Positions 1 to 64,000 of a stretch of 64,000 bases of DNA are shown here, piece by piece. The notes under the pieces are model-generated. The model worked only from the letters and a program-made list of their open reading frames with translations, was not told the DNA's origin and did no database searches. The translations under genes were made by a program, and so were the position numbers. The stretch is from Anaeramoeba flamelloides (Eukaryota > Metamonada > Anaeramoebidae): assembly GCA_027625915.1 (NCBI GenBank), contig JANTQA010000033.1:2356001-2420000 (forward strand), given 5' to 3'. Position 1 is the stretch's first letter. Every line of letters begins with the position of its first letter.

Positions 1-1
1 A

Positions 2-236
2 TGGTACAAAGGGTTCAGGATTGATATTCGTCCATCTCGCAAAGGTTTTCTTCCAGATCATCTATAACCCCCTTTGTAAAAAAATTTATTCAAACAATAT
101 GAAAAAAATTGAATATAAAGGTGGTTTGGATTTCTTTAAAAATTACTTTACAGGATTTGAGAGTGGAAAGAAAAAGGGTAAAAAAAAACCTTCGGCTCAT
201 GGGAAATCCAATTGGTTTGGCAGGAAAAAAAATTAA
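2..236 (+). CDS. Possible 3' end of an unidentified gene, entering from the left edge
   Basis: Bases 2-64 read as 21 sense codons (starting WYKGFRIDIRPSRKG) before a TAA at 65-67. From about position 60 another frame stays open to a TAA at 234-236 and encodes a protein-like stretch containing GGLDFFKNYFTGFESG followed by a basic tail rich in GKKK. Base composition in both pieces is less homopolymeric than in the DNA that follows. One reading is a single C-terminus with a one-base frame change near position 62-66. Another is that the gene ends at 67 and the rest is chance. I do not recognise the family, and the 5' part lies outside the window. Confidence 0.3.
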   Translation, partial: GTKGSGLIFVHLAKVFFQIIYNPLCKKIYSNNMKKIEYKGGLDFFKNYFTGFESGKKKGKKKPSAHGKSNWFGRKKN

Positions 237-1959
237 TCATTTTTTATTATTTTCGTTTAATTTTTTAAAGCTTTTTTTTTTTTTATTTTTTTTATTTCCA
301 TTTCTAGAATTACAATTTTTTTTTTATGTGTTTTCTGTCTTCGTCTTTGATTTCATTTTTGTTATCTCTCTTTTCTATTTCTTTAAGAAATTTAATTTAC
401 TATATTTTTTTTTTTTTATTTTTGATTTAATTCTTTTGATATTTCATAATTTTCATTCAATTAATCTAACTTTAAATAAATTTTGAAATTATTAATTTTT
501 TTTTTTTTTTTAGGTTGATATTTTTATTTTCATTATTGAAACAATCAAAATTGATTTTTCTTTTCATTATTGAATAAATCATCAAGATATTATTGTTTTT
601 GCCATTAAGACCTATTGAATATTTTTTTTTTCTTATTCCCATTTTTTGTCATTGGAATATTATGAATGTTTTTTTTTTGTGATTTGAGTTTTTTTCAAGA
701 CATAGAAGAGATCTTCCACCCAATCCTTTTTAGAGTGGATGATGCCTCAAAACAATCTATAAACTTGATTATAATACCTAGACACTTGCATGTCAAGTAA
801 AAATGAAATTAGATATGAAATTGGTTAAAATATTTTCACAATTTATTCAATTTTGAGGATAAATTATTTGATTTTTTTTTTTCATACCACTAAAAATTAT
901 TACTAAATGTTATATTATGTTTCATAAAAATTTATAAATTTGATCCTTCACTTTTAGAATTTCTTTTTAATTAATAGGTTTCTTTAAGAAAATTAGACTA
1001 TATTTTAAATATGGTTTATTGAAAGTTTCCTTGCTCGGTTAATTATGGGTCTTCTATACCAAAAAGAAAAACTGTTTTTATTTTGAAATAAGGATTAAAC
1101 CTTTCTTAAGGTATTATTTTGACAATATTACTATTAATGAAGTCGTGAAACTATAATAATCACTAAAAATGGAAAACTGTGTTGTTTATTTGTTTATTGG
1201 TACGTTTGATTTCAAAAATATAACAATGGTAATTTATTATATTTTTTCCAACATAAATAAAATTTTCACAATAGAATATCGCTCCAAGAACAAAAGGTTA
1301 ACCATTAAACATTTCCTAAAGTTAGATAAAACAAATCAAATTTTCGTTCTATTTTGAGATCAAATTTCAGTTGTGGAAATGTAAATTAATAAAGAATTTT
1401 TTCAAAAAGTATTTTGAATACTAAAAAGACAACGATACACATCATAAGTAAAAAACTGATTTTCTAATCTAGTTGGAAAATGTTTAAAAGTGAAAATATT
1501 ATCTATAGGCTGGATACCCCCTAAACTTAAATTTGGAACCAAAGACGAAATATCGAAGAATTTTCTTAAAATATTGATCTCCTTTGATCAAAAGTCACTT
1601 GGAAAAAAATGAAACCCGATTATTAAAATGATAACAAAAAATAACTATTTGAAATCTTTTTTGATCAAATACTCAGAAATAATCAAAGATATAATATCAA
1701 ATTAAAATACAATAATTATACCTATGATAAACCACCCTGATTATAATATTTATTTAAGATAAAATCTTTTTATTTTTTTAAAAAAATCTCGTTATATTAA
1801 CATAAAATTAAAAATAAACTTAATATGATTTTTTTTTATTCCTGGAAATAACAATTGCAATGTATAGATCAAAAACCTCTTTCAATTTCAATATCTAAAG
1901 AGAAAGAATATCAAATATAATTGATATAAACTTTCCACCTTAAATAATAAGATAAAAAT

Positions 1960-2560
1960 AGGTGTAAGGAAATATTATTTTTTAAAAATAAAACAAAACC
2001 TTGTCCAGATCTTTAATAAAATAATTTTTCTTATAATTTGTGTATTAGCTAATGAACTGGATGAGTTAACCTCATCTAAACAATTTATTAATTTGACTCT
2101 CTTTTTTTTTAAATCCAAAATTCACACATTTCCAATCTAACATTTTAAAAAAGTAAATTATACTTTTTATTAAATAACAAGTTAATTCTTGAAAATTGGG
2201 AAACATATTTTTCGTTTTATATTAGAAAGTCTTGATTTAGAAAGAAAATTTTTAATTTTGTTATTATTTTTAACAATTTATATTTCAATACAAATATCAG
2301 ACAAAAAAACTAATATGAGGTATATATAATTTAATAAATGAATATTTGAGATAAGTTTAACAACACTTTCACAATTAAATTTAGATCTAACAAGTAATTT
2401 TTTTTTCTTTTAGGTTTTTAAAAAAAGTTGTTTTCTGATTTACAACAAAATGAAAAAAAAATTCACTTTTGAAAATTTTTTTTAACAACTTGTTTGATCT
2501 TATTCACATGAATCCAATTAAGAATTTAAATCATTTTATCAGAAAAAAAATTGATTTTGA
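1960..2560 (-). repeat. Dispersed ~600-bp repeat, copy 1 (reverse)
   Basis: The stretch around 2065-2105 (GGATGAGTTAACCTCATCTA followed by CAATTTATTAATTTGA) is the reverse complement of a motif near 35990-36040 and of one near 62875-62930. Order is preserved further along, including a run containing TTTAGATCTA. Decay is heavy, and boundaries are approximate. Superfamily unknown. No transposase is recognisable in any copy. Confidence 0.5.
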
Positions 2561-2580
2561 ATTATAGGGATAAAATTGCA

Positions 2581-3058
2581 TAGTCAAAATAGAGTGTGGG
2601 AAAAAAATTTAATCGAGGTTTCAAAATAAAAAGTGTGTTTTTTATTATGTAAAACGTATAAATCAACCGATCGAAGAAACTGATAATAAACCCTAAACAA
2701 ACATGTTACTGGTTACTTTTATTTCTATTATTAACTATAAATTCTAAAAATGAAGGATCAAATTGCAAAATTTAAATCAAAAAATAGAATGAATTTTTTT
2801 GATAAAGTTTTTGATCCTCGAACCATGTCTAAATCCAAAAAAATAGGGAAATGTTATGAAAAATTTTGGATTAAATTGCATTCTTAATGAAAATTTTACT
2901 TAAAAAATCCAGATTTTTACTTTCAAAATTGATTTGAACTTTGGTATTCTATTTGGGTCCATTTGATGTTACCGTGGAACAAGAAGAAAAAAAAAGATGG
3001 ACTATATTCTGAAACACGGATTATATACTTTGCCAAGCATTATTTTTTGATCGCTGTA
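2581..3058. mobile_element. TIR element (Tc1/mariner-like MITE), copy 1
   Basis: The left end TAGTCAAAATAGAGTGTG and the reverse complement of the right end (TACAGCGATCAAAAAATAATG) form imperfect terminal inverted repeats with TA at both tips. A second copy of the same length and order lies at 49368-49846, sharing GAAACTGATAATAAACCCTA-type and TTGATTTGAACTTTGGTAT-type internal blocks. About 480 bp and non-coding, so it is a non-autonomous element. The TA tips suggest the Tc1/mariner superfamily by inference. Confidence 0.6.
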
Positions 3059-3746
3059 CCCTATTCCTAAATATCTTCAAGAATATTTTATTTTGAAAAA
3101 TTAAATTATATTTTCTAACAAAAACAAAATTTCTTGGTAACATGCTGAAATGACTTTAAAAATTTAATGATTATAACTATCCTTCTTAAATAAATAAATT
3201 ATTTTTCAATTGGTTAAATAGATCTTTTTTTGGTTTACCCAAAATAATTAACTCAAAATTGAAAAAAAATCTATATTTTAATATTCCAGGCAACAAAAAC
3301 TTGACATTATATAATAATGATGATAATGACTATAAAAAAAGGGGTAAAACCTTTTTATAATGTGAGAAATAAAATGAATTTAAATGATTTTACTTTTTCA
3401 GAATAAAAAATAGAAAAAAAAAATTGATCTAGCTGAAAAAAATATTCTTTTTTGAGTTTCATAGTCGATTATAATTTTTAAACATATTACATTAACAAAA
3501 TTCGTATGTCGAGAATACAACCAATAACATATTTTAAAATTTTGACTTGTTGTTGTCGAAGACTGATCCCTTAAATATTTTTTGGAGAATTATTATTACG
3601 AATTGGTATTATTAAAAATCATAATAAAGTATTTTTAAAAAGCTACATCTCCTCAAACTTATTTTACAAGGTTCATTAAACATTTTGGAAAAACATTACA
3701 AAAAAAATATCATTTTTTTACTTTATTGTAAATTACGTAACCAATT

Positions 3747-4170
3747 ATGAGCGAAACAAAAAAAAACAACAAAAACAAAAAAAAGAAATCCAAAAAGAAA
3801 GAAAAGAAAGAGAAAAAGAAACAAGAAAAATTAAAGAAAATTGAAATGGAAGAAGAAGAGAAAAAAGAAAAAATTAAAAGTAAACCATCAACACCAAAGT
3901 CAACAAAAAAAAAGAAAAAGAAAAAAAAAAAAGATAAAAAAAAGAAAAAAGAAAAGACACCTAAAAAAGTCAAAATGGAGGAAGAAAAACAAGAAGAAAA
4001 AGAAGAAGAAAAGGTAGAAAAAAAAAAGAAAACACCAAAAAAAAAGAAAAAAGATAAGAAAAAAAAAAAGAAGAAGAAAGACAAAAAAAAGAAAAAGAAA
4101 GACAAAAAAGTAAAGGAAGAAGAAAAAATTGAAGAAGAATCTGTTGAAGAAGAAAAAAAGGAAAAGAAAA

Positions 4171-4201
<31 letters not shown>

Positions 4202-4760
4202 AAAAAAAAGAAAAAGGATAAAAAAAACAAACGAGACAAAAGAATCATGCCATTTGCTGAAAAACAACTTTTAATCAAAATCCTGGATCTTTGTAAAGAA
4301 GCTGTTGAATATAAGCAACTTCGGAAAGGTAATAATTTTTTTTTTTTTTTTTTTTATTATTGTTTCTTTCTTTTGTTTGATAACAATCTTACAAAACTTG
4401 CTTTTCAAAAATAATATTTAATTCCTTTTTTTTTTTTTAATACGCTTTTTCTTCAAAACTCTTTAATTTTTTTCCCAAAAACCAACAGGAGCAAATGAAG
4501 CAACAAAGTTTGTCAATCGAGGAAAAGCAGAATTAGTCATCATCACTTCAGACGCTGATCCACTGGAGATCGTTTTACACTTCCCAATAATTTGTGAAGA
4601 CAAAAATGTTCCTTATGTTTTCATTCCTTCTTCAAAAATTCTTGGTGAATCTTGTAAAATTTCTCGCCCGATCATTGCCTGTGTCATCGTTAAACAAGAA
4701 GGATCTCCTCTTAACCAAAAAATTGAAGACTTAAAAACAGAAATTGAATCAAATGTTTAA
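3747..4760 (+). CDS. SNU13: SNU13 / 15.5K (NHP2L1) U4 snRNP and box C/D snoRNP protein with lysine-rich leader
   Basis: The L7Ae-type RNA-binding domain is encoded by 4247-4328 and 4489-4760, joined across a 160-base GT-AG intron (4329-4488). Hallmark SNU13 blocks are visible: YKQLRKGANEATK, then NRG, DADPLEI, CEDKNVPYVF, SRPIIA and a final KQEGS segment. They match SNU13 better than its paralogue NHP2. In the family this protein binds kink-turns in U4 snRNA and C/D snoRNAs, in the nucleus. From the ATG at 4247 the protein has 117 residues, close to the family's length. Upstream, an ATG at 3747 opens about 140 codons of almost pure Lys/Glu/Asp. The same KKKDKK character runs into the SNU13 frame, but the two frames meet at a 21-A run (4174-4194) and are out of phase by one base. 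Either the run is miscounted by one base and the gene carries a lysine-rich extension, or translation starts at 4247. Domain certain, leader uncertain. Confidence 0.9.
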
Positions 4761-6843
4761 AATTTAAAATTACAATTAAATAACAAAAAGACTAGAATTT
4801 TTCAACCAAAACTATTTTTTTTTTTTTTATTTTATTTTATATGAATTTTGTATTTCAGAAAACATATAAATTTTCTTATTTCTACGACTTTAACAAGTTG
4901 TAAACGGAATATAATAAATAAAATAAACCCATACAATAATTAATTACTTTCCTCATCCTTTTTGTTATTTTTATATTCCTTTTTTCTCATCATTTTATTG
5001 TTTTAGTATAAATAATAATGAAATTTGCGACAATGATTTTTTAGTGAGAAAATAAGATTATTGGGAGTTTGAAGGCATATCATGAATTTCTGATTTTATC
5101 ACAAATAAAAATAGTTTTTATGAATTTATAATTATTCCTTCAGAAAATATAAAATCCAAAATTTAAGATTTAAATTTTATTCTGTTTCAAAAAAGTCTAA
5201 ATATTAAAAGACGAGTTACTTTATTTTTATTTTTTTTTTTAATATTTATGTTTTTTTTAATACATTTTATAAGACATTTTTCAAATTTTAAAAATATTCT
5301 CATTCTATTACTTTTTTTTTGATTATCATGAATTTATCCATTATGATGAGTTTTTGTTATTATCAGCAAGAAACACAAATTGATGATAATCCTACTTATC
5401 ATGAAAAGATAAATTAATCATATATTTGTAGATTTGTTGACAAAATTCTAATAATCCCTATAATTCCTAATACCAATTCAATTTTAGACTTGTTGTTTTT
5501 CCCTTTTAATGATCGATGATTTTTTTCTTCTATTTTGCAAATATTAAAATAACTTTAATTTTCTTGAAAATTTTTTCTGGTTTCCAAAATTCGACATTTT
5601 TTCTTAAATTACCTGAACAAGATTAGCCGATAAATTTATAAAATAATTAAATAAGTTTTTAATCAATTTCTTTATTCAATCTGACAAATCTACTTTCACA
5701 ACAAATTATTTCAAAAAAAAATTTAAATACAAATTTTTTAATAAATCACTGAAACTTTAAAATAATAAACTTTTTTATCAAGTTTTATTGAAGGTAATAT
5801 TAAAAAGTTTTAAAAAATGCAAAGAAAATTTTGAAAAGATTTATTTTTATTTATCTGTAAAGATAAATTTAAATGAAAATCTCTATTGAATATGAGTATA
5901 AACATTGAACTGATTTTATTTCTGTCAGATATTTGATTATATATATATAGTTTTTTTTTATTTTAACTTATAAATTTGAATTAATTTTGTTTGTTTGAAA
6001 ATATTTAAAAAATTGAGAAATAATAATAAACTCGTTTGAATTTTTTGCTTTGGGTTCTTAGCAACCTCCCTAAAATGAATTAAGATTGGGTTATTAATTA
6101 TTGATTATAAATAATCAAATTAAAAAGTATTTCTATTGATTATAAGTTGAATTTTCCAAGTTTCAAAAAGCGATTTGGGACAACTTTAATTTAATTTATT
6201 AGTTCTTTTCTTCTCTGGATTTTTTTTTTTTCAACAAAAATAAAAAATTGGAAAACTTTTTCCTTAATGACGAAATTAGATTTTTTTCAAGTTTAAAATA
6301 ATTATTGTAATTTTTTTGAAATTAAGTAGTTTTTTTAAACTGGGTTATTCCAAAACCGATTGGTTTTATTTTTACCAGTGTGTTTTAGTAGATTTGTCTT
6401 TCACAAATATAAGGATTTCTTTCTTCTATCAAAGAAAATAATTGTTTTTGTAATGAAAAGAAAATATGTTGAATTTTGAACTTTTACTAAAACGAAAAAT
6501 CGATCGAACTTTTCAAACAATAATTCATTTAGGAAACTGGCATTAAAAGTAAGTTTACTTTTGTAGTACTCAGACTTTTATCTTGATTTTTCTATTGCAA
6601 GATGTGATAAAAAATTTTTTGAATTTGCTCTTTTATTTACTACGTTATTCATTTACAGGAAGGAGCACCTTAAATAATATTATCAACCTAGTTTCCAAAA
6701 ATTTTTCAGAAACAACCAAATAAACATATTGAAATTCTTTCTTCTAATATCAAATATTGATTTCAATCACAAATTAATTTATTTTTCATTCTTTTTACTT
6801 TTTTTCGAAAGACCAAAAACCAAAACTTTCACGCTGAAAATAA
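4761..6843. other. Intergenic, no recognised feature
   Basis: AT-rich DNA between the convergent-free pair SNU13 and HAT1-like, both on the + strand. I see no open frame above noise, no inverted repeat longer than about 15 bases and no RNA gene. The promoter of the HAT1-like gene should lie in its right part, but no motif stands out. Confidence 0.5.
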
Positions 6844-9132
6844 ATGGAACAAAGAACAAAAAAAAGAAGAAAAAATAAAATAATTTCCTTTTATAACACA
6901 TCAACCAATAGAGGCCCAAGTAAATTGATTGACACGACACAAGCTGTTTCGATCTATCTTTATTCGGATCGCAATAATTGTAATAAATTTCATCCTGATT
7001 ATTCATCACAATATTTTGGTAAATCTGAAAGGATAAGTGGATATAATGCACTTACGATCAAATTACATTTAACACCATCTTGTATGGAAGGCTTTCTGGA
7101 ACAAGAAGGAATTGTTGATGGGATTTTAGGACGCTCAATAAATGTAATATCAAGGCCTTTAGATTGGAAGCCAACAACAGAAACAAATAATCTACTTTTG
7201 CCACAATTCCCAAACGAGGATAGTAACAAAACCTCAAATGAAAACGGAAATGAAAAAGAACCAGAAAAACAAAAAGAATCAGATCTTGAAATTGAAAACC
7301 AAACAATTCCAAATATTGCAAAAGAACAAACGATCGGATCTCAATTTTTAACACCGACCCCATCAATTTCAAATGAAAACAAAGAAACAAAAAATAGTCT
7401 TGATTCATTCGTTCCAAATAATGAAGTAAACAAACAAAATAATGATCTTGTAGTCCCCATTCACAATAATAGTCAAATGGCCATTCAAAAGCAAGGTATT
7501 CAAGAAATGGTGGGGATGGTTGGAATGGTTGAATCTGAAGAAGATAATGAATCTGAAGAAGATGAAAGTTGCTTGTATCTCCGTTCGCTTTCAACTTTGC
7601 TTAAAAATAATGAAGAGCCTGAGCCATTGGGCGAGCAGCAAATAAGATCGAGAATTGAAAGGTATTTTCTTCGTGGCAATTTATTGAATTCCAGATATGA
7701 ATTCGATTCAAAAGTTGACAACCAGATCAACACACAATGGAAGCCACCTGGGAAATCTATTTTAACATACAAATTGCCTTTATTACAAGAGAACAACCCT
7801 TTGTCAAATTTACAATTTGAGGTTTTTTCTGGTACCTTCCAAGATAATGTATTTAAGAAATATTTCCATTCAATCGAGCATATTTTGGTTTGGTTTAATT
7901 CTGAAGTAAAATTTTTAGATCTTAAAGACAATTCTTGGACTATTTATCTTCTATTTGAAAAAACAACACATGGAAACGAAACGAATAATATTAAAAGGAG
8001 CAAAAAAAAGAAAAAAAGGGAAGAAGAGAAGGCGAAGGAGAACGAACAGGGCTATGAGAATGAGCGCTATGAAGGCGACTCCAAAATTGTTTATACATTA
8101 GCAGGGATTGCAACGTCTTATCGTTATTTTAAATATCCCGATTCATATAGATTAAGACTAAATAATTTCATTGTATTACCTCCCTATCGTTCCAGACAAA
8201 ATGAATTAAACTTCTTAACCGCGATTTATTTAGACCCTTTAAAAGATCCTAAAGTAAAAGAAATAACTTCAGAAATCAACTCGCCAGCTTTTTCTTCAAT
8301 CAGAACTCAATTGGATCTTTTGATATGTTGGGACTATGGTTTCTTTTCGAAATTAAAAATTAATTCACAGGATTTAATAATTTCTCAAATATTGGAAACA
8401 TATTTTAGAGAACGAAAATTATTATTCAAAAAAAATGAAGGTGAAATTGGTGTTGGAAATGAGAATGGAAAGGAAATAGGAATGAAGAAAATTAATAATT
8501 TTTACAATAAGGAAGAAGAAACTAAGAAAAAAAATCCAGACAAAATGATAATAAACAAAGAAATAAAAGTAAAAAACAAAGAAAACGAAAATGGGAACAT
8601 ACAAGAAGAAAATGGAAACGAAAATAATACAAAGGAAAAGGATAATGAGAAAGGGGCGGAGACGGAGAAGGGGAACGAAATGAAGATGGGAAAAGCAAAA
8701 GAAAATGAAATGGAAAACCAAGACGAAAAAGAAGAAAGTGGAAATACAATGGAAATTGAATCAGATTCAGAAAAAAATAATTCTTTGCTTATGCCATCAA
8801 TTCAAAAGAAAACCAAAAATGGTGAAGAAATCCAAGCTGAAAAACAAAAATTCACTTTATCAAAAAATAAAATTTCCAAAATAACAAAGGCAACAAAATT
8901 ACATAAAAATCAAATAATCAAATGTCACCAAATTTCATTATTTAATAAAATCAAATGTGAACAAGATGAATCACTAATTGGAAAATTTAGAATACAAGTC
9001 AAAAAAAGGTTAAGCTTTGAAAACGCCCATTATTTATCAAATATCATGTATCAAAAAGAATGGCTGGAAGAGAAATACCTTCAAGAAATCAAAGAATTTC
9101 AGAATATTTTATCAAGGATCCAAAAAAATTGA
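6844..9132 (+). CDS. HAT1: HAT1-like type-B histone acetyltransferase, probable loss of canonical acetyl-CoA loop
   Basis: A 762-residue intronless frame, against about 420 in human HAT1. Family segments appear in order: N-terminal HAT1 domain (FHPDYSSQYFG and SGYNALTIKL, residues 49-76); the GNAT core start (FEVFSG..., residues 325-373, including HILVWF and a WTIYLLFEK strand); the next strands (YTLAGIATSYRYFKYPDSYR, 417-436, then LRLNNFIVLPPY); the segment VKEITSEINSP (471-481), aligning with the catalytic-glutamate region; and the HAT1-specific C-terminal helices (685-762, with FRIQVKKRL). Long Asn/Glu/Lys-rich linkers are inserted at about 115-260, 375-412 and 530-680. The loop after LPPY reads RSRQNELNFL where active enzymes have Q/R-x-x-G-x-G/A, so both glycines are absent. 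In the family HAT1 acetylates newly made histone H4 with an Rbap46/48 partner. Whether this protein is catalytic is doubtful. Identity is from segment order and residue matches recalled from the human protein. Confidence 0.8.
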   Translation: MEQRTKKRRKNKIISFYNTSTNRGPSKLIDTTQAVSIYLYSDRNNCNKFHPDYSSQYFGKSERISGYNALTIKLHLTPSCMEGFLEQEGIVDGILGRSINVISRPLDWKPTTETNNLLLPQFPNEDSNKTSNENGNEKEPEKQKESDLEIENQTIPNIAKEQTIGSQFLTPTPSISNENKETKNSLDSFVPNNEVNKQNNDLVVPIHNNSQMAIQKQGIQEMVGMVGMVESEEDNESEEDESCLYLRSLSTLLKNNEEPEPLGEQQIRSRIERYFLRGNLLNSRYEFDSKVDNQINTQWKPPGKSILTYKLPLLQENNPLSNLQFEVFSGTFQDNVFKKYFHSIEHILVWFNSEVKFLDLKDNSWTIYLLFEKTTHGNETNNIKRSKKKKKREEEKAKENEQGYENERYEGDSKIVYTLAGIATSYRYFKYPDSYRLRLNNFIVLPPYRSRQNELNFLTAIYLDPLKDPKVKEITSEINSPAFSSIRTQLDLLICWDYGFFSKLKINSQDLIISQILETYFRERKLLFKKNEGEIGVGNENGKEIGMKKINNFYNKEEETKKKNPDKMIINKEIKVKNKENENGNIQEENGNENNTKEKDNEKGAETEKGNEMKMGKAKENEMENQDEKEESGNTMEIESDSEKNNSLLMPSIQKKTKNGEEIQAEKQKFTLSKNKISKITKATKLHKNQIIKCHQISLFNKIKCEQDESLIGKFRIQVKKRLSFENAHYLSNIMYQKEWLEEKYLQEIKEFQNILSRIQKN

Positions 9133-10349
9133 ATCAAATTTTTATAATAAAAACGAGACTTTTTTATTATTACTTTATTCTTTTTCTTCTATTTAATTAT
9201 ATTGTTTTAATTAAATCATTTTAATCAAAGAAAAATAATAATAATAATAAAATGATTTATTTGGAATTTAAAATTTTAAAGAAAATTATTTTAAAAAAAT
9301 CTTTTTTTTTGTTTGTAATTTTTAAAGCAGTTTTAATGATTTATTGGATTATTATTATTATTAAATTATTTAATAACAATTCTGGGAAATTTATTTTTAC
9401 ATATCTTTTATTCAATTTAATTTCTAAATGGGCTTTTTAAATGTCCAAAAAATCCATTTATTAAAAATCGATACAATATAATAATCATATTTGTTTATTT
9501 GTAAGACATTACTTTATTAAAAGATATTAAAAATTTTTCCCACCCGATTTAATAAGAAATTTTTTTTTTCATTTTAGATCTTGAAAATGTTTTTTCCCTA
9601 AAGTTTAATTATTTATAAAATTTTGAATTGAAAACAAAAAAAGTTCATGTAATTTTATTCTTTGAAAAATTGTTTTTATCCTGATCATATTATTCTTTTC
9701 TTTAAAATATAATTAATGGTACAATTATTACTTTTCAAATTTGGTCAAATTCCCAAATTGTTTAAATTCTCAATTTTTCCAAAATAGTCAATTCTCTTGA
9801 AATATATTAGACTGTAGGTATTTTTTTAAAAAAAAAATTTGGGTAGGTGAAGGTATTTTAGGGTATTTTAGATTATATTATGGTATGATAGAGTAGTATT
9901 GGGTGGTTTGGATGGTATGCTAGAAAATTTTGGCCCGGATTTTGAAAAGGAAACAATAATTAAAATGATGAATTAGACTTCAAAATCATGAAAAAAATTT
10001 TTGAAAAAAAAAATCAATGATTTGAATATTTTGTACTTTTTGATAACTTCACTTTTAAAAAAAAAGGATTGCCTTATAAAAGATCTTGGATCAAAAATTA
10101 TTATAAAAGATAATTAATAATTTAAGTTGGAAAATAGAATATTCCAGGTTCTATTAATATTTTTTTTTCAGATTTAATCGTAAAAAATTTTAACATTTTT
10201 TTTACAGTTAAAAGGTGATAATCATATTATAATGTTCTAAAAACATTTTAAATTTAATAAATATCTTTCATAGGAATAATAAATTATTTTGACTATTAAA
10301 GAATTATTTATTGATTAAAAAAAAAAAAATTTTTTTTTGGTTTTACGTT

Positions 10350-11395
10350 TGGGTTTTTTTAAATTTTAGAAAGAAATGGAAAATTTATTAGAATTTTCGG
10401 TTTATTCCAAAAAGTAAAAAAAAAACTTGGACACGTTTGTTCGGTTTTTCAGAATCTAAAAGAATTGAGTAAAATGATTGATTTTTCTCTATTATTTTGA
10501 ATTACAAAAAACCTAGGTACTATATAGTACTTGAAGGACACTTTCGTTTAGTTATTTAGAATTTTGGAAATAAACAAAAAAAATTTAAAATTTTAGGTTT
10601 ATTTCAAGAATTTGAAAAAACAACTTTTAGCTTTTCTGAGTTTTCAGTTTATTTGTAAGATCTTTATATTTTCGTTAGGTTTTTTTGAGGTTTTCTATTT
10701 TATTTAGAAAATATATTGAAATTTTCGTTTGGTCTTTTTGACTTTTCTATTCATTTGTGAAGTTTTCTAGGTTTTTTTTGAGGTTTTCTATATTTTTTCT
10801 GAAGTATTCTAGGTTTTTTTTTTTACTTTTCGAAATAAACCGAAAATTAATTCAAATTATCTGTTTATTTCAAAAAGTAAAAAAAAGTTAACGAAAATCT
10901 ATTGATTTTCTAAATAAATAGAAAACTCAAAAAAACCTAAATACAATCAATATATATTCTAAATAAAATAGAAAACCTCAATAAAACCTAGAAAACTTTA
11001 CAAATTAACAAAAAAGTTAAGAAAAGATAGACACTTGAACGTACTTAACGATAACTTTCCGAAGGTTATCTAGAAAATTAAAATAATCAAGTAAAATTTC
11101 TCTAATTTTACTCTATTCTTTTAAATTCTGGAAAACCTAAGACACTTTTGTTAGGTTTTTTTTAATTTTTGAAATAAAAAGAAAATTTCTAGAAATTTTC
11201 GGTTTTGTCTTTTTTGAAATTACTATTTATTTGGAAAATCGATAGATTTTCGAAATAAAACATAAAACCTCAAGAAAACCTAGGCACTCTATTGACACTT
11301 TCATTGGGTTTTTTTTTAATTTTTGCAATAAACAGAAAATTTTAATAAATTTTCAGTTTATTACAAAAAGTAAAAAAAAAACCTAGGACACGACA
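10350..11395. repeat. Palindrome-module array, block A
   Basis: About 1 kb built from alternating inverted-repeat units. One unit folds around TTTCTGTTTATTTCAAAAAG-type and AATAAACCGAAAATT-type arms. A second carries GTTTTCTATTTATTTGGAAA against its complement, with an ATCGATAGAT-like centre. A third has AAAAGAATTGAGTAAAAT against ATTTTACTCTATTCTTTTAA. Units are separated by CCTAGG-like joints (CCTAGGTACT, CCTAGGCACT, CCTAGGACAC). The same units recur in blocks B to F. Confidence 0.75.
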
Positions 11396-13006
11396 ATAAT
11401 TATCTCAATCAATTTTTTTCTCTATTTCTGTGTTATTAGATGAGTATAATATTTTCAAAACTGTTTGTTATTACAAATCAAAGTATATATCCCTAAGTTG
11501 AATTCAATAAAAAAATCATCTGTCCATTTATTTGGAATTTTTACCCGAAAAAACACCTGTTTTTCTTTGTTAGAGACTTTTAAAAAACGTGGTAATACAA
11601 TAAATAATAAATAAAAAAGCCCCATGAATTTGAATTTCTTGAAATTTGATTATATTCTGATTAAACCTTATTATTATTCAGGAAATGTTAACGAAAGTAG
11701 TATTTTTATCAAAGTTTAATTTTTTTTTTATATTTTCATAATAATAGAGTGTAAATTGTTTTTCAAAGTAAAACATTTCCTACTCAACTTTGGTGTTTAA
11801 AATTGGTTTTCAAATAAATTTTCAAAAATATTTAGGATTGATCATTTCAAAAATTTTGGTTTTTTCGACAATTTTAGTAATAAAATACATTGATCACAAA
11901 ACTCCATTCTAATGTTTTTTTTCAAATAATTAAAATAGAATTAGGGAATAGCCAAGGCTCCAATATATTTCTAAAATAGTACACAACTTAAAATAATGAA
12001 TATTATTATTATGTATATCTTATTTTGCTTTCAAGAACAAATAATAATTTAATATTATTAACAATTCACTTTAAAGGAAGCGAAACATCTAAAAACTTGT
12101 TATTTGAAAAATTTGAAAAACTAAAACAAAAAACAAATCAAAAGTGAGTCACAATTTTTGAAGAGAATATTACAGATTTTTTATATGTGAACTTTCACTA
12201 AAAAAAATTTAATAAGAAAATTTTTAACTAATAAATATATAATTGTTAATAAAAGGCATTTTAAAATATTAATTTTCTTAGTAATTATTTGTCTTTTTAA
12301 AGATTTTTTTTTGATCTAGATCTTTTAAAAAAAAAAATATCAAAAAAATAAAAAATTACACAAACAACGAAAAAAAGATAAAGAAACAATTGACTAAATT
12401 CGAAAAAAAAAAAAATTGTATCAAAAAAAAAAAAAAGAAAAAGAAAAATAAAAAAAATGAAAGAGACAAAATTAGAAAAAGTAAAAAAGAAATTTGAGGG
12501 AATTAGAAATAAATGATTATATCTTAAATAATTATTTTTTGATAAAAAATATCTAATAAAAACTAAACAAAAACACTCTAAAAGTATTCAATATGTTTAA
12601 AAATTAATTCAGTTAAGAGCATAAAGCTTTGTAGTTGTTAAATAATTGATATTTTAAATATAATGATTCCAAAAATACTTTAGTGCACCATTTCAAGTGA
12701 AATACCTAAATTTTAAGAGGTTTTTTTTTTCATGATTTGATAGAATACCATTTAAAATTTACTATTTACCTCTTTTTTATTAAAATTTTATGTTGATTTT
12801 TTTTTTATTGGAAATCTAAAGTCAATAAAACAAAACATGATTTTCTAAAGTTATTGAAACAGTCAGTTAAATAATTAAAAAATACATATGAATTTTTATT
12901 AAATGACTTTAACCTTTAATATAATTTCAAATAAACCTTAATGTTTTTCTAAATGTTACCGGGAGATTTTAAGTTTTTCGCTTTTACGAAAATATATTGA
13001 TTAATT

Positions 13007-13704
13007 ATAAACTCTGTTTCAGTCAAAGGGGCCCAACGTTTTTTTCAAATATCAATTATTTTATATAATTGACCTTTGAAGAACAAATAAGAAATAAAGA
13101 GAATAATACACCTCAAAGAAATGTTGATACATGTCTGAAAGAATATTAATAAATCAATAGCTTTTCTTAAAAATTGAAAAACTCAAATTCTTAGGGCCCT
13201 ATTGAGAAAAACAACGATGTTTGTTTTGAACTTCTACTGGTATTTGAATAATAAATATCAAACATTTTTCACTTCATTTTCCATACTTTTCTTTTAGAAA
13301 TTAAGCCCTCAAACAAAGTTTGTTGGTATTTGTGGTCTCTATTTGAAAAAGGAAATGAAAATGACGTGAAAATTTTTCATATTTATTAAACAAATATCAA
13401 GATCAAAGATCAAATTGAATTCCAATAGAAATCAATATGATTTCTCAACAATCTTTACCTGGTTTCAATGACATTAGAATAACAAGTTTTGACCAAGTGA
13501 CTATTGATCTTGCAATAAAAAATTTTTTGCAAATGAATGACGTTTTTAAAAAAAAATCGAAAAAAAAAAACAAAAATGTGAAAAAATGATTTCAATTTTA
13601 AAAATTTCCAAAATAAAATTTTTCTTCTAATATCTATGCAAACCCTTTAAACACGTGTATTATACCATTACAACTGGGCCCCTTTGACTGAAAAATAGTT
13701 TATT
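13007..13704. mobile_element. TIR element, CAGTCAAA family, copy A
   Basis: Perfect 16-base inverted ends CAGTCAAAGGGGCCCA (13020-13035) and its complement ending at 13690, extended outward by a weaker ATAAACTC/GTTTATTT match. The interior is non-coding. An internal stretch around 13395-13640 (AATAGAAATCAATATGATTT and CTTGCAATAAAAAATT) recurs in the same order at 19740-19975 and, more weakly, at 59220-59350. A non-autonomous DNA transposon. Superfamily not determined, though a CAGT tip is common in Tc1/mariner elements. Confidence 0.7.
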
Positions 13705-14057
13705 TTCATCCCTCCCAACATCAATTGTTCTTCAATATGTATTATTCTCTTTTTTTCTTATTTTTACTTTCAAAACATCAATTATAAATAGATTTTATTT
13801 GCAAATAGAAATAAAAATTGGTAACTTTTGACAGAAATTAAATTTATAATAATAGAATTATAATTTCAGGGAATTATCAAAATTATAAATGGAACTAATA
13901 CCAAAATTTAGAAAAAAAAGTTCAAAATTATAATTATTTCTTTTTATTAAAATAACCAGAGATTAAGAATTAACTTTATTATTTAAAAAATATTATGAGA
14001 AATTAAAGTAAATAAAAATATCAAATAGTGACAATCAAGTAAAATCATGTAAAAAAA

Positions 14058-14118
14058 TAAAATCCAAAAAAAAAATAAATCCAAAAAAAAAAATAAAATC
14101 CAAAAAAAAAAAAAAAAC
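14058..14118. repeat. Short A-rich tandem repeat
   Basis: About three tandem units of the form AAAATCCAAAAAAAAAAATA lie just beyond the stop codon of the minus-strand gene at 14143. Probably slippage-generated. It would fall in that gene's 3' untranslated region. Confidence 0.6.
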
Positions 14119-14142
14119 AAGTAAAAACGTGAAACCCAGGAA

Positions 14143-16824
14143 TTATTTGATACTTAAATAGGAAAAAAATTGAAGAGATTCCCTTTCTCTAAATAAATCT
14201 AATATCAGCTTTTGGTTATTTTTAGTTGTCAGAGTTATAATATTTGGCAAGGTGTTGATATTAAATTCTTTAACCATTTTTCTTTTTATTGTAATTATTC
14301 TAGGTTTTTCATTCAACGTTGAAGAAAAAAATATTTTTTTTTTCTTAAAAAAAATTTGAATAATTTCTGATTGAAATTTTTTTTTCAAATTGGTGAAAAT
14401 AATTTTAGCATCCCATACAGTTATTTTTTTATTTTCATGAGTGATATTTTTTCTATTTTTGTTAAATATATTAATATTGAAGATTTTTTGAATTTTTTTA
14501 AATTTCAAAGGATTTATTAATTCTATAAATATTTTCTGTTTACCATTACTAATATATACTGTCACAAACTTTAAATTATTAACTTTGGTATATTCCATAT
14601 AGACTTGACTGAAATGTGAGTTTATTCTTTGGTTATTAGATTTTTCGAGAATCACATTATTATTAAAATCGAGTGAAAGATAACCTCTATCTATAAGACA
14701 GTCTTGATCGTTTTTAAAATTAATTTCATATTTACAATAATTATTTTTCAGATAATTTTTTGGATTTTTCAATATTAAATTAAATTTTTGTAACAAATCT
14801 TCTGAAGGAAATTGAATATAAAATGATCGTTTTGGAAAAATAATTTTCGCAATATTTTTTTTATTTGCTAATAATATGAACCCAATAAGTTTGATCTGTG
14901 AAATAATTTTGATTTTGTGGGATAGTAATGCAACTTTTGATTTTCTAATCTTAAGGTATGCTTTATTTTTTGTATTTTTGATATAATCAATATACTGAAC
15001 TTTGAATCTAGTGAATTCTTTATTTTCGATTATTTTTTCACTTTTTTTCACTTTTATGGGATTTTTTTTTATTTTTTTAGTCAAATATGTTTGGTTGAAA
15101 TCTCTTTTTTTTTCAATAATGTCCTCACTTTTTGACTTTATTTTATTACTCTCATTGTACTTTTCCTTTTCTTTTATACATTGAAAAACTTTGTTTTTAT
15201 TTTCCTTTTTATCAATATATTTTATCCTTTTATGATTTTCTAAATTTAACTTTGATGGGAAGAATATGATTTGATTTTTATTTTTTTGTATTTCATCAGA
15301 AAACAAACTTTCACCATTATCAGAATTATTGGGTTGTATCAAAGTAATTTCCTTTTTGCTTTTTTTTAAAGTACAAAGCTTTATACTCTTGTGTTTATTC
15401 TTGGAAAAATTGCTGTCTTCTTTTCGAAATTGTTTTTTGATCTCTTTCCTTTTATCAGTATTGAAATTTACTCTCTTTTGAAATCTCTCGCATTCTTTTT
15501 GAGAATAAAATTCAATTTCCTCCACTTTTTTATCCATTTCAAAAAGCAATTTTCGACTCTGAAAACTGATATTCTTTTGTTTTAAATGTTTTATTTTAAT
15601 TTTATTTTCATTCAGAATTAATTTTAAATAATTATTTGGATATAGAACAATATCAATTTCTTCAGGTGGCTTTCTTTTGGATAATAATCTCACTTTAAAC
15701 TTGATCTTTTGAAAGAATTTTATCTCATTATTTTTTTTTTTCAAAAGCTGTTTTTGGAGATCTTGGATTTTTTTTGAATTTTTTAATTGAATTTTATTTT
15801 TTCGTTTTTTTTTATTTTTTGATTTTCCATTTTTAAGTACAATTTGATTTCTTTTCTTCTTTTTGAAATCCACTTCTTTTTTATTTGAACTTACAATTGA
15901 ATTGGAGTTCTTCATTAAAATTGGTGAGTCAAAGTGTGGTATATTCTTCAAGTTTGGATTATGAACCTGTTGAATTTCAGATACATATTTTGATTGTTGG
16001 TTATCAAATATGTTTTCGCTTGTATCCTCCAATTCTAATATAAAATCATTAATTTCTGAATCACTGTTTTTGTCAGTCCTTATTTTCTTTTTTGGAGAAC
16101 TAAAAGAAATTAAATAATCTTCTGTTTCAGTATCACTAAAGTTTTCATTACTTGAATTGATCTTTAATTCTGGATCAAAAGTTAATTTATCTTCCAAATC
16201 ACAAGATGTAACAAAATTTTCTTTCCTGGCATTTTCTTTTTGTACTGTGATTAAATTTTGTTCAAAATTGTCTCTTGTAATGCAATTATTTTTTAATGAC
16301 AATTGAAACATATAGTTCTTCTGTTGTAATTCGATCGGTATACTAAATTTATTGGTTGGTTTTTCGAAATCGATCTTTTCCACTTTGCAATCTGTGAGTT
16401 TTTTATTGGCTACAATTCCCTTTTGCTCTTTATTCTTTATTAGCGAAATACCATTTGATTTTTGATCTTCTTTGGGCTTTACAATTGGAATCATTTTGAT
16501 ATTATCATTATGTATGTCAATCTTTTTTTCCTTTTCATGAAAGATCTCTTTTAATTCATTTATCCGTGAATTGACCTTTTCAATAATCAATTTATCCTTT
16601 TCAAGTTCTTTCATCTCTCGATCCACTTCTTCAAAATCTATTATTGAGTCGGTGGTATTCTCTTGGTATAATAATTCGTTTAATCTCTCAGAATCACTTT
16701 CACAATAAATATACTCTGCTTCCCATTTTTTGTATTTTTCTTCACAAGACTCGTACTCATTCAGGCTATTGTTATTCAAAAGTGATATCTTAGTTTTTAG
16801 GTTTGTTCCTTGCTTCAAAGACAT
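14143..16824 (-). CDS. Large lysine/asparagine-rich protein with four apparent PH-like beta modules
   Basis: An 893-residue intronless frame beginning MSLKQGTN. No family is recognised from sequence. The N-terminus (25-100) is charged and heptad-like, suggesting a coiled coil. Residues 225-275 are acidic and Ser-rich with a PKKKIR basic patch, and 315-365 are strongly basic, consistent with nuclear localisation. Four stretches of 80-95 residues (374-452, 604-692, 697-786, 800-893) share a pattern of alternating hydrophobic strands ending in a short helix that carries an aromatic (for example YIQFPSEDLLQKFNLIL and LILDLFRERESLQFFSYL). This resembles the end of a PH-like fold, but is inference from pattern. 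The closely spaced last three units fill the C-terminus. The length, high complexity of the C-terminal half and absence of stops over 2.7 kb of AT-rich DNA make it a real gene. Function unknown. Confidence 0.75.
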   Translation of the reverse strand: MSLKQGTNLKTKISLLNNNSLNEYESCEEKYKKWEAEYIYCESDSERLNELLYQENTTDSIIDFEEVDREMKELEKDKLIIEKVNSRINELKEIFHEKEKKIDIHNDNIKMIPIVKPKEDQKSNGISLIKNKEQKGIVANKKLTDCKVEKIDFEKPTNKFSIPIELQQKNYMFQLSLKNNCITRDNFEQNLITVQKENARKENFVTSCDLEDKLTFDPELKINSSNENFSDTETEDYLISFSSPKKKIRTDKNSDSEINDFILELEDTSENIFDNQQSKYVSEIQQVHNPNLKNIPHFDSPILMKNSNSIVSSNKKEVDFKKKKRNQIVLKNGKSKNKKKRKNKIQLKNSKKIQDLQKQLLKKKNNEIKFFQKIKFKVRLLSKRKPPEEIDIVLYPNNYLKLILNENKIKIKHLKQKNISFQSRKLLFEMDKKVEEIEFYSQKECERFQKRVNFNTDKRKEIKKQFRKEDSNFSKNKHKSIKLCTLKKSKKEITLIQPNNSDNGESLFSDEIQKNKNQIIFFPSKLNLENHKRIKYIDKKENKNKVFQCIKEKEKYNESNKIKSKSEDIIEKKRDFNQTYLTKKIKKNPIKVKKSEKIIENKEFTRFKVQYIDYIKNTKNKAYLKIRKSKVALLSHKIKIISQIKLIGFILLANKKNIAKIIFPKRSFYIQFPSEDLLQKFNLILKNPKNYLKNNYCKYEINFKNDQDCLIDRGYLSLDFNNNVILEKSNNQRINSHFSQVYMEYTKVNNLKFVTVYISNGKQKIFIELINPLKFKKIQKIFNINIFNKNRKNITHENKKITVWDAKIIFTNLKKKFQSEIIQIFFKKKKIFFSSTLNEKPRIITIKRKMVKEFNINTLPNIITLTTKNNQKLILDLFRERESLQFFSYLSIK

Positions 16825-18104
16825 TCAATATTATTTTTATTATTTGTATAAATAAAACAAAAAAAAATAATGTTTAACTTTAATCAATTATTCTTTTATT
16901 AAAATAAATATTTGACATAATCACACAAATGAATATCGTTAATCTTTTCTATTTTAGAATATTTTACTTCAATTCTGAGTATCCAAATAATTTTTTTATT
17001 TGTAACTTTTGGAACTACATTAAATGATAAAAAAGTACTTTTCGAAAAAGAAAGATAAAAAGTTTGTAGTTCATAAATAGAGTTTTTCAAAACTTAAATA
17101 GATGATTATAATTTAATTTTTTATAAAAAATAACAAGGAAATTATAAATTGTTTTAAAAAAATATTCAAAAGTTTAGGATTTGAAGGTTGTAAATTTTTA
17201 AAATATTTTTGACACGAGTTATTCTATAAAAAAATAATATTAATTTTTTTTTTAATAAGTGACATGAAATTAATTTCAAAGTAAATACATGACATCAAAA
17301 AATAATTGAAAGAAAAAAAATAAAAAAAGTTGTCTTTTATAATTATCAAAGTGTTGTAAAATTTAGGATTTTTAATGAATTTTTCTTGTTTTTCGTAAGA
17401 TCATTAAAGTTTTCTCAAATTGAAAGTATTCAAACTATTTTGGGGTCTATTGTCAAAATTTTATAACCAGTTAACATGATTTGAGTCAGCATAGCAGCGT
17501 AAAATTTGAATAAAAAGGAAAACATAACTAATTTTTAAAATTAAAACTTTAATTTTTTCAGAAATGGTTAGATTTGCTATTTTGATGAATTAGCTTTTTT
17601 GTATTCAATTTTTCTTCTAATAATATTGGTATTTGTATAAATTTTATTAAAAAACAAAACTTTATATTTTTTAACTAATTATTTAATGATGAAAAAAACT
17701 CTGGTTATTTATTAATATTTATAAACAAAATTTAGAAAAGATGGAAGGGAAGGTAATTAATTTCCATTTCAAAATAAAAAACAAAAAAAAAATCTAATAT
17801 TAAACACCATTCCAAAAATTTGGACACACCTAAAATCAAAATTAGGCAAAAAAAACCCAATTTATTGTATTTTTCTAAACCTAATATAAAACCACATTTT
17901 AATTACCCAGTATTAATATTTTAATAAGTAAGCATTTTAATCCAAATAAAAGAAAAAAAATATAAAACTTAAAAATAAAAACAGGTGTGTCCAAAATAAT
18001 TAAATGAGCTGAAAAAAAAATGTATTGGTAAATTTGTTTGAAATTTCACCAATAATTATTGATCGATCAAATGTTAAGATAACCATCTACCAATTGTAAA
18101 CTAT

Positions 18105-18606
18105 CTTTCATAATAATTGGCCAATTAAAAATCAAATTTTAAAGAAAAATAATTTTAATAATTAAAGTTATCTATTATAATATAAAAAGTTAGATTTTAA
18201 TATTCAATACTATACTCAATAGATATTTATTTTTTGTCAAAAAATAAAAGAAAAAGAAATTAAAAAAACTGTTAAAAAAAATTGGGCCATTTATTTCGAA
18301 AGAAGCATTACATGAAAAATAGACAATTTAAAAAAGTAAAAAAACCCTTTTATCGATTCTCCTTCCATTTGAATAACTAAATCTAATCTCTTTTTCATAT
18401 TTGAAACCAAATTTTTCATTAATTCATCTGTTACTTGTTTCCAATTTTTCATTTTCATTTTCCATTTTAACAAAACACTTTTGAAAAAATAAAAAATAGA
18501 AAAAATGATTTATTTGCAAACTTTTCATTGTGAGTGGAAAAACTTCAAAACGATACAAAAGGAATTCATTATTTAAATGTAAGGTGGGCCATTTATTATG
18601 AAATTT
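18105..18606. mobile_element. Tc1/mariner-like internally deleted element, copy 1, inserted in an older element
   Basis: The ends TTTCATAATAATTGGCC and GGGCCATTTATTATGAAA are inverted repeats. The surrounding older element is continuous in its intact relative at 51725-52254, which defines the insertion. A second copy lies at 50205-50705. On the minus strand 18291-18473 encodes 60 residues whose core MKNLVSNMKKRLDLVIQM plus a following EGE resembles the C-terminal tail of Tc1/mariner transposases (a short helix, then MPxRxxxVIxxxGG). The rest of the transposase is missing, so this is a non-autonomous deletion derivative. Confidence 0.65.
18291..18473 (-). pseudogene. Transposase C-terminal fragment (Tc1/mariner-like)
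   Basis: Sixty codons inside the TIR element at 18105-18606, lacking the DNA-binding domain and the catalytic D..D..D/E core. It is nearly identical in residue sequence to the frame at 50392-50574, with differences at only a handful of positions (for example GESIKG against GEPIKG). Assignment rests on a weak motif match and on its position in a TIR element. Confidence 0.45.
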
Positions 18607-18883
18607 AGTTTATGTTATTTTATCAATTTAATAAACTCAACACTAACCTTCTACCGACCATTGAAATAAATTTCAGATCTAACGAAACAGATTACATAAC
18701 TGGAAAAAAGGAAATGAAAACAAAAAAAAAAAGTAAAAAAAATGAAATAGTTTATAGAGTCAAAATTCTTTCCAAATTGCATTTAAAGTGTAGTATTGAT
18801 GTTCTTTCCACCGTTTAAACCGTGTTCGAATTTTTGGAATATATTTTATATTTAATGATTATATCATTTCTATTTTTTAAAAA

Positions 18884-20036
18884 ATAAACTCTTTTTCAGT
18901 CAAAATGGTACAGTTTTATTGAAGAAAGAGAATATATTCAATGAATTTAATCCATTGTTCTTCTCAAAATAAAATTTATGTTTTAGATCAAAATATTTTT
19001 TTCTCATTGTAGAAATTTTTTTTTCGTATTTTGCTTTTTACTTTTTTTTTTCTCTTTTGTTTTTTTTTTCTATTCTTTTTTTTTTTTTTAGATCATGTGG
19101 GAAAAAAAAAAAGATCTTCGAAAAGATAACTAATCCCAATGAAAATTAAGAAAATGTTATACATTTTAAAATGAATTTAATTATTAGCAAAAAAGCTTTT
19201 TATTTAACTTTTTTTAGTGAAAATTTTTATAAATAATCGATAACACCTATTTTAAAAATTATAACTAAAATGCATTTAGTTTTTGGTTTTATTTTTTTTT
19301 TTTATTTACAAAATAATATGTTTTTGTATGTTTGGAATGATTAAAATGTGAATTGTGAATCATATTTAATTATTTGTTGTCTTTGGATACTAAAGGATAT
19401 TAATTTTTTTTTCAATTTATTTTTTCAAGTGAGTTTCTGTTTTTTAAATTTTAAATTAATATGATAAATGAAAAATGTCAAGGAAAACAAAGGCTTTCGT
19501 AATATTTTGTTAAAACAATATATTTAAATTTTTTATCTTTCGAATAGTCCCCATTTTTTTATCAAATATCATTTTTTAATTGATCTTTTGAAAAAAAAAA
19601 AAGAAATATTCGAAATATACACATTCAAGAATAGTTAATCTAATAATATGACGTAAAACTAATAAAAAAATAGTTTTTCTTCAAAATTGAAGTATTAAAA
19701 TTCTTGGTTTGTTTTTAAAAAAATAACAAGAATCAACAATAATCTTCAATTAAAGATCAAAGAAAATTACAATAGAAATCAATATAATTTTTATCTGGAA
19801 CAATTTTCACTGTTTCATTAACATTAAAATAACCGGTTTTTACCTTAATGATATTCAATCTTGCAATAAAAAAAAATTGATAAATCAATTTCTTTTCAAA
19901 AAAAAATGAAAAAATAATTGCAGTTTTGTAATTTCTAAAATAGTTTTTTTCTTCAATATCTACTCAAAACCCTTAAATAATTAATTTATTCACTGAAGTT
20001 GATCCATTTTTGTTCTGAAATGGTTTCCTTTAATAA
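18884..20036. mobile_element. TIR element, CAGTCAAA family, copy B
   Basis: The left end AAACTCTTTTTCAGTCAAAA (with CAGT at 18897) repeats the left ends at 13020 and 57550. The right end near 20000-20036 (TTGTTCTGAAATGG) is a decayed complement of it. Internal sequence at 19740-19975 aligns in order with 13395-13640. No open frame of interest. A decayed DNA transposon of about 1.15 kb. Confidence 0.55.
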
Positions 20037-22147
20037 AAACAAAAATAAAATTATTTCATAGTTATTTACAAATATATTATTAATAATATTTTTACAATAG
20101 AGTATACTTAGCTTCTTGTTGCAGATCATAAAATTTTGAGATACAAATAGAATTACTTGAATGTGCATACTATCAATAAAATTTCATACACTGAATGAAT
20201 TTCAATTTTGGAACATTTTTTGGAACTTTTTTTACTCTTGTGATTTTCCAAGAATGGGAATTTATTTACTTTGGTTTGGAATTATTTTTTTACCTTAAAA
20301 ATTTTTTATAGTCTGTGTCTTAAAAGTGATACTTATTGTATCTAGATTTTTTTTAAAAAATAAAATGTATCTTTTCCTATTTTAACTTGAAATTTTTTAA
20401 TATATAAAATTTGGATACTTCTCTAAAGTTCAAAAATTGTTTAATATTGAAACCCGAGATATAAAAGTTAAAGAAAAAAATACATATATGATATAAACTG
20501 AAATATATTTTTCTGGTAATATGTTTAAAAAATTGTATTTTTAGGGTATTTCTACGTGTTTTTTAACCAATTTTCAATTTTTCTAGTATTTTTTTTTGCT
20601 CTTAAAATTCATTATTCTCATCTCACATTAAATTGTTTCAGATTAATGAGTATTTAAAACAAATTTTCCATTTTTATTTTTGGATAGTAATATTCAACAA
20701 TCTAAAAACTCTAAATAAACATTGAAAATTGATGAATGGGAAAAAAATCACTCTAAATTTGGAAAAACTAAAATAATTTCAAGTTTAATAATTCATATAT
20801 AGTATTTGAAATAAGTTTTTTTTGTTGTTTGAGATACCGTTAATTGTAAAATAAAAATATTTATATTTTCATTCTTTTTCCAAATAAATCACATTCTATA
20901 AATTAAAATAAATAATCATAGTATAAAATTCTCAAAAGTAAATTAATGATTTAAGGTTATTTAGAAAAATAAAAATTTAAAATATTATAGGATTATTAAA
21001 ATCCTTTTTATAAATATGAGAGAACATTTTGTTCAATTTAATTTGCATGAGATAGTTTTTAAGAAAATAACCCAAAATTGAAGTTACTAAAAAACTTAAA
21101 AACAACTTTAAAGAACTTATAAGTAACACTGAGGGTTCCTAAATAAATATTAGTATAAAATAACAATTTGTCTTTTCACAAAATATTTTTTTTTGAATTT
21201 TCTAATTGAAGATCCTCTGAAGATTTTTTGGCCTCTTTTAAGTAAATTAGTGTATTTTAGTACTTTTTAAGTAATTGAATATATTTATATCTCTGATATG
21301 TCGAGTTTAAATAACAGTTCGAACGTGTTTATGGCTGAGTTAGATTAAATTAATTTATTTTATGAAATTTTATAATAAGGTTATATTTCGGTCAGTTGTG
21401 GGTCGGATACTATGTATATGTGTAAGATTGGATATTAATGTATTATTTTTGGATTTCAGAATGATGAGAAAAAAATACAACCAAATTTTTTTCAGTATTA
21501 ATGTACTATTAAAAATCCTCTTTTTTATTAACATTTTTTTTCATTTGTTAACAGTCTAGTTATGTCCAAAAAATAATCAGACGGTCAAGATATCAATTAT
21601 TTTCCTTTAAAATGGATGGAATAACCTTCTGAAAAATTACAATTTTTCAAATATTTATTTTTCAGTCAAAAAAAAATATATATATTTTACAGGAAAATTA
21701 CAATTTTTCCATTTAACTAATTCTAATAGCCCTGTTGTTTTCTGATAATTTCTTTGAACAACGTTTTTAAGACATTAACAAACTTTTGACTATTTTCGAT
21801 TCTTAGATATTCTCGAGAAAATTTGATTGACACATTTTTTTAAAAAAATTCAAACCTCAATAATAAACTGAAAAAATCAAAAAAAAATTTTTTTTATTAA
21901 AATTAATATTTTGTTAAATAAAAATAATGAAATTAATCATTTATTAAAAAATATAAAAAACATAAAATAAGTCACAATACTTGACTATTTTCATTTAGAA
22001 AAAAGAGTATTTTTTGATCAAAATAATGGTCGAAATTTTGTATGACTAAATATAAATACAAACTGGCACAAATAATTTGTTTCTTAATCAAAATACTTAT
22101 ATATAGTATATATGAAGATGAATCTAAATGAAAAAAAAACAAAAATG

Positions 22148-23551
22148 TTAATTTTTCTTATGTTCTTTAACAATTTTCTCAAGTTGTAAATTAAACGAAC
22201 TGTTATCGTTTAATTGGTAGAAGTCATGAATATCGCGTAATTCATCTAATAATTCATTTGTAACTTTAATATTTTTCAATGTAATTTTATTGGTGTAAAC
22301 GAATCGTATAAAGATCTCAAAGGCATCAAAGGATAATTCAGAAAAATCTATAACGGATTCTTCTAATTCTGTAACGTTGGCAAAGAGCCCCCTATACAGT
22401 CCACTTCTTGCTTGCAGGACTAAGGAATGAACTGGGAATATGAATGGATTTTCGTCATTGTAATTTTCTTTAAATACGATTTTGAAATCCTTGGACTTGT
22501 CGTCATCCAGTAACAAGGAGATGTCGTCCGTTAAAGATCGCGAGCTCGCCTTCTCGATAATTTGTAAATGCTCCACAATTGTATTCACCTTTTCTATTGA
22601 GATCCCCAATCCTGTATAAACCCATTTCAAAAACAAATGGATGTCCTCTGGTTGGAAATTATCTTCAAGCGTGTTTTTGAGATCTTTTGGTTCGATCCCT
22701 GTGCGGTATTCCAACAGAAAGGAATGCACTTTTTTGCCACCGATCTCAAAATCTGTTCTTTCTTCTCTTTTAAATAATAAGTTAAAGTCTTGAACAAAGC
22801 CAAACAAATTCTTTGATTTTGCTCGTTGCTCTTTGCTGACTACAAACAAATTATAGACGTTTGGGTTCAAATTTACAATTAAAGCAGTGTCCTCAATTAC
22901 CTTTGTTTCAGAATAGTAGATTTGATTTGATTCCTCGATTTTTAATTTCTTTGCAACCATGGGCTTAATAGACGAGATGGTGTCTCTTCTGTTCACTTTG
23001 ACCCAGATCACTTTCCGGTTTAAGGTGTATATTTTATAAAAGCTTGATCGATTAATTCCTCCCCTCGTCAGGACATACAATTTAATTGTCGAGCGATCAT
23101 TAATTTTATATGACTCGAGGGTGTTCTCAGGTTGGGACAGCCTTACACCATTAAAGACAAGTCTTTGGGTACTGACAGAGACAGAGATCTGCTTTTGAAT
23201 TTTTTCTTGAAGATCAGAGACTCGATCGTTCAGTGACACACGCAAGGGGAACGTAGACAGCGCCTCTAATGAGATAAATACAGTTGTTTTACGTTCAGGA
23301 TCTTGAAGGGTTTCAACGAGTTCATTCAGTCCATTTGTGTGAACGCCAAAATATGATCCTTCGTGAACAGAGATAAAATGACTAAACGCTTGTGTCCTGT
23401 TTTCGTGTTCAGCACCACAAAAGAGACAATAGATTTGTTTACATTTACAGACTTGAAATCCAATTCCTAAAGACAAGATTGCATTGTGTTTTTTACAGTG
23501 TGGACACCTTTGGTATCTACCATTTACTAAATCGATTAATTCTTGATCCAT
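22148..23551 (-). CDS. Zinc-binding, double ubiquitin-like, double BTB/POZ protein
   Basis: The start MDQELIDLVN at 23551 gives 467 residues. A further upstream ATG would add only a poly-Lys/Phe leader translated from a T-run, so it was rejected. An IBR-like zinc module occupies 16-63: C16-x2-C19, C35-x-C37, C42-x2-C45, then H49, H58 and H63. A ubiquitin-like domain (89-165) carries the LVFNGVRLSQPENTLESYKI block and ends LYVLTRGG, like ubiquitin's own LRGG end. Residues 172-238 look like a second, divergent ubiquitin-like domain. Two BTB/POZ domains follow: 253-316 (short, ending FLKWVYTG) and 353-447 (FPVHSLVLQARSGLYRGLF and AFEIFIRFVYTNKI). BTB proteins commonly act as dimerising adaptors for cullin-3 ubiquitin ligases, so a role in ubiquitin signalling is plausible. 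There is no catalytic RING or Rcat cysteine arrangement that I can confirm. GC content is visibly higher than in the surroundings. Confidence 0.85.
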   Translation of the reverse strand: MDQELIDLVNGRYQRCPHCKKHNAILSLGIGFQVCKCKQIYCLFCGAEHENRTQAFSHFISVHEGSYFGVHTNGLNELVETLQDPERKTTVFISLEALSTFPLRVSLNDRVSDLQEKIQKQISVSVSTQRLVFNGVRLSQPENTLESYKINDRSTIKLYVLTRGGINRSSFYKIYTLNRKVIWVKVNRRDTISSIKPMVAKKLKIEESNQIYYSETKVIEDTALIVNLNPNVYNLFVVSKEQRAKSKNLFGFVQDFNLLFKREERTDFEIGGKKVHSFLLEYRTGIEPKDLKNTLEDNFQPEDIHLFLKWVYTGLGISIEKVNTIVEHLQIIEKASSRSLTDDISLLLDDDKSKDFKIVFKENYNDENPFIFPVHSLVLQARSGLYRGLFANVTELEESVIDFSELSFDAFEIFIRFVYTNKITLKNIKVTNELLDELRDIHDFYQLNDNSSFNLQLEKIVKEHKKN

Positions 23552-26500
23552 TTGAGGGTTTTTTTTTTTTTTTTTTTCAAAATTTTTTTGTGAGATATTT
23601 GAAAAGAAATAAAAGATTCCCTTTTTACTTTTTGAAAAGTAAATCAAGAGTTAGTATCATGGATTTTCCAATTTAGAATCATCTTTTTGTTGTTGATTTC
23701 ATACACGAATAATTTCATAGCAAATATTTGAGAATTTTCATTTACTTGTTTTCGAATACACATTTAGTGCAATCTTGATCTCTAATAGGGATAAACAAAC
23801 CTCGTTTTATACTTTAACAAAACACTGACAACAGATATCGTTGAACAATAAGTATCCACTTTTCTAGTATATTTTAAAAAAATTCTCCATTCTTTTTCCA
23901 AACTCACTATTTGTAATCTGTTTCGTTTTGCATGTTTTTATTGAAATACAAGTTAAAAATTTCACTTCTTTTTCCTTATTTTTCTTTGTTAAATAGGGCT
24001 CTCAATAAAGTAAGTAAACTTCAGTTTAAGGATTATTAGAAAAAGGAAATTGAAAATGAAGTTCAAAAAATTCCTCTTTATGATTCAAATACCAGTATTT
24101 TTAAATTTTGAATTAAATATTAAATAACGATTTTTTATTTCTGGAAATACCAAAATACTTTAAAATTGAATTGTTTCTCTCAAATAGTTTGAAGAAACGA
24201 AATTTTGAAAGTAGAGTACAAAGTAGTTTGAAAAAATTATTTATAATTTCTTAATTCTCAAATATTTTTCGTCAAAATCTAAATCTTTTCAATAGGATAT
24301 TATTTTTAAATGTCTGAAAATACAAATGTTAAATGGTATTATTTTTTATGAAATACAAAAATATTTGAGATCTGTCAAACAATATTTTCAATATTTGAAC
24401 GTTTTTATAGTGAAATGAGCTTATTTAGAAAGTGAGGATCTTTTTTTTTTCAAAATAATTTGTTTCAAAGAACGAAATTTTTTTTTTAAAAGTTTATTTC
24501 GTAAACTTAATTTTGATAGAAATAAAGTATGTAATTAAGAAACTTAAATTATAAAACGTGTAGCGAAGAAAAAGATTTATCAAAAATCAAGAAAGGTACG
24601 AAAGGGTTTGATATTCACCAAAATTAAAAAAATACATTCAAAATTGAAGAAACATCAAAAATGATCAAGATATATCGTTAAAGGATTTGAATTGGAACTA
24701 ATCATTGTCCAAAGTGTGGTTGGCGAAGCCCATACACTTGTCATTAATGTAGCAGCATAAAATAGGAAATTGAGAATTGATTTATTTTGGATTTTTTTTA
24801 ACCCGATAATCGTCTCAAAATTGTAAAGTATCATTTCCCAACAATCAACCCAAACAAGAGTCTCATCAATGAATCCATTTTCCCCAATATTTTCTCCTTA
24901 CTAACAGAAATAAATGAAAAAATTTCTCATCAAGATCCAATTACATTTTTAATTAAAGCAATATTTTTACTGTATTTATTGTTACTTTACATTTCTAAAA
25001 AATAAACACATGGAATCACTTACATATTTATAAGTTTTTTTGCCTTTAATACTTTTTTTTTTTAGGTCAAATGAAACAATCAAAATATAATTGTTTCTCT
25101 ATCTTTTTCTTCCAATAATAAATGTATAAAAAGTTTTTTAGGAGGCGAATGTGATTTTCAAAGAAATAACAAAGAAAATTTTTTTTTTTTTTTTTTCAAA
25201 TAGAATATAAAAGGTAAAAGGCTCTCATAAATTTAACAGATATTATAGACAAGTGATAATTTTAAAGAACCTTATTATTTGTTACAAAATAAATAGAACA
25301 AACTTTTCAATCATCTTCCCAAAAAACGATTTTAAGAACCAATAACATTTAAAATTTTTAATTTCTAAATCAAATACAATTATTAAATTATCCATTTCTA
25401 GATTGGAGACTTTGATGATTTATTTTAATTACTGTAATATATTTGGAAATTTGAATGACAATATCTATCTTTTTATATTACAATCAACAGTTTAACAACT
25501 GGAAATAATTATTCAATTTGGATTAAAACAAAATAAAGATAAAACAGTTTAATCAAAAGATTTAAAAAAAAAATAAATATTTGGGTATTTATTTAGATAA
25601 AATTGTACATATAGTTTATAATTTAAAAAAATCTAAAGAAACATATAATAACTGCCAACAATTATTCAATTAAAATTCTCTGAATAATAATTGGAAAATT
25701 AGATTAATTAAATCATTTATATTAAGTCAGATTGGTATATGGATTAGAAATTTTTAATTATGAAATAACAAACTTTTAAATTATAAAAATTATTGGATTA
25801 ATTCATGCATTACTGGAATATTCAAAATAAACAGAAATAAACAAATCCTTCTTTAAAAAACAGAATTCAAAATTGAAAATATGTTGATTTTATTTTGTAA
25901 AAAAAAAAATTAAAACTAAAACTTTAAATTAAATAATTTATATCTTTCTTGTTTAGAAAAATTAATAAAATTTAAGGGATTTAAATCTACCAAGGAGAAG
26001 TCTAAGATTAAATTATATAGGTTATTGGGTTTAGCCATTTAGGTGAACTGCTTTAAATGTCTCTAAAAATAGATAAGTATAGTAGTAATATGTGTTGATA
26101 TCATCAAGTAAAAAAGGATCTATATATTAGAATAAAACACAACAATTCCAGAATAAAAATATTCATTTTACCACAAATTTAAAAGTTGAATTATCAATTT
26201 TAAGACTCCAAAGTAGCAAAATATCTTACTTAAATTCGTGGCGAAATGTAGATTAGTTGTTAAAAAATTTGTTGATTTGAAAAAAATTAAATAAATAACG
26301 AATAGATTTTTTTGACCAAGTCTTTCTGAAATATTGGTAATATATTGGTGTTATATTTATATTTATCAAAAGGAAACAACAAAAAATCATTTTTAGGTTT
26401 TTATGTTGATAATCATTGAATTAATCTTTGAAATTCAAAAATTAAAAAAATAGTTACTTTTGGAAGTTAAAAATTTGAATTATTAATTACTGAGTACTAT

Positions 26501-26844
26501 TTTTTGGTTTCGATTGTTAAATTTGGAAAAAAGAATTAAGAAAAAAATTTCCAAAATGAAAATTATAAATAGTGATCATTAGTAAAAAATTTAATTATTT
26601 ATTATGTTATAAGATTTATAATAGATTATGTAGAGCTTTTTAAGCCATGGTGTACTTATATCATTTACACATAATTACAACATACTTTGATTATAAAGAA
26701 ATCTAGGGTAATGTTAATCCCTTAATCATAGAATAAATAATAAAATTAATTGGTATACAAACGAACGAATAGGGGCAAAATAAGAAATGTATAGTTTACA
26801 TATAAACGGTTACTGAATTATAAATGTTGGAAAACTGTCGCTAG

Positions 26845-27260
26845 CTTTCATTGGGTTTTCTATTTTATCTTCTAAATTATTAGATTTATGTTAGGTTTTT
26901 TGGGGTTTTCTATTTATTTGGAAAGGCAATAGATTTTCTAAATGAAATAGAAAACCTCAAAAAAACCTAGAAAACTTCACAAATAAATAGAAAACCTCAT
27001 AAAAACCGAGAACACTTTACAGATAAGACAGAAATCCCGGAAACCCCGAGAAAACTTCACAAATAAACAGAAAACCTCAATAAAGGCGCTGCTATTTATT
27101 TTGAGAAATAAAATGAAAATTGTTTTAATTTTTAATTGTATTTCTAAAATCAAGAAAAATTGTAATTACCTTTTCCTAATTCAAATGAATGGAGTAAAAT
27201 CTGTGATTTTACCCTATTCTTTTAAATTACGAAAAAAATAGGTACCCTATGGCATTTTTA
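26845..27260. repeat. Palindrome-module array, block B
   Basis: Arms GGTTTTCTATTTATTTGGAA and AAATGAAATAGAAAACCTCA surround an AATAGATTTT centre. Three consecutive ACTTCACAAATAAATAGAAA-like units follow, then a GAATGGAGTAAAAT / ATTTTACCCTATTC hairpin at about 27190-27232. Same modules as block A. Confidence 0.65.
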
Positions 27261-28849
27261 CGCACTTGGTAAAGCAACACAAAAATTTTTTTCAATAATT
27301 AAAAATCAAAACTATTTATTTAAAACACAAAAATATTTAAGTTATCCATCAATACAACAATTCTAAAATTCATACATTCAGATTGCATAAATAGATGTTA
27401 CTATCTAATCAATAAAAATTCAAAAAACTGTGTCCTTTATCTTTTGAATAAGAACAAAAGGAAATTATAGAAAATATTGATCATTTTTTATGCATATGTC
27501 TTTCCTTTGAAAAAGATTGATTGATATTTCATAAAATAATTTAAAAGAAATAAATCTTAAGGATGTAAGTACATTTTCCCATTTTGAAAAATTTTAATTG
27601 TGTGAACATTACTGAAAATTATTTTTTAAGTGCCAACAGATATTGAAACTTTGGAACCAAAACATCATCCACTAGTCTATTCGTGAAAAGAATCAAAGTA
27701 ATTCAGAGTTGATTCTTAAATTTTTTGATTTTTTGAACATTTTTTTTGATGAAATTTTTGGTTTTATTAAATTTGGTTTTGGATCTCGAGATGTGTTTAT
27801 ACGAATGAATGAAATTAATCAAACAGTAAACTAAAAAAATATACCCGAAAGGGTGTGCATTTGAAACAAATATTTTCTTTTAGAAGACCAAACACGAAGG
27901 ATAACCATTCCAAATAAATTGGTTGAAATCAAGAATGATTAAAAAAAAAAAACGATAAAAGCCTATTTTCGAAGATTTGTTTTCATTATCTTCTTAATTT
28001 TTATGAATACAAACTATTTTTTTCCTTGAATTTCTAGCCCCATTACTATTTATTATTATTTTAAAAAACCTTTTGTGACAAATTTGCTTTCAAAATTCTT
28101 TTTTGTATTTTTCTATCAAACAAAGCCAAAACAAAGAATACTATAAAAAAAAATTAAAATAATGGAGTTTAATTCTTGGAACTAAAAAACAGTTACAAAA
28201 GATTCAAATTATATTAATTGAGAAATTCAATAACAAAATTTTATCAGATTCAGAATTTTTTTGAGTTCTCATTTTAATTGGAAAATAAATAATTATAAAA
28301 TCAAACGCCTTTGTCCAATAAACCCCCATTTTCAAGAAGAATTACAAAAATCTCTGATTTTCTGAACTAAAACTAGAATTAGATTACATAAATGAAAATA
28401 GGATTTTTAAATTCATTTTGTAAATTCTTTAGAAATAAACAGTAATTTGTTTTTCAAAAATTTTCCAAACATAATTTTTTTGATAAAGAATTAAAAATAA
28501 AAAAAAATAAAGAATGAGTAATTGTGTAAAATTTTATAGATAAGATCAAGTAATAAATGATTTTTATTTATTTTTTTTTGATCAATTTTTTCATTTTTTT
28601 GATTTGCGTTTTTTTGTTGGTATGAAAATATCCTCTACTAGGAATATATTCCCCTCTAGTATTTATTAAAATATCAATGTATTTGGCTAAAGAAATGATT
28701 TTAATCATTCGGTTTCACATAAATGGTGGCACTCAAAAAATGAAAAATGTACTTACCCCCTTAATGAATTAATTTTAAATCAGAACAGTTTCTATTATTT
28801 TCATTAATTAATAATAGTGAAATCTAAGATTGTACAAAAAATTTTATGA

Positions 28850-28911
28850 AAGGGAATTTAAGTCAAAGATCAAAAAGAATGTAATTTACACTTCTTCATT
28901 AATTAAAATAA
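28850..28911. repeat. Solo fragment of the 4.2-kb element's terminal repeat
   Basis: The sequence GGGAATTTAAGTCAAA followed by AATGTAATTTACACTTCTTC matches, in order, the outer 60 bases of the right terminal repeat of the element at 40259-44421. No partner terminus is seen nearby, so it is a truncated relic. Confidence 0.5.
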
Positions 28912-29773
28912 GTAATAACTTTTTTTTTTGATCTCATCATAATTAAAACTTAGTTCAAGTTTTCATTTTAGTACTGCAAAAATTTTTTCAAACAGAAAAA
29001 TATATTTTTTAAGACTCCATACTTCATTACATCACATTTAAAGGTTGACTCTTCACTTTATTAAAACAACAAACTTTCAAAAAGTGTTAATTCTGAAAAT
29101 GTATACAGTTTTTTAAAATTGAATACTTGATAAAACTATTAATTCTGAAAAAGTTTTCACTTTTTTAAAATAGAAAACTTCAAATATGTTTTAAAAAAAG
29201 TACTCACTTTTTAATAAACTTCTCTATCACACAATTAATTTTTGGTTTTTTCCTAAATTGCTTCTTTTTTCTTTAAAGAGTTTTTTTATAATCCTTATTG
29301 GTGACTTTGAAAAACACCTCTTTGCTTAGGTGCGTGCTGGAAGCAAATAGTATTTTCTGATTTCAATAGGTCTACCTTAAAGTAAATAAAAATTTCTGAT
29401 AAATTCATAAAAATGTTTTTAACTTTTTTGTTCCCCTTTTCTATTTTTGAAAATGATTTTATAGGCTTTGAAGAAAGATTTTAGTGGTTTAAATAAAAAC
29501 GAAAATTCTAAATTAGTTGACAAAAGAACTGGAGTTGTTACAATTTGTTTTGAAAGTTGGTTTACAAGCTCTTAAAAATTTAAATCCAACCAAAAAGTTC
29601 AAACTGTTTTTTGAAATTATTAGTCGATAATAAATTATTTCATCAAACGATTGGAAATCAAACCACAAACATTAGGTTGAATTGTGTGCAAGTTTTTGTG
29701 ATTCTATTTCATTTTCTGATCATTAGCATTTCTCAAAAGTTTACTTGCATTAAAATTAATTCAAAAAATACTA

Positions 29774-32700
29774 ATGTCGAGCTCTTTGAAAAATGTTACG
29801 ATTGGTACAGTTCTGCCTTGCAAATTCCAAAATAATAATTATTACGATTGTGAAATCTTAGAAATAAGAACAAACGATAAGAACCAGTTGGAGTATTATG
29901 TTCATTTTACTGAATGTAACACAAACATTTTTTTTCTATTTTGGGAGAACAAAAAAAACAAAAAAAAAAAAAAAAAAAAAAAAAGAAAAAGATTTTTAAA
30001 ATTCTTAATTGCTTTTATGTTTCCCCTCAAATGGATTTTTTTTATTATTTTTTAGTTAACAAAAGACTAGACGGATGGGTTTTAGGTAGTAGATTAAAAA
30101 CAGATCAAATAAAATCAAATAAAAATATTCACACAATTACACCCAAACGTTTAACAAGAACAAGAACAATGGAGGGAAGAAAATCAAATCAGAAAGGAAG
30201 AGTTGTAAGTACCAATATTCTTACCTTAACAAAAAACTAATCAAAACAATAATTTCTTACTTTTTTAAAGACGTTCAATATCACCAAAAGAAAAAAAAAC
30301 AAAAAAAAACATTTTAAACGTAAATCAATCCCTAAATGTAATTAAAAAACATTCGATCTAGTAAAATAAAGAATTTCACATTCAAACAAATTTGCAGAAG
30401 ACTAAAACTAGCTCTTTTGAAAAAACTGTTTTATAGATTCCTAAAAAAAGTTCAACCGAATTTGTTTGCTGTTAGCTTTTAGAAATGAAAAAATAAAATT
30501 GAAAATTTCAAACAAGACAAAAATATTACTTTAATTCACATTTCACCCGTTGTTAGTAGGGTTTGTATTCATAATATAACCAACACTCCAGAAGTTCACA
30601 ATCTTGAGGAAATGATATTTATTGTTGTTAGCAGTAGTACGATTTTTAATACTCTCTAGTTGAGAAAAAACTTTTTAAATTACTTGTTCAATGAATTTTT
30701 GTTTAATTCAACTTGGAGGTACTTACTTTAAATGGTAATCTCTAATAGGTTTGAAAATGGTCTAGTCATCTAAAAAAACTGAAATATAGAAAAAAAAATA
30801 ACTAATATAAATATTGCCTTGTCCGTAGAGTGCCGTCAAGTGCCGTAGAGTGCCTAGGTTTTTTTTAATTTCTAAAATTAAAAAAAAGCCTTACGGCAGT
30901 TTTCCAGAATTTAAAAGAATTGAGTAAAATCTTTAATTTAACTCTATTTTTTTTTTGAATTCTGCAAAGCCTAATGGCGGTTTTTTTTACTTTTTGGAAG
31001 AAAACCTAAAATTTCTACTCGATTATTTTGAAACCTGGAAAACATAACGAAAGTGGCCGTCAAGTGCCGAGCTTTTCCAGAATTTAAAAGATGAAACCAA
31101 AAATCATAGATTTTGCTCTATTCTTTTGAATTCTGGAAAAGCTAACGGCGATTTTATTTACTTTTTGAAAAAAACCTAACGAAAATCTATTGATTTTCCG
31201 AATAAACATAAAACACAAGAAAACCTAACGTTAAGTGTCCGTCAAGTGCCTAGGTTTTCCGAGATTAAAAAGAATCAAGTAAAATCAAATAGATTTTACT
31301 TTATTCTTTTAAATTCTGGAAAACCTAACGAAAGTGTCCGTCAAGTGCCGTAGAGTGCCTAGGTTTTCTTGAGGTTTTCTGTTTTATTTATTAAATCTAT
31401 CGATTTTCCAAATAAACAGAAAACTCAAGAAAACCTAACGATGCTTTTCCATGATTCAAAAGAATGGAGAAAAATCAAAGATTTTACTCAATTCTTTTAA
31501 ATTCTGGAAAAGCTAACGGAAATTTTTTTTACTTTTTGAAATAAACCGAAAATTTATTAAAATTTTCTGTTTATTTCAAAAATTAAAAAAAACAGAAAGG
31601 AAAAATCAAAAAAAAAATAATTTTTTCAATTTAAATCAATAAATAATTCTTTAATAGTCCAAATAATTGATTCCTCATTTGAAAGATATTTATTAAATTT
31701 AAAATACTTTTAAAAAACAATAAAATGACAGCCAAACTGTAGAGAAAAAAATATAATAAACTTTTTTATGATTAAGTTTGAAAAAAATCTTAATAGAAAC
31801 TGGAAAATTGGATTTTTCAATTTAAATGATAAAATATCTTTAAAAATAATTTTTGATCAAATATTTCTTATTAAACAATAATGTTTTTATTCTATGTGAA
31901 GTTATTAAAAAGTGGAAAATTGGCAAATATTTAATTTTTTTTTGAAAAAATTTTTTTAATGGTAATATAGTAAAGTTCCTTTTGAAAACTTTTTGGTAAC
32001 ACTTTTTTCAAATTACTCAAATGTGATTAGAATTATCAAATCAATTCTATTTAGATTAAGGGGTTGTGTCCAAAATGAATTCTGAGCATATGCCACAAAT
32101 CGCGTCCTTTTATTTTGATTCAGGAAATTAGATCTTTTATCAACATATTAAAATAATTTTTTTTTTGCAACAAATGCAGTTTTTTTGGTTTTTATTTTTT
32201 ATTCTATCGTAAATACCAACCAACCACAAAATAGAAGAGTGGTACTGGTTAATGAGGGGGGGTATTGGATTTTACTGGGTTAGTACCAAAGTACAAATAA
32301 ATGACTTAAATAAAAAATTAATTGTATAAATATCTTATTAATTGTATTTTTAAGGAATTAGTAATTGAAGTTTTGACAAAAAAAAAAAACAAGAAAAAGC
32401 CAATAAACATCCATTTTTTCCAAAAAAAAATTATTTTAATATGTTGATAAAAGATCTAATTTCCTGAACCAAAATGAAAGAAGTTTTTTATAATATATCA
32501 GAAGAATTCATTTGGAACGTACATCCTTAATTTCTTTTTTTTTTTTTATTTCAAAAAGGTAATTAACTTGTTTCCCCAAAGTCATTAGTTTGAGTTTTTA
32601 AAAAAACTTTAACAAATCCAAAAATAAAAAAAGTTATTTGTTTTGTAATATTATAATCAAAATCTATAGACATTCAAAATTGATTACAACAATTCAAAAA

Positions 32701-35700
32701 GAGAAATTACAAATTTTGAAATAACCCACTAGATAATGAATTTACTATTGCGAAAAAAAAGTAAAACACATTTTTTTATTGTAAACATTAAGGAAAATCA
32801 CAAAAATCACAGAAATCACAGAAACCTGAAAATGAAAAATAAGATCAATTAATAAAAGAAAAAATAAACAAATAAAGATAAAAAAAAATTAAACACAGTA
32901 ACAGTTTTTCTAATACTATCTTATTGTGTGATTTTTTCTTCAATTGCTCTATTATTAAAAACTCAGATGAAAAATTTTGACTATTTTTGAGATCTTCCAA
33001 AACCACACCATCAATTCCGATATGAAAGTAGATTTAAATTGTATTTGTTTGGTTTGGTCGATAATTATATAATAGATTATTCTTTGAAGTTAATTTGTTT
33101 CTTCTTTTTATTGATTTTGCTTTTTTGTTTTCAGGTAATCTTCCCAATTAAAAATAGTGTTGAACTTTTTTTCCTGTTTCACTTTTTTTTCCCAAATGGT
33201 AAGTTTTATTTTTGTTCCTTTAAAAAAACAATTTACCTTGAGTTATTACTGTTTTTGATCTAAAGGATCGATCGATCTGCCAACAAAATTAAAACAAAAT
33301 ACGATGAAAACTCTTGATATGATCATAAATTAATTATATTTCTTTTTTATTGATTATAATTAAACTAAATTCCAAAAATTTGGACATAGTTAAAACAGTT
33401 TAAAGAAAAAAAATATTTCACTTTATCTTCAATTTAGAAATAATTTTGATTTTTACAAACTATTACATTTTTTGCCTTTTTTATTTTGTTTTCATTTCCA
33501 TTTTCCAAGTTAGTAAATCTGTTTCGTTAGATCGGGAAAATATTTTTACAATGGTTGATATAAAGGTCAAATTTGATTTTAGTTAAATAGAAAAATCACA
33601 TAAAATTAGTCAATGGTAACTGACCATTTGGGAAATCAATAATTGTCCGTGGAATTTCAACATCTTTAGCAATACAATTTTTTTCTTCCGTTCTTACTAC
33701 ATCATTTTTGACAAATTGGTTTTTATTTTTTTCGTTTTTCTTTTATTTTTATCTTTTGTTTGGATCAAAATGGTTACATATAAAAACATTAAGTTTGGAA
33801 AAACAAAAAAAAAATGCCATAACTTTGCTTTCAGCATCAAATATGTATTTTTGGTTAAAAAATGTTATTTTGTGGAAAAAGTTTATATTTTATTAATATT
33901 AAAGGTCTTTATAGAAACAAGACAATCAACTTAATTTCAAATCCGAAAACTAAAATGTTCTAGTTCACAATAGTTTCAAAGTTAATATTTTTCAGACACC
34001 TTGTCAAACTAATTTTATAATTAATAAAACACCAGACTCGACAGAATTGGTTTGTTAGAAATAAAAATCAAAAAGTTAGTCAAAATTTGAGATTCATCTT
34101 GGCTTTTTCAAAAAGTAATGAAAATATAATGTCTTCTTTTTGACTCTTAAAAACTAGATCTTCAAAGATTTCTCTCATTTTTTTTTGTTTCAAAGATTGT
34201 CTTGTTAATCAAAGCCAAAATGTTAAATTCAAAAATAAAAAAATTCATTAAGAAAATTATATTTTATATTATACTTTTATGTTTAAATTCTTATCTTTAT
34301 ATTAAAAAAAGGTTTCAATTTCACAATTTGAAAAAGATCAACAAGAAAAAGAAAACAAATTGCGCGAACTGATGAAAGTTAGAAATATTGATACTGTATG
34401 GTTTGGAAAATGTGTATTAGAACCATGGTATTATTCCCCTTATCCAACTCATATCATCCGCTATAGAAAAATATATATTTGTGAATTTTGCTTCAATTAT
34501 TTCGATTCCGAGCGATCATTCTTCCGACATATGGTAATTTCATTTTTATTTTTACAAAACAAAAAAGAACAAAAAATGATTAAATATCTAACATTGCGGT
34601 TTTACTTTTTATTCTCATTCACAACGAATACTTTCTTAATATCTTATGAGATTTCCTTTTCGTGTACTTATAAAGAACAACATAGTCATAGAATGTACCA
34701 TTATATTTGAGACTATTTTCAAAATAATTTATTGTTATTGTGTCTAATATTTTCAAAATATAATATTTATAAATTTATCCTCCAAACTTTTTATTGAATT
34801 AAAAAAATCACTTTTGTTTTTTTTTTTTTTCAATGTTTGAAATAATTTCATTTTTTATTTATACTTGTTATCAATTAAAGGAAAAGTAATTTAAAATAAA
34901 CTCTTTTCCAATAATTACAGGTTATTTAAAAATGAAAAAACACTATTTTTTTATCAAAAAATATTTCTTTAAGTGACCAGTATTCCACAGCAACATGACA
35001 AAATTATAAAACATGATTATTGGTGGTATTCTCTACTTACAAATTTTGTAGATGCCAAGTGTTAAAAAAATCAGATCAACTAAGAAGCCCAGAAAAGAAA
35101 ATTTTTTTTCAGAAACATTATTTTTTTGTTTACTTTTTTTCTGAAAAAAGAAAACTATTGAAATTCAGTTTATTTCTTACATTATAAAAATGTTTTTACC
35201 TTGTCTATTACCATTTTCATCATTATTACACACTAAATAACAAGTCTTTGTTGCCTGAAATATTAATTAAAGATTTGTTTTTCTTTTTTGAGATAATTCT
35301 TTTGGCTAAACTAAAAAAATTGATTTATTCAACATTTTGAAAAATATTCATATTGTTTTAGGAAGTGCAATTATCACCATTAAAGTTTTACAAGCCATTT
35401 ACAAATTTTACCCATAATTATGTTTTTTTTCTAAATTTGATTTTTTTAAAATAAAATTTTCACAAAGATAGTTGTGAATTTTGTAATTTTTTCCTCATTT
35501 TTTCAAAATCAATTTTTTTTATTGACAAAAATGATTTAAATTGTTATAATGATTCTTGTGAATAAGACCAAACAGTTTGTTAAAAAAATATAATTCAAAA
35601 TTGTAAAATTTTTTGGTGATTTTTTTTTCATTTTTTGAAAACGAGAAAATGACTTTTTTCAAAATTTCAAAGAATAAAAAAAAATTGCTTAATAGATCTA

Positions 35701-38700
35701 AATTTCATTGCGAAACTTTTGTTAGGCTTCTACCACATTTTCATTTATTTAATCACCTATACCTCAATTAATTTTATTAGCTAAGATTTGAATTGAAATA
35801 TTAATAATTAAAAATAAAAACAAAATAAATTTTTTATTTCGAAATCAAGACTTTTCAACATAAAACGTAAAATCTGTTACACGACTTACAAGAATTAACT
35901 TAATTGCTAATAAAAATAATATACTTTTTTTGAGTTTTATATTGGAAACATTTGAATTTTGGAATCTCAAAAAAATAGACCCAAATGAATAAATTGTTTA
36001 AATGTGGTTAACTCATCCATTTCGTCAGTTGAAACACAAATTACAAAAAAAAAAAATTTTTTTAGAAGATCTCAAAAAGATTTCATTTTATTTTTTAAAA
36101 ATACTACCCCCTTAATCAAGTTTTTCAAATAAAAAAATATTTTTTCTTTAATATGTTTATTACTTTTGATTATATAGCAATTTAATTTTTATTTGAAAAA
36201 AAAAATAAAAAAAAAAATGGATTAAAAATTTTTGGATAACATTTCTTAAATTATATCTTATCGGATAAAATAATCGGAAATTAGTTTCTTTGATTTATAG
36301 TGTGTGATTCAACCATCTTCTATCATAATAATCTACAATAAATGTTTTTTTTTTTTAGCAATTCAGACAAACAAAAAGGATTAACAACTCCCTCCTTAAA
36401 TAATAATAATAAAAATATGGATGATTTAATTTAAAAGAAAGATAACTTTAAATGAATTTTGTTAATCAATAATTATAAAATAATCTCCAATTCAAAATTT
36501 TTGAAAAAATGAAATTCAATTTTCTGAAAAAAAAACTCTTATTTAAATCGATTATATAGGAAATACCAAATGATTACAACTAACTAATTGAAAAGTTTAT
36601 AATTATTTATAATTTAACAATAAATAAAAATAAAAAATAAATAATTATTAAAACTAATAAAAAAATGGTGTGTCCAAAAATTTTGGAGTGATAGCAATAA
36701 CAAAAAAATGTATTGTTAAATTTCTTGAAATTGTATTAACAATTATTAATCGATCAAATTGCTAGATACCATGAGCTAATTTTATTTATTTTTTTTATTT
36801 TAAGAAGGAACTCGACTTTTACCGTAATACCAATCATTCAAAAACAATTTTCGATCTATTCAAGCATATTACATAATTAGAAAAAGCTAAATAAAAACAA
36901 CAATCAAAAAATATATAAAAATATTTGGAAAAATCAAAATTATTTTCAAATTTCAGGAAATTGTAGTATTGTGATTCTTTTAACTGTTTTAACTGTGCTT
37001 AAACTTTTTTTTATCCCTTTCACGATTTTAATACATTAATAAAAAAAAAATAGTTTTTATAACATGTGATAAGTATGCTATTTATTTTTATTTAAACATA
37101 AACTTTTTCTTTGTGAAAAAACTAAGTAAATAATTTTTGATAACTCCTGATAAGAAAGAGATTAGAACTCTTAAAAGTTTAAGATAGCATCGTAGTTGTT
37201 GTGTAAAGTTTTAAGAAATTATTGTATTCTTAGACAAAGTTGGAAAAATTTTCAGATCTTCTTATTTCCGATTCTAATTAAGTAAAATAAAAAGTATTTT
37301 ACTAAGAAAATTTGGCTTTAAATATGATATTTAAAGTTATTTTAAAACACTTTAACTAATTTTTTTTGCGATTTTGTTTAATTGATAACAGCGAGATTAG
37401 CGAATTTCTCAATTCCAAATCATTTAAACATATATTTTCGTTCAGGTAACCAAAATATTTGTTATTTAAAAGCTAAAAAAAAGTATTTTATAATTTGAGA
37501 AATGTTTGGAAAAGGAATAAATTCCATTTCTTTATTGAAAATAATGTCTATATACAAACATTGTTTTTTTTCGTTTTTATTTCGAAAAAAGCCAATATCA
37601 TTTTTAAAAAATAAAAATAGATTTGTTCATTTTTTTTCATGAAAAAAGAGAAAAGAGACCACTAATAGAAGATTTTGAAAGGAAAAAAAAACATAATTAC
37701 AATTTTAGAAATTTCAAAAAAGTTTAAAAAAATTATTTTTTTTGATGATGTCAAGTAAAGAAATTTTTGTGGAATGCTTAAAATCAACCATGACTAAGAT
37801 AAAATAACACGTGTGGGATTTTAGGTTTGATCATTTTTGAGAATTTGCTTACAAACGAGGAACAAAAGGGGAGATAGAGATCTAATTGAAAGTATCAGAT
37901 CTAGTTTGTCTCTGTAAAAATAAAACCAAATTTTGTCTTCGATAGAACAAAATGTAAAATTAACTTTAATATTTTCGTTAACCCCATTGGGAGAATAAAA
38001 TCCTTTCAAGATAAGTACTTCAAAGTAACATTAAAAATAGACAAATTATTTTATTTTGTTGCTTTTTGTTTTGCAGAGTTAGATCCTGAGTTCCAAAAAT
38101 AAATAGCATCTCATATTGTTTCATTATTTTAACAATCACCTTTTATAATTATTCGTTTTGGATCCTCTTCCAGACTCAAAATAATGATATTATTCTAGTG
38201 CTAAGATGATATTGATCTTCGTTCTTCGAACTCCTCAATATCATCTTATGTCACTTCGAACAATCTCATTTTTTTTATTCTTCCAGTCCAAACTCAGATT
38301 ATAACAATGGGATTGTTTCCAGATCAAAACAATAAAAACAGTTATAAATTTGTTGTGATATATTTTTGAGGACTTTGTCATCAAGCGCTATAGAGTACCG
38401 TAGAGCGCCGTCAAGTGCCTAGCTTTTCCAGGATTCAAAAGAATGGAGAAAAATCAAAGATTTTGCTCAATTCTTTTAAATTCTGGAAAAGCTAACGGCG
38501 GTTTTTTTTAATTTTAGAAATAAAAAGAAAATTTATGAAATGTTTTTTTTATTTCAAAAAGCAAAAAAAACCTAACGGCGAGTGCCTTGAAGTTTTTTGT
38601 TTTTGTCTGTTAAGTGTTCTAGGTTTTTTTGAGGTTTTCTATTTTATTTCGAAAATCTATTGATTTTCTAAATAAATAGAAAACTCAAAAAAACCTAGAA

Positions 38701-39238
38701 CACTTCACGAAATAAAACAAAAATCAAAAAAAAATCATGACACTTTTCATAGGATTTTTTGTTCTGTTTGGAATATCCATTGATTTTCCAAATAAACAGA
38801 AGGCTTGATAAAAGCTAACGGTGATTTTCCAGAATTTATAGAGAATTCTAGAAAACTTAACGGGAAGCGCCGTCAAGTGCCTAGTTTTTTTTTAATGTGA
38901 GAAAAGAAAATTTCAAAAATTTTCTTTTTATTTCTTAATTTAAAAAAAACCTAACGACAAACAGGTGAACTTTTTGTAATCACTCTTTATTGGAAAAAAA
39001 AATTCCAAGATTTTTAACAAAAAAAAGAGTTTTGATTTTTTATTTTATTATTAATTTAAATCCTAACAAAATAATAATTAATTTCATATTAAAGATTATT
39101 GAAATCAATTTTTTTGCAAATTCAAAATAAAAAAAATTTCAAAATAAAAAATTATTTGTTACCAAAAATTTACCAATGTATAAGATTTTAATATGTTGAA
39201 AGCAATGTTTAAGAATCAAAAAGATTAATTCTCTCGGT

Positions 39239-39272
<34 letters not shown>

Positions 39273-40015
39273 CTCTTCTTTGATTTATTAATAAAATTAT
39301 TGTATTTATTTTTCTAAATTTCTATATATGATTTTAAAAGATTCGGTGTAATGTTAGACACCCCCCAGGAATTGAAATATACCAAGAAGATAATCTATCA
39401 ATTTTTGAAGTCGATGGAGAGAATTCAAAAGAATATTGCCAAAATTTATTTTTACTTTCAAAATTGTTTCTTGATCACAAAAGTTTAACTTTAAATACCG
39501 AATTATTTTTATTTTATATTTTGTGTGAAAATGATAATTTTGGTTGCCATATTGCAGGATATTTCTCAAAAGAAAAGCACCCCACAGAAAAATTTAATTT
39601 GGCATGTATCCTTGTATTACCTCAGTTTCAAAGAAAGGGGTATGGGAAATTACTTATTTCGCTATCATATGAACTTTCAAAAATTGAAAAAAAAATTGGA
39701 TCTCCCGAAAAGCCTTTATCTGATCTGGGGCTCATAACTTATCGGAATTATTGGTCAATAATATTGGTAAACATTTTAAAAGATTATATCGGTCAATCGA
39801 TGTCATTGAAGGAATTATCAAAAATCACCTATTTTATACCAGAGGAAATTCAATCAACTTTACAGTGGTTAGATTTAATTTATTTTTCAAAACCAAATTA
39901 TTTTTTGAATTTAGAAAATTCTCAAATAATCAAAAAATACACAAAAAAGTTTAAAAATACAAAATTCATCAATTCAAAATTATTAAAATGGGTACCTTAT
40001 GATAAATATCTTTAA
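29774..40015 (+). CDS. KAT5: MYST-family histone acetyltransferase, TIP60/ESA1 type, four exons
   Basis: Exons 29774-29915, 30056-30204, 34312-34533 and 39341-40015 join in frame across GT-AG introns of 140, 4107 and 4807 bases, giving 395 residues. Exons 1 and 2 encode a Tudor-knot chromodomain. The splice restores YYVHFTEFNKRLDGW, matching the TIP60/ESA1 signature. Exon 3 gives the MYST start (WYYSPYP) and the first zinc-finger half CEFC. Exon 4 supplies the final zinc-finger cysteine (H-x3-C across the junction), the lysine that MYST enzymes autoacetylate (FLDHK), the active-site cysteine region (LACILVLP), the acetyl-CoA loop QRKGYG, the catalytic glutamate in SYELSK and SPEKPLSDLG. All key residues are intact. 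The family acetylates H4 and H2A.Z in NuA4/TIP60 complexes in the nucleus. Catalytic-domain details are partly MOF-like, but FNKRLD favours TIP60/ESA1. Exons 1 to 3 each sit in short frames and would be missed without splicing. Confidence 0.93.
30821..31594. repeat. Palindrome-module array, block C, with GC-rich spacers
   Basis: Four hairpins of one module lie at about 30901-30970, 31072-31140, 31255-31325 and 31444-31511. Each has a CCAGAATTTAAAAGAAT-type arm and its complement ATTCTTTTAAATTCTGG. Between them are spacers such as GTCCGTCAAGTGCCGTAGAG followed by TGCCTAGG (30822-30858, 31053-31073, 31228-31255, 31336-31365) and CTAACGG / CTAACGAAAGT joints. Other palindromes carry TCTATTGATTTTC and TTTCTGTTTATTTC centres. 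The spacers are far more GC-rich than any flanking DNA. Confidence 0.8.
32064..32523. mobile_element. TIR element with ~100-bp inverted ends inside intron 2
   Basis: The left arm (GTCCAAAATGAATTCTGAG, then TTTTGATTCAGGAAATTAGA and TCTTTTATCAACATATTAAA) is mirrored by the right arm ending GAATTCATTTGGAACGTACA. Arms span about 32064-32165 and 32422-32523. The centre has no coding sequence. I found no second copy in the window. A non-autonomous DNA transposon of unknown superfamily. Confidence 0.7.
33369..33640 (-). repeat. TCCAAAAATT-family element, partial reverse copy
   Basis: It starts ATTCCAAAAATTTGGACATA and contains AAATCTGTTTCGTTAGATC, the reverse complement of the AGATCTAACGAAACAGATT block of the copy at 17811-18842. 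The other terminus is not found, so it is truncated. Confidence 0.5.
35300..36130 (+). repeat. Dispersed ~600-bp repeat, copy 2
   Basis: Motifs in order, shared with 62400-63005: AATAGATCTAAATTTCATTG, ATCACCTATACCTCAATTAA, CAAGAATTAACTTAATTGC and a CTCATCCATTTCGTCAG-type block followed by GAAACACAAA. A reverse copy is at 1960-2560. No coding potential. Boundaries approximate. Confidence 0.55.
36665..37015 (+). repeat. TCCAAAAATT-family element, partial copy
   Basis: It contains GGTGTGTCCAAAAATTTTGG, then a TTAATCGATCAAATTGC block and a TATTACATAATTAG block in the order seen at 17984-18720, ending near ACTGTGCTTAAACTTTTT. The left terminus is missing. Confidence 0.45.
38202..38248. other. Perfect 13-bp stem hairpin
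   Basis: TAAGATGATATTG (38202-38214) pairs with CAATATCATCTTA (38236-38248) across a 21-base loop that itself contains a TTCG-rich stretch. It lies in intron 3. Function, if any, unknown. Confidence 0.6.
38373..38962. repeat. Palindrome-module array, block D, with GC-rich spacers
   Basis: It opens with the spacer GAGTACCGTAGAGCGCCGTC followed by AAGTGCCTAG, then a hairpin at 38421-38494 (CAAAAGAATGGAGAAAAATC against its complement), CTAACGGCGG, and palindromes around TTTTATTTCGAAAATCTATT and ATATCCATTGATTTTCC. A second GCGCCGTCAAGTGCCTAG spacer is at about 38866-38883. It closely parallels block C. Confidence 0.8.
39239..39267. repeat. (TA)n microsatellite
   Basis: An uninterrupted TA dinucleotide run of about 14 units, shortly upstream of exon 4 of the MYST acetyltransferase gene. 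Confidence 0.9.
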
Positions 40016-41999
40016 TAAAAATGATATATATGATTTAATGAAAATCACACCACCTAGGATTCTTTTCTTTTTTACTATTTTTTTTTTTTACAAAAATATT
40101 AAAAATCTTTATGAAATTAAAAAATTGTTTAATATTGGATTTGTCAATATTTCATTAAGGTTTATTCTTTTATTTTTGAATTAAATTACAATAAATTTTA
40201 ATTTTTTTTTTTTTTGGGACATTTATTTTTTAAAAAAATCTTTACTTTTTTTTTATTATTGAAGAAGTGTAAATTACACCCTAAATGTCCTTTGACTTAG
40301 ATTTTCTCAAAGGTAATTTAAGAGTACAATCATAGATTTCATGATTGTTCAAGGGAAAGACATACCCAAATTATATTTATGGTTAAAAAGCAAAAACAAA
40401 AAATTGAAAAGAAGAAAAGAAAAAAGAAAAAGAAAAGAAATTTAAAAAGTGTTTATAAGAAGTAGTTGGTATAAAAAAAACGAAAAAAAAAAAAATCAAT
40501 GCTATCTTTAATTAATAACACCCAAAATCACAGTCATGATACTTTTGGTTGATTTAATATAATTTGATAATTGATCATGAGTGTAAATTTGGGATCGTTA
40601 TTTAATTGTTGTAATTTCAATTTCTTTTTGATCTGATTTGCTTTAAACCAATGGACATTTTTTGTTTTTGCTTTTTTAATTTTTATTTTCAAGTTACTCA
40701 TATTTTTGATTTTTCAGTATATCCAGTATTAATAAGTAACGACTTGATCTTTTTCCTTTGTAACTCTTCTTTGCAATATAAATGAAATACAGCCAGGGGG
40801 ATTATAAAAAAAAAATTACTTTTATATCAACAGAAAAAAGTGACATTTGATTATTATTATTGTTATTGGTAAAAAGGTGTAAAAAGTTGATAATTTCTCA
40901 ACTTTTAACAAACGTTTACAAGAATCTTACTTTTTAAAAATTATCAAATTAATAAAAGAGAATATTATTTCAAAAAAATGTTAAAATAAATATTAATCAA
41001 ACTTAAGATATCTTTTTATTAATAATTAGTCATGATTTAATAAAATGTCAAAGAAAAAATCAATTAATAAGAGATTTTTACAAAATTAAATTTGATAGAA
41101 GTGAAAAAATAAAGAACAATTGAGTAGAATATTTTTTAGTTTTATACAAAAATTCAACAAACCTTTTTTTATTAGTTTGATAATCTAAATGAAGAAATAA
41201 TAAATTTTATTCAAGAAAGAATTTTTCAAATTTTCAGGTCATTAATTAAATTTTTTATTTTTATCAAATATTAAAAATTGTTGATATCTAAAAAATAACC
41301 TCACTTTCTTTTAATAATACTAAATCTTGAGTTTCAATTTATATTCTATTTTATAAAAAAAAATGCACTTTTAAAATAAATTTATTTAATTGATTTTTAT
41401 TTAGATCTATTTATTTTTTTTTATTATTCTTTTTTATCAAGTATTTTGATTTCAATTATTTGAGAGTTTGAAGGACAATAAAATGTTCTGAAAGCCAATG
41501 ATTCTATAAGAAAAGTATATATAGTTGTAATTTGATTCGGTATTACATTGAGTAATATAAAGGGATTTTAAAGAATTGTGGAAAATCATAGACTTGGAAA
41601 TAAGTAAAAAAAAAAATGGAATTTAAAAATAAGAGATTACTAATATGATAAAAATGATATTGGAATTTTAAAGTAAGACCAAACTTATTATTATAATTAT
41701 CTTTTCATACTTGTTAATTAAGTTTATCTTTATTATAATCATTATTTCAGTATTTCAAATTCTTGAGGCTATTGTATTTTTTATTTTTAGTAGTAATATA
41801 GTTTTTAAAAGTCTCAAGTGGAGAAAAAGGTCTATTTTGCGGTAAAAATGTTTAAATGGAATAATGAATTTAGGTTAAATTCAAGTTTAAAATATTTTTC
41901 ATAGATAAAAACTAATAGTAATTAAAACACTATACTCATCTAAAAAAAAATAAAAATGTTGAAAAAAAACAACTGATTACAAATATTTAATGACATAAT

Positions 42000-42252
42000 T
42001 TTTTAGGGATATAAAATAATCAGGTATAATCCATGATTTTTACTCTATTATTTTAAATTATGATACAGCTAAAGTTTTTTTTTTTTATAATTAATCTTGA
42101 TTTTAATAACTTTTGGGTTTATTTCAAAAATTAAAAAAAAAAGCTAACAAAAACTGTTCTTCAGGTAACGTGGGATCAGATGAAGTTCGAAGGTTTTTTT
42201 TAATTTCTGAAATTAAAAAAAACCTAATAACACTTTTTTGGTTTTTAAAAGG
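42000..42252. repeat. Palindrome-module array, block E (fragment)
   Basis: It has a TTTTTACTCTATTATTTTAA half-hairpin, an AATAACTTTTGGGTTTATTT palindrome arm and AAGGTTTTTTTTAATTTCTG joined to its complement. The GC-rich spacer is degraded to AGGTAACGTGGGATCAG. It lies inside the 4.2-kb TIR element. Confidence 0.55.
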
Positions 42253-43602
42253 TTAACAAAAAAATTTAAAAATAAAAATATTTTTTTCAATTTAAAAGAA
42301 TAAATAAGTTTTTAAAACCCAAAAGAACTGATTCCCGATTTGAAAGGTATTTATTCAAGGTTTATTCATTTTCTGTGGATTTGTCACAGATTCAATGAAT
42401 GACTTGAAACCAAAAGGGGTATTAAGAAATTGCCCTACGTCTGATTGACAAAATTCCAATTACAAAAAACAATTTCATGAGTATCTCCTTGTAAAAAAAT
42501 TTAATTTAAAAAAAAAGTATAAAAGTATTATTAATTTTCAATATAATTTAAATAAAATAAAAAAAATTAATATTTCTTTTATTAAATTTCCAAATGGTTA
42601 AATTTCTTCAATTTAAAACATATCGTTTTTTTTTTGTTTGTAAAATTAATTTAATTGGATTTATTCCAATTTGTAGTTATTTTTAACGCACTTTATTTGA
42701 TAAAGTAAGGATTTTTTAATAATACTCTTATGAAAATAACTCATTTGAAAAATGAAAAAAATGAAAAAAAAATCTTCGAGATCTTAAAAAATACCAAAGA
42801 TCGAAACATCAAAACTGACTAAGTTGTTTTCAAAATTAAATATTCGAATCATTCTAATTGGAAATTGAGTGTCAATCTTTGACTCTTTTTTCTAAAAAAT
42901 GTCCTCTTTTTTGATTGTTGATTTTAGGAGACAGATTTCACTTAACCAGTGTTGTTGGTTTTTTGATTGGTATTCGGAACTCAACATAATTAAAATTATT
43001 TTTCCATTTGAGAAAATTATTGTTAAAACATATAAACCAGCAATTAATATTATAATACTTTTAAGATATAATAAAATACCATCTTGAATGTTATAATTGT
43101 TATTGTTTTTCACTATTAAATTGAAAAAAAAATATTAATAATACTTTGAAAATTAGATTTTTCAATTTAAATTTTCAAATATCTTGAAAAATCATTTTTT
43201 GATCAAAGATCTCTTATTAAATAATTCTGTTTCTTAAAAGTAAAGTTATCAAATAGGGAAAAATTAATGAATTTTTAATTTCTTTATGAAAAAGGTTTTT
43301 TCATCATTGTCTTTCTAAATTTTTTTAATGTATTATTTTTTATAATTGTATTCAAATACATATAAAATCAGAAAATATTATTTTTTTAGTTAGTGAAAGG
43401 AGTAATTAAAGAAAATTTATCAAATAAAAAATAAAAAGATAAGAAGAAAATTAAAATATCAATAAATAATAATAATATCATTTTCATGGGAAAATAGAAA
43501 CTATACCAGTCATGAATATACAGGAGGGGTAAAAACCCGATAGAAAGATTATCTATTAAAGATAAAAATTTCACAATCTGTGATTAATAATTGGTATTCT
43601 AC

Positions 43603-43720
43603 TATCGTTAGGTTTTTTTTTATTTAAAAGAATGGATTAAAATCTTTGATTTTGCTCAATTCGTTTGAATTAAAAAAAAACTAGACACTACCCTTCGGAG
43701 TCAGGCACTAGGTGCCCGAA
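43603..43720. repeat. Palindrome-module array, block F (fragment)
   Basis: One hairpin, AAAAGAATGGATTAAAATC against GATTTTGCTCAATTCGTTTG, is followed by a GC-rich spacer containing CGGAGTCAGGCACTAGGTGC. It lies inside the 4.2-kb TIR element, near its right arm. Confidence 0.55.
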
Positions 43721-45444
43721 TTTATATATTTTTTACAATTTTAAGTATTTTTTGATTTCACAGTATTATTATTATTATTATTTTGATAGCTTAAGTTTTC
43801 TAAACATAAGAACTTTGATGAAGAATCCCCAACAAGAGCATAAAAATTTCATAATTTTTAAAAATAGAATTTTTTTTCATTTATTTCCCCAGCTGAATCT
43901 TCTTTATATTGGGGAGAAGAGTTACAAAGGAAAAAGATCAAGTGGATACTTGTTAATATCGGAGACACCGAAACACTAAATTATGAGTAACTTGAAAATA
44001 AAAACAAAAAAGCAAAGGCTAAAAATGACCAAAGGTTTAAAGTAAATAAAATCAAAAAAAAAAAAGAAATTAAAACATTTAAATAAGGATCCCCAAATGA
44101 ACCTTCATGATCAATTTCTAAATTATATGAAATTAACCAAAAGGACCATGACTGTGATTTTGGGTGTTATTAATTAAAGATAGCATTGATTTTTTTTTTT
44201 TTGTTTTTTATCAATTGTTTCTTATAAACACTTTTTAAGTTTCTTTTCGTTTTTTTTTCCTTTTTTCTTTTCAATTTTTTACTTTTACTTTTTAAACACA
44301 AAAAAATTTGGGGTATGTCTTTCCCTTGAACAATCGTGAAATCTATGATTTTACGCTTAAATTACCTTTGAGGGAATTTTAAGTAAAAGGACATTTAGAA
44401 TTTAATTTACACTTCTTCAATCAATAAAAAAAAAAAAAACAAGAGAAAATTTTTGGATGTAATTTAATTAAAAATTATATTTTATTGATATTCGTTTATA
44501 ATTATTTTGATAATATTTTGTTTAATATGAATTTTGATAAGAGTCAATTACAAAGAAAAAATTTTATTTTAAAAGCAAAGTTGATAATCAATATTTGTGT
44601 TGTTCTTTCTTCGTCTGGCTCTTGATCAGAGTTTGTATTTGCAAAAGAGAAAAATAATCCAAATTTTTTACCAAAATAAACTTTTGTGAAAAAAATGAAA
44701 AACTGTTTTTGTATTGATACAAATATTTTTTTTGGCGTCTATCATTGGATAAAAACAAAAAAAAAATATATTTTTTGCATTTACAATGAATTTAAACTTT
44801 TTTCCCAATGCTAAATGTTATTAAAAAAATTGATATTTTATTAATTGTTGAAAAAGAAGTTATTATAAAGTGAAATTATGATTGTTATTTTAAAATAAAA
44901 AATTCGGTTTAAACAAAGTAAGTGATTGAAAGATAAAGAAAAGAGGAAAAAAATAATAGAATTAGTAAAAAAAAAAATAAAAAAAAAAAAGATAATGGAT
45001 TAAAAAATTGAGATTTGAGAAAAGAAATAATTGTTTGTTTACTCACTAAAAGTTGATTACTCTGAAATTAAATTTACAGAAAAATTATTAAGAAATTTAT
45101 GAAACTTACCTTATTTTTAAAAATTATTATTACATTGGCACCATATAAAGTAAATTTTAATAGAACTAATAAAAAAAAAATCGAAATAGAAAGAGAAATA
45201 GAAATAGAAATAAAAATAAAAATAAAAAAGGTAATTGTGGATGTATATGCAATTTTGTATTAAAAAATGTTTAAATGGTTTTAGTAATGATTAAAATACA
45301 CAAATGTTAGTATTTTTTTATAAAATTAACTTCCATTTTCAAAAAAATACTAACACTGTTGTGCCTTTTATCAAATAATTAAATTTAATTACATGATAAA
45401 AAGAAAATAATCAAAAAGAAAAAATCACAACAATTAATATATAG

Positions 45445-45445
<1 letters not shown>

Positions 45446-45492
<47 letters not shown>
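45446..45492. repeat. (CATA)n and (TA)n microsatellite
   Basis: About six CATA units pass into about twelve TA units, downstream of the WNK gene's stop codon. Confidence 0.85.
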
Positions 45493-45497
<5 letters not shown>

Positions 45498-45670
45498 TAT
45501 AAAGAAAAAAAAGAATAGATATATAAGATGATTGTTCGTTGATGGCTTTTTTTTTGTATTTTGATGAATTAGTTGTTTTTCGATTAATAAATATTTAAAG
45601 TTATTTTGAAAAATTACAGATATTGTGTTGGTTCAGATTGAATTGAGAATTATTTTTTTTAATGGATCTT

Positions 45671-48340
45671 TCAATCAAGAATCTTATTATCAACTTTGTT
45701 AGTAATCTCAACTTTTTGTGAATTGGTATTATCCATGAGATTGGAATTCTTGAAATGAATATTTTGATTTGAAAGTGATGTTAAATTCTCAAATTCTGGG
45801 ATTAAAACTGATGTTTTAGTAATTACTGTTGTTTGGATTGTGCTCTTGTTATTGTTGCTGTTATTGCCATTGTTATTTTTGCTATTAATATCGCCAATGC
45901 CACTGTTATTATTACTCATATTATTCTTGGTGGTATTTTGTAAATTTGTGAAATTGCTCTTATTACTAACCATCTTGTTGTTGTTCAAGCTTTGTAAATT
46001 GAGGTTATTATTATTCGTCAAATTTTCTAAATTGTTTTTTTGAAATGTCTTTTTTTGATTTTGTATATTTAAATTTTTAAGGTTGTTTTGAGGAGAAGTC
46101 ATAATTTTATTTAAATTGAGAAAAGTTAAATCAATAGGATCAATAATTGATTCGTTCCGATGTTTATTACGAACATTTCTCTTTTTATTATTTGTATTTG
46201 GGATAGTTATCTGGTTTTGTATATTCGATGATTTTTTGAGCTTATTATTCGAGGCTTTTGATGTGTTTGATCCTTTTTTTGCGTTATTTAATTGCACTTT
46301 AGATAAACCATTCTCCATTTTGTCTTGGTGGAAATATTTTTGATCAGTAGTCGATAAATTATTTCCCACAAAAGTTTCTTTAACACTTTTTATTTGAAAA
46401 TGAAAAGATACCCTGCCTTTGTTCGTATCTACTTTACGAATTACATTTATTGATTGAGGTGATTGATTAGAGTCCTTCTGTAAAAATTTCTCAACTGCCC
46501 GCTGAAGAAATTTTGATAAAGAGGATTTAAATCCTGAATTGATTGATAATTTTTTAGTTAATTTTTCTGCTTCGTGTTTTGGATTGAATCTTTTGAGTTC
46601 AATTTGATGAATCGTTTTTTTGACTCTTTCTTGGAATTGAATTGTAACTTTAATAAATAAAATAGTGGATTGTAATGATTTTTGTAGATTTGTCATCTTT
46701 GGATTTGTAAGGTTTGTACTTTTGTTATTGTCTTGTTTTGTTTGTGTATTTGCATTTTTTTCCTTTTCTTGATCATTCTCAGAGTTTGATTCTGATTCCA
46801 TGTCTTGTTCTGGTTCTGATTCCGTTTCCGTTTCTGTTTCTGTTTCTGTTGCTGTTGCTGTTTCTGTTTCTGTTTCTGTTTCTGTTTCTGAATTATTCTC
46901 ATTGTCTGTTTTTGTTCCAGAGCCCGACCCTGAGCCAGTTATTGTTGCTGTTGCTGTTTCTGTTTCAGAATCTGAATCAGTGCCAGTTATAGTGCCAGTT
47001 TCTGTAATTGTTGCAGTGTCTGATTCGTTTTCTGAGGCCGTTGCTGTTGCTGTTGCGGTTTCTGTTTCAGAATAATTCTCAATTTTTGTAACATGATCTT
47101 GTAAAAATTTACCATTTAATAATTCTTTCACACCTGGCCTTCGCTTGACTGGTAAAAGACAAGAAATGATGAAGTTTTTAATTTTTTGATCCTTGATTTC
47201 ATTTAATTCTTTTGGAGGGACACCCTAATATGACAAGAGAAAAATTTTTATTTTGAAAAAAAGTTTAGTTTTTCCAACAAAAAGGAATTTTTTTCTATTT
47301 TTCGATTTTCTGAGAAACAAAAAGACAGAAAAATAACAAAAGCAAAAAGAAAAACAAAGACAAAAAATATAAGAAAAAAAAAAAAATATTTACAAGTGCA
47401 ACTTTTTTAAAGATTTGTCCAGCGCTTTCACATTCGCTGTAGGGATATTTCCCCGTAACCATTTCTAAAACACACATCCCAAAGGCGTACACATCTACTT
47501 TTTCATCATATTTTTCGTCATACATTTCAGGAGCCATAAATTGTGGTGTTCCTTTATATTTTTTTTTTATTTTTTTGTTTTTTATTTTATTGGGATCGGA
47601 AAAGGTATTATTAAGGATTTTTGTCGTGTTATTTGAAAAACAAAAAAGTTTTTGAAGGAGTGAAAAAATTGAAATTTTTCAACAAAAAATAAATAATAAA
47701 AAAAAAAATTTCAAAAAGAAAAAAAGTTAAGATTATGTGTTTCAAAAAGAATTTTTTTAAATTTGGAATCAAGCATACCAATCATACTAGTCACAAAATC
47801 TGTTTCCTTTATTGTTGACAAACCTAAATCACCAATTTTCACGTTACCAGTTTTCCCATCAACAAAGATATTGTCGCATTTAATATCTCTATGGATAATG
47901 GGTGGATCATGGCTGTGGAGATGATCGAGCCCTTCCAAGATTTGCACACACCATTTTTTAATTACAGCTGTCCCCAGTTTCCCAGCTTTACTCACATACT
48001 CACGTAGGGTACCCGAAGTCATTAATTCTGTGATGAAAACAATTAAATTCTTTTCTTCATCAAACCAGCAACTCATCAAATCAATGATGCGATGGTTTTT
48101 AATTTCCATTAACAAGTTAATTTCACGCAGCAATTTGTCACCCGTGTGGCCGACTAATTTGCCAACTTTAATCTGGTTCCAAGCCACAACCTTCCCCTCT
48201 TCGGTGTCATGCGAATAATATACAGTTTTATAAGCACCCTTCCCAAGCACCCTTGAATAACGGTCATAGTTTTTGTGGTGCTCGACTGGCCTTGACTCAT
48301 CAGAATTCTGTCTTGGTGAATTTGTTAATGATTTGCTCAT
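45671..48340 (-). CDS. WNK: WNK-type protein kinase, three exons
   Basis: Minus-strand exons 48340-47779, 47551-47394 and 47224-45671 join in frame across GT-AG introns of 227 and 169 bases (757 residues). The kinase domain spans about 27-285. The WNK hallmark is present: the glycine loop [10 protein letters not shown] carries the catalytic lysine (K38) and the usual strand-3 lysine is replaced (VVAWNQI). Further family blocks are [12 protein letters not shown], the DLGLSTI motif whose leucines bind chloride in animal WNKs, the activation-loop serine before IGTP (T-S-M-I-G), and [13 protein letters not shown]. The C-terminal part has a Thr/Glu/Ala repeat tract (about 292-400) and a segment (426-488, with LFIKVTIQF and [18 protein letters not shown]) that resembles the OSR1_C-like CCT module following kinase domains of WNKs. 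The tail is Asn-rich. WNKs sense chloride and osmotic state and activate SPAK/OSR1-like kinases. The downstream target here is not visible. Confidence 0.93.
46795..47075. repeat. Coding tandem repeat (Thr-Glu / Thr-Ala / Gly-Ser) in the WNK gene
   Basis: On the coding (minus) strand, ACAGAAAC-type hexanucleotide repeats give runs of [12 protein letters not shown] and SGSGSG. All alternate frames also stay open because of the repeat periodicity. Likely length-variable. Confidence 0.8.
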
Positions 48341-49129
48341 ATAAAAATTGAGTTCAGTAATTAGAGACTAATTTGATCTGCAAAGAGTAAATAATTAGGT
48401 TTGGAAATAAAATCTAATTTTGGTAAAATTTCTTTGAAAAAAAAATAGGAAAAAGAGAAAGAACAATGAAAAAAAATGTTTAATCCTTTTTTACAAAGGG
48501 GGTGTTTTGCATTAATACAATTATGTGGAAACCAAAAGTGACTTTTCAGCTTTTCATTGAATTAAATTATTTTGTAATTTTCAATTATTTATTCGTTTTG
48601 CTTTTCGAATTTGTAAGACTATTCTTCGCAAATTCAACTACTTTTATTTCTGAAAAAAAGAAAGATGTTTGTGAATTAATTTTAATGGAAAAAAATTTTT
48701 CAAAATATCCTTCTGAAAATCAGTTAGTTAAGGACGACTTAGCAAACAACCAAAGTGTCTTAAAAACCTTTGAATCCGATCTTTGTTAAAATGTGGATGA
48801 GTTTCATGGAAATATTCTCCAATTTTGATCTTAAAATTGTATTAAAGGTATATATTAATGAAAAAAGATATAGAAATTTGCTGATCCCTGAACTTGAAAA
48901 TCCTTTATTAATTACAGTGATTATGATGAAAAAAAAATGAAAAAGATAATAATTACGATTTTTTTCCATCAAAAAATGAAGATTATTTCAAATACTTTTT
49001 ATGAAGAACTAGAACTTTTGAATATTGCATTTGTCTCAGTATTGATAATTGAGAACCTTGTATTGTTCTATTTTCTAAGGAGATAAGAACAATTCCTTAC
49101 AGAGGAGTTGTTCGATTTCTCTTAGTTTT

Positions 49130-49345
49130 TTTCCTTATTTATTTGTCTTTGTATTTTTTCTTGAATTGAAGTTAACAAGAACACTTTCCAGTATTCTGTT
49201 CAACTCTTTTTACTTTTCCACCCAAAAGATAATTATGATAATACCAACAAATAATCTTAAATCAATGATTTTATGTTTAAATTGCCTTTCAGAGGAATTC
49301 AAATCGAAAAAGATCTAGAGTTTGTTTGCACTTATTAAATAATAA
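49130..49345. repeat. Relic of the 4.2-kb element's terminal repeat
   Basis: The order of ATCAATGATTTTATGTTTAA, ATTGCCTTTCAGAGGAATT and a TTTGCACTT tip parallels the outer part of the right arm at 44330-44421. Strongly decayed, no partner arm nearby. Confidence 0.4.
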
Positions 49346-49367
49346 CAATTTTTTTTCTGATCTACTG

Positions 49368-49846
49368 TAGTCAAAATAAAGTGTGCAAAACAATTTAATG
49401 CGTGTTTCAAAATAAAAAGCGTTTTTTTTTTTGTTATATAAGCCCTATACATTAACTAATGAAAGAAACTGATGATAAACCCTAAATAAATATGATATTG
49501 GTTTCTTAAAGTTCTATTATTTAAAAAGAAATTATAAAAAGGAAGGATCAAATTGAAAAATTTATCTTAAAAATAAGATAAATTTTTGAGAAAATTTTTA
49601 TCTTCAAAAAAACAAAAAAAAATCAAAAAAATTGGGAATATTCAGGAAAATTTTCAACTATTTGCATGAATAATTTAAATTTTACTTTAAAATAACCAGA
49701 CCTTTACTTTCAAAATTGATTTGAACTTAGGTATCCTATTTGGTAGTAGATTGGATGTTGCCTTGGCACAAGAAGAAAAAAAATCACGAATAATATTTTG
49801 AAACACAGATTATAATCTTTTGGCACACATTATTTTGTTCACTGTA
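49368..49846. mobile_element. TIR element (Tc1/mariner-like MITE), copy 2
   Basis: The ends TAGTCAAAATAAAGTGTG and the complement of CACACATTATTTTGTTCACT are imperfect inverted repeats with TA tips. Internal blocks match the copy at 2581-3058 in order. Non-coding. Confidence 0.6.
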
Positions 49847-50204
49847 CAGTTGTATTTTTAATTAGGAGGAAATTCAAGTTTGAAATATTCCATTTTTTCC
49901 TTCTTTTATCCTAATGAATAAAAATTGTATGGGATTTACCTATCTTAAGAAAATATCTAAAATAGCCCACTCATAAAATTTATATTATAGATACTGTTGT
50001 TAAAATCAATGATTTAAAGTTCTTTGAACCGTGATTATAAACATAATTTTGAGAAATTGATTAATATTTCCTTTCTACTATTTAGATAATGAAATAATAC
50101 AGTAAGCACTTGATTTAAGTCCGTTTAATCTTTGAAAAGTTACACATATATTAATTATATTACAAAAATTAAAAGTATTAAGTTTTAAGTCAATATAAAC
50201 CACC

Positions 50205-50705
50205 TTTTATAATAATTGGCACATTAAAAATCAAATTTTAAATAAAAATATTTTTAATAATTGAAGTTATCTTTTATAATATAAAAATTTAGATTTTAAT
50301 ATTCAATACTATACTCAAGAGATATTTATTTTTTGTCTAAAAATAAAAGAAAGATAAATAAAAAAAAAACAATTAAAAAAAAATTGGCCATTTATTTCGA
50401 AAGAAGCATTACATGAAAAATAGAAAATTTAAAAAAGTAAAAAAACCCTTTTATCGGTTCTCCTTCCATTTGAATAACTAAATCTAATCTCTTTTTCATA
50501 TTTGAAACCAACTTTTTCATTAATTTATCTGTTACTTCTTTCAAAATTTTCATTTTCATTTTCCATTTTAACAAAACACTGTTGAAAAAATAAAAAAGAG
50601 AAAAAATGATTTATTTGCAAACTTTTCGTTGTGAGAGGAAAAACTTAAAAACGATACAAAAGTAATTCATTATTCAAATGTAACATGGTACATTTATTAT
50701 GAAAT
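50205..50705. mobile_element. Tc1/mariner-like internally deleted element, copy 2
   Basis: The left end TTTTATAATAATTGGCAC and right end GTACATTTATTATGAAA are inverted. Over its whole length it is collinear with 18105-18606. It carries the same 60-codon minus-strand frame (50392-50574) with the transposase-tail-like core MKKLVSNMKKRLDLVIQM. That both copies keep the same open frame suggests shared descent from one deletion derivative. Confidence 0.65.
50392..50574 (-). pseudogene. Transposase C-terminal fragment (Tc1/mariner-like), second copy
   Basis: Sixty codons, nearly identical in residue sequence to the frame at 18291-18473. The DNA-binding and catalytic parts are absent. Weak motif-based assignment. 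Confidence 0.45.
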
Positions 50706-51724
50706 ATAGTTCATTTAAAAATGCGAATAGAGTTATAATCACAATTGTAAAATATTTTTTCTCTTCTTTTGCTTAAAAAAGAATTTCATTTGAAGAATAT
50801 CCATTGTTAAATGGATATAAAGAAATCAAAAAAAGAAGTAAAATTTAATTGAAAAAGAAATATTCAATTTTTTTTTATGTTATTTGATACTTTTATTCAT
50901 AATATAATAAGGTGATTTTAAAATTTATTTTAAACTTAGGATTTGAAATGGAAATCAATGATTATGAAATCAGTTTCTCTATTAAATATAACTTATAACT
51001 TGGGTGTATGGAGTGGTACCTTACACCGTTGGTGAAAAAAATAAAAAATAAAAAACAAAATATTAATGTTTTCATCATCTAATTGGGTGAAAATCTTGTT
51101 AAATTTAATATTCAAAAAGTCTTATTTAGGCATAGTATTGAATTTCCAATTAAAAACCCTTTCTCCTCAAACATCCACTTTATTATATAAAAAATGCCAA
51201 ATAAACTCAATATTTAAAATCGTTATTTTCAACCTTTTATTATTAACATATAATGTATTTAATAAAGTAAATCCTATGCAAATGAATTTTTATTCAATAA
51301 AATTACTTCTCTACCTTCTTTTATAACACTATAACATGCCAAGATTTTGAAGTGTCTTCTTTCTTTGTTATACCATCTTCAGTTAATATTAAACATTTTC
51401 TCATACTATTAACATAAACTAATTTTGATCTAAAAATTTACTTCAATATTTATTACAAACATCCTAACCATTTTAAAGGTTCTATCGCCTGTGAAGAAAT
51501 TTTTTTATATGAATAAGAAATTATTCAACTTCTCAATATACCTATAGTTTCCTATCAACTTTTACATTTTTCTTTTTATTGTAGTCTTACCTTTATATTT
51601 TTTAATAAACTTTTTAGAGTTTACAGTATTAGTTTTAAAAGATAATTACAGTAAAAATCATAATTTCTATTTTCAATTTAAGTTTTGGAAGTAATTTCTA
51701 TTTTTTTTTTAAATTATCTAAATC

Positions 51725-52254
51725 CCATTCCAATAATTTGTTCAAACCCAAAATCAAAAACCGGGAAAAAAAACTCAATATATTATATTTTTCCAATTGT
51801 ATTATTAAAACACATATAAGTAACAGAGTATTAGTGTTTTTAACAGTAATAATTTTCATCCAAATAAAAGAAAAAAATATAAAACCAAAAAAAAAAAATC
51901 GGTGTCACAAATAATGAAACGAGCAGAACAAAAAATATATTGGTAAATTTGTTGAAATTTCACCAAAAATTGTTGATCGATCAAATCATAAGACACCATC
52001 AACTAATTGTCTGCGATTTTTCATATTTAACAAACTCAACACTAAACTTCTCTCAACCATCGAAAAAAAATGTCAAGATCTAAGGAAACAGATTACTTAA
52101 CTACAAAAAAAGGAAAAGAAAAAAAAAACAAAAAAAAAAAAACAAAAAATGTGATATTTTTGTAAAATAAAAACTAGTTTATTTCCAAATTGATATTTAA
52201 AATATTGCATTTTTATTCTTTCAATTGTTTTATATGTGCCGGAATTTTCGTAAT
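51725..52254 (+). mobile_element. TIR element, TCCAAAAATT family, copy 2 (uninterrupted)
   Basis: Begins ATTCCAATAATTTGTTCAAA and ends near GTGCCGGAATTTTCGTAAT. Internal blocks (TTGTTGATCGATCAAAT, AACAAACTCAACACTAA, TAAGGAAACAGATTACTT) follow the order of copy 1 at 17811-18842, but without the 500-bp insertion present there. Non-coding. Confidence 0.6.
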
Positions 52255-53888
52255 TTAGTTCATTTAACTCTTAATCACCCTTTCTAAAATATATTTAAAA
52301 TTATTTGATTTTTTTATTTTATTTCAAAATAGTACAGCTATTTCAACTCTGTGATGAAAGTTTATTAGACCAGATTTATTTATTTTCTATTATATAATTT
52401 TATACAGTATAATAAACTGAAAAATTGGGATTAAAGTTTCTGAATAAAACATAAAATTTCTATTTGAAGAAAAAAAATACAGTTATACAATTTTTTTTTA
52501 TTTTGGAATATTGAAAAACAAATAGATTTAAAAAATCAAATTTATTTAATTATTTATTTATAGAAAGGAATAATCAATGGAAATTATATCAAATAAAAAA
52601 AAGAGTAGAAACATAATTAAAATATCAACAATGAATAATAATGATATCATTTACATGACCAAATTAAAAAAAAAAAAAACGTTCATTTACTATGAAGAAA
52701 AAATAAATTCTCAAAATTAAAGTGAATCAAAATTAAATATTAGATTTCATTTATGCATCATTTATATAATTATTTTTTCAAAGTTATGATAATTTTATGT
52801 AATTAAGAAATGATAACTATTAAACCCATTAAGATTCGAATACCACCCTTTTTAAAATTACCGAACTTTCGAAAAAACACAAATTTCGGGGTTATTATTT
52901 TTTTTTTTAAATTATTTACTACCAAGGAACTTTCGACCGAACTTAAAGAATGAAAAAAATTATAAATTTTTAAACAATTTACCAAAAAAAAAAACAGGGA
53001 ATAATAATTAAAACAGAAAAAAAAAAAAAATAAAACTATTGAAAAATATTACAAAAAAAGAAAAAAAAAACATTTTTTTAAATTTAATTTAACAATTTCT
53101 TTTGAAAGAAATATTTTGTAGTATTTTTAAATTGAAAAATATGATTCTTTACAGACTTTTTAAAAAATAGACGAAAAAAATATTTCCACCAAGTCAAATC
53201 TAGATTTTAAAATTTTACAATTAAAAATTGAAAAAATATTACTGAAAATTTTCATATTTTTTTTCAATGAACATTAATATCTAATAAAGTAGTAAACCCT
53301 TTTCAAAATTGTTATTTATAATAATGTTTATTAGATGGTTGTATTTCCAAAATACAAAATTTAGAGATTTTATTTTGAAAAAATTTTCATATTTATGTTA
53401 TTTACCATTGATCTTCACTTTTCATAAATTCTCAAATTATCAGATTAAAAACAATTTAAAAACAATAATGGATAAATACTCACAAGTCTCTATGATTTCT
53501 TTTATTTTAAAAATTCAATTATGGTCTTTGTTTCTTACAACAAAAAAAATTTCTATTTGCTTGTAAAAGAAATATAATATTTTATCATATGGTTTGTTAG
53601 AAATTGAATTTTCTATTTTATAAAAGACATTTTTGCCATAGATAACCAATATTGAAGTCTAATAAATTTTCAAAACTAGGTTTTATATTGTATAAAAGAA
53701 ACAAAGAAAAAAAAAAAACATTGGCTTATAAAAAAAATTATTACTATAACATCTGAAAACTATTATAAACTTTGGAAGAAACCGATTAAAAGAGTCATAA
53801 TAACCTTTGTAGAACGCTATAAAAAAATTAATCAATTTTACACACCCGATCAACTAATTATTTAGTTGCTTAAAATAATAAAGTCTTC

Positions 53889-53889
53889 C

Positions 53890-53917
<28 letters not shown>
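53889..53917. repeat. Poly(A) homopolymer
   Basis: A run of about 29 A residues. No adjacent target-site duplication or retroposed gene was recognised. Confidence 0.85.
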
Positions 53918-53921
<4 letters not shown>

Positions 53922-54017
53922 CACAGTCTACTTTGATTGTCAAAATATAAACAATAACATTTTCTCCAAATAATTCTTCAAGTAAAACAAAAATAAAAAA
54001 ATAAAATATAATTTATA

Positions 54018-54018
<1 letters not shown>

Positions 54019-54050
<32 letters not shown>

Positions 54051-54051
54051 C
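54019..54051. repeat. (ATT)n microsatellite
   Basis: Roughly ten ATT units, shortly beyond the stop of the PH-domain gene at 54116. Confidence 0.85.
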
Positions 54052-54115
54052 AATTTTTTGATAACTATTGTTTAAAATGTTTAATTATTATATTTGCCTA
54101 AACTTTCATTTCCCG

Positions 54116-56176
54116 TTATTTTTGTGCAAGGTCAATTTTCGACTGGATTTTTTCTGATTTTATTGTATTATGTAAAATTGTCGAATCTTGAACACGCAAT
54201 TGATTTTTTAAATAATCTATTTCATTTTCTTTTAAATCACCTTTATATTTGATAGTATCATCGAGAAACTCGACAATTTCTTCTAAATTTTTCACTTCCT
54301 GTAGGCAAGTTTCATAAATTTCATCGATCACGATATTAGAATTTTCTCTCAATGAATTGTTTTCTGAAGACAAGCTTTGATCTAATTTTTCAGGAAGAAA
54401 TTGCTTTCTAACTTTGTCCATACCTTTATTATTTTGACCAATTTTGAGCATTTCATTATAATTATTAATTAAAAATTGATGTTTGTGCTCTAATTTATGC
54501 AATTTCCTTTGCAATTGGGAATTAATGTTTTGGATTTGGCAAATTTGATCTAAATCGATATTATCAAAATTTTCAAAATTGCTTATCTCTGCTAAAATCT
54601 TCATTAGCTCATTATCAGAATTTATTTTCTGCCTTATTAAGTTTTGGATAAAAATATCTTTTTCTTCCGTCTCTTCTCTCAAATATTCATTTTCTGAACA
54701 AAGCACACTATTGCCAGAAAGTTGTTCAGAACCCTGTCTTCGGTTTGGTTGAATGGCTTTATTTTTACCTGACAATATTTGAATATAGGATAATTTTGAA
54801 TTAGGATCATCTTCAGTTTCATCAAAATTTTTTCCAAATAATGAATTTTCGTTTTTTGGCTTTAAGTATTTTTCTGCAAAATATTTTTGTTGTGAGATTA
54901 ATTTTTCTTTTTCATCACTGTTAGAGTCACCATCATCTTCACTTACAATACCACTTCCACTCCCACTCCCACTTCCACTCCCACTTTCATCAGAACCTTC
55001 ATCAGAACCTTCATCAGAACCTTCATCAGAACCTTCATCTTTTTCTTTTTCACCATCTTCATACTTTTCAATTTCAATTACAATTTTACTTTGATTTTTT
55101 TTCTTAGATTTTGTTTTGTTTTGAGAAATCAATTGCTGATAAGCACTCTCTTTGCTCTTATTTTTTTTTGGTGACAATTGATCATTGTTCTCATCAGAAG
55201 AAGATTCAGAAGACGATACTTTATTACTAATAACAAATGTTCCAAATTGCTCATCTTCACTTCCACTCCCACTTCCACTTCCACTTCCGCTATCTGAACT
55301 ACTACTATCACTTTCATCTTTTGAATTCTTTTTATTAAAAATTAATTCATTTTGTTTGTTTGATCGGCTTTTCTTTTTTGATTTGTTTTCATTATTACTT
55401 TCGAAATGGTGATCGCTTTGATCCTCTGAATCAGAAAAGTCGATTTCGTTTGAGTTGTTTCTAGTGCTTTCCATTTTAACTTTAAGCGAAATAATTTTTT
55501 GCATCTCTTCGATTATTCTTTTTTTTGACTCAAGATTGTTCACCAAAATAATGATGCTGTTGATGTGATTTTCCAATTTCAAACCACCAACAAACGAATT
55601 TAATTCTCTGATTTTGGTATCCTTTGCCAGGTGCATTCTTTGAATTACTCTTGCCTTTGGTTTTGAGGAATTACAAATTAGCACATAATCCTTTTCAATG
55701 CGTAGATTTCTTTTGTTTACCAATTTTTTTAAAGTGGATTTTTTTTTTTTTTGGGCCTTTATCAAAACATTTACACTTAAAAGGATCTGTTGGTTGGTTT
55801 CTTTTAATTGGTTGTTTAAAATGTTTGATGTTTGTGGAATTAAATTGGTTGTCACATAATGCAATTTCGATTTTTCAAATGCTTCAAGCCATACTTTTGT
55901 CTCAGAGCGGCTTTTACATGAAAAGGTTAGCAAGACAACACCATTATCGTTGGTCAGTGTATAACTAAAAGGTTGCTTGTTAACATTTGTTGTTGGGGTG
56001 ATTGTGATAAAGGGTGTGATTTGAATCGATATTTGGTGTTGTTTTTTATTAGTTTTTGCATTTTTACTTTTATTATTGTTCATCAATTTATCTCCTTTGA
56101 TTTCAAAGACTGAAACAAACCATTTCCCACCTTGTGAGTACTTAAGTTTTCCCGTGTGAATTAATTTTTCGCTCAT
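54116..56176 (-). CDS. Tandem PH domain, acidic linker and coiled-coil protein
   Basis: The start at 56176 (MSEKLIHTGKLKY) gives 686 residues. An upstream in-frame ATG at 56272 would add only a Phe-rich leader from a homopolymer stretch. Residues 5-105 form a PH domain: GKLKYSQGGKWFVSVFEIKG opens it, and the closing helix has the conserved tryptophan (TKVWLEAFEKS, W96). Residues about 138-230 look like a second PH-like module (KDYVLICNS, then SIIILVNNLESKKRIIEEM). A long acidic Ser-rich linker (245-425) contains Gly-Ser repeats and four GSDE units. Residues 490-686 are heptad-like coiled coil. PH domains usually bind phosphoinositides or proteins, and the coiled coil suggests dimerisation or scaffold function at membranes or cytoskeleton. 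No enzymatic domain is seen. Single exon. Confidence 0.85.
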   Translation of the reverse strand: MSEKLIHTGKLKYSQGGKWFVSVFEIKGDKLMNNNKSKNAKTNKKQHQISIQITPFITITPTTNVNKQPFSYTLTNDNGVVLLTFSCKSRSETKVWLEAFEKSKLHYVTTNLIPQTSNILNNQLKETNQQILLSVNVLIKAQKKKKSTLKKLVNKRNLRIEKDYVLICNSSKPKARVIQRMHLAKDTKIRELNSFVGGLKLENHINSIIILVNNLESKKRIIEEMQKIISLKVKMESTRNNSNEIDFSDSEDQSDHHFESNNENKSKKKSRSNKQNELIFNKKNSKDESDSSSSDSGSGSGSGSGSEDEQFGTFVISNKVSSSESSSDENNDQLSPKKNKSKESAYQQLISQNKTKSKKKNQSKIVIEIEKYEDGEKEKDEGSDEGSDEGSDEGSDESGSGSGSGSGSGIVSEDDGDSNSDEKEKLISQQKYFAEKYLKPKNENSLFGKNFDETEDDPNSKLSYIQILSGKNKAIQPNRRQGSEQLSGNSVLCSENEYLREETEEKDIFIQNLIRQKINSDNELMKILAEISNFENFDNIDLDQICQIQNINSQLQRKLHKLEHKHQFLINNYNEMLKIGQNNKGMDKVRKQFLPEKLDQSLSSENNSLRENSNIVIDEIYETCLQEVKNLEEIVEFLDDTIKYKGDLKENEIDYLKNQLRVQDSTILHNTIKSEKIQSKIDLAQK
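54955..55036. repeat. Coding tandem repeat (Gly-Ser and Gly-Ser-Asp-Glu)
   Basis: On the plus strand, four TCATCAGAACCT units and several CCACTTCCACTC-like units encode GSDE and GS repeats of the PH protein's linker. A second Gly-Ser tract is at about 55258-55290. Confidence 0.8.
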
Positions 56177-57535
56177 GAGGAATTGTGCTTGGCTTTGAGT
56201 TGTTTTTATTAAAAAAAAGAAACAATTTTTAAAAAAACAAAAAAAAAAAAGAAAAAATGAATTATTTGGCATTTAGAGACCTATGTTGTCTTGTTGAAAG
56301 AAATTACTGAACAAGAAATTGGTTTCAGTTTATTTTTCTTTTTGGTTCTTTACCTTCACTAATTGCAAAAGAGTTTTGGAATTCGATTTTTTGTTAAGAT
56401 TTAAGGTTATTGCCTCATCTCGAACTTTTCTGAAACTTATAACGGGTATACATATCTGTGCCGTACCTTTACAACTTTGGTTTTCAATAGGGCTTCAACA
56501 ATACTTGTAAATTCAAAAATATGTAATAATTGTTCATTTTGATTGAAGACCAACTATTGGGATCTGGTAATTCGAAAAACACTTGTCTATCAAAGTGAGT
56601 ATTTTGAAGTGTCTAAATTTAATAGTAAAAAGTCACAGAATGGATAGTTAAATTCCTTCCAAGTATTTTAAACTTGATTGTGGTTTCTCAAAATAAGGTT
56701 TCATAAAAATGAAAAAAAAAAGAATGAAAAATAAATAGAAAAGTATCAATAAACAATAAAGAATTTAAAATTAGGGTTGAAAAATGTTTAGGTTTATTGG
56801 AATTTTGTTGAATTTTTGTGGATATATGATTTAATAAAGATTTGGATATAAGATAGTTTTTACTACTAGTATATTGAATCATATTGGACCGGAAATTAAT
56901 AATACTGAAATACCATAATGTTCTTTTAAAGTCTTTGTCATAGAAAACCAACAGTAAATTGATTACCAATAATGTCAAAAGCATAATTTTGTTCATTTGA
57001 ATTATTTTTTCAGTTTTTAATCATTTTTGCATTCCTTTCTTACCCCACCTGAGTTGATCGATATCAAAATTTTTTTCGACAAAATCACAGATCTTAGAAT
57101 CTATATCCTCTTCCAATTTGTTTGTGTCTATTTTTTAAAATATATGAAATAGAAAGAAGCATATATAGAATTGTTGATGAATTTTTAGTTTTGATATGAC
57201 TTTTTCCCCTTAAAACTTGTGTGAAAATTGATTGATGAGGAGGTATCTTATTAATTTCCAGTTTTAAACTTTCTGTGAAGATTTTAAAATGTCTTTTATA
57301 ACTTAATAATGGGTTTCATGATTTTTTCCTTGATTTATTCTTTTCACAAATTTTCAGAATAAAATTTTCACTACAATTTCTTTTGTAAAAATCTAGATAA
57401 CTCATCTTTCAAAAAATCTTTCTAAAGATAATTTCAAAAACATCAAAGGTTCTCAAGTTTCGGTACTATTAAATCAATAGAGTAGTTTATTTCAAACAAA
57501 GCTAAAAAAATTTTCAAAATACAAATTATAAAAAC

Positions 57536-59350
57536 TTGAAACTCTTTTTCAGTCAAAGCGGAAATTTCTATTGAAGAAATAGAACATATTCTAGGTGTTT
57601 AATTCCTTATTCTTCTCAAAATAAATTTTCAATTTTTAGATCAAAATCACTTTTTTTCTTTTAGTAAAATTTTTTATTGTGTTTTTTAATTTTTACATTT
57701 TTTTTTCTTTCTTTTTTTCTTTCTTATTTTTTAAGGTTTACAATCCCTGAAACCGGAAAAAAGATTATCTTGTATTGGGTGTGTCAACTTGTTATTTTGG
57801 TTCTTATCTGATCGATCCACAACTAAGTTTGGATCGTATCGGGGGTTGAAAAAGGCTATTTTTGTGATTTTATTTTTTTTTTTTCCGAAATCCGAATTGA
57901 TGAGTCTAAGATTAATTAATTGGAAGATATTTAATTAGTGATTGAGTTTTTTGTTTTCTATGTTAAAATTTTTATTTACGCTTTGTATTATTTGATGCTT
58001 GTAAAAAAAGTTTTTTTTATTTACTCCTAATTCTGTAAAAGGAAAATGATAATTTCAATTTACCACCCAAAAATTAACACTTTCAATTAAATACCTTCCA
58101 ATTAATTAATCTTAGACTCATCAATTCGGATTTCGGGAAAAAAAAAAATAAAATCACAAAAATAGCCTTTTTCAACCCCCGATACGATCCAAACTTAGTT
58201 GTGGATCGATCAGATAAGAACCAAAATAACAAGTTGACACACCTAATACAAGATAATCTTTTTTCCAGTTTTAGGGATTCTAAACCTTAAATAGAGATAA
58301 AATTTGAAAAAAAAAAAAAAATGTTTGAAACTCCAAATCAACATTAAAAAAAGTTATACTTTGTATTTTCTTTTATAATCCATATACTTAATTAAAAACT
58401 CAAATTGTAAACAATTTTAATTTTCCAAATAAATTGAGAACTTTGCACTAAACTTTACAATGAAATGCCCCACAATTTTTTTTAACATTTTATATTTTTT
58501 TTAATATATTGTTTATCAATGTATTTCTTTTATTTATGACGATTAAATCTAATATGAAGTTTAAAATTTCTCTTATTTCGAAACAATGTTAGTTTTACTT
58601 ATTCTTAAAAAAACTGAATTTTTCATTTTGAGCTTGTGATTTGAGTAAAATAGAGTTTATTTAAATGTATCTTTTTATACCAAAATCATCTACGTTAGTG
58701 GTGAAAATTAAAACCCCCCAAAAATATGTTTTTTCAAAATTATTTCACTCTGAATAAATCTATAATAATTCTATTTTCTCTAACTAAAATAAAAATTGAT
58801 GATGATAATGATGATTAAAATTATATTACCTTATGATAAATTCTTCCAAAATTAAAAAAAAAAATTGTTTCTCATTAATTTTTTAGATTAAGAAATAACA
58901 ATAAAATTCTTTTTAGAATATATTCTACAATCATGCAAAGTATTATAAATAATATAAAGTTAAAAATGATTTTTTTTTTATTTTTAATAGATCAATTCTT
59001 CAATTAAACTAAGATTATTTTTTGGGTTTCCAAAATAATTGATAAATATCAATTTTTATATATTCAATCTGTAAAGAATATATAGGAAATTTAAAAAATA
59101 ATATACCATCTAAGAATAGTTCCTATAAGTATCAAACCAATCCAAACAACAAATTTATTTTCTAGAAAATAGAAAAATTCGAATTAGTAATACAAGTCAA
59201 AAAAAATTATGAGGCAGATTATGATCTTCAATTTAGGTCAAAGAAAATTCCAAAAGAAATAAATATGATTTCTCTATAATCTTTTTACAATTTTATTAAC
59301 ATTATAATAACAATTTTTTCGTTTGTTCTGATATTTCCTTGAATAAAAAT
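57536..59350. mobile_element. TIR element, CAGTCAAA family, copy C (interrupted)
   Basis: The left end AAACTCTTTTTCAGTCAAAG (CAGT at 57551) followed by GAAGAAATAGAACATATTC matches copy B at 18884. A right-hand part at 59220-59350 (GATCTTCAATTTAGGTCAAA, TCTGATATTTCCTTGAATAA) matches 19745-20036. A foldback element is inserted at 57731-58290. Without it the length is about 1.25 kb. Heavily decayed. Confidence 0.5.
57731..58290. mobile_element. Foldback element with nearly identical 206-bp arms
   Basis: Arms 57731-57936 and 58085-58290 are reverse complements with only a handful of mismatches. They share TTAAGGTTTA tips, CTTATCTGATCGATCCACAA, GTTTGGATCGTATCGGGGG and AATCCGAATTGATGAGTCTA. The 148-bp loop is non-coding. 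TTAA stands at both outer edges. It could be a target duplication of the piggyBac type or part of the termini. The arms are far better preserved than any other repeat here, so the element is probably young. It sits inside the older CAGTCAAA-family element. Confidence 0.8.
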
Positions 59351-60027
59351 AAAAAATATAATTGAAAAGATTATTAATATCCAAAATTTAAAAAAAAAAA
59401 AGAGAATAAATGTGAAAAAATTATTACTCTTACAAAATGTTGATAATATAAATTTTATTGACAAAACCATTCAAAAACTTTAAATCTTTGTAATTGGCCT
59501 ATTGTAAATGAGTATTTTTGACTAGAAAATAATTTATTTTGTTTTCCATTTTTTAATTAGTATGTAAAAACACTTTACTTGATTATTATCCACTATAGAT
59601 CATATTTAAGCAAACTTTGTATAAAGTTAAATGATTTTTTTTTGAATAATTTAATGTTTCAGAAATAGAGAAACTCAATAATGATAAAATATAACTGCAC
59701 CATTAAGAAATATTGTTTTGAAGAGAAATTAATTTTACTATTATATCGATTTAAATATTTTTGGATATATTTATTTACTTTTTTTTGTTTTAATTTTCTT
59801 TATAAAATTTGATTTTAAATTCCCTTTTAATATTTTTAGAGTATTATTGGTCTTAATACACTCTTATAATTTTTTACGAATTTATTTTACTAAATATAAA
59901 CTTCTAAATTTGATTATAATATTGCTAAAATCGGCTCTTGATTCACTATTTTGGTATGAAAAACACCGACAATCAAAAAAAAAAAAAAAAAAAAAAAGAT
60001 TATTTCAATGTTTTTTCTTTTATAGTA

Positions 60028-60221
60028 CAGTCAATTCCACTTTTAAGGCACAAATTTTCAACGAAATTTAAGACATAAAAAAATCTCAAATTAAGGCTCA
60101 AAATTTTGAATTTTTTTTTTACAATTTATTTTACTAGAATCTGAATTTTGTGCCTTAATTTGAGATTTTTTTGTGCCCTAAATTTCGTTCAAAGTTTGTG
60201 ACTTACAAGTGGAACTGAATG
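60028..60221. mobile_element. Hairpin MITE, copy 1, TA-flanked
   Basis: A 194-bp near-palindrome beginning CAGTCAATTCCACTTTTAAG and ending with its complement CTTACAAGTGGAACTGAATG, flanked by TA on both sides as in Tc1/mariner insertions. Each arm has three spaced TTAAGGCACAAA-like motifs (one degraded to TTAAGACATAAA). A second copy is at 61453-61649. Confidence 0.8.
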
Positions 60222-61452
60222 TAACTTAAATTAAAATTAATTTGAAGATTAGTCAAAAGCGTTCAAAGTTGCTAGTTTTTCTTGGAAAATATAAATAAAT
60301 AAAGAAAAACTTCTTATTTTTGTGTTAAAATTGTTTTTTTATTATATTTTTTTCTTGAAAAAATATAAAGTTTTATTATTTCTGTGCCAAGTAGAATACA
60401 CACCATCAACAAAGAAAATTTAAAAAAAAATTGAAATTAAATTATCATTTCTTTTAGTTGGGAATTTAAACGTCTCTTTTTTTGCCATTTTCTTCAACCA
60501 AAAAAAGATAAAATCTAACAACTATAAAGAATCAAATTTAGAAATGGGGTTTTCTTTATAGGGTATTAGCTATTTTTTTAAAAACCCACTTGGTTATAAA
60601 TAATTTCAATAAGTAAACTCCATATATGGAAATGAGTAACATATCTATAGCCAATGTATATTAAAGATTTAATTATATATGAAAAATTTTATTTTAAATA
60701 AAGCAATTAAAGACTATTTTCGATCTTAATCCCGAATTCTAAATAAATTTTTATAGTTTTAAATTAGAAATTGTAATGGAGTTATTCCAAAAAATCATTC
60801 CAAAATAATAAATATCTTCTTTTTATGTTTCAACTAATTGTTGTATTTCAAAGCATTTCGTTTTCCATAATAAATCTATTTTTTTATAAATCTCTTATGA
60901 TCAAAAAAAAGAGTTTCTAAACGTTTTATGTAAAATTCACATTTTAACAAGTAACTCTTTATTCAATTTCAAATTAATAAATTTTGAATTATATTTTCAC
61001 AATAAACAAAAAATGTTTCAGTTTAATATCTATTTTTTTTTCTTTATTAGTTTATTGATCAATAATTCACTTTCAATCTTCATATTCACATAAGATCCAT
61101 TATTATTTTTTTGTGCCCATTATTGAAAATTTGAAAAAATAAAAAATAACGAAATAGTAGCGAATGACATATGGATGTTTTTTTAAAATTACATCTTTGT
61201 TTTTATTTATGCGCAAAGAGTAAAAAATTAACATCTATTATTGAAATAAGAGTTTTTCATATCAAAAATGTAAATAATTATTTGAAAAAAAAAAATTATA
61301 TTCATTTTTAATTTTGAAAAGTACTGAGAAAAATATTATAGAGAAATTTATTAATTATCACACGCTGATAAATTGATATTTATTTTAATAATCGTGTAAA
61401 AATCAAACTTATTATTGTTTTCCAGTTTTCTCCAGATTGATATTTTTGAATA

Positions 61453-61649
61453 CAGTCAGTTTCACTTTTAAGACACAAACTTTCAACGAAATTTAAGGCA
61501 CAAAAAAATCTCAAATTAAGGCACAAAATTTGGAAATTTTTTTTTTACAATTTATTTTTACTAGAATTTGAATTTTGTGCCTTAATTTGAGATTTTTATT
61601 GTGCCTTAAATTTCGTTGAAAGTTTGTGCCTTAAAAGTGAAACTGATTG
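61453..61649. mobile_element. Hairpin MITE, copy 2, TA-flanked
   Basis: A 197-bp near-perfect palindrome with the tips CAGTCAGTTTCACTTTTAAG and its complement, flanked by TA. The arms carry TTAAGACACAAA, TTAAGGCACAAA and TTAAGGCACAAA. Better preserved than copy 1. Confidence 0.85.
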
Positions 61650-61894
61650 TAAGGAAAACGAGTTATAAAGTAAAATTAAGACGAAGTAGTTAATTAGAAT
61701 CATATAATTCTTGATTAACAAAACTAAGTATGATAATCCGAAAAAAAAAAAAAAAAAAAAGCCAAAAATATCAAAAATTTCAAAGAAAAAATGATTTTGG
61801 AAATAAAAAAGAAATTATAACAATTAAAAAACAATCCCAAGATAGGCAATTAAGGTTAATTATCAAATCAAATCAAATTACCCAAATGTATTTT

Positions 61895-62180
61895 GATTGT
61901 GATTTTCAGTGTTTTTTTATTTAACTATTCACATTGGTATATTTTTTTTTAATTTTTTTGTATTTTATTACAACTTGCTTCTTATAATCACCTTAATCTT
62001 TTTTTTTTATCTTATTTTCTTTTTTTCATTTCAACTTTTTGGCATAAATTTTCAATCATAAAGATAATATGGGAGCTTTTCCCTTGAATAATAGTAAAAC
62101 CTATCATTTTATGTGGAAATTTCCTTTGATAAATTTCTGTAAAGGAGTATCTATAATTGTTTTTACGCTTATTCTCCAAT
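61895..62180. repeat. Relic of the 4.2-kb element's terminal repeat
   Basis: Blocks TTGATTGTGATTTTCAGTGT, GCTTCTTATAATCACCTT, CTTTTCCCTTGAATAATAGT and AAACCTATCATTTTATG follow the order of the right arm at 44150-44421. Decayed and without a partner arm nearby. Confidence 0.5.
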
Positions 62181-62399
62181 CAAAATCAGACATTATTTTT
62201 TTTTAAAGGTAATTTTTTTAAAATCCTAAAACATTGATTATTCCACAAAGTGAAAAATATTGACTTTATTTTAATATTTAAGGTAATAAGGATATAGTAT
62301 TTCCAGTTTTTCCAAATTTTACCAAGAAACTGTGCTTTTATTTTAAGATGAAATTTAATTTTACAAAATAAAATTTTCTTAAATATATTTTAGAATTAG

Positions 62400-63005
62400 T
62401 TAAAAGTCAACCTCAAATTTCAAAATCAATTTTTTTTTCCAGTTATTCTTTAATTTGATTATTGAGAATCATTAGACAAAGACCTAACGATTTTTGAAAA
62501 AAAAATATCAAAATTTTTTGTAATTTTTTTTTTAATTTTTTTAAAAACAAGAAGAATAGAAAATTTTCTTTGCTAAATAGATCTAAATTTAATTGTTTAA
62601 TTTTTTGTTAATTTTAGATCAAAATTTCCTTTCTTTAAATCACATATACCTCAATATTTTTTCTTGTTGGGATTCGAAATGGGATATTAAGAATTAAAAA
62701 CAATAAACAAAAGAAAAAAATTTCTTTCAGAATCAAGACTTTCCAATATCGAATTAAAAAGATGTTTCCCGATTTTCAAGAATTAACTTAATTCTTAAAC
62801 AAAATAATAGGTCACTTTTTTTCGTTTTATATGGGAATATCTTATATTTTAATTTCAAAAAATAGAATCAGATTAATAAATTGTTTTGATGAGGTTAATT
62901 TTATCCATTTCATTCAAAGTCGAAACACAAAATATACAAAAAAATTTGTTTTCAAGAACTTGGACAAGATTTCATTTTATTTTAAAAAAAATTATAACTC
63001 CCTTA
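62400..63005 (+). repeat. Dispersed ~600-bp repeat, copy 3
   Basis: Collinear with 35300-36130: AAATAGATCTAAATTTAATT, AATCACATATACCTCAATAT, TTTTCAAGAATTAACTTAAT and ATTTTATCCATTTCATTC followed by GAAACACAAA. A 60-codon open frame (62831-63013) lies inside but is not maintained in the other copies, so it is not annotated as a gene. Confidence 0.55.
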
Positions 63006-63070
63006 ACAACTGAAAAATTGCTAATTGAAATTTATAATGAAATATTCTATTCATTAATACACAAAACTTT

Positions 63071-64000
63071 CTAATCTGAAATTTCATCTTGAGAGTTGTG
63101 ATAAACTTCCTCATAAAAATGATAGGGATTTTGTATTGAAACGAAATCATTTTCATATCCATTTCTATTTCCGATGTCACTCCTGCTCTCGTTGCCGCTA
63201 TCATTCTCTTTTCCAAAAGTATTTATAAATAGGTTGTCAAATTGATAAGTTTTTTCAGTGTTGTTTGAATCAATTTTCTTCTCTTCATCTTTTTGTTGTA
63301 TTTCATTTTTATTCTTATATTCACCATTACCATCACTATCATTCTCGCTGTCGCTGTCACTGTCACTATTAGTTTCATTAAAGTCGTTGAATTGATCATC
63401 TATTTTCAAAAATATGTCTGAATTCAAATCTTTTAATCTGTTTAAATCAATTACATTGTCTTTTTCATTTTCTTTTTCTTTTTCCTTTTCCTTTTCTTTT
63501 TCTTTTTCTTTTTCAATTTCCATTTTTTGAGAAAATTTTATTTCTTTTTCATTTTCTTTTGTAATTTTCAATTTTTTGAAATTCTGTTCAAAACTGCTAA
63601 ACTTTATGTTGTTGTTGAGCGCATAAGAAGATAATTCTGGAACTTGATTTATTTCAGTATAAAAATCTTTCTGACCCACAGACCCAAAACAAGGGCTTTG
63701 ATTTAAACTTTCAGACTTATGGGTGTGCCTCGAAATCTTAGTGCTGCGTGGGTATGAAGAATCTTTTGGGTTTCTGCTTTTTTTTTTTCGAACTACCTTC
63801 TTTTTCTGACCTTTACTACGACTCTTTTTTTTCTTGATCGCAGTCTTCTCGTTGTTTGTGTACAAAAAGTTATTTCGATCACTTTGAGGGAAAAGATAAT
63901 CCTTCTTTAATGAATTTCTTACACCATCAATAAAGTTCTTTCCAGACACGGACCGACAGTGAGCAAGAACGTGCTTGTACTTTTTGGGAAAGCTTACCTT
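63071..64000 (-). CDS. Charged Lys/Glu/Ser-rich protein, 5' end beyond the right edge
   Basis: The frame is open from the right edge (codon 1 at 64000) to a stop at 63071: 309 residues of an incomplete protein. The edge-proximal part (KVSFPKKYKHVLAHCRSVSG) is ordinary in composition. It is followed by a strongly basic stretch (KKKKSRSKGQKKK and RKKKSRN), then a (KE)n tract at about 63468-63525, acidic Ser-Asp repeats near 63340-63375 and an acidic C-terminus. The basic patch suggests nuclear localisation. No family is recognised. A GTAAG at the very edge (reverse strand) could be a splice donor, in which case the reading there belongs to an intron. Confidence 0.6.
   Translation of the reverse strand, partial: KVSFPKKYKHVLAHCRSVSGKNFIDGVRNSLKKDYLFPQSDRNNFLYTNNEKTAIKKKKSRSKGQKKKVVRKKKSRNPKDSSYPRSTKISRHTHKSESLNQSPCFGSVGQKDFYTEINQVPELSSYALNNNIKFSSFEQNFKKLKITKENEKEIKFSQKMEIEKEKEKEKEKEKEKENEKDNVIDLNRLKDLNSDIFLKIDDQFNDFNETNSDSDSDSENDSDGNGEYKNKNEIQQKDEEKKIDSNNTEKTYQFDNLFINTFGKENDSGNESRSDIGNRNGYENDFVSIQNPYHFYEEVYHNSQDEISD

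Follow-up and report, generated by a model that had tools for sequence, protein, structure and literature searches.

Hairpin arrays of Anaeramoeba flamelloides read as modular insertion units at exact spots in mobile elements

The 64,000-nucleotide stretch of Anaeramoeba flamelloides DNA analyzed here (the window; contig JANTQA010000033.1, positions 2,356,001 to 2,420,000, forward strand) carries a MYST acetyltransferase gene, recognized from three open stretches with characteristic domains, and six blocks, A to F, that contain short palindromes. The arrays are built from three such palindromes, M1, M2 and M3, each about 70 bp long. Their contents were taken from a module map in which module matches below 35 bases were dropped. 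The features are listed in order along the window.

9985..11746, minus strand: block A, whole MITE-like copy with array (flank homology at 9992-10338 and 11394-11739, termini)
10353..11379, no strand given: array in block A, reading M3, M1, M3, M2, M2, M3, M2, M2, M1, M3, M2, M3 (module map)
26838..27255, no strand given: block C array, stacked M2 halves (by eye), M3, M1 (module map)
29720..30055, plus strand: MYST gene open stretch, Tudor-knot (PF11717, 5.8e-9)
30478..31963, plus strand: block B, whole MITE-like copy with array, between the Tudor-knot and zf-MYST segments (flank homology, termini)
30821..31593, plus strand: array in block B, reading M1, M1, M3, M2, M1, M2, M1, M3, with spacers (module map, fold)
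34306..34710, plus strand: MYST gene open stretch, zf-MYST (PF17772, 2.9e-19)
38373..38955, plus strand: block D array, reading M1, M3, M2, M2, M3, between the zf-MYST and MOZ_SAS segments (module map, fold)
39338..40015, plus strand: MYST gene open stretch, MOZ_SAS catalytic domain (PF01853, 3.2e-73)
41638..43307, plus strand: block E, MITE-like copy with array at about 41998-42262 (left flank 41645-41987, right flank 42270-42358 and 43043-43300)
43378..43858, plus strand: block-F carrier repeat, common to loci L010, L016, L026 and L052, with array site a empty in the window
43607..43692, plus strand: block F, lone module-1 hairpin in carrier site b (site comparison with L010, L016, L026 and L052)

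The original prediction described three recurrent palindromic modules of changing order and number, joined by GC-rich spacers, and these are seen at the places it gave. Arrays were also expected inside the acetyltransferase gene, and this holds for blocks B and D, which fall between its coding segments. The positions of the blocks were right, but blocks A, B and E belong to larger elements whose ends had been missed. Nor are the six blocks one kind of locus: on flank homology and termini, A, B and E are identified as internal parts of a MITE-like element, 0.8-2.2 kb long and present here in three diverged copies, and F, previously counted as an array, amounts to one module-1 hairpin lodged in an older repeat. 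The right flank of block E is broken at 42359-43042. The carriers of the block C and D arrays are uncertain; the flanks of block C are repeated elsewhere, with matches in L018, L010, L012, L025 and others, and the block D array ends in CCTAAC followed by GACAAACAGGTG.

Confinement of the modules to the window, which would have undercut the original prediction, is excluded by counts across the AT-rich, 254-Mb assembly, which contains 3042 copies of the 22-base module-1 core (1512 + 1530; control 0 + 0) and 163 + 156 matches to the spacer pattern (control 1 + 0). Within the window, the spacer word GCCGTCAAGTGCC has nine matches at up to three mismatches, against 0.53 expected and a shuffle maximum of 4; seven fall in block B and two in block D, with the other four blocks having none. 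A GTTAGG-type foot and a GTGCC-type spacer, with variants, recur both between and outside modules. Viral contigs held no match to the spacer 20-mer, and the prokaryote genome collection held only three single matches to the module-1 core (two in Pedobacter, one in a Fusobacteriaceae bin), which are taken as chance.

Both arrays in the gene are predicted to fold strongly, block B at -261.7 kcal/mol (z -17.0, 20 shuffles) and block D at -207.3 kcal/mol (z -15.4, 100 shuffles). As a check for a functional RNA hairpin family, covariation between the arms was scored on instances with at least 90% coverage: M3 gave 30 double-changed cells against 14.4 when shuffled (0/500; 50 of 98 instances used), and M1 gave 13 against 16.3 (466/500; 52 of 86 used). 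An Rfam search of the whole window returned no families, and a tRNA scan in the bacterial setting returned none.

The carrier of blocks A, B and E has the marks of a MITE: it is short (802-2172 bp in 32 copies), begins and ends CAC...GTG with the terminal inverted repeat CAC..ATGAAAAAAT, and is flanked by a fixed-length 2-bp target duplication in 17 of the 32 copies, compared with a shuffled mean of 4.6. When the borders were shifted, 2-bp matches peaked at 7/32, at two of 12 shifts. Its left terminus, CACTAGTATG, and its short terminal inverted repeat resemble those of CACTA/EnSpm MITEs, from which it differs in its right terminus, CACGATCATG, and in its 2-bp duplication, that of CACTA/EnSpm elements usually being 3 bp. 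Assignment to CACTA/EnSpm with CACTR at both termini fails, the left end being CACTAG and the right CACGAT. Helitrons insert without target duplication, and the idea of a Helentron carrier (HINE) was dropped because of the 2-bp duplication. The Rep-helicase profile PF14214 had no matches in the assembly and was silent in all control genomes too. DINE-1/HINE elements (non-autonomous Helentrons) and the satellite-carrying Helentrons of oysters (PMC4067079, PMC7492417) share with this carrier a non-autonomous nature, internal repeats and high copy number; the carrier differs in its CAC..GTG ends, its 2-bp duplication and the absence of the core from many copies.

That absence is seen when the two MITE flanks are joined and used as a query, a design that favours empty copies: 29 of 39 places are continuous without an array, and all seven of the array-free copies read, chosen from the 29, are clean. 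The other ten comprise five interrupted by a 106-474 bp gap (one being the query source, L038) and five matching the left flank only. Conversely, a MITE flank adjoins the array in 8 of 20 10-kb loci (both flanks in five, one in three), which are biased to arrays because they were chosen by the spacer. Across the homology comparisons, matches were kept only above 150 bases, 60 bases (flank searches) or 50 bases (block-F carrier search).

A second carrier is a LINE-type reading frame, seen in L009, L019, L021, L024 and L027 and judged by eye. Arrays occupy four exact sites in its C-terminal part in L021, and sites 1 and 2 in L019. The frame of L021 carries RVT_1 at 1.1e-9, over the cut-off; partial RVT_1 matches in array-free copies (L066, 8.3e-6; L062, 7.1e-4) are both under it. 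Twelve related copies, which match the final 411 bp of L019 at 95-96% identity, were compared at the array sites. Site 2 is empty in 12/12, as are sites 3 and 4, and site 1 is empty in all 11 readable copies, L065 being truncated before it; in L062 one 365-aa open frame spans the empty sites 1-3. These copies were drawn from 40 scored matches to a query itself empty at sites 3 and 4, and the same list includes two filled copies, L019 itself and C13:429566 (L080). In L081 site 1 is empty and site 2 filled. The right junction of filled site 2 has 46 exact occurrences (control 0), six of which were read; two are recombinants (L080 and L084), and one, L083, has no upstream LINE frame.

The block-F repeat is a third carrier, with two sites. 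L010, L016, L026 and L052 all carry an array at site a, where the window copy has none. At site b it is the window copy and L052 that are occupied, and the other three, L010, L016 and L026, are unoccupied. Units also sit inside other units: in L085, and likewise in L080 and L083, an M3 unit with ends TGAAGTGTTCTAGG...CCTAAC is nested in the M2 loop at TTATTTG^GAAAATC, and in L021 a unit sits in the opposite M2 arm. L080 and L084 are recombination products between arrays, beginning as the site-1 array and finishing as the site-2 array, with the intervening LINE stretch lost. The order M3-M1-M2 at site 1 is common to L019 and L021, and L019 and L080 are filled, whereas the 12 other copies read in their 94-96% identity class are empty; descent, conversion or recombination therefore explains part of the distribution.

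These comparisons bear on the most durable alternative, that the MITE-like element simply has tandem or palindromic repeats in its interior, in the DINE-1/HINE style, and that these grew by slippage and unequal exchange and reached other places only by recombination. The frequency of MITE flanks beside spacer-selected arrays, the differences in array length between copies and the recombination in L080 and L084 are consistent with such a history. We nevertheless consider it unlikely, given the clean array sites in the LINE frame and the third carrier, with their empty copies, the many MITEs that lack an array, and a carrier whose 2-bp duplication is unlike Helitrons.

The exact presence or absence of units at fixed sites, and an uninterrupted frame in copies with empty sites, would also be expected of introns or introner-like elements, with unit-free copies arising from spliced LINE RNA. 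Against this, the units run GTTAGG...CACTTCA or TGAAGTG...CCTAAC, by eye without GT...AG at both ends; removal of the nearest GT...AG at L019 site 2 fails to restore the empty sequence; the site-1 unit of L021 is oriented opposite to those at sites 2-4; and units also lie in MITEs and hairpin loops. The reading is thus very improbable. As a class, the spliceosomal intron or introner was rejected because visual reading of LINE sites 1-4, the MITE and the M2 loop did not show GT..AG at the insertion borders.

In one orientation, a unit starts at GTTAGG and finishes in the GC-rich spacer, an end that varies, with its last bases variable around ...GGCACTTCA. Array units show no clear target duplication. 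Read as 2-bp-duplicating transposons, they fit at LINE site 4 (GG) and site a (GA) and fail at the M2 loop and site 2, and this reading was set aside. The four bases ahead of GTTAGG fit TKYC in 8 of 11 listed, hand-picked contexts (background 0.0205), or in 7 of 10 once L026 (4.7 kb), which probably represents site a a second time, is merged; the misfits are LINE site 3 (AGTG), block F (TATC; TGTC there in L052) and L018 (TGCA). Among 50 mechanically chosen outer ends, many of which share one site, position -1 is C in 41 and position -4 is T in 45. TKYC is already in place in the empty MITE site, LINE site 4 and the M2 loop, and is absent or partial in empty LINE sites 1 and 2 and in third-carrier sites a and b, so these bases may belong either to a preferred target or to the end of the element.

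The original prediction would have been refuted had the blocks proved to be decayed copies of a single classical foldback transposon with an invariant structure, an account that the palindromic modules and mirror-image ends would suit. However, module order and number vary from copy to copy, the module sequences are three and distinct, units are nested, and the arrays lie in several unrelated carriers; this account is accordingly very unlikely. A foldback element with fixed long terminal inverted repeats was also rejected on the differing module order. Foldback-like elements such as Galileo resemble the arrays in inverted-repeat content and recombination between copies, but the arrays are modular and lack long terminal inverted repeats of a fixed kind. 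Like the arrays, fungal mitochondrial double-hairpin elements and byps are short hairpins, sometimes inside reading frames, as some of these units are; the arrays differ in being nuclear, multi-module and sited in retrotransposon frames. Least credible is movement of the hairpins by a Y1 transposase of the IS200/IS605 or REP-RAYT type: hairpins, no clear target duplication, constrained bases beside one end and the spacer words GTAG and CGTC, which resemble REP tags (PMC3733652), would agree with it, but Y1_Tnp (PF01797, IS200/REP-type) had no matches in the assembly, where one first-look candidate was unconfirmed, whereas 5 of 14 control genomes gave matches.

We read the arrays instead as chains of small DNA hairpins, modular insertion units at exact spots in mobile elements. 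On balance they are probably composite non-coding units, placed whole, multiplied mainly with their carriers and altered by nesting and recombination. Each unit would go in complete, duplicating little or none of its target, at defined sites: the MITE-like element has one, the LINE frame four and the further repeat two, and another is the M2 loop, where insertion would build nested arrays. They would then multiply chiefly by being copied along with their carriers, a form of hitch-hiking, and would change through nested insertion and array-to-array recombination. A trans-acting enzyme may recognize the hairpin foot and move the unit in a REP-like manner, perhaps as single-stranded DNA.

Bacterial REP/BIME mosaics (REPINs) are thought to be moved by RAYT transposases, and by analogy the arrays look as though they may work in a similar way. 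REP/RAYT systems are marked by palindromes that carry a short conserved tag at the foot, and the arrays show this feature. REP/BIME elements are likewise small palindromes with foot tags, often in opposite-oriented neighbours, at high copy and in some cases within genes (PMC3733652). The arrays differ in being eukaryotic and AT-rich, in their longer modules (~70 bp) and three sequences per array, in their siting in other mobile DNA, and in the Y1 transposase not found in the assembly. A nuclear counterpart of REP/BIME is a tentative proposal: differing modules might share one mobilization signal at the foot, insert without duplication at specific short sites, including their own loops, through an enzyme class new to such elements, and accumulate as mosaics in retrotransposons and MITEs. 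Searches of one open-access library turned up no paper on a nuclear family of such arrays, which is not proof of absence.

Hairpin units occupy a retrotransposon reading frame that is mostly unit-free in its little-diverged copies: of the 14 LINE copies read at 94-96% identity, a non-random sample, 12 are array-free. If the units are self-mobile, they would constitute a nuclear mosaic palindrome system, and the numerous naturally occurring copies in which a given site is either empty or filled would make target choice and mechanism directly testable.

The hairpin arrays of the window belong to a real, genome-wide and structurally unusual system. Sequence reading, repeat finding and a module map confirm the original prediction of six blocks in which three palindromic modules recur, with GC-rich spacers linking them. 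The blocks had been taken as one kind of locus; the arrays are real, but the blocks resolve into three array-bearing copies of a MITE-like element, two other arrays and one single hairpin.

Hairpin blocks in the window
Block A, 10353-11379, array in a MITE-like copy
Block C, 26838-27255, other array
Block B, 30821-31593, array in a MITE-like copy
Block D, 38373-38955, other array
Block E, ~41998-42262, array in a MITE-like copy
Block F, 43607-43692, single hairpin

The window holds nine spacer matches (seven in block B, two in block D) against 0.53 expected, and as single strands both blocks fold much more stably than shuffled sequence, with z scores of -17.0 for block B and -15.4 for block D. 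Across the assembly (254 Mb in 76 contigs, the window being C34:2356001-2420000), the spacer pattern gives 163+156 matches and its control one; for a 22-base module-1 core the matches number 1512+1530, and its control gives none. Under a shuffle that ignores relatedness, module 3 has 30 paired double changes versus 14.4 in shuffled columns (0/500 shuffles) and module 1 has 13 versus 16.3 (466/500). Because module 1 lacks an excess and relatedness is uncontrolled in the shuffle, selective upkeep of the hairpins is not demonstrated.

Blocks A, B and E belong to copies of a transposon that we call MITE-like. Outside their arrays, blocks A and B share two conserved flanks, one of ~336 bp and, at the opposite end, one of ~348 bp. 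The same flanks border block E, where the right one is interrupted by ~680 bp (window 42359-43042). First-look flank candidates in the assembly numbered 2998 (right) and 1711 (left), 40 being scored per search. Most copies have their start close to CACTAGTATGAAAAAATAAAATTG and their end close to CACGATCATGAAAAAATTTTTTC in reverse complement. Among the 32 copies with both ends, which measure 802-2172 bp, the same two bases stand on either side in 17; 200 re-pairings gave 4.6 on average and never more than 10. Duplications of 3 to 9 bp number at most one, and shifting the borders yields no more than seven 2-bp matches. The 2-bp duplication is not seen in the three window copies. At L022:3628-4519, repeated fragments resemble the right end of this element, one of them terminating in CACTACACTACACTACAAGG.

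Within the MITE-like element, the array is an insertion. A query that fuses the two flanks and omits the array found 39 places: 29 uninterrupted across the junction, five split (one being the query's own source) and five with the left flank only. The empty junction reads AAATATTG^(G)AAAATCAAA, and array traces are absent in all seven of the 29 that were read; filled copies pass from AAATATTG through a spacer such as AGTGTTCGTC and the modules to CCTAACGGAAAATC, with variants. Of 20 spacer-selected 10-kb loci, eight have MITE flank at the array (both flanks in five, one in three) and 12 have none.

The same arrays also sit in a LINE-type retrotransposon, whose frame adjoins the array in several of those 12 loci. 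In L021, the same strand carries a reverse-transcriptase match (1.1e-9) some 650 bp upstream. Two array-free copies, L066 and L062, give partial matches (8.3e-6 and 7.1e-4) below the curated cut-off; a reverse-transcriptase match in L010 was left out, being 4 kb away from the L010 array. The L062 frame comprises 365 aa, from FADDLIL via SPSWK-VQEYL and NKQ-QRYL to DHFLWNC. Arrays occupy four places inside 1.4 kb of L021, and other loci fill these sites in different combinations.

Array sites in the LINE-type frame and their occupancy
Site 1, after ENSPSWK; L021 array reversed
Site 2, after NINKQ; filled in L021
Site 3, within the DHFLW..CP region; filled in L021
Site 4, TTCGGG^, close to the frame end; filled in L021
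L019, sites 1 and 2 filled, 3 and 4 empty
L024, sites 1 and 2 empty, 3 filled
L027, site 1 empty, 2 and 3 filled
L009, sites 2 and 4 filled, 3 empty
L081, site 1 empty, 2 filled

Twelve copies that are 95-96% identical to the last 411 bp of L019 have no array at sites 2, 3 and 4 (12/12) or at site 1 (11/11 readable), and the right junction of filled site 2 has 46 exact occurrences (control 0). Two observations speak against independent movement: the site-1 arrays of L019 and L021 have their modules in the same order, and L019 and L080, although filled, belong to the identity class of the twelve empty copies. Descent, conversion or recombination therefore explains part of the site pattern. Little diverged array-free LINE copies (L061-L072) have A-rich tails, and five of them (L063, L064, L065, L068, L069) look 5' truncated by eye. 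At L083, a site-2-type right junction (CCTAACGACAAAAGATATTTAAAATGG) lies behind an upstream flank other than the LINE frame and is possibly recombinant.

A further repeat, the third carrier, is common to the window, L010, L016, L026 and L052, with a LINE-like C-terminus upstream in L010 (by eye only). Array site a of this repeat is unoccupied in the window copy, and all four other copies have it filled. At site b, a single module-1 hairpin is present in the window, where it is block F, and in L052; L010, L016 and L026 are empty there. Block D ends in CCTAAC followed by GACAAACAGGTG, resembling by eye the surroundings of LINE site 4. Upstream of block D lies a repeat that also occurs in L027 (76%), whose copy has no array there. 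No carrier was identified for block C.

Other repeats and genes in the window
40246-40817 and 43868-44434, long inverted repeats on either side of block E, 84% over 576 bp, not belonging to the arrays
18097-18613 and 50196-50714, pair of direct repeats with 92% identity over 519 bp, less diverged than the other long repeats listed in the window
35280-36115, 62196-63006 and 1965-2580, another repeat in three diverged copies, with alignments of 602-862 bp
45671-48367, minus strand, protein kinase segment (PF00069, 1.2e-31 at 47711-48367), beside a 517-aa low-complexity open stretch without Pfam match

A unit, with GTTAGG at one end (CCTAAC on the opposite strand) and a GC-rich spacer at the other, can itself host another. 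In L085, and likewise in L080 and L083, a module-3 unit lies inside the module 2 loop: the empty TTATTTG^GAAAATC becomes TTATTTG, TGAAGTGTTCTAGG, module 3, CCTAAC, GAAAATC. In L021 it is the opposite arm that carries a unit, not necessarily through a second event because module 2 is palindromic. L080 and L084 start like the site-1 array and end like the site-2 array, the intervening LINE stretch missing. With units oriented GTTAGG first, the four bases before it read T-K-Y-C in 8 of 11 listed contexts (window background 0.0205), or in 7 of 10 once L026 at 4.7 kb, which probably coincides with carrier site a, is merged; the exceptions are LINE site 3, block F and L018. In 50 mechanically chosen outer ends, many of which share the MITE site, C stands at position -1 in 41, T/C at -2 in 45, G/T at -3 in 48 and T at -4 in 45. 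These bases are already present in the empty MITE site, LINE site 4 and the module 2 loop, and are absent or partial in empty LINE sites 1 and 2 and third-carrier sites a and b. A target duplication of the unit is not evident at the sites read; GG (site 4) and GA (site a) are readable as one, the others not. The frame open through empty sites and the merged contexts pull the reading in opposite directions.

Units with recognisable ends lie at precise positions in several carriers, of which both empty and filled copies exist; they occur in either orientation, sit inside one another and recombine. The closest working parallel is bacterial REP/BIME, whose palindromes carry GTAG or CGTC tags and are thought to be moved by RAYT transposases (PMC3733652). 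Membership is not claimed because Y1 transposases of the IS200/REP kind were not found in the assembly, although the controls worked. The Helitron search carries no information here, as it gave no match in any control genome. Helentron-derived DINE-1 and satellite-bearing oyster Helentrons resemble the MITE-like carrier with its variable core, but its 2-bp duplication sets it apart. Searches of one open-access library listed no report of a nuclear family with this grammar. We propose that a trans-acting enzyme would insert the units, perhaps guided by the hairpin foot, and that most copies would arise later, together with their carriers.
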